IMG/VR virus record: IMGVR_UViG_3300025118_003115
Location: 1 to 21,512 of that record
Direction: 5' to 3' (one strand)
Length of the DNA stretch: 21,512 nt
Origin: a virus
The notes under the pieces were generated by a model, which saw only the letters and a list, made by a program, of their open reading frames with translations, was not told the DNA's origin and made no database searches. Both the position numbers and the translations under genes were made by a program. Below, piece by piece: positions 1-21,512 of this stretch (the first letter of the stretch is position 1; each line of letters begins with the position of its first letter).

Positions 1-13
1 GAATGGGATTATA

Positions 14-316
14 ATGGCTGACGTAATTGGAATGTCTGATGTATCATCACCTGACACAGGCAAAGGAAGTCAATTAAAAACAGGTGGTAGAAGGAAACAT
101 AATATGCCAAGTAAAGAAAAATGTGCAAAAGAATGGAAAAAATTAGGATATTCAAGTGCAGCTGCTTGTAGAAATTACAAACCTAAAACTCAAAAAGCTG
201 GTACATCTTCAGAATCAGAGCAAAATAAAGTAGGCAAAGATATGGCTAAATCCAAAAATTGGAGAATGAAAAGAAGATTAAAAAGACAGGCTGAAAGTGG
301 TCCTAAAGGTTACTAA
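14..316 (+). CDS. Small basic hypothetical protein (5' end possibly outside window)
   Basis: Encodes about 100 residues, rich in Lys, Arg and Ser, with a central block CAKEWKKLGYSSAAACRNYK followed by a strongly basic tail (KNWRMKRRLKRQ). The basic tail could bind DNA, but that is inference; I recognise no family. No stop lies between position 2 and the ATG at 14 and there is no convincing ribosome binding site in the 13 bases available, so the real start may lie upstream. An internal ATG at 104 with AAGGA at 91-95 is an alternative start giving a 70-residue product. The stop overlaps the next gene's ATG (TAATG at 314-318), which implies translational coupling in the late operon. Confidence 0.6.
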   Translation: MADVIGMSDVSSPDTGKGSQLKTGGRRKHNMPSKEKCAKEWKKLGYSSAAACRNYKPKTQKAGTSSESEQNKVGKDMAKSKNWRMKRRLKRQAESGPKGY

Positions 317-492
317 TGTCTAAAAGAGTTGACTTATTTGGGCATGATAAGGGATTAGGAGATACAGTTAGTCGAGCAATTAAAACTGTCACTCGTGGCA
401 AAATAAAGGAGTGTGGAGGATGCCAAAAGCGTCGAGATATATTGAACAGAATGATTCCTTACAGGAATCCATCGACCAAAAGCTACGAGTAA
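316..492 (+). CDS. 58-residue CxxC small phage protein
   Basis: This short frame begins at the ATG that overlaps the previous stop (TAATG, 314-318) and ends at TAA 490-492. The product starts MSKRVDLFGHDKGLGDTVSR and contains KECGGCQKRRDILNRMIPY, with a Cys pair at residues 33 and 36. Small proteins with a GxGDxI…CGGCxKRxxxLN layout are, to my recollection, common among tailed phages and usually annotated as hypothetical; a metal site is plausible but two cysteines alone do not prove one. Coupling to its neighbour and the coherent charged sequence argue for a real gene. It overlaps the following frame by 73 bases if that frame starts at 420. Confidence 0.7.
   Translation: MSKRVDLFGHDKGLGDTVSRAIKTVTRGKIKECGGCQKRRDILNRMIPYRNPSTKSYE
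405..411 (+). promoter_or_regulatory. Ribosome binding site AAAGGAG for the 420-662 gene
   Basis: AAAGGAG sits 8 bases before the ATG at 420, ideal spacing. A GTG at 411 is also in frame but overlaps this motif, so the site supports ATG 420 as the start. The motif lies inside the coding sequence of the 58-residue gene (its Lys-Glu codons), so chance cannot be excluded. Confidence 0.5.
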
Positions 493-662
493 GAAACGGT
501 GGGAGAATTGAAGGTACTGAAGGTGGATTGCGTATAGACGTATTTGACCACGATGAAAACTCTGAGTATGATTTTACAGAAAGTGATTGTAGTGTATGCG
601 AACTTCCAGAGCATGCTCAAAATAATATCATAAGTGACATAGAGTACGAAGAAAATGCCTAA
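420..662 (+). CDS. Small acidic hypothetical protein with CxxC
   Basis: Encodes 80 residues from ATG 420. The first 25 or so overlap the 58-residue gene in another frame; the remainder is strongly acidic (for example VFDHDENSEYDFTESDCSVC), with a Cys pair at residues 57 and 60 and an acidic tail ISDIEYEENA. No family is recognised. The start rests on the AAAGGAG at 405-411. If the 73-base overlap is judged too long, the only in-frame alternative I see is TTG at 528, preceded by GAAGGTGGA at poor spacing. The stop (660-662) overlaps the next gene's ATG at 655 by 8 bases, so this gene is part of the same coupled chain. Confidence 0.55.
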   Translation: MPKASRYIEQNDSLQESIDQKLRVRNGGRIEGTEGGLRIDVFDHDENSEYDFTESDCSVCELPEHAQNNIISDIEYEENA

Positions 663-3357
663 GAGGACCTATAAGATTCAAGGTTTTCATGGTGGAATGA
701 ATACTAATGCTGATTCAAGAGATGTAAGCGATATAGAATCACCAAGTCTTCAAGATGTAAAAATAAGCAATATCGGAACAATAAAAACATTAGGTTCTAT
801 TGCAGAAACATCTACTTCAAATACTTTACAAATCCTTCCAAACAGAGGATTGATTTCTATGGATGCTGATAGGAAGGTATCCGATAATGCATTGTCCGAT
901 GAAACTTTAATTATAGTATATGATGATGGTGGAAATAGTTTTGATGTAAAAGATAGCAGTGCTTGGGCAGCTGCAGAAATATCTTTAGATACATCTCATC
1001 CAGTTTTTTATTCATCTGATGGGATATTAAGAGTTGGTGACGGAGCTTTATCGCAAAACGGCCAATGGTATGGATATATATCTGGTGCAAAATTTGATGG
1101 ACTAAATGCTGATTCAAATGATATAAATGATTGGATTTCTACAAATCAAGAAATAGCAACTCCAACAAGCGGAAGATGTTTAATATCAGACCCAGAAGAT
1201 GGAAGCGATGGAAATACAGTTAATTCCACTAATTCTGAGTATGATGGAGACATAGCAGACAATAGTGGAGATAGAGAACCAATAGTCCATTCATCTGTTA
1301 ATTTAAGAGTTGGATTTCAACATACCGATGTTTTTCAAAATACTAAAACTGATTGGGATAGAAACAGTTCAAGTCCTGCGAATGGAGTAATAAGTGAACC
1401 AGCGGAAACTGTAATTTATCCAGCTTTGGGAAATAATGTATTATTAATGACCGGAGCTTCAACATCTTTATATCATGATATGATATTAAATGATAGTGAT
1501 TCTGGGACGTCTTTAGAATTTCAAATATCTGAACAAGATTCTCTTGCTCTTGGTGTCAATATGAGCACAGTTGAATATGGGAAATTAGATTATATTTGGG
1601 TTCTCATTAGTTCTAGCTCTATAGGTCTCTCCTCTTCAGTTATATCTTGGAGATTTTATAAAGATGATTTAATTGAATGGTCTTTAAATATGCTTATTTG
1701 CACTAGAGATAATGTATGGAATATGGGCGATGACGCAGATTGGGATAAAACTTATGATTATATTCAAATAAGAGCCGACCAAGTAAGCGGAAGTGGTAAT
1801 GACCTAAATGATGCTCCAGATATATATTATCACATGCCTGTTATATTAAAAAATCCAAGTTTAGAAGGCTTTCAACCGGGGGTATATAACTTTCATTATA
1901 CTTATTTATATGATGATGAAAGGCAAGAATCCTTACCTAAAAAATTTGGTGACCTATCTGAAGGCACTTGGGAGGATAATAAAGTAAATATAACTGGAGG
2001 TCCTGTACTTTTTAATTTTGATACATATATAAATCCTTTTAATGGAGATAACAGTGCATATTCTTTTAATAAAAGAATAACTGGTTCTAGATTATATTAC
2101 AAAGTTGAAGAAAATGATAATTACTTTTTAATAGGTGAATTAGATTTTGTTAATAATGGATTTAAATGGATTCCAGAATCAGATACATTAGATTATTCAA
2201 TGGCTAACAGCAATCATGCTGCTGGGTTATTGGCAAAATGTGCTTTAATTAAAGGCATTTCTCCAAATTCTGCAAATATAATAGACACATTTAAGAGTAT
2301 AAATGGATTCAGTACAGAAGTAGACAGCTTAGAAGCCAAGTATAAAACAGCAGTTGTTCATGGAAGGAGAACTTATATAGGAAATATAAAGCAAGATGGT
2401 GAAAATCATTCTGATAGGATGCTTAAAAGCAGAATAAATAAATTTGACACATTTCCTTCTAAAATGGGATTAGTCGATGTAGCAATAAGGGATGGTGAAA
2501 GCATAGTCAAACTAGAAGCGTTTGCAGATAGAATTTTACAATTTAAACAAAAAAGTTTATATGTTATAAATGTATCAGAAAATGTTGATTTCTTAGAAGA
2601 TGTATATAGAAATAAAGGATGTGCATTTGATTACCATGTTACTAAAACAGATTATGGTATTGCTTGGTTTAATGCTTTTGGTGTTTATTTATTTGATGGA
2701 AAGTCTGTAAAGAATCTTTTAGAAAAAGATGGTATGAGAATTATAAGTGAATCTGATTGGGAAACATTTATAAAAGATGGAACAGACGATACTGATATGT
2801 CATCTGCTCATATAGGATATATAGCAAAAAGAAGACAATTATTAATTAAGAATGAAAATGCAGATGTTTTCATATATGATTTAGTATTAAGAGCTTGGAC
2901 TAAAGGAATTGGTAAAATTACAGTTTCTACAAATATGACAAATTTTGCTTTAGATTCAGACCAAGATTTATTTTATGTAACAGATACAGATTCTAAAATA
3001 AGAACTTGGAATCCAGATTCTTCAACATGTAGTAATTTTTTATATATATCAAAAGATATTGATTTTGGAGAACCTTCAGTTAGAAAAAAGATTTATAAAG
3101 TTTATGTTTCTTATTGTTCAGATAACAATGGACTTCCTACTTTTACTTATGGTGTGAATGGAGACACAAGCCCAACTACTGCAGTTTCTAGTGGAAGTTT
3201 TTCAGAATCTCAATCTAAATGGGCTCAAGCAGAATTTAAATTTGGAACAGATGTAAATAAATGCTATTCTTTTCAATTTAAGTTATCTGGGTCAACTGGA
3301 TTAGGTTTTGAAATAAACGATATTACTATTGTATATAGATTAAAGACAGTGAAATAA
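655..3357 (+). CDS. Large tail / head-closure type virion structural protein
   Basis: Encodes 900 residues. The N-terminus (YKIQGFHGGMNTNADSRDVS) followed by NIGTIKTLGSI matches, from memory, a family of virion proteins in marine podovirus-like phages related in style to P22 gp10-type tail proteins. Further landmarks are FYSSDGILRVGDGAL near residue 120, INKFDTFPSK near 593, GIAWFNAFGVYLFDG near 668-682, and a C-terminal beta-rich domain from about 813 (KIYKVYVSY). The many alternating beta patterns fit a beta-propeller or tail-hub fold, though this is inference. There are no membrane segments or signal peptide. It is followed directly by a tail fibre gene (TAATG at 3355-3359), which supports a tail role. 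Minor tail tube or nozzle component is an alternative. Confidence 0.7.
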   Translation: MPKRTYKIQGFHGGMNTNADSRDVSDIESPSLQDVKISNIGTIKTLGSIAETSTSNTLQILPNRGLISMDADRKVSDNALSDETLIIVYDDGGNSFDVKDSSAWAAAEISLDTSHPVFYSSDGILRVGDGALSQNGQWYGYISGAKFDGLNADSNDINDWISTNQEIATPTSGRCLISDPEDGSDGNTVNSTNSEYDGDIADNSGDREPIVHSSVNLRVGFQHTDVFQNTKTDWDRNSSSPANGVISEPAETVIYPALGNNVLLMTGASTSLYHDMILNDSDSGTSLEFQISEQDSLALGVNMSTVEYGKLDYIWVLISSSSIGLSSSVISWRFYKDDLIEWSLNMLICTRDNVWNMGDDADWDKTYDYIQIRADQVSGSGNDLNDAPDIYYHMPVILKNPSLEGFQPGVYNFHYTYLYDDERQESLPKKFGDLSEGTWEDNKVNITGGPVLFNFDTYINPFNGDNSAYSFNKRITGSRLYYKVEENDNYFLIGELDFVNNGFKWIPESDTLDYSMANSNHAAGLLAKCALIKGISPNSANIIDTFKSINGFSTEVDSLEAKYKTAVVHGRRTYIGNIKQDGENHSDRMLKSRINKFDTFPSKMGLVDVAIRDGESIVKLEAFADRILQFKQKSLYVINVSENVDFLEDVYRNKGCAFDYHVTKTDYGIAWFNAFGVYLFDGKSVKNLLEKDGMRIISESDWETFIKDGTDDTDMSSAHIGYIAKRRQLLIKNENADVFIYDLVLRAWTKGIGKITVSTNMTNFALDSDQDLFYVTDTDSKIRTWNPDSSTCSNFLYISKDIDFGEPSVRKKIYKVYVSYCSDNNGLPTFTYGVNGDTSPTTAVSSGSFSESQSKWAQAEFKFGTDVNKCYSFQFKLSGSTGLGFEINDITIVYRLKTVK

Positions 3358-4718
3358 TGGCACTAACTAGAGAAGAAAGAAAACTTTTACATCAAAAATC
3401 AAAACAACCTACTTTTGGTTCTGGAAAACCTGACTCTATGGAAGGGTTTGAAGGGGATGTTTCTTATAGAAAGGTAGAAGGTTCTGGAACAGTTCAATAT
3501 TTAAAACAAGATGGAGATTGGAAAGCAATATCGTCTTCAGGTGAAATGCCAGCAGTAAGAACAGTTGGAAGCTCTTCTGTTGGTTCTAGTGGTACTTCAG
3601 ACCATAGTATTTTAAGTAATTTATCTTCTGATGACCATATTCAATATTTATTGATTAATGGTTCAAGAGCGATGACAGGTGATTTAAGTTTGTCAGGTGG
3701 AGATGGGGCTTTAACATTTACAGCTGATAATAGTTCTATAAAAATACCAGACGATAAAGCATCTAGCCTTGTTATAGAAGAAGCTGATAATGCTTATATA
3801 ACTATCACTACAACTAATAGTAGTGAAAAAATAACATTATATGAAGATTTGTATATAAATGATGGAACTGATGATGTATTTCATTTTGACCAAGCTCTAA
3901 CTCAAATGTATATATATGATGATACTGCTAATTCAGAAACTGGATTGTATGAAAATTATATGAAAATACAAGTTCTTAATGGTGGGCCTACAAAATTAAA
4001 AACTGTAGATGCTGATGGTTCAGTTGCACACTTTACTATGGACATTGATGGAGATATTGTATTAGATGCGGCTAGTGGAAATACCTTACTTGAGTTGAAT
4101 GGAACTACCTATGGCACATTTATTTTAAATAGTAACAATATTGAATTTGATGTAGAACTTGGAAATTTAACATTAGATGTTGCTGGTGATATATACTTAG
4201 ATGCAGCTGGAGACCATATATACTTTGCAGATGCTGGGGATACCAGAATAAGATTTACGCTAGACCCTTCTCCAGATTTAAAATCATATGGAGATTTTAC
4301 AGTAGATTCTACTGGTAATATAATTTTATCAGCTGAAGATGCTAGTGTAAGAATATCTGACGATGATATTGTATATATAGATATACACAATACAGACAGT
4401 ACTCCAGAAATTGATGTTACTGGTAATTTTACAATAGATGGCAGTGGTACGATTGATATTGATTCAGCTTCAACATTAACATTAAATGGAACCTCTGCTG
4501 TTAATATACAAGAAAATGGGACTAATGTTATTAATATAGATACTCATCGGTATATATATTTTAATGCTTATGCTCAAACATTGTATCAACAATACGGATT
4601 TCATAATAAAATAGATAAATATCATCAAACAAGTGGCAAAGATGATTATGACCAAAATTATTCAATATTATCAGAAAGTATAGTGTCTTCATCTTATAAT
4701 ACAAATTATGGAGGTTAA
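3357..4718 (+). CDS. Tail fibre / spike with beta-rich repeats
   Basis: Encodes 453 residues. Residues 1-60 (LHQKSKQPTFGSGKP, then EGDVSYRKVEGSGTVQYL) resemble a virion-attachment domain used by tail fibres. Residues 92-110 (DDHIQYLLINGSRAMTGDL) are a classic phage fibre motif, usually seen as DDHTQYLxxDGSRALTGDL. From about residue 110 to 400 the chain is Asp/Gly/Asn/Thr-rich and made of short degenerate units such as GNLTLDVAGDIYLDAAGDHI, GDFTVDSTGNIIL and GNFTIDGSGTIDI, as expected for a trimeric beta-helix shaft. The last 50 residues (ending SSSYNTNYGG) leave the repeat pattern and may be a tip or trimerisation segment. No C-terminal chaperone or enzymatic motif is recognised. The start overlaps the previous stop. 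Confidence 0.8.
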   Translation: MALTREERKLLHQKSKQPTFGSGKPDSMEGFEGDVSYRKVEGSGTVQYLKQDGDWKAISSSGEMPAVRTVGSSSVGSSGTSDHSILSNLSSDDHIQYLLINGSRAMTGDLSLSGGDGALTFTADNSSIKIPDDKASSLVIEEADNAYITITTTNSSEKITLYEDLYINDGTDDVFHFDQALTQMYIYDDTANSETGLYENYMKIQVLNGGPTKLKTVDADGSVAHFTMDIDGDIVLDAASGNTLLELNGTTYGTFILNSNNIEFDVELGNLTLDVAGDIYLDAAGDHIYFADAGDTRIRFTLDPSPDLKSYGDFTVDSTGNIILSAEDASVRISDDDIVYIDIHNTDSTPEIDVTGNFTIDGSGTIDIDSASTLTLNGTSAVNIQENGTNVINIDTHRYIYFNAYAQTLYQQYGFHNKIDKYHQTSGKDDYDQNYSILSESIVSSSYNTNYGG

Positions 4719-4720
4719 TA

Positions 4721-5791
4721 ATGGGTAAAATGACTCCATTAGAAGTTGTAAAATATATTAAATTTCCAGATAGAAGATTAATATCTGGTTTTTTAACTAT
4801 AAATATGGTTAGTCATTCAGACAATGATGGTTTAGATGATGCAAATCAAGAATATCAAGACGGATGGGGCGGTGGAGACGGAGAATCAGAAACATCACAC
4901 CCATTTTTCAGTACCGAGCCTGATAACCCCGGTAGGAATGGATATAAACATTCATTTGGCGATTATGATTGTTTATTGTTTTGGGTTGCTGGTGGAATGA
5001 CATTACACGCTCCATCTTTTAGCTCGAGAATGTCTCAGGTAGAACTAGAAAGTGGTGGATTTTTAAGTGCAAGTAGTGGACCTGCCACTTGGACAGATGA
5101 CACTGGAAGCCCAAATGATGCTTATGACAGTAATGAACATTGGTTTTTATCAGCAAATGTTGTTCATCCTTGTCAGCATTTTTTAAAATCTCATTTAATA
5201 TCTAGAATTAATAATGGATACGGTCATACAAATACCGATTATTATAAGATACCCGGTATATTAACAAATCAATTTGAATATAATACAAATATTGAGGCTG
5301 ATTGGAATAATAATGTAACTGCAGCTTCAAGTAATGCTATCCCAAGTAATAGAGAAGGTAATAATTATAGATATATTTTAAGTAATGGAGTATTTAGTAA
5401 TGATACTGATGGCGACTATGTTGGTGGTGTAGCAGGAGCATCTGTAGAAGGAAGTTCTGGTGATTTAAGCAATGTATCTAATAATACTTATTTTCCTATG
5501 ATTGAAGGTGTGGAAGTTTATGGGAAACATAAATATACAATTCCTTCACATAAAAATGGGCTTTCTGGTAGTAATTATATATATTCTAATACAAATACTT
5601 CAGTTGGTAATTACGCACATGAAGCAGGGTATTGGAGTATGGTTATTAAAATTAAAATAAGAGCATACCATCCTACTAATACATCTGGTCAAGCAACAAA
5701 AGAATTTTTTAAATCAAGAACCAATGTTATGTTTCAGCCATTTGGGGAAACTGCAAGTTTCGATATAGGCAATTCTCTACACGCATCATAA
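4721..5791 (+). CDS. Unrecognised structural protein, probably tail-associated
   Basis: Encodes 356 residues from an ATG with a good GGAGG (4710-4714) six bases upstream. It begins MGKMTPLEVVKYIKFPDRRL and is rich in Asn, Ser, Gly and Tyr, with a mixed beta-type composition and one apolar stretch FWVAGGMTLHAPSF. There is no signal peptide, transmembrane segment or catalytic motif I can recognise. Position immediately after the tail fibre and before the internal virion proteins suggests a second fibre subunit, adaptor or receptor-binding protein, but this rests on context only. The stop at 5789-5791 overlaps an ATG (TAATG) that opens a 17-codon frame. Confidence 0.6.
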   Translation: MGKMTPLEVVKYIKFPDRRLISGFLTINMVSHSDNDGLDDANQEYQDGWGGGDGESETSHPFFSTEPDNPGRNGYKHSFGDYDCLLFWVAGGMTLHAPSFSSRMSQVELESGGFLSASSGPATWTDDTGSPNDAYDSNEHWFLSANVVHPCQHFLKSHLISRINNGYGHTNTDYYKIPGILTNQFEYNTNIEADWNNNVTAASSNAIPSNREGNNYRYILSNGVFSNDTDGDYVGGVAGASVEGSSGDLSNVSNNTYFPMIEGVEVYGKHKYTIPSHKNGLSGSNYIYSNTNTSVGNYAHEAGYWSMVIKIKIRAYHPTNTSGQATKEFFKSRTNVMFQPFGETASFDIGNSLHAS

Positions 5792-5844
5792 TGCTATTGG
5801 ATAGAAATAATATGTTTGTTAAATTAAATAGTAAAAGTATATAA
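5791..5844 (+). CDS. Possible 17-codon coupled mini-frame
   Basis: The ATG at 5791 shares its A with the preceding TAA and opens MLLDRNNMFVKLNSKSI, ending at TAA 5842-5844, six bases before the next gene's ATG at 5850. It fills most of the only sizeable plus-strand gap (5792-5849). The next gene has no visible ribosome binding site, so translation through this frame could deliver ribosomes to it. It is too short to show coding bias and may be coincidental. Confidence 0.2.
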   Translation: MLLDRNNMFVKLNSKSI

Positions 5845-5849
5845 TCAAT

Positions 5850-6554
5850 ATGGCTAAATCTCTGTTTCAAGCCGGTTTGTCTGCTGGTAGGGCATCTGGT
5901 AAATATCAAGCAAGTTTATATGACATTAGCGACCGATGGGGAGCGATAGATTATGAAACAAAAAAGGCAGCTATGTCTTTAGATGAATTAAATGAAAAAG
6001 TTAAGGTAGCTGCTACTGGATTAGAATTGGCAACTACAGCGTCTGGTATGTATGAAGATAAAAAAACATTAGAAACAGAATATTTGCCAGAACTTGAAAA
6101 GAAAAGATTTCAAAAAGAATATACTGGAGACCTTTCTTTTGAAGAATTTAAAGCACAAAAACCATCAGAATATACACAAAAGTTTGAAGCTCATGAGATT
6201 GAACGAAACATATGGGATAGATTAAAAGGCGATAAGCCAATGTATCAATTTGGAAGTGGAGATGAGGCTACTCAATTTACAAAATCTAAAGTAACAGCTG
6301 CTGGTAAATATGCAAAAGGAATATCTGATTGGGATGAATTGGGATTAGACTCTTCTGATTATTTCGGGTTTCAAGAAAATACGGGCGATATAAGTACATA
6401 TAAAGCTGATTATGGAGATTCTGATTTTAAAACTGGGGCAACGTGGAGCTTATTAGAAGAAGCTGAAAGAAATCAATTTTCAGAATTATATCCAAATGCC
6501 ACATCTGAAGATTTATATGATTGGACAAAAAAATTATGGAGCTCGAATGAGTAA
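5850..6554 (+). CDS. Putative internal virion protein, helical
   Basis: Encodes 234 residues, beginning MAKSLFQAGLSAGRASGKYQ. The N-terminal 25 residues are small-residue-rich; residues 30-110 are predicted helical from their heptad-like Leu/Ala/Glu/Lys pattern. The C-terminal half is more acidic and aromatic. No family is recognised with certainty. It is the first of three helical proteins between the tail genes and the giant polymerase-like gene, a layout typical of internal or ejection proteins in podovirus-like phages. An in-frame stop at 5832-5834 limits how far the start could move; ATG 5850 is the first ATG and lacks a Shine-Dalgarno sequence. The end overlaps the next gene by 8 bases. 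Confidence 0.6.
   Translation: MAKSLFQAGLSAGRASGKYQASLYDISDRWGAIDYETKKAAMSLDELNEKVKVAATGLELATTASGMYEDKKTLETEYLPELEKKRFQKEYTGDLSFEEFKAQKPSEYTQKFEAHEIERNIWDRLKGDKPMYQFGSGDEATQFTKSKVTAAGKYAKGISDWDELGLDSSDYFGFQENTGDISTYKADYGDSDFKTGATWSLLEEAERNQFSELYPNATSEDLYDWTKKLWSSNE
6538..6541 (+). promoter_or_regulatory. Ribosome binding site deciding the 6547 start
   Basis: GGAG (within TATGGAGC) lies five bases before ATG 6547. A longer in-frame extension begins at ATG 6496, but that would overlap the previous gene by 59 bases, whereas 6547 gives the compact ATGAGTAA overlap usual here. The start at 6547 is therefore preferred. Confidence 0.7.
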
Positions 6555-7278
6555 TTCAATAGCAAAAAATCATTTATCTTCTTTAGCCCAAAAAGGGAGA
6601 CATGGAGATGATAGAATACTGCAATTCTCCGATGGAAGAGTTGAACATGGTAACGCTTTTGAAGAAAAACTAATGGGTGAAGCACTTGGAGAATCTCTTG
6701 TTGATGCTATTGGTTCTAAAACAATTAATCCAGAAACTGGGTTAAGAGAAAATTGGGTATTTGAAACGCTTACTCTTTTATTAGGAGCTGGGTCTTCATA
6801 TGCTTCTGGAGCTCTTGGAGAGGATGCAGCTAAAGTAAGATTAGATGAAGCTACTGCTGGAAAAGAAGATGTTGAAAAGTCTCAAATGGAATTAACAAAA
6901 GCATACGAAGCTCAAAGAAATTTAATTAATCAAAAATATGCTTCTGATATGGAACAAATCACTGAAAGCAAAGGTCAAATAACTGAATCTTTTGTGAAAG
7001 CATCTGGTCGGCAAGATTTTTCAAAAGCTTCTGGCGATTTAGAACTTCAAAAAACTCAAGCTCAAGAAACTTTAGAAAGAAAATCAGAAGGCATGCTTGG
7101 AGAAGCTGGAAGAACTTTAGGTGATATAGCTTCAAATTATGAACAATCTAGAGCAAAGCTAAGAGCAGAAAAAGAAAGGTTTGAAAGAGAAATAAGTTTA
7201 TCTCAACAAGCATCTGATAAATGGTACTTAGGTAAAAATATTAGAGGATGGGGGGACCCAGATAAATTCTGGAGTTAA
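6547..7278 (+). CDS. Putative internal / tail-associated virion protein with coiled coil
   Basis: Encodes 243 residues from ATG 6547. Near the N-terminus it has LAQKGRHGDDRILQF followed by an acidic segment; a 'GRxGDxxLxH…' block of this kind recurs in phage virion proteins, usually near an end of the chain. Residues 60-95 are apolar and Gly/Ala-rich (ETLTLLLGAGSSYASGALG), perhaps a weak membrane-interacting helix. Residues 95-225 are highly charged and heptad-like (for example LRAEKERFEREISLSQQ), indicating a long coiled coil. The C-terminus is aromatic (GWGDPDKFWS). Operon position and helical nature suggest an internal core or ejected protein. Minor tail protein is the main alternative. 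Confidence 0.6.
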   Translation: MSNSIAKNHLSSLAQKGRHGDDRILQFSDGRVEHGNAFEEKLMGEALGESLVDAIGSKTINPETGLRENWVFETLTLLLGAGSSYASGALGEDAAKVRLDEATAGKEDVEKSQMELTKAYEAQRNLINQKYASDMEQITESKGQITESFVKASGRQDFSKASGDLELQKTQAQETLERKSEGMLGEAGRTLGDIASNYEQSRAKLRAEKERFEREISLSQQASDKWYLGKNIRGWGDPDKFWS

Positions 7279-7280
7279 TT

Positions 7281-8525
7281 ATGGCAGCTGAAGTATTACA
7301 ATCAATAAATAGAATATTACAATATAATCAACAACGTGACCAACTTAAAGTTCAAGAAGCTCTTGGATTTATGGAAATGGCTCAAAGCAAAAGATTTAAA
7401 GAACTTGAACTCCAATTAAAAAGCGATGAAATGTCAGCTTCTGAAAGATATAGAGAAGCCCAAGTGCAATTAGAAAAAGATAAACTTGGAGTAAGTACTT
7501 GGCAAGCAAAACAAACTGAAGAAAGATTGGATGAAGAACAACAAATAAGAAAAGACAGAGAAGTTAGATTAGGGAAGGCTGAAGGAAGAGCATTGGAAGT
7601 GGAAAACAGAGCTGCTGAAACGTTTAAGAGAGCAAAATTTGAAGATTCTTTAAAATATTTAAAACAAGAACAACTTGAAAATTCAGCTCAAGTAGCCACT
7701 ACATTTGTAGATAAATTTGGATTTCAAGAAGCTTCTGTAATGGCCCAACAAGAAGGTGCCTCTGTTGATGAGATAAATACAAATGTAAATATTGCATTGT
7801 CTAAATCAGCTCCAAGGCTTTCTAAAAAAGAAAGGCAATTCTTAGCATCTGAAATATCTGGAAGTTTATGGGCAGCTGGCCAATTACAAACTAATCAACC
7901 TTTAGTCGATTTGCTTGATGTTTACCATGATTCTCTTGACAAAAAATCAAGAGGTGAAAAATTAGCAACTGGTGAAAAAAGAATATATGAAGCTTTGGCA
8001 CATTTTACGAATATAAATGATTTAACTTCTTTATCTCAAATTGCAAATAAACATAAAATAGTAAATCTAGCTATAGATAGAGAAGAAGAAGAATACAGAT
8101 TGCGAGGAGATATGGAACTTCCAGAACAAAAAGGAGACATGGAACCTGCCCTTGGCCCAATAGACCCAGAAGTAAAAAAGAAAAGAATTGAGACGGCTTT
8201 ACTAAGCATTGGAGACTTGACAAATCTTAAAGAAAAAACAATTCTTAATCTAGATGAGTCTGAATTGAATAGGCAAAAATTAATGACTGCAAACGAGCAG
8301 AGATATATGATACAACAAGCAATTCAAAAAGCTGAAAGAGTACCAGAAGACCAAAGAACCGTTGAAGAAAATGAATTACTATTAAATAAAGATGCTTTCT
8401 TAGAAGAAGCTGATTCAGCTGTAGACAGTCTTGCGGCTTCTCTTGAATTAATTGAAGATGAATTAAATAACAATTATTTTGATGCTTCATTAAATGCTTA
8501 TGGAAGTGATTTCTTAACTTTCTAA
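7281..8525 (+). CDS. Putative internal virion protein with long coiled coil
   Basis: Encodes 414 residues; GGAG at 7271-7274 is six bases before ATG 7281. The first 150 residues are almost entirely charged heptad repeats (for example FKELELQLKSDEMSASERYR), predicting an extended coiled coil. The middle holds amphipathic helices, and the last 100 residues are again acidic and helical, ending NAYGSDFLTF. No enzymatic motif, signal peptide or transmembrane segment is seen. Position directly before the giant polymerase-like gene, with only four bases between them, suggests a structural or ejection-channel partner packaged with it. A tape-measure role is less likely because it lacks the length and hydrophobic helices usual for that family. 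Confidence 0.6.
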   Translation: MAAEVLQSINRILQYNQQRDQLKVQEALGFMEMAQSKRFKELELQLKSDEMSASERYREAQVQLEKDKLGVSTWQAKQTEERLDEEQQIRKDREVRLGKAEGRALEVENRAAETFKRAKFEDSLKYLKQEQLENSAQVATTFVDKFGFQEASVMAQQEGASVDEINTNVNIALSKSAPRLSKKERQFLASEISGSLWAAGQLQTNQPLVDLLDVYHDSLDKKSRGEKLATGEKRIYEALAHFTNINDLTSLSQIANKHKIVNLAIDREEEEYRLRGDMELPEQKGDMEPALGPIDPEVKKKRIETALLSIGDLTNLKEKTILNLDESELNRQKLMTANEQRYMIQQAIQKAERVPEDQRTVEENELLLNKDAFLEEADSAVDSLAASLELIEDELNNNYFDASLNAYGSDFLTF

Positions 8526-8529
8526 ATAA

Positions 8530-11500
8530 ATGTCTTTAACAAAAACTCAAAAATCCTTATATGATAAAATAGCATCAGGCTCTCAGCTTCAATCTGAAAC
8601 TGACTTTGATTTTTCACCAGAAAGAAAACCCTTATCTGATGATACATTTTCTACTCCAGACCTTCAATCATTTGCAGAATCTCAGCAACAACAAATAATA
8701 GGCGAAAATAAAGTATCTGCTTGGAATGCTTTAGGAGCATTTGCTTATCAAGCTGTAGATACTGGAAGCATCGGACTTGCTGGTGTTTTAGCTGATTTAA
8801 TAGCTCCCGGTACTGAAGAATATATAAAAGAAGAGGTTCTTGACTTAGAAGCCCCAGAAGCTAGACTTGCTGGAATGGCAGGTTCTGTTCTTGGATACGT
8901 TCAAGGAGCTCCTTTAAAATTAGCTAGGGGAGTAGCTGGGAAAACTATATTACCATTTGTTGCTAAAGGATTTGGAAAGTCATCTGAATCTGCTGTACTA
9001 AAAGAATTTACAAAAGCTGGTAAAAAAGCTGGAATAGATAAAAAGACAATAAATCTACTTAAGAAAGATATTAGTGGGACTATTGCAAGAAACGCTAATA
9101 ATGCTGAATTAACAGCTAAGACATTTAGAAAAAGTCTATCTAGAGAAGTAGACCTACAAATAAAAGCTTTACGAGCAACTGGTAAATTAAAAAGTGCCGA
9201 AGCTAAAGCTCTTAGGGATATGACAAAGAAAGTTGCAGAAAAAGGTGTACCAGTTCAAGATATGTTGCAATTAGGTAAGCAAATATATGGCAATACAGCT
9301 AGGGGAAGGATTCTTGGGCAAGCATTAAACGATGTATTTGTATTTAGTTTTATTGACGCAGCTATGGAAGGAGTTTATCAAGGCAAAGAAATATGGAGAG
9401 GTAAACAACAAGAATTTAATTGGGCTAATTTTTCTATTGCAGTTGGAGCAGGTGCTCTTACTGGGGTAGGATTATCCTCTATTGAATACTTAAAGCCTTT
9501 AGGCAAGATAGCAGATAGTAGGCGTGATTTTCTTGATGGAATGAAATCTATTTTTAGAAGAAATCCATATAAAAATATGAGTCGTAAAGAATTAGCTGAA
9601 AGATTAAGATTTATGGGTGAAATGAGGTCTAGAAATGGAAAATCTACTGAAGTTGTAATTGGTGGGAAAACATATGACTTATTAAGACATCCACATGATG
9701 CAAAAATGGGAGCAAAAACCCTTAGAGAAGAGATTCAAAATGATTTTAAAGGTGGATATAAGTCCAAAGTAGTTGGTTATTTAAATAAAGAAAAAAATCA
9801 ATTTGGTAGAGACCTTATGAAATGGGCTACTAAAGAATCTTGGAATAGCACAGTTAAAGCATTACCTAGAATGTTTTTAGGTGGAGCAGTATTCAATGCG
9901 GCTCATTGGGCTCAAATGAATCTTATGGGAGCTCAGTATGGAGTTGATTGGGATAATTATGATTTATTAGGCAATATGATGATTGGAGCATATACCCAAA
10001 GAAAAGCTAATCCTGAAAAATGGGATTTAGGAAAAGATATTAATAAAGTAAGGGACGGTTTAAGGACATTGGGATTTGATGTAAAGAACTTTCATTACTC
10101 ATCAAGTTTTGATTCACCTAATAATAGATTTGGAAATGCTTTAGTAAGAGACAATGCTGAATTAAAAGATTATCTAATTGAAAATAGATTTGCAAGTGAT
10201 GATGATTCTGGTATAAATAACGATGCTCTTCCAGAAGGTGAAATGTCTGTGCAGGCTGCTATGGCTCAGCGAGAAACATTTCCAATGCTTCCAAAGATAC
10301 TTAAAATGGTTAATGAAACATTTAATTATTCAAAAGGATTGGATGAAATAGGAGCTACTGAGGCTAGGAGATTAATAGAAAATTTTAAAAAATTAACAGA
10401 AATAGAAACGGTTAATGATTTTGAAGAGAAATACAATCAAGAAATAATGGACAATACGGCTTCTTTTGAAGCGCAATTAACATCCATAGTTGGTAATTTT
10501 GTAAATAAATCATTTCCAGACCTTGCTACTAAATTAACAACTCGTTCATTGAACAATGAACCAGATACATATATTGTACCTCATATAATAACAATAAGCA
10601 AAGAGCTTAAAGAAAAGGCAAGAAATGGAGAATTAGATTATTTAGGTGATTTATCTGGAGCTGAAGCAGTTAAAGAACTACAGAATATGCTTGATAGTTA
10701 TGAAATGATTCAAAGAGGAAGTGTTGTTCTTGGTGATTCTGCATTTAATCAAGCCGAGAAACAAGCAACGATTAGGAATGAAGAAACATTATCTTATTTG
10801 TATAATTCAATAAGGTCATCAGAAAAATCTGTAAATGAATTATTTAAACAAAAAGATAGTATATCAAGAGAATTTAGATATTCTGATTATGGTGATTACC
10901 TACCATCTGTAATGGCTAACAAAGCATTATCAACATCTAAAAGTGTTATTAATATATTTTCGGAAGATTATATAAAGAAAGATGAAGTTTCAACATCATT
11001 AATAGACGCAGGTCTTTTGACTGAAGATGGAAAACTAATAGAAGGTGTAGAAAAGATTGATTTAGATGGGTTTACCGATGCAGATAAGGCCGACATTAGA
11101 AGAAAGTTGCAAAAAGTATTAGCTATACAAACTGCTGTTGGTGGATACGAGGTATCTAAATCAAGTACAAAAACAACTCCAGATGATGTTGTAGCATTAG
11201 AAGAATTTTTAAAAGTTGAAGGTTTTGATTTAAATAAGACAGGGGACTGGTTCCATCAAAAAGTTATTCAAGTAATTAATACAGATAAATGGAAGAATAC
11301 AAATATACAACCATCCGAAGCTGAATTTGTAATGACGCAAACAAATGGTACATATGGAAAAGCTGAATTTAATGTAAAGACTGGTAAAAATAATTTCATA
11401 TTAAGAAAAATAACAAGTCCAGAGGACCCAACATTTGCAGCTAAATATAATAGATTCATTGAAACAATTGCAGATAAATCAAAAGGTTTAATTCTTGTAG

Positions 11501-14500
11501 AAGATTCATATATCAATATACATAGTAAAGAAGCTGCTCAATTGGATTTAATAATTAGAAATGCTCAATCAAATAGAAATACAAATGAAGAAAATATAGT
11601 CCTTTCAGAATTGTTTGAAGCTATGGAAAACAATGGATTAACAAATGTTAGAAGTAAAATGCATAGTTTTATCCAACAATATGGTCAGCAAGCACAAATA
11701 CAGATAATGACTTGGTTGCATAATGCTGGTATTATTACAACAAATAAAAATTATGATTTAAAAATTGATGCTGAAAAAGTTGCTTATGATTATTTTGAAA
11801 AGGTAGATAATATATTAAGCAGAAGAGGGTATGATGATAATTATGTTGATAGAGAATATGAAAGACAAGCAAATCTTTCAAAGGGTAGATTTGTGGGAGA
11901 TGCTGAGGATGTTGTAAAAAATCCTTCAATATCCATGCAACAATTATTTAGTAAATATCTTTTCCTAGAGCCTGAAATGCGTTCACCTTTTTCAGATGAT
12001 TATGTTCCTATATATCAAAGTTATAAAGACCATGGAGCCGAAGCTCAAAAAGAAATATTTGATACTTTAGTTAAGGATGACTTTGACCCAATCACAGAAG
12101 ACCAATATTTTAGAGCAGATGCTATTAAAATATTAATGAATAGAGCTGCTATTGAAAGAAACAATGAAATAATACCGTTAAAAGATTTAGGAATAAGAAA
12201 ACGAAAAGAAATTGTTGAAGATATAACTCAGATTTTATTTGCAAGAAGGAATATAGTTACTGGTAAGGAAATGAGAATCCATAGCGACGGTCTTAGGGTG
12301 GAAGATAAACCTTATTATATGCAAAAAAATGAGATTACAAATCTTTTTAAGGAAATGGATGTTGAACTTATTATTTTTAATACAGAAGTATTAGCAAGGG
12401 GATTTAATCCATTCACTAATAAACATGAAACAAGGTTGTATAATCTTGATGATTCTTCTCAAAACATACCAAAATGGTTGCAAAAAGCAATAAGAGCTCA
12501 AGAAGCAAAAGTTAGAAAGCAACTTGGTAGTTACGGATTTGATTCTCTTGGTAATTTAAAAAGCATACAAAGAGTCGAAGACTTAGACGATAGAATTGCT
12601 GAAGGTTTTCCAGGCGCATATTCTGTCCCAGATACAGGTTTATTAAAAATGAGAATGTATAATGGAATGGACAGTATTATAGTAAAAGCATCTGATAGAG
12701 CTAAAATTGCTGATACATTTATGTCTTTTTATGAAAAGCATGTTACTCCAGAAAATATAACAAATAAAAATCATAAAAAGATTTTAGATGATTTAAATGC
12801 TGAATTTACAAAAGCATCTAAGGATGAAACTCCTTCAAGCAATGAGAATTACGAACTAGCTCTTAGGTATCTTGTTCTTGAAAAAATGGTTGGAAGTAAT
12901 ACTAATAAAAAATTATATGATACAATAAATGAATCTGATACTGAGAAAGTAGCTAAAATATTAAAAAGAGCAAAGTTGGTCAACACAAAGAATTTTGTAA
13001 GGCCAAGTAAAGAATATTTATACTCTGTCATAACTGCTAGAAGACAAATTGATAAGAAAGATAAAGCATCTGAAGAATTATTAAAAAGAATGAAGAAAGA
13101 TGCATATACTGTTTCTATATGGAATGATGAAGGAAGTGCTTTACTTAGAAGCGAAATGAAAGATGTTATAAAAAATTATCAAGAAAAATATCCCCAAATA
13201 AGAAATTGGTCTTTTAGAAATGTTATGGGGAACGCACATAAAAAAGCAACTGCATTTGATAGTATATCTTTTATATCAAAAGAAATGATGGTGGAGTCTC
13301 ATGCAATTATGGGACATAATCCAAATTCAAAAAATCCTATTAAACCTGTTATATCTTCTAGTGGAAAAGGTAAAGAACTTTTATTGGGTAAAACATTATT
13401 TGTTTATGAACCAAAGTTAGATGAGTTTTTTAGAAACAATGAAATAGATGTTCTTCTTACTAAAAGTGGAGCTAAGGTATTTGAAGAAGTGTCTTCAGAT
13501 GTTGATAAAATTGATACAAGTATATTAAATAATACAAAATGGAATGATTTGCCAAATGTTTCTTTAAATGCAGCTCAAAAAAGAAATATATCCTTAGAAT
13601 CAATAGGATTTAAACCTGAAAAAGACGCATCTGTAACAACTGCAAAAGAATCACCTTCTGATGCAAATTTATTTGATAATGCAGAATCGGGTTTAAAACT
13701 TGCTGAAATGCAAGGGGACCTAGATTTTGCTTTAGGACAAATGAGAAAAATATTAACAAACCCAATTTCAATGAGACAATTTATGATAGATGAGATTGGT
13801 GATGGTGAACTACCTACTGATAATTCATCAATGAGCATATCCACTATTAATAATATGTTATTTTATTTAACGCATCCAGATGCTAATCCAATGAGCTATA
13901 GCGATAGAATGGTAAAGAATAAATTGTATTCTGCTTTTATTAACAACATTATGAACAATACAAGGAGTTTTACCAATAGGACTGATGATAATGGACAGAA
14001 TAAAAGATATGGAGGGCAATCTCCCTTAATACAAAGTTTAAGTGCCTTTAATGATAATGAATCTTCTAGGTTGCTACCTACATTAGTTGATGAAAGAGGT
14101 AATTTATTGATGAGAGGTGAAATTGCTTTACCTTATCACGAAAGAAAATCAACATTGGATAAACTTGAAGGTCGAGGAGTCCGTATTGTAGATAACGAAA
14201 AAGTATTTACTGTTGATGAATTTATCAATGATTATATATCAAAAATAGATGACGATATTCCACAAAAAGAATTACAAAGATTTAGAGATGTTCTTTCAAA
14301 GTCATCACTTGAAGATGTGTTTAATATTTTAAAAGAAGCTGGGAATGAAGTTGATTCTAAATATCAACTTGGTATTATATCAAGAAGAAACCCAAGAACA
14401 AGACCTAATGATATTACATTACTTGGATTAGCTGGATTTTTAGATGAGGGATATGGTAATTCTGCTATGGTAAATAGTATGGATATTGTGAATGTCTATG

Positions 14501-17124
14501 AAGGTGATTACGATGCTGATAAAATAGATTACTTTTTTGCTCACAATGATTATTTCTTTGACCATATAAAAAGGTCTCAATCATTCTTTGTTCAAGCAAT
14601 AGACCCATCAAATCTACAAATGAAAGGTAATTTCCATTTTGGATTAACAGCTGATAAATCAGCAGAAACAATTGAAAAAATGGTTGGCGATTCAAGGTCT
14701 TATATGAAAGCTATTGGGATAGTTCAAAAAACTCCTAGAGAATTAAATTATTTAGACAATCTTTCAAATAAGAATTTCTTATCTACAAATAAATCGGCTA
14801 TGGAAGATTTTATAAGAGAAGATGGCCAAGGAAATGTTGATGGACCTGGTGTATTATTTAAAAATGCAAAACGTGAATTAATAACTATTGATTATAGAAG
14901 TTTAGATTTCTTTATGAGAAGCGCTCTTGAAATGCAATACATCGTTGATGGTGATGGACAACTTAATCCTGAAATTGCTGGTGATATTTTTTCTTGGAAA
15001 GATGATTTCTTGTTTCCAGAAATATTAAAATCAATAGCCCCAAATGAATTTACTACTAGAGATGCTAAAGAAGTTGTTGATAACAAAGGAGCTAATAATG
15101 ATGGTAAAAGAGCTAGAATATTTCAAAAATTAACTTATGACAAAGCATCTAAAAAATATAGAGAATCTGATTTAGACCTTACAAATGCTGAAAAAGCAAT
15201 TATAAAAGAAATGATTTCTGAGTACAGCGCATTGCTTCAAGTAACTGGGAAAGAACATTATGCTGATACTGGTGAAGGTCAACGTGTAGATTTTGATTCT
15301 TTTATTAATCAAGCAAATACATTTATAGGATTCAATAAGAATTTAGAGTCTGGAGTTTGGAAAAATCTTACATCTAAAAGAGCTTTAAGAGGGAAAGATT
15401 ATGAAGAATTAAAAGACATATTTGGGTTTGATTACAACAAGAAAAAGAAAAGAGTTGAGTTTAAAAATGATTTATTTGAATATATAAGAGGTCAAGGCGA
15501 GAATATATCAAAGGGTGAAAGTGGTTCTTATATAGATAGAATGGTTGTGAATATTGCAAAATCAGATTTATTTAAAAACGAAGATAGAGCAATTTTAGAT
15601 GAAACAATGGATGCAGTAGATGATTGGTATGTTGAAATGATGTCAAATTCAAATGTAAAAGATTCTGATGCATTTGGGGATGACCTTGTTAAACAAGTAT
15701 TGCAAGTAAATAAAAAGATTGGGACAGTTAAATATCTTGATAAAAAAATAAGGCAGATATGGAACAGCAATGCTGGATATGGTTGGAAAAATGAAAAAAT
15801 AAAAAGAATAAAGTACGTTATAGAAAAATTAAAAGGTGAAATTCGTGATAATTATGGTCAATATGTTCCATTTAAAAATCAAGACCTAACAAAGATTGAA
15901 TTTGTGAATCTTGAGAATGACCCAGATTTAAAATATGCTACTGTTTATTTCAACACAATCAATTCATTGTTAAAAACAGAAATTATAGGAGCTTCTAGAT
16001 ATGATGATTTTAAAAGTTCTCTTGATGATAAAGGTAGACTAGATTTAAAAAGATTAAAAAAATTAAGAAGTGGTATATATGGAGACACTTCACTCATAAA
16101 AGAGATAGCTGAATATGGAGATAAATCAATTCTTACAAAAAGAGATATTGAAATATTGAATAGTTACAATGCTGATGATTTTTATGAATGGCAAATGAAA
16201 TACATCAATAGCAAAGTAAATGAACATGGCATGGAATTTTTAATGGCATTTATGGAACCATCAAGAGATAAGAAAAAAGTTGGAGTGTATAAAAATAGGG
16301 CCGTATCAATCCCATATGTAGATGTTAATAGATATAAACTAGGTATTAGATTTTTAACTGATTTAGTTCATGGTAGAAGAAAAACGCATGATGATTTAAT
16401 TGATGTAGGTGTATATGATGAAGCTCAAGTTCAGAAAATAAAAGAGAATGCTCCAATATTGCTTAATATATTAAGAAGTACCGAAGGTCATTATACTAAG
16501 TTCTTTAGAGGTGACCATATGATGAGAAGAGAAAGCGAAGTAAATCGTGAAAGATATGGACTTGCAAGCTTTGACCCTTATTTAGAAAGACAAATAAAGA
16601 GTTATGAAGAGTTTTCTTGGATGAGAAATAATATGCCATACAATACGACATCAATAGTAAATAACTCTGTTCTTGATTTTTATAAGAATATGTATCAATC
16701 TTTAGGAAAAGGTCAGGAATTTGATAAATTTTTAACTGAATTAGACAATATTAGTGTGGAACTATCATCAAATACATTGACAAATCCATATAAATACATG
16801 GGAATGAGATTACAATTAGATGCTGATTTTCAAAAGTTTATAAGTAGTGGTATTGATTTTATGCAAAGCGGAGAGCATGGAACTGATAATATAGTAAAGA
16901 TAACAGAGCATCCAGCATTTAAATTGTCAAGAGGATTCAAATTTATGGAAGCAAAAGCTGGTGAAGAGGGATTAACTCTTGAAAAATCTTCTAAAGTTAT
17001 TTTAGATAGAATTAGGCAATTGTCTGTTCTTGATGCTAACTTAATTAAATCTAAAGAAAATTTAATGGTAAGAGAAACTAGTCAAGAATTATTTAATGAA
17101 ATGAAACAAGGTTTGGATTGCTAA
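8530..17124 (+). CDS. Giant single-chain two-barrel RNA polymerase-like virion protein
   Basis: Encodes 2864 residues, 40% of the window. The N-terminal part has Gly/Ala-rich apolar segments at about 114-149, 268-277, 298-317 and 446-460, which may insert in membranes. The polymerase landmarks are DSISFIS (1577-1583), a first-barrel block GKTLFVYEP…IDVLLTKSGAKV (1620-1650, Lys1649), GGQSPLIQ (1828-1835), GEIALP (1863-1868), RRNPRTR (1952-1958) and GDYDADK (1992-1998). The last two align with RAPTLHR and NADFDGD of bacterial RNA polymerase beta', about 40 residues apart in both. KAIGIV (2060-2065) follows. The order and the 344-residue gap between Lys1649 and Asp1993 fit single-chain two-barrel polymerases (crAss-like virion polymerase, YonO, QDE-1). 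Context suggests it is packaged and injected for early transcription. The catalytic Gly is replaced by Ala. ATG 8530 follows an in-frame TAA and has no Shine-Dalgarno. Confidence 0.8.
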   Translation: MSLTKTQKSLYDKIASGSQLQSETDFDFSPERKPLSDDTFSTPDLQSFAESQQQQIIGENKVSAWNALGAFAYQAVDTGSIGLAGVLADLIAPGTEEYIKEEVLDLEAPEARLAGMAGSVLGYVQGAPLKLARGVAGKTILPFVAKGFGKSSESAVLKEFTKAGKKAGIDKKTINLLKKDISGTIARNANNAELTAKTFRKSLSREVDLQIKALRATGKLKSAEAKALRDMTKKVAEKGVPVQDMLQLGKQIYGNTARGRILGQALNDVFVFSFIDAAMEGVYQGKEIWRGKQQEFNWANFSIAVGAGALTGVGLSSIEYLKPLGKIADSRRDFLDGMKSIFRRNPYKNMSRKELAERLRFMGEMRSRNGKSTEVVIGGKTYDLLRHPHDAKMGAKTLREEIQNDFKGGYKSKVVGYLNKEKNQFGRDLMKWATKESWNSTVKALPRMFLGGAVFNAAHWAQMNLMGAQYGVDWDNYDLLGNMMIGAYTQRKANPEKWDLGKDINKVRDGLRTLGFDVKNFHYSSSFDSPNNRFGNALVRDNAELKDYLIENRFASDDDSGINNDALPEGEMSVQAAMAQRETFPMLPKILKMVNETFNYSKGLDEIGATEARRLIENFKKLTEIETVNDFEEKYNQEIMDNTASFEAQLTSIVGNFVNKSFPDLATKLTTRSLNNEPDTYIVPHIITISKELKEKARNGELDYLGDLSGAEAVKELQNMLDSYEMIQRGSVVLGDSAFNQAEKQATIRNEETLSYLYNSIRSSEKSVNELFKQKDSISREFRYSDYGDYLPSVMANKALSTSKSVINIFSEDYIKKDEVSTSLIDAGLLTEDGKLIEGVEKIDLDGFTDADKADIRRKLQKVLAIQTAVGGYEVSKSSTKTTPDDVVALEEFLKVEGFDLNKTGDWFHQKVIQVINTDKWKNTNIQPSEAEFVMTQTNGTYGKAEFNVKTGKNNFILRKITSPEDPTFAAKYNRFIETIADKSKGLILVEDSYINIHSKEAAQLDLIIRNAQSNRNTNEENIVLSELFEAMENNGLTNVRSKMHSFIQQYGQQAQIQIMTWLHNAGIITTNKNYDLKIDAEKVAYDYFEKVDNILSRRGYDDNYVDREYERQANLSKGRFVGDAEDVVKNPSISMQQLFSKYLFLEPEMRSPFSDDYVPIYQSYKDHGAEAQKEIFDTLVKDDFDPITEDQYFRADAIKILMNRAAIERNNEIIPLKDLGIRKRKEIVEDITQILFARRNIVTGKEMRIHSDGLRVEDKPYYMQKNEITNLFKEMDVELIIFNTEVLARGFNPFTNKHETRLYNLDDSSQNIPKWLQKAIRAQEAKVRKQLGSYGFDSLGNLKSIQRVEDLDDRIAEGFPGAYSVPDTGLLKMRMYNGMDSIIVKASDRAKIADTFMSFYEKHVTPENITNKNHKKILDDLNAEFTKASKDETPSSNENYELALRYLVLEKMVGSNTNKKLYDTINESDTEKVAKILKRAKLVNTKNFVRPSKEYLYSVITARRQIDKKDKASEELLKRMKKDAYTVSIWNDEGSALLRSEMKDVIKNYQEKYPQIRNWSFRNVMGNAHKKATAFDSISFISKEMMVESHAIMGHNPNSKNPIKPVISSSGKGKELLLGKTLFVYEPKLDEFFRNNEIDVLLTKSGAKVFEEVSSDVDKIDTSILNNTKWNDLPNVSLNAAQKRNISLESIGFKPEKDASVTTAKESPSDANLFDNAESGLKLAEMQGDLDFALGQMRKILTNPISMRQFMIDEIGDGELPTDNSSMSISTINNMLFYLTHPDANPMSYSDRMVKNKLYSAFINNIMNNTRSFTNRTDDNGQNKRYGGQSPLIQSLSAFNDNESSRLLPTLVDERGNLLMRGEIALPYHERKSTLDKLEGRGVRIVDNEKVFTVDEFINDYISKIDDDIPQKELQRFRDVLSKSSLEDVFNILKEAGNEVDSKYQLGIISRRNPRTRPNDITLLGLAGFLDEGYGNSAMVNSMDIVNVYEGDYDADKIDYFFAHNDYFFDHIKRSQSFFVQAIDPSNLQMKGNFHFGLTADKSAETIEKMVGDSRSYMKAIGIVQKTPRELNYLDNLSNKNFLSTNKSAMEDFIREDGQGNVDGPGVLFKNAKRELITIDYRSLDFFMRSALEMQYIVDGDGQLNPEIAGDIFSWKDDFLFPEILKSIAPNEFTTRDAKEVVDNKGANNDGKRARIFQKLTYDKASKKYRESDLDLTNAEKAIIKEMISEYSALLQVTGKEHYADTGEGQRVDFDSFINQANTFIGFNKNLESGVWKNLTSKRALRGKDYEELKDIFGFDYNKKKKRVEFKNDLFEYIRGQGENISKGESGSYIDRMVVNIAKSDLFKNEDRAILDETMDAVDDWYVEMMSNSNVKDSDAFGDDLVKQVLQVNKKIGTVKYLDKKIRQIWNSNAGYGWKNEKIKRIKYVIEKLKGEIRDNYGQYVPFKNQDLTKIEFVNLENDPDLKYATVYFNTINSLLKTEIIGASRYDDFKSSLDDKGRLDLKRLKKLRSGIYGDTSLIKEIAEYGDKSILTKRDIEILNSYNADDFYEWQMKYINSKVNEHGMEFLMAFMEPSRDKKKVGVYKNRAVSIPYVDVNRYKLGIRFLTDLVHGRRKTHDDLIDVGVYDEAQVQKIKENAPILLNILRSTEGHYTKFFRGDHMMRRESEVNRERYGLASFDPYLERQIKSYEEFSWMRNNMPYNTTSIVNNSVLDFYKNMYQSLGKGQEFDKFLTELDNISVELSSNTLTNPYKYMGMRLQLDADFQKFISSGIDFMQSGEHGTDNIVKITEHPAFKLSRGFKFMEAKAGEEGLTLEKSSKVILDRIRQLSVLDANLIKSKENLMVRETSQELFNEMKQGLDC
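13342..13482 (+). other. Predicted first double-psi beta-barrel of the giant protein
   Basis: Residues 1605-1651. A strand pattern KPVISSSGKGKELLLGKT leads to LFVYEPKLDEFF and then IDVLLTKSGAKVF. Related large phage proteins carry, from memory, an 'IDxxxFxSAxKxG' block here; Lys1649 is the candidate for one of the barrel lysines that contact the nucleotide in two-barrel polymerases. Structure prediction would test this directly. Confidence 0.6.
14506..14520 (+). other. DxDxD catalytic triad (second barrel) of the polymerase-like protein
   Basis: Codes for Asp1993-Tyr-Asp1995-Ala-Asp1997 in the context VYEGDYDADKIDYFF. Aligned with NADFDGDQM of cellular RNA polymerase beta' all three metal-binding aspartates are kept; the usual Gly is Ala. 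About 40 residues upstream lies an arginine-rich block (1952-1958) in the position of the RAPTLHR segment, which supports true homology over chance. Confidence 0.75.
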
Positions 17125-19935
17125 ATGGCTAAAGCTGTCGATTGTAATAGATTAAAAAAGGGAAAATCCCTTTTAAGCGCTGTCGAATATTGGGCTAACG
17201 ATAAAGAAACCCTTAAACATATTAAAGACCCTTACGAAGCTGCTATGAGATTGTTTGAGAGGGACTTTTATGTTCCAATGGAATTTGCTATATATGATGA
17301 TAACAATTCTGGATTCTTAACTAATGGTAGAATACAAATGTTCACAAAAGAGTTGTATAAATTAAATGATAGAATACAATCTGGAGATATTTCATTAAAA
17401 AGTTTTTGGTCTGGTTCTGCCTTAGGGAAGAAAGACCCAGCGGTTGGATATACAATAGGTGCTTTGCAAAAGGTATCTAATTCTGATAGAAAAAGAACAT
17501 TAGAAACAGAAAGGAAAGTAAACGACATTATTGAATCATTAAAAATTGCAGGTGGAATTGACGGTGTATGGTCAAAGGCAAAGTTTGAACAAGCAAAAAA
17601 ACAATATAGAAAACTTGATTTAGATTTAATAAAAGCATTAGACAAGGCAGATAATGTAGCAATATCAGCTGCTAGAAAAGCAATATCTGAGTTTACTACA
17701 AAATCACCTTTAAAAATATTTGATGATTTTATAAGTATTATTGAAAATAAAATGCCAATAGCCATTAAAGAAAAGTATGACAGAGAAGTTAGTCTATCAA
17801 AAGATGAATCATTAATTCCAAAGCAAAGAAAACTACACGCAAATAATGTAAAGAAATATGACGAAGGTAAATTAATCATATTAAAAGATTCTGATTACCA
17901 AAGATTCTTTCAAAAAGAAGGTCTTGATAGAAATACAATAGATGCTGTTATAAAATATAATTCATTAATGTATGAAATGTATGGTACTTTAAAATCTGGT
18001 ATCGAAAAAAGAATTAATACTGTTATAGCTCAAGTGCAAAGAAATAAAGGAGCTAAAAGCAAGACTGAAGGCGAACTTATAAAATTAAGAAAAAAACTTA
18101 TATCTGATATTATGCCTTCATATAAAGAAGATGGTTATTTCCCTCATTACATAAGAGATTTAAATGCTTCTTATATGGATGGATTGATGCCTCATTTTGC
18201 AAAATTTGATGAAGCTTCTGATGACTTTAAAAATAAAAAAAAGAAAGATATTGATGGTGTTATAGCTGATATAAACAAATGGATTACAGATCATGCAAAA
18301 TCCAGAAATAGAAAAGAAAAATTAGCATATTCACGAAACTTTATTGATGTTGTAAAAGGATATGTTGATGATGTAAATAGATTTAATACAACAGCATTTA
18401 TGGATGAAGTATTAGTAAATGCTCGTAATAAAGTTCACGATATTTATAGAAATGGCGAAGATTCCAATTATGCAAAAAATGTTTCTGATTTAATAATCGA
18501 CCTACATGAAGCTGCTAATGGTAATAGTAAACTTGGTGAGAATGGGCAAGCAATAATGAGGTCATTGTTAGCATTTGAGTTTACTTCAAAAATTGGTATC
18601 AATCCTCGTTCAGCTGTTAGAAATGCTACTCAAAGGTTGTTGGATTTTGTCCAATTTGGAAGACGCATATCTAAAGTTGCTAATCGGGAACTTGAACAAA
18701 AAGGATTATTTGGGGATGATGTGGAGTCTCAAATTGAAAATATATTAAAAGAAGCTGGATTGTTATTTGAAGATACTACACCAGAACTTTTAGAAAGTAC
18801 AGTTAAAACATCTCCATCATTGTATAAACTTAGAACTATTGATGAAAATGGTAAAATAACATATAATAAAGAATCTTCTTTATCAAAATTTTCTGGGAGG
18901 ACATCTAAGATAGCAGGTTACGCATCTGTACTTCATAGAAAGGTAGAAAACAGCAACAGAAAGCATACTTTTAAGATTGCCTTTGGGCAAATGCACAACC
19001 TTTTAAGAACAAGTACAGCCTATCAAGCAAAGATGGCCGAGAAGTATGAAAAATTGTCTGATACTGAACGTGAGTCTAAAATAAAAGTTGGTATGGAGAA
19101 AATTGCTTCTAACTATGCAAAGAACATGGTCATAGCAAATCATTTTGATTATGGTGATTATGCAAAAGCAAAGTTTATGAGGGGAGGTCCAAAGAATATT
19201 GGAAGGTTCATGTTTCAATTTCAACATTATGGAATGGAATTTCTTGAAAAGAATATTAGTATAGCTAAAGAAGCTGGTGGGGATTGGTCTTCATTTAGAA
19301 AAGATAAAGACTTCAGTTTTAAAGACGCTGAAGGTATGCACAAAGCAACGAGAATGGCTATTGCATACTTTATGGCTCCAGTTGCATTAGCAGCTATATT
19401 GGGAACAAATTTTGATAACCTTGTTCAACATGACACTTGGGATAGATTAAAGCAATGGGCCACTTTGTTTACTGGTGATGAAGAAGAAGTTAAAAAAGCA
19501 TTTTATGGCAAAGGAGCTCTTATATCAACATTTGGAGGACCACTATTAAGTGATGCTATTGATATTGGAATCGGACTTGACCTAATAAATGCTGATTTTG
19601 AAGGATTGACCGATATGTTGATTGGGGTAGATGCATACACAAACGATACTAATTTATCTGACACTGGTAGAAAAATAAAGATACTTAATACTTTTTCCCA
19701 AAGAGCAACTGATAGACATATTCCTATGTTAATGAAAGGTCATATTGGTATGGCAGCTCAACAAGAATTGGGAATTTATCCAAGAAAAGAAGATGATAAT
19801 ATATGGAAGAAAGTTGTACCAGAAGTTTTTGAATCAAAAAAGAAAAAAGCAATCAAGGGTAAAAGAAACCTTCCTTTTGCAGTTTACCAAAGTTTGAAAA
19901 GAATGGAATCTGAATTACAATCTAAAGGCAGGTAG
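17125..19935 (+). CDS. PLxRFG-type large internal virion protein
   Basis: Encodes 936 residues; its ATG directly follows the previous TAA (17122-17124). Residues 1-460 are charged and helical. Residues 488-503 (SKIGINPRSAVRNATQ) match a block like 'lGxNxxSALxNxTQ' typical of the C-terminal parts of large phage polyvalent proteins. Residues 689-699 (PKNIGRFMFQF) resemble the PLxRFG signature region of the same proteins. One hydrophobic helix at about 744-761 (MAIAYFMAPVALAAILGT) looks transmembrane, and the C-terminus is Lys-rich. In relatives these blocks often sit in the same chain as the preceding giant protein, so the pair may be a split polyvalent protein. A role in ejection or membrane passage is inferred; no catalytic motif is seen. 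Confidence 0.7.
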   Translation: MAKAVDCNRLKKGKSLLSAVEYWANDKETLKHIKDPYEAAMRLFERDFYVPMEFAIYDDNNSGFLTNGRIQMFTKELYKLNDRIQSGDISLKSFWSGSALGKKDPAVGYTIGALQKVSNSDRKRTLETERKVNDIIESLKIAGGIDGVWSKAKFEQAKKQYRKLDLDLIKALDKADNVAISAARKAISEFTTKSPLKIFDDFISIIENKMPIAIKEKYDREVSLSKDESLIPKQRKLHANNVKKYDEGKLIILKDSDYQRFFQKEGLDRNTIDAVIKYNSLMYEMYGTLKSGIEKRINTVIAQVQRNKGAKSKTEGELIKLRKKLISDIMPSYKEDGYFPHYIRDLNASYMDGLMPHFAKFDEASDDFKNKKKKDIDGVIADINKWITDHAKSRNRKEKLAYSRNFIDVVKGYVDDVNRFNTTAFMDEVLVNARNKVHDIYRNGEDSNYAKNVSDLIIDLHEAANGNSKLGENGQAIMRSLLAFEFTSKIGINPRSAVRNATQRLLDFVQFGRRISKVANRELEQKGLFGDDVESQIENILKEAGLLFEDTTPELLESTVKTSPSLYKLRTIDENGKITYNKESSLSKFSGRTSKIAGYASVLHRKVENSNRKHTFKIAFGQMHNLLRTSTAYQAKMAEKYEKLSDTERESKIKVGMEKIASNYAKNMVIANHFDYGDYAKAKFMRGGPKNIGRFMFQFQHYGMEFLEKNISIAKEAGGDWSSFRKDKDFSFKDAEGMHKATRMAIAYFMAPVALAAILGTNFDNLVQHDTWDRLKQWATLFTGDEEEVKKAFYGKGALISTFGGPLLSDAIDIGIGLDLINADFEGLTDMLIGVDAYTNDTNLSDTGRKIKILNTFSQRATDRHIPMLMKGHIGMAAQQELGIYPRKEDDNIWKKVVPEVFESKKKKAIKGKRNLPFAVYQSLKRMESELQSKGR
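18289..18292 (+). other. Only GATC tetranucleotide noticed in the window
   Basis: This site lies in the codons GAT CAT (Asp-His) of the PLxRFG-type gene. Reading the whole window by eye I found no other GATC, whereas elsewhere Asp before a C-initial codon is written GAC. It is the single exception to that rule that I saw. Confidence 0.85.
19189..19221 (+). other. PLxRFG-like motif
   Basis: Encodes residues 689-699, PKNIGRFMFQF, followed by QHYGMEF. The spacing differs from the literal PLxRFG (here PxxxGRF), but the GRFxFQF core followed by an aromatic helix and a downstream hydrophobic helix is the expected arrangement. Confidence 0.55.
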
Positions 19936-19952
19936 TAGAATAAACCACTACC
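19931..19952. terminator. Hairpin at convergent operon junction, candidate bidirectional terminator
   Basis: GGTAGTAG (19931-19938), loop AATAAA, CCACTACC (19945-19952). In plus-strand RNA this is a 6-bp stem with an inner A-C mismatch; in minus-strand RNA the mismatch becomes a G-U pair, giving a full 8-bp stem. The TAG of the 17125-19935 gene lies in the stem. Following T tracts are weak (CACCTTTATT on plus, TGCCTTT on minus), so intrinsic termination is plausible but not certain. Its place between convergent modules supports the call. Confidence 0.5.
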
Positions 19953-19965
19953 CACCTTTATTGCA

Positions 19966-19978
19966 TAAGGAGGCTATG
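19966..19978 (+). promoter_or_regulatory. Orphan perfect Shine-Dalgarno
   Basis: TAAGGAGG (19966-19973) is a full-length Shine-Dalgarno match, followed two bases later by ATG CTG TAA, a two-codon frame. No plus-strand gene follows. GCATA/TATGC (19963-19967 and 19975-19979) flank it as a 5-bp inverted repeat. It lies between the convergent genes and may be chance or a relic. Confidence 0.25.
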
Positions 19979-20159
19979 CTGTAAATCTGTCTTCTTTCTC
20001 CATAATAAGCAACGTTTCTAATTGATGAGTTGTTTCTTTTAATTTATTTAAAAGTTCTACAATAAAATCTATATCGTATTTTTTAGCTGCTAATTTGATT
20101 GACCCATTGACATTATTTAATGTATTAAGGTAAATTTTAATATTATCCTTATTTTCCAT
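19974..20159 (-). CDS. 61-residue hypothetical protein
   Basis: The product begins MENKDNIKIYLNTLNNVNGS and is predicted almost wholly helical and amphipathic, with a Leu-rich heptad-like stretch VELLNKLKETTHQLETLLIM that could dimerise. No family is recognised. The start is well supported: AAAAGGAG (plus-strand CTCCTTTT at 20167-20174) lies seven bases upstream, and the ATG overlaps the stop of the RuvC-like gene by 11 bases, consistent with coupling. It is the last gene of the leftward replication operon and ends just before the convergent hairpin. A small accessory or regulatory protein is possible but unproven. Confidence 0.65.
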   Translation of the reverse strand: MENKDNIKIYLNTLNNVNGSIKLAAKKYDIDFIVELLNKLKETTHQLETLLIMEKEDRFTA

Positions 20160-20664
20160 TTTCTATCTCCTTTTCTGCGTACACTCCGTACATTGTTATT
20201 AAAATTGAATCTGCGTTCCATAGAGTAGTCTTCTGGTCGATGTCAATATAATTAGAGGCTATCTCTTTAAGTTTATTCTTTCTGTCTTTCTTTTCTTTTG
20301 GAAGTTTAATACCTAACTTCGTTTCCCACCATCTCATCCATTTTTGTGGTGAAACTTCTATTGTTTGAATACTTTTAGCGTCTAGTATTCCCAACCAAAT
20401 TCCATAGTTTACTCCAAATTTAAACAAAGAACTTCTCCCATCATGGGGCATTGCATGGACTTTTTCTATGTATGCTACTATTTCTTTAAACTCACCTCTA
20501 TTATATGCTGATTTTGCCATAGTACATATAATAGTTCTACCATGTATTAATTTATGGCATTTATATGGAGTTATTCCGTTCTTCTTTCTTATTTTATCAT
20601 TTGTTGTTGTGAAACTAATAGCCCCATTAGCACCGGGGTCTATACCTATTACTGTCTTATTCAT
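20149..20664 (-). CDS. RuvC-like Holliday junction resolvase
   Basis: Encodes 171 residues with an RNase H-like resolvase pattern: strand 1 TVIGIDPGANGAISF (Asp9), strand 4 EIVAYIEKVHAMP (Glu67), a conserved helix SSLFKFGVNYGIWLGIL (79-95), VSPQKWMRWW (104-113), and the C-terminal helix LWNADSILITMYG (Asp152). These are the landmarks of phage RuvC-type crossover junction endonucleases, which cut branched DNA before packaging. The usual second C-terminal acidic residue, three positions before the last Asp, is Trp149 here. AGGAGAG (plus-strand 20672-20678) precedes ATG 20664, and the ATG overlaps the upstream gene's TGA (ATGA). It sits in a replication operon with a DnaB-like helicase. Confidence 0.82.
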   Translation of the reverse strand: MNKTVIGIDPGANGAISFTTTNDKIRKKNGITPYKCHKLIHGRTIICTMAKSAYNRGEFKEIVAYIEKVHAMPHDGRSSLFKFGVNYGIWLGILDAKSIQTIEVSPQKWMRWWETKLGIKLPKEKKDRKNKLKEIASNYIDIDQKTTLWNADSILITMYGVYAEKEIENGK

Positions 20665-20960
20665 TGTGCATCTCTCCTATATGAATAGTTATGTGCGCTT
20701 TTAACGTACTTTTTCTTATATTGATTTCTCTTTTTGACTGGTGGTTCATATTTAGTTCCAATGGTCTCTCCATCAAAAACTTTTACCACATGGTCTACTA
20801 GTTCCGATTCCAACTTTCCCAGACTATCGTTTTCGTATTTATCGCAACCTTTGTTTATTATGTCTATTGGTATTTTTTTGGGGGTGCTATTAACTTTGAG
20901 TTTGAACCAATAACAAACCTTTTCATTTTCGTAATAACACCCCAAGCAACTTTTATGCAA
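20661..20960 (-). CDS. Small four-cysteine protein, possible zinc site
   Basis: Encodes 99 residues. The N-terminal part carries Cys5, Cys8, Cys16 and Cys39 (SCLGCYYENEKVCYWF … IINKGCDKY). A spaced CxxC…CxWF…GC pattern of this kind is common in short phage proteins and suggests a metal site, but no function is known to me. The C-terminal part is basic (KKRNQYKKKYVKSAHNYSYR). The start is TTG at 20960, not ATG: AAAAGGA lies five bases upstream and the next upstream in-frame stop leaves no ATG or GTG option. It overlaps the helicase gene's stop by 8 bases and the resolvase ATG by 4. Confidence 0.65.
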   Translation of the reverse strand: MHKSCLGCYYENEKVCYWFKLKVNSTPKKIPIDIINKGCDKYENDSLGKLESELVDHVVKVFDGETIGTKYEPPVKKRNQYKKKYVKSAHNYSYRRDAQ

Positions 20961-21512
20961 TATTGTCCTTTTCTGCCATTGTAGAGTTCATGTAGAATTT
21001 GCATCTTCCTCCATTGAATCCAACTAAATGAGTTCCAATCTTTCCGTATCTACTTTTAGCAACTATTATCTCACTCTTATATGGGTTAAACTTTTCACTG
21101 TCAAAGTTATGTCCATAGAATACAAACATAGCAGATTCAGCAGTTTGTTCAATTACACCTGACTCTGCATAATCACTCATGCGTGGTCGGGGGTCCAATC
21201 TCTTTTCTATTTCCCTATTTAATTGTGATACTAATATTGATGAACAGTTCTCTTGCTTACATATCCATTTGTATTCTTGCATGATTCTTTCTATCTCGAA
21301 CCTTCTTCCTTCTTTAACACCATCCACTTGTATGAGCTGAATATAGTCATCAATCACTACATCTGGTTTATGTTTGGCAATCTCTCTAAGACAATCATCT
21401 AGACCTCTTACATTGTCATACATAATGAACTCTCCGTATGTACCTTTTATCTTTTCAGATACGGCTTCAAACTCCACCTTATTGTTCTCAGATAGGTCAT
21501 TTCGTCTTATAT
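20953..21512 (-). CDS. DnaB-like replicative helicase, C-terminal part (cut by window edge)
   Basis: The frame stays open to the window end (it begins …IRRNDLSENNK), so the 5' part is missing; an internal GTG at 21477 is not the true start. The visible C-terminal RecA-like half shows Walker B VVIDDYIQLI (VVIDDY at 21343-21360), then ILVSQLNREIEKR, DPRPRMSDYAESGVIEQTAE and MFVFYG. These match the DnaB series SQLNRxVExR…RPxxSDLRESGxIEQDAD…FLYR. The protein is a hexameric superfamily 4 helicase that unwinds DNA at the phage fork. Walker A and any primase or N-terminal domain lie outside the window, so a DnaB-type or primase-helicase arrangement cannot be distinguished. The stop overlaps the next gene by 8 bases. 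Confidence 0.85.
   Translation of the reverse strand, partial: IRRNDLSENNKVEFEAVSEKIKGTYGEFIMYDNVRGLDDCLREIAKHKPDVVIDDYIQLIQVDGVKEGRRFEIERIMQEYKWICKQENCSSILVSQLNREIEKRLDPRPRMSDYAESGVIEQTAESAMFVFYGHNFDSEKFNPYKSEIIVAKSRYGKIGTHLVGFNGGRCKFYMNSTMAEKDNIA
20966..20972 (-). promoter_or_regulatory. Ribosome binding site supporting a TTG start
   Basis: On the minus strand AAAAGGA is followed by CAATA and then TTG at 20960. The spacing is five bases, and no ATG or GTG is available in that frame before the upstream stop, so it decides the start of the four-cysteine gene. Confidence 0.55.

Follow-up and report, generated by a model that had tools for sequence, protein, structure and literature searches.

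Evidence for a single-chain two-barrel RNA polymerase, probably virion-borne, in a phage lineage outside Crassvirales, and for a possible disulfide link to its neighbour

The RNA polymerase of the crAss-like phage phi14:2 (gp66; gp077 in KC821624; PDB 6VR4) carries both barrels in a single chain, with a D-x-x motif, a lysine, RxP and DxDxD along it; it is encoded beside other giant virion proteins, and its C-terminal cysteine faces the N-terminal cysteine of the next protein. The polymerase described here is like gp66 in each of these respects, down to the order and spacing of the motifs. It differs from gp66 in length (2864 versus 2180 residues), in having no similarity at the blast level, in having neither an N-terminal cysteine nor a cysteine-tagged upstream partner, and in that its N-terminal half and its partner protein have no detectable homology to the crAss ones. 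The phage lineage also differs from phi14:2: its genome is smaller, and its capsid, portal and terminase are not of the crAss kind.

Other known polymerases share part of this picture. QDE-1 and RDR2, eukaryotic RNA-silencing polymerases, have the same single-chain two-barrel fold and were our next-best structural matches, but they are cellular RNA/DNA-dependent enzymes of about 1000 residues. Two-barrel RNA polymerases have been divided into a cellular clade and a clade comprising the phage single-chain enzymes and the RNA-silencing polymerases (PMC10770324). Gp96 of Thermus phage P23-45, a virion polymerase fused to the tail tape, is a giant virion protein with a two-barrel polymerase part and no internal cysteines (PMC10770324); there, however, the polymerase is the N terminus of the tape-measure protein of a long-tailed phage and lacks a terminal cysteine, and gp96 was absent among the best 50 PDB matches listed for our model. 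The N4 (Schitoviridae) vRNAP is likewise a giant, cysteine-avoiding polymerase injected by a podovirus, but its fold is T7-like and single-subunit rather than two-barrel (PMC12633501) and it has no terminal cysteine.

The window, by which we mean the whole stretch of viral DNA that was analysed, is a virus record of 21,512 bases with 31.7% G+C. A sequence-only reading had picked out six motifs in the product of one very long gene, and all six lie at the residues it gave, within a single uninterrupted frame of 2864 codons. The features referred to below are as follows.

655 to 8525, plus strand: upstream genes of the same late module (900, 453, 356, 234, 260 and 414 aa)
8530 to 17124, plus strand: predicted single-chain two-barrel RNA polymerase and predicted virion cargo, 2864 aa, one open frame, with about 90 relatives, a structural model and a fold search
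12607 to 16179, plus strand: residues 1360-2550, the region modelled with AlphaFold2 (50 sequences; pLDDT 82.2, pTM 0.78)
13258 to 13278, plus strand: DSISFIS (residues 1577-1583), of which D1577 aligns with the conserved D962 (DAQ) of crAss-like polymerases
13342 to 13395, plus strand: K1605 P1606 to G1620 K1621 T1622, in the lysine-bearing (beta-like) barrel
13465 to 13479, plus strand: SGAKV (residues 1646-1650), which includes K1649, invariant in 50 of 50 relatives
14011 to 14133, plus strand: GGQ (residues 1828-1830) to GEIALP (residues 1863-1868), a conserved stretch between the signature motifs of the two barrels
14383 to 14403, plus strand: RRNPRTR (residues 1952-1958), counterpart of crAss RIPT and bacterial RAPTLHR
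14506 to 14520, plus strand: D1993-Y-D1995-A-D1997, predicted metal-binding aspartate triad of the beta-prime-like barrel, within GDYDADK (residues 1992-1998 of the polymerase)
17119 to 17121, plus strand: Cys2864, the sole cysteine and last residue of the polymerase
17125 to 19935, plus strand: downstream partner, 936 aa, of no recognised family, with Cys7 as its single cysteine
17143 to 17145, plus strand: Cys7 of the downstream protein, invariant, the proposed disulfide partner of Cys2864

When the polymerase itself was the query, a scan returned one contig only, 96% identical. A scan of genome contigs found no relative. Use of the 936-aa downstream protein as query gave 25 viral contigs, most of which encode a homologous protein of about 2.9 kaa directly upstream of the 936-aa homologue, and a search with a core alignment of the polymerase gave 79 loci, bringing the relatives to about 90 in total. 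Conservation was assessed in an alignment of 50 non-redundant, near-full-length relatives whose core identity to the window protein is 22-46%. Invariant positions are D1577, S1578, K1605, P1606, K1621, T1622, D1640 and K1649, and further along P1955, T1957, N1960, D1961, E1991, G1992, D1993, Y1994, D1995 and D1997; G1620, R1953, R1958 and P1959 are at least 98% conserved. Scored in 50-residue blocks along its whole length, the protein is best conserved at 1601-1650 and 1951-2000. Thus the motifs are not chance occurrences, since the catalytic residues are retained across these relatives: the DxDxD of the beta-prime-like barrel (D1993/D1995/D1997, 50/50; DYDAD at 1993 is the sole DxDxD in the protein) and the three lysines of the preceding beta-like barrel (K1605, K1621 and K1649). 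The order and spacing that had been read as those of two-barrel polymerases also stood, with 40 residues from R1953 to D1993 compared with 39 in phi14:2 (R1322 to D1361). Some of the polymerases have an extra insertion of roughly 100-120 residues between GEIALP and RRNPRTR, ahead of the PRTRPND motif, which may be an inserted domain or intein-like.

Neither single proteins nor profiles found a significant sequence match for the polymerase in Pfam, PHROGs or the PDB, and weak matches to BRCT, DcrB and caspase-7 were rejected as chance. The single gp66 sequence compared with the window polymerase likewise gave nothing, and tblastn gave no crAss match. A profile of 13 crAss-like polymerases, compared by hhalign with the family profile of the window polymerase, matched with a probability of 90.6 (E 1.3e-6, score 70.9); none of 60 column shuffles scored above 26.9, and the reversed profile scored 18.1. 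With insert columns kept, the probability drops to 7.8 (E 0.0044) and the alignment is reduced to the RxP-DxDxD segment. The full alignment runs in register from the lysine barrel to the aspartate barrel, pairing D1577 with D962, K1605 with K1012, K1649 with K1065, R1953 with R1322, and the two aspartate triads with each other; K1621 falls one column off crAss K1027. The crAss counterparts of the aligned residues are conserved in 12-13 of the 13 polymerases (K1065 in 13/13; the lysines opposite K1605 and K1649 are invariant), so that the motifs first picked out from the sequence are mostly those that crAss polymerases conserve. No significant homology was found between residues 1-1350 and the crAss upstream or N-terminal regions, or between the 936-aa partner and its crAss equivalent.

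An AlphaFold2 model of residues 1360-2550, built with the relatives, had a mean pLDDT of 82.2 and a pTM of 0.78. Its best PDB match was 6vr4, the phi14:2 virion polymerase (E 2.0e-6, probability 1.00), followed by RDR2 (2.9e-4 and 8.1e-4), QDE-1 (3.9e-3) and then Pol I and the AR9 and phiKZ nvRNAPs; the leading matches are all two-barrel RNA polymerases. Measured against entire PDB chains, TM-scores stay low (0.28 of the query), as it is the core of a large chain that matches and not the whole chain. In a viral structure library the top two matches were proteins without a name (TM 0.67), probably members of the same polymerase family, and many crAss-like polymerases appeared further down. By structural ranking the family would fall in the clade of phage single-chain and RNA-silencing polymerases; the similarity is too low for a tree. 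Taken together, the invariant catalytic residues, the model matches and the in-register alignment of both barrels bear out the proposal of a single-chain two-barrel RNA polymerase, and we are highly confident that the 2864 residues form, in one polypeptide, a DNA-dependent RNA polymerase belonging to the two-double-psi-barrel superfamily. Judged from the model, its nearest solved relative is the virion-packaged polymerase of crAss-like phages.

The polymerase gene stands at the end of a structural module of late portal, capsid and tail genes, in which the 453-aa upstream protein matches a baseplate-type PHROG. The partner gene directly follows it in all 71 loci that have both, and no fused polymerase-partner frame was seen among 80 partner loci. 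Contigs of the relatives reach 54-56 kb. One of them, 56,030 bases long and with a 123-bp direct terminal repeat, probably represents a whole genome of these phages. The relatives carry a P22-type portal (phrog_156) with two weak matches only among known phages, an SU10-type major capsid protein (SU10_MCP), a phrog_38 terminase and a DnaB helicase; phi14:2, for comparison, has Crass_capsid, phrog_6547, phrog_6681 and the crAss muzzle (crAss_MUZ). The relatives did not show the Crassvirales hallmarks (crassvirus MCP, portal, TerL and muzzle), and no muzzle was found. By these hallmark genes they appear to be podoviruses that do not belong to Crassvirales. Neither the polymerase nor a divergent member of its family matched any of 50,697 phage records by tblastn; this, with the hallmark genes, agrees with the earlier suggestion of a lineage distinct from those described. 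Judging by sample numbers, we take the IMG/VR sources of these phages to be mainly marine. By eye, the converging genes at 20149-21512 of the window (minus strand) make up the replication arm, with a RuvC-like protein of 171 aa and the C-terminal portion of a DnaB-type helicase. One relative also encodes a radical SAM protein resembling spore photoproduct lyase (L136:12670-13533), possibly for repair of UV damage. No 12-mers shared as early promoters were found in five genomes, and a search of 16 relatives for a T7-like polymerase gave no match, with the control giving none anywhere either.

The cysteine content of these proteins is unusual. Of the 143,851 residues in the 50 polymerases, 51 are cysteine (0.035%, versus 0.66% in other proteins of five of these genomes), and a cysteine lies within the last 12 residues in 49/49 complete non-redundant polymerases, with none near the start. 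The downstream protein has a near-start cysteine in 74/74 full-length cases and none further in, and the polymerase has its C-terminal cysteine in 71/71 loci with both genes. For a random cysteine the chance of landing in these end zones is about 0.4% and 1.6%, respectively; the sequences are related, and no combined probability is given.

The same arrangement is found in crAss-like phages. In 14 genomes we counted 19 separate junctions, i.e. those at which the upstream protein, the polymerase and the downstream protein are separately encoded, and 37/38 termini have the C-terminal or N-terminal cysteine, the exception being crAss002 gp33 (first cysteine at residue 35). In phi14:2 the only cysteine of the upstream gp078 is its last residue, the polymerase has Cys3 and a penultimate cysteine, and Cys3 is the sole cysteine of the downstream gp076; crAss001, DAC15 and Dulem virus 41 have the same cysteine ends plus 0-3 further internal cysteines. 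Fusions follow suit: (i) where polymerase and downstream protein are fused, in p-crAss, Rudgehvirus and cr8_1, the cysteines at the upstream C terminus and the polymerase N terminus are kept, and the fusion has none at its C-terminal end; (ii) in cr1_1, cr50_1 and Fpv1, where the upstream protein is fused to the polymerase, the N-terminal end has none and the pair formed by the C-terminal cysteine and the downstream N-terminal cysteine is kept; and (iii) the outer ends of the chains, fused proteins included, never carried a terminal cysteine in the crAss-like genomes examined. For three of the 14 genomes, one of them recoded with many in-frame stops under table 11, the cysteine ends were predicted before the sequences were read, and all predictions held. 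Under table 11 the giant cargo genes of cr109_1 show about 70 in-frame stops, in line with a recoded crAss-like phage, and they keep the terminal cysteines. In cr126_1 a gene chosen as a control seems to encode the C terminus of the upstream protein, cysteine included. An artefact of overlapping genes was rejected, as cysteine positions and gene spacing vary and the genes of crAss001 gp47 and DAC15 gp078, both upstream proteins that keep the C-terminal cysteine, lie on the opposite strand. The rule appears to span crAss-like phages and the lineage of the window, which are unrelated by hallmark genes.

The crAss001 virion is documented to have disulfides that join tail proteins. Mass spectrometry detected its cargo proteins gp47, gp49 and gp50, but they were not resolved in the structure; the 2023 crassvirus atlas leaves the ordering of cargo to packing and interactions (PMC10172136). 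The word cysteine is absent from the main texts of that paper (PMC10172136) and of the N4 vRNAP preprint (PMC12633501); the phi14:2 structure paper may hold prior notice.

We considered several other explanations for the polymerase. It is most improbable that the protein is an inactive or repurposed two-barrel protein, serving in structure or ejection with a relic polymerase fold: its size and the roughly 1350 N-terminal residues without a known match would suit such a role, but the (near-)invariance of the Asp triad, the lysines and PRTRPND in 50 diverse sequences is unexpected for a relic. It is just as hard to maintain that the phage belongs to Crassvirales and encodes a crAss polymerase of the usual kind. 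The polymerase core is indeed closest to crAss gp66, but the MCP is SU10_MCP and not Crass_capsid, the portal and TerL belong to other PHROGs, tblastn and the muzzle search drew blanks, and the probably complete relative is about 56 kb compared with about 90-103 kb for the crAss-like records compared. A polymerase made in the cell, used late and left unpackaged would have parallels in the two-barrel non-virion polymerases of P23-45 and of jumbo phages (PMC10770324). We consider it unlikely here, given a gene placed with tail-type genes in the structural module and outside the replication arm, a nearest solved relative that is a virion protein, and an extreme cysteine depletion in common with ejected polymerases. 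On gene context and the crAss-like precedent, packaging in the virion appears to us strongly favored, and a role in transcribing early genes probable, if somewhat less so.

More weight must be given to the possibility that the terminal cysteines do not link polymerase and partner and instead serve homodimers, metal, a portal or membrane anchor, or a modification (e.g. acylation), internal cysteines having been lost solely because of the need to unfold in the tail. Other ejected polymerases do show cysteine avoidance alone (none in the 3500 aa of N4 vRNAP or the 5002 aa of P23-45 gp96). This explanation sits less well with the location of the cysteines at mutually facing ends (upstream C terminus, both polymerase termini, downstream N terminus) and never at outer ends, with their absence from the outer ends of fused polypeptides, and with their retention in crAss001 and DAC15 even though the upstream gene is on the opposite strand. 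We therefore regard it as a serious but second choice. A disulfide chain joining the cargo proteins seems to us, from the placement of the cysteines, the better supported of the two. Cysteines that face each other at separate junctions and are absent at fused outer ends fit a disulfide doing the job of a peptide bond, and avoidance of internal cysteines fits unfolding through the tail.

Our working model is that the podovirus head would package the polymerase together with its 936-residue partner, and that both would be injected before or with the DNA. Cys2864 of the polymerase and Cys7 of the partner would form a reducible tail-to-head disulfide, holding the cargo proteins in one ordered string until the reducing cytoplasm is reached. 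As phage assembly takes place in a reducing cytoplasm, this disulfide would have to form late. Once in the cytoplasm the polymerase would refold and carry out the earliest transcription of phage genes. It would rely for this on the metal site D1993/D1995/D1997 and on the lysines that the first barrel carries. More generally, we lean towards the possibility that the giant proteins of podoviruses with crAss-type virion polymerases are injected as a daisy chain held together by disulfides, in which internal cysteines have largely been stripped and one is placed at each neighbour-facing end, such that the proteins would exit in order and be released by cytoplasmic reduction, with some crAss-like fusions swapping the disulfide for a peptide bond.

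These phages extend two-barrel RNA polymerases, probably carried in the virion, to a widespread lineage outside Crassvirales, and packaging of a two-barrel enzyme would therefore not be a crAss peculiarity. The terminal-cysteine rule bears on how several megadaltons of cargo get ordered and threaded through a narrow tail.
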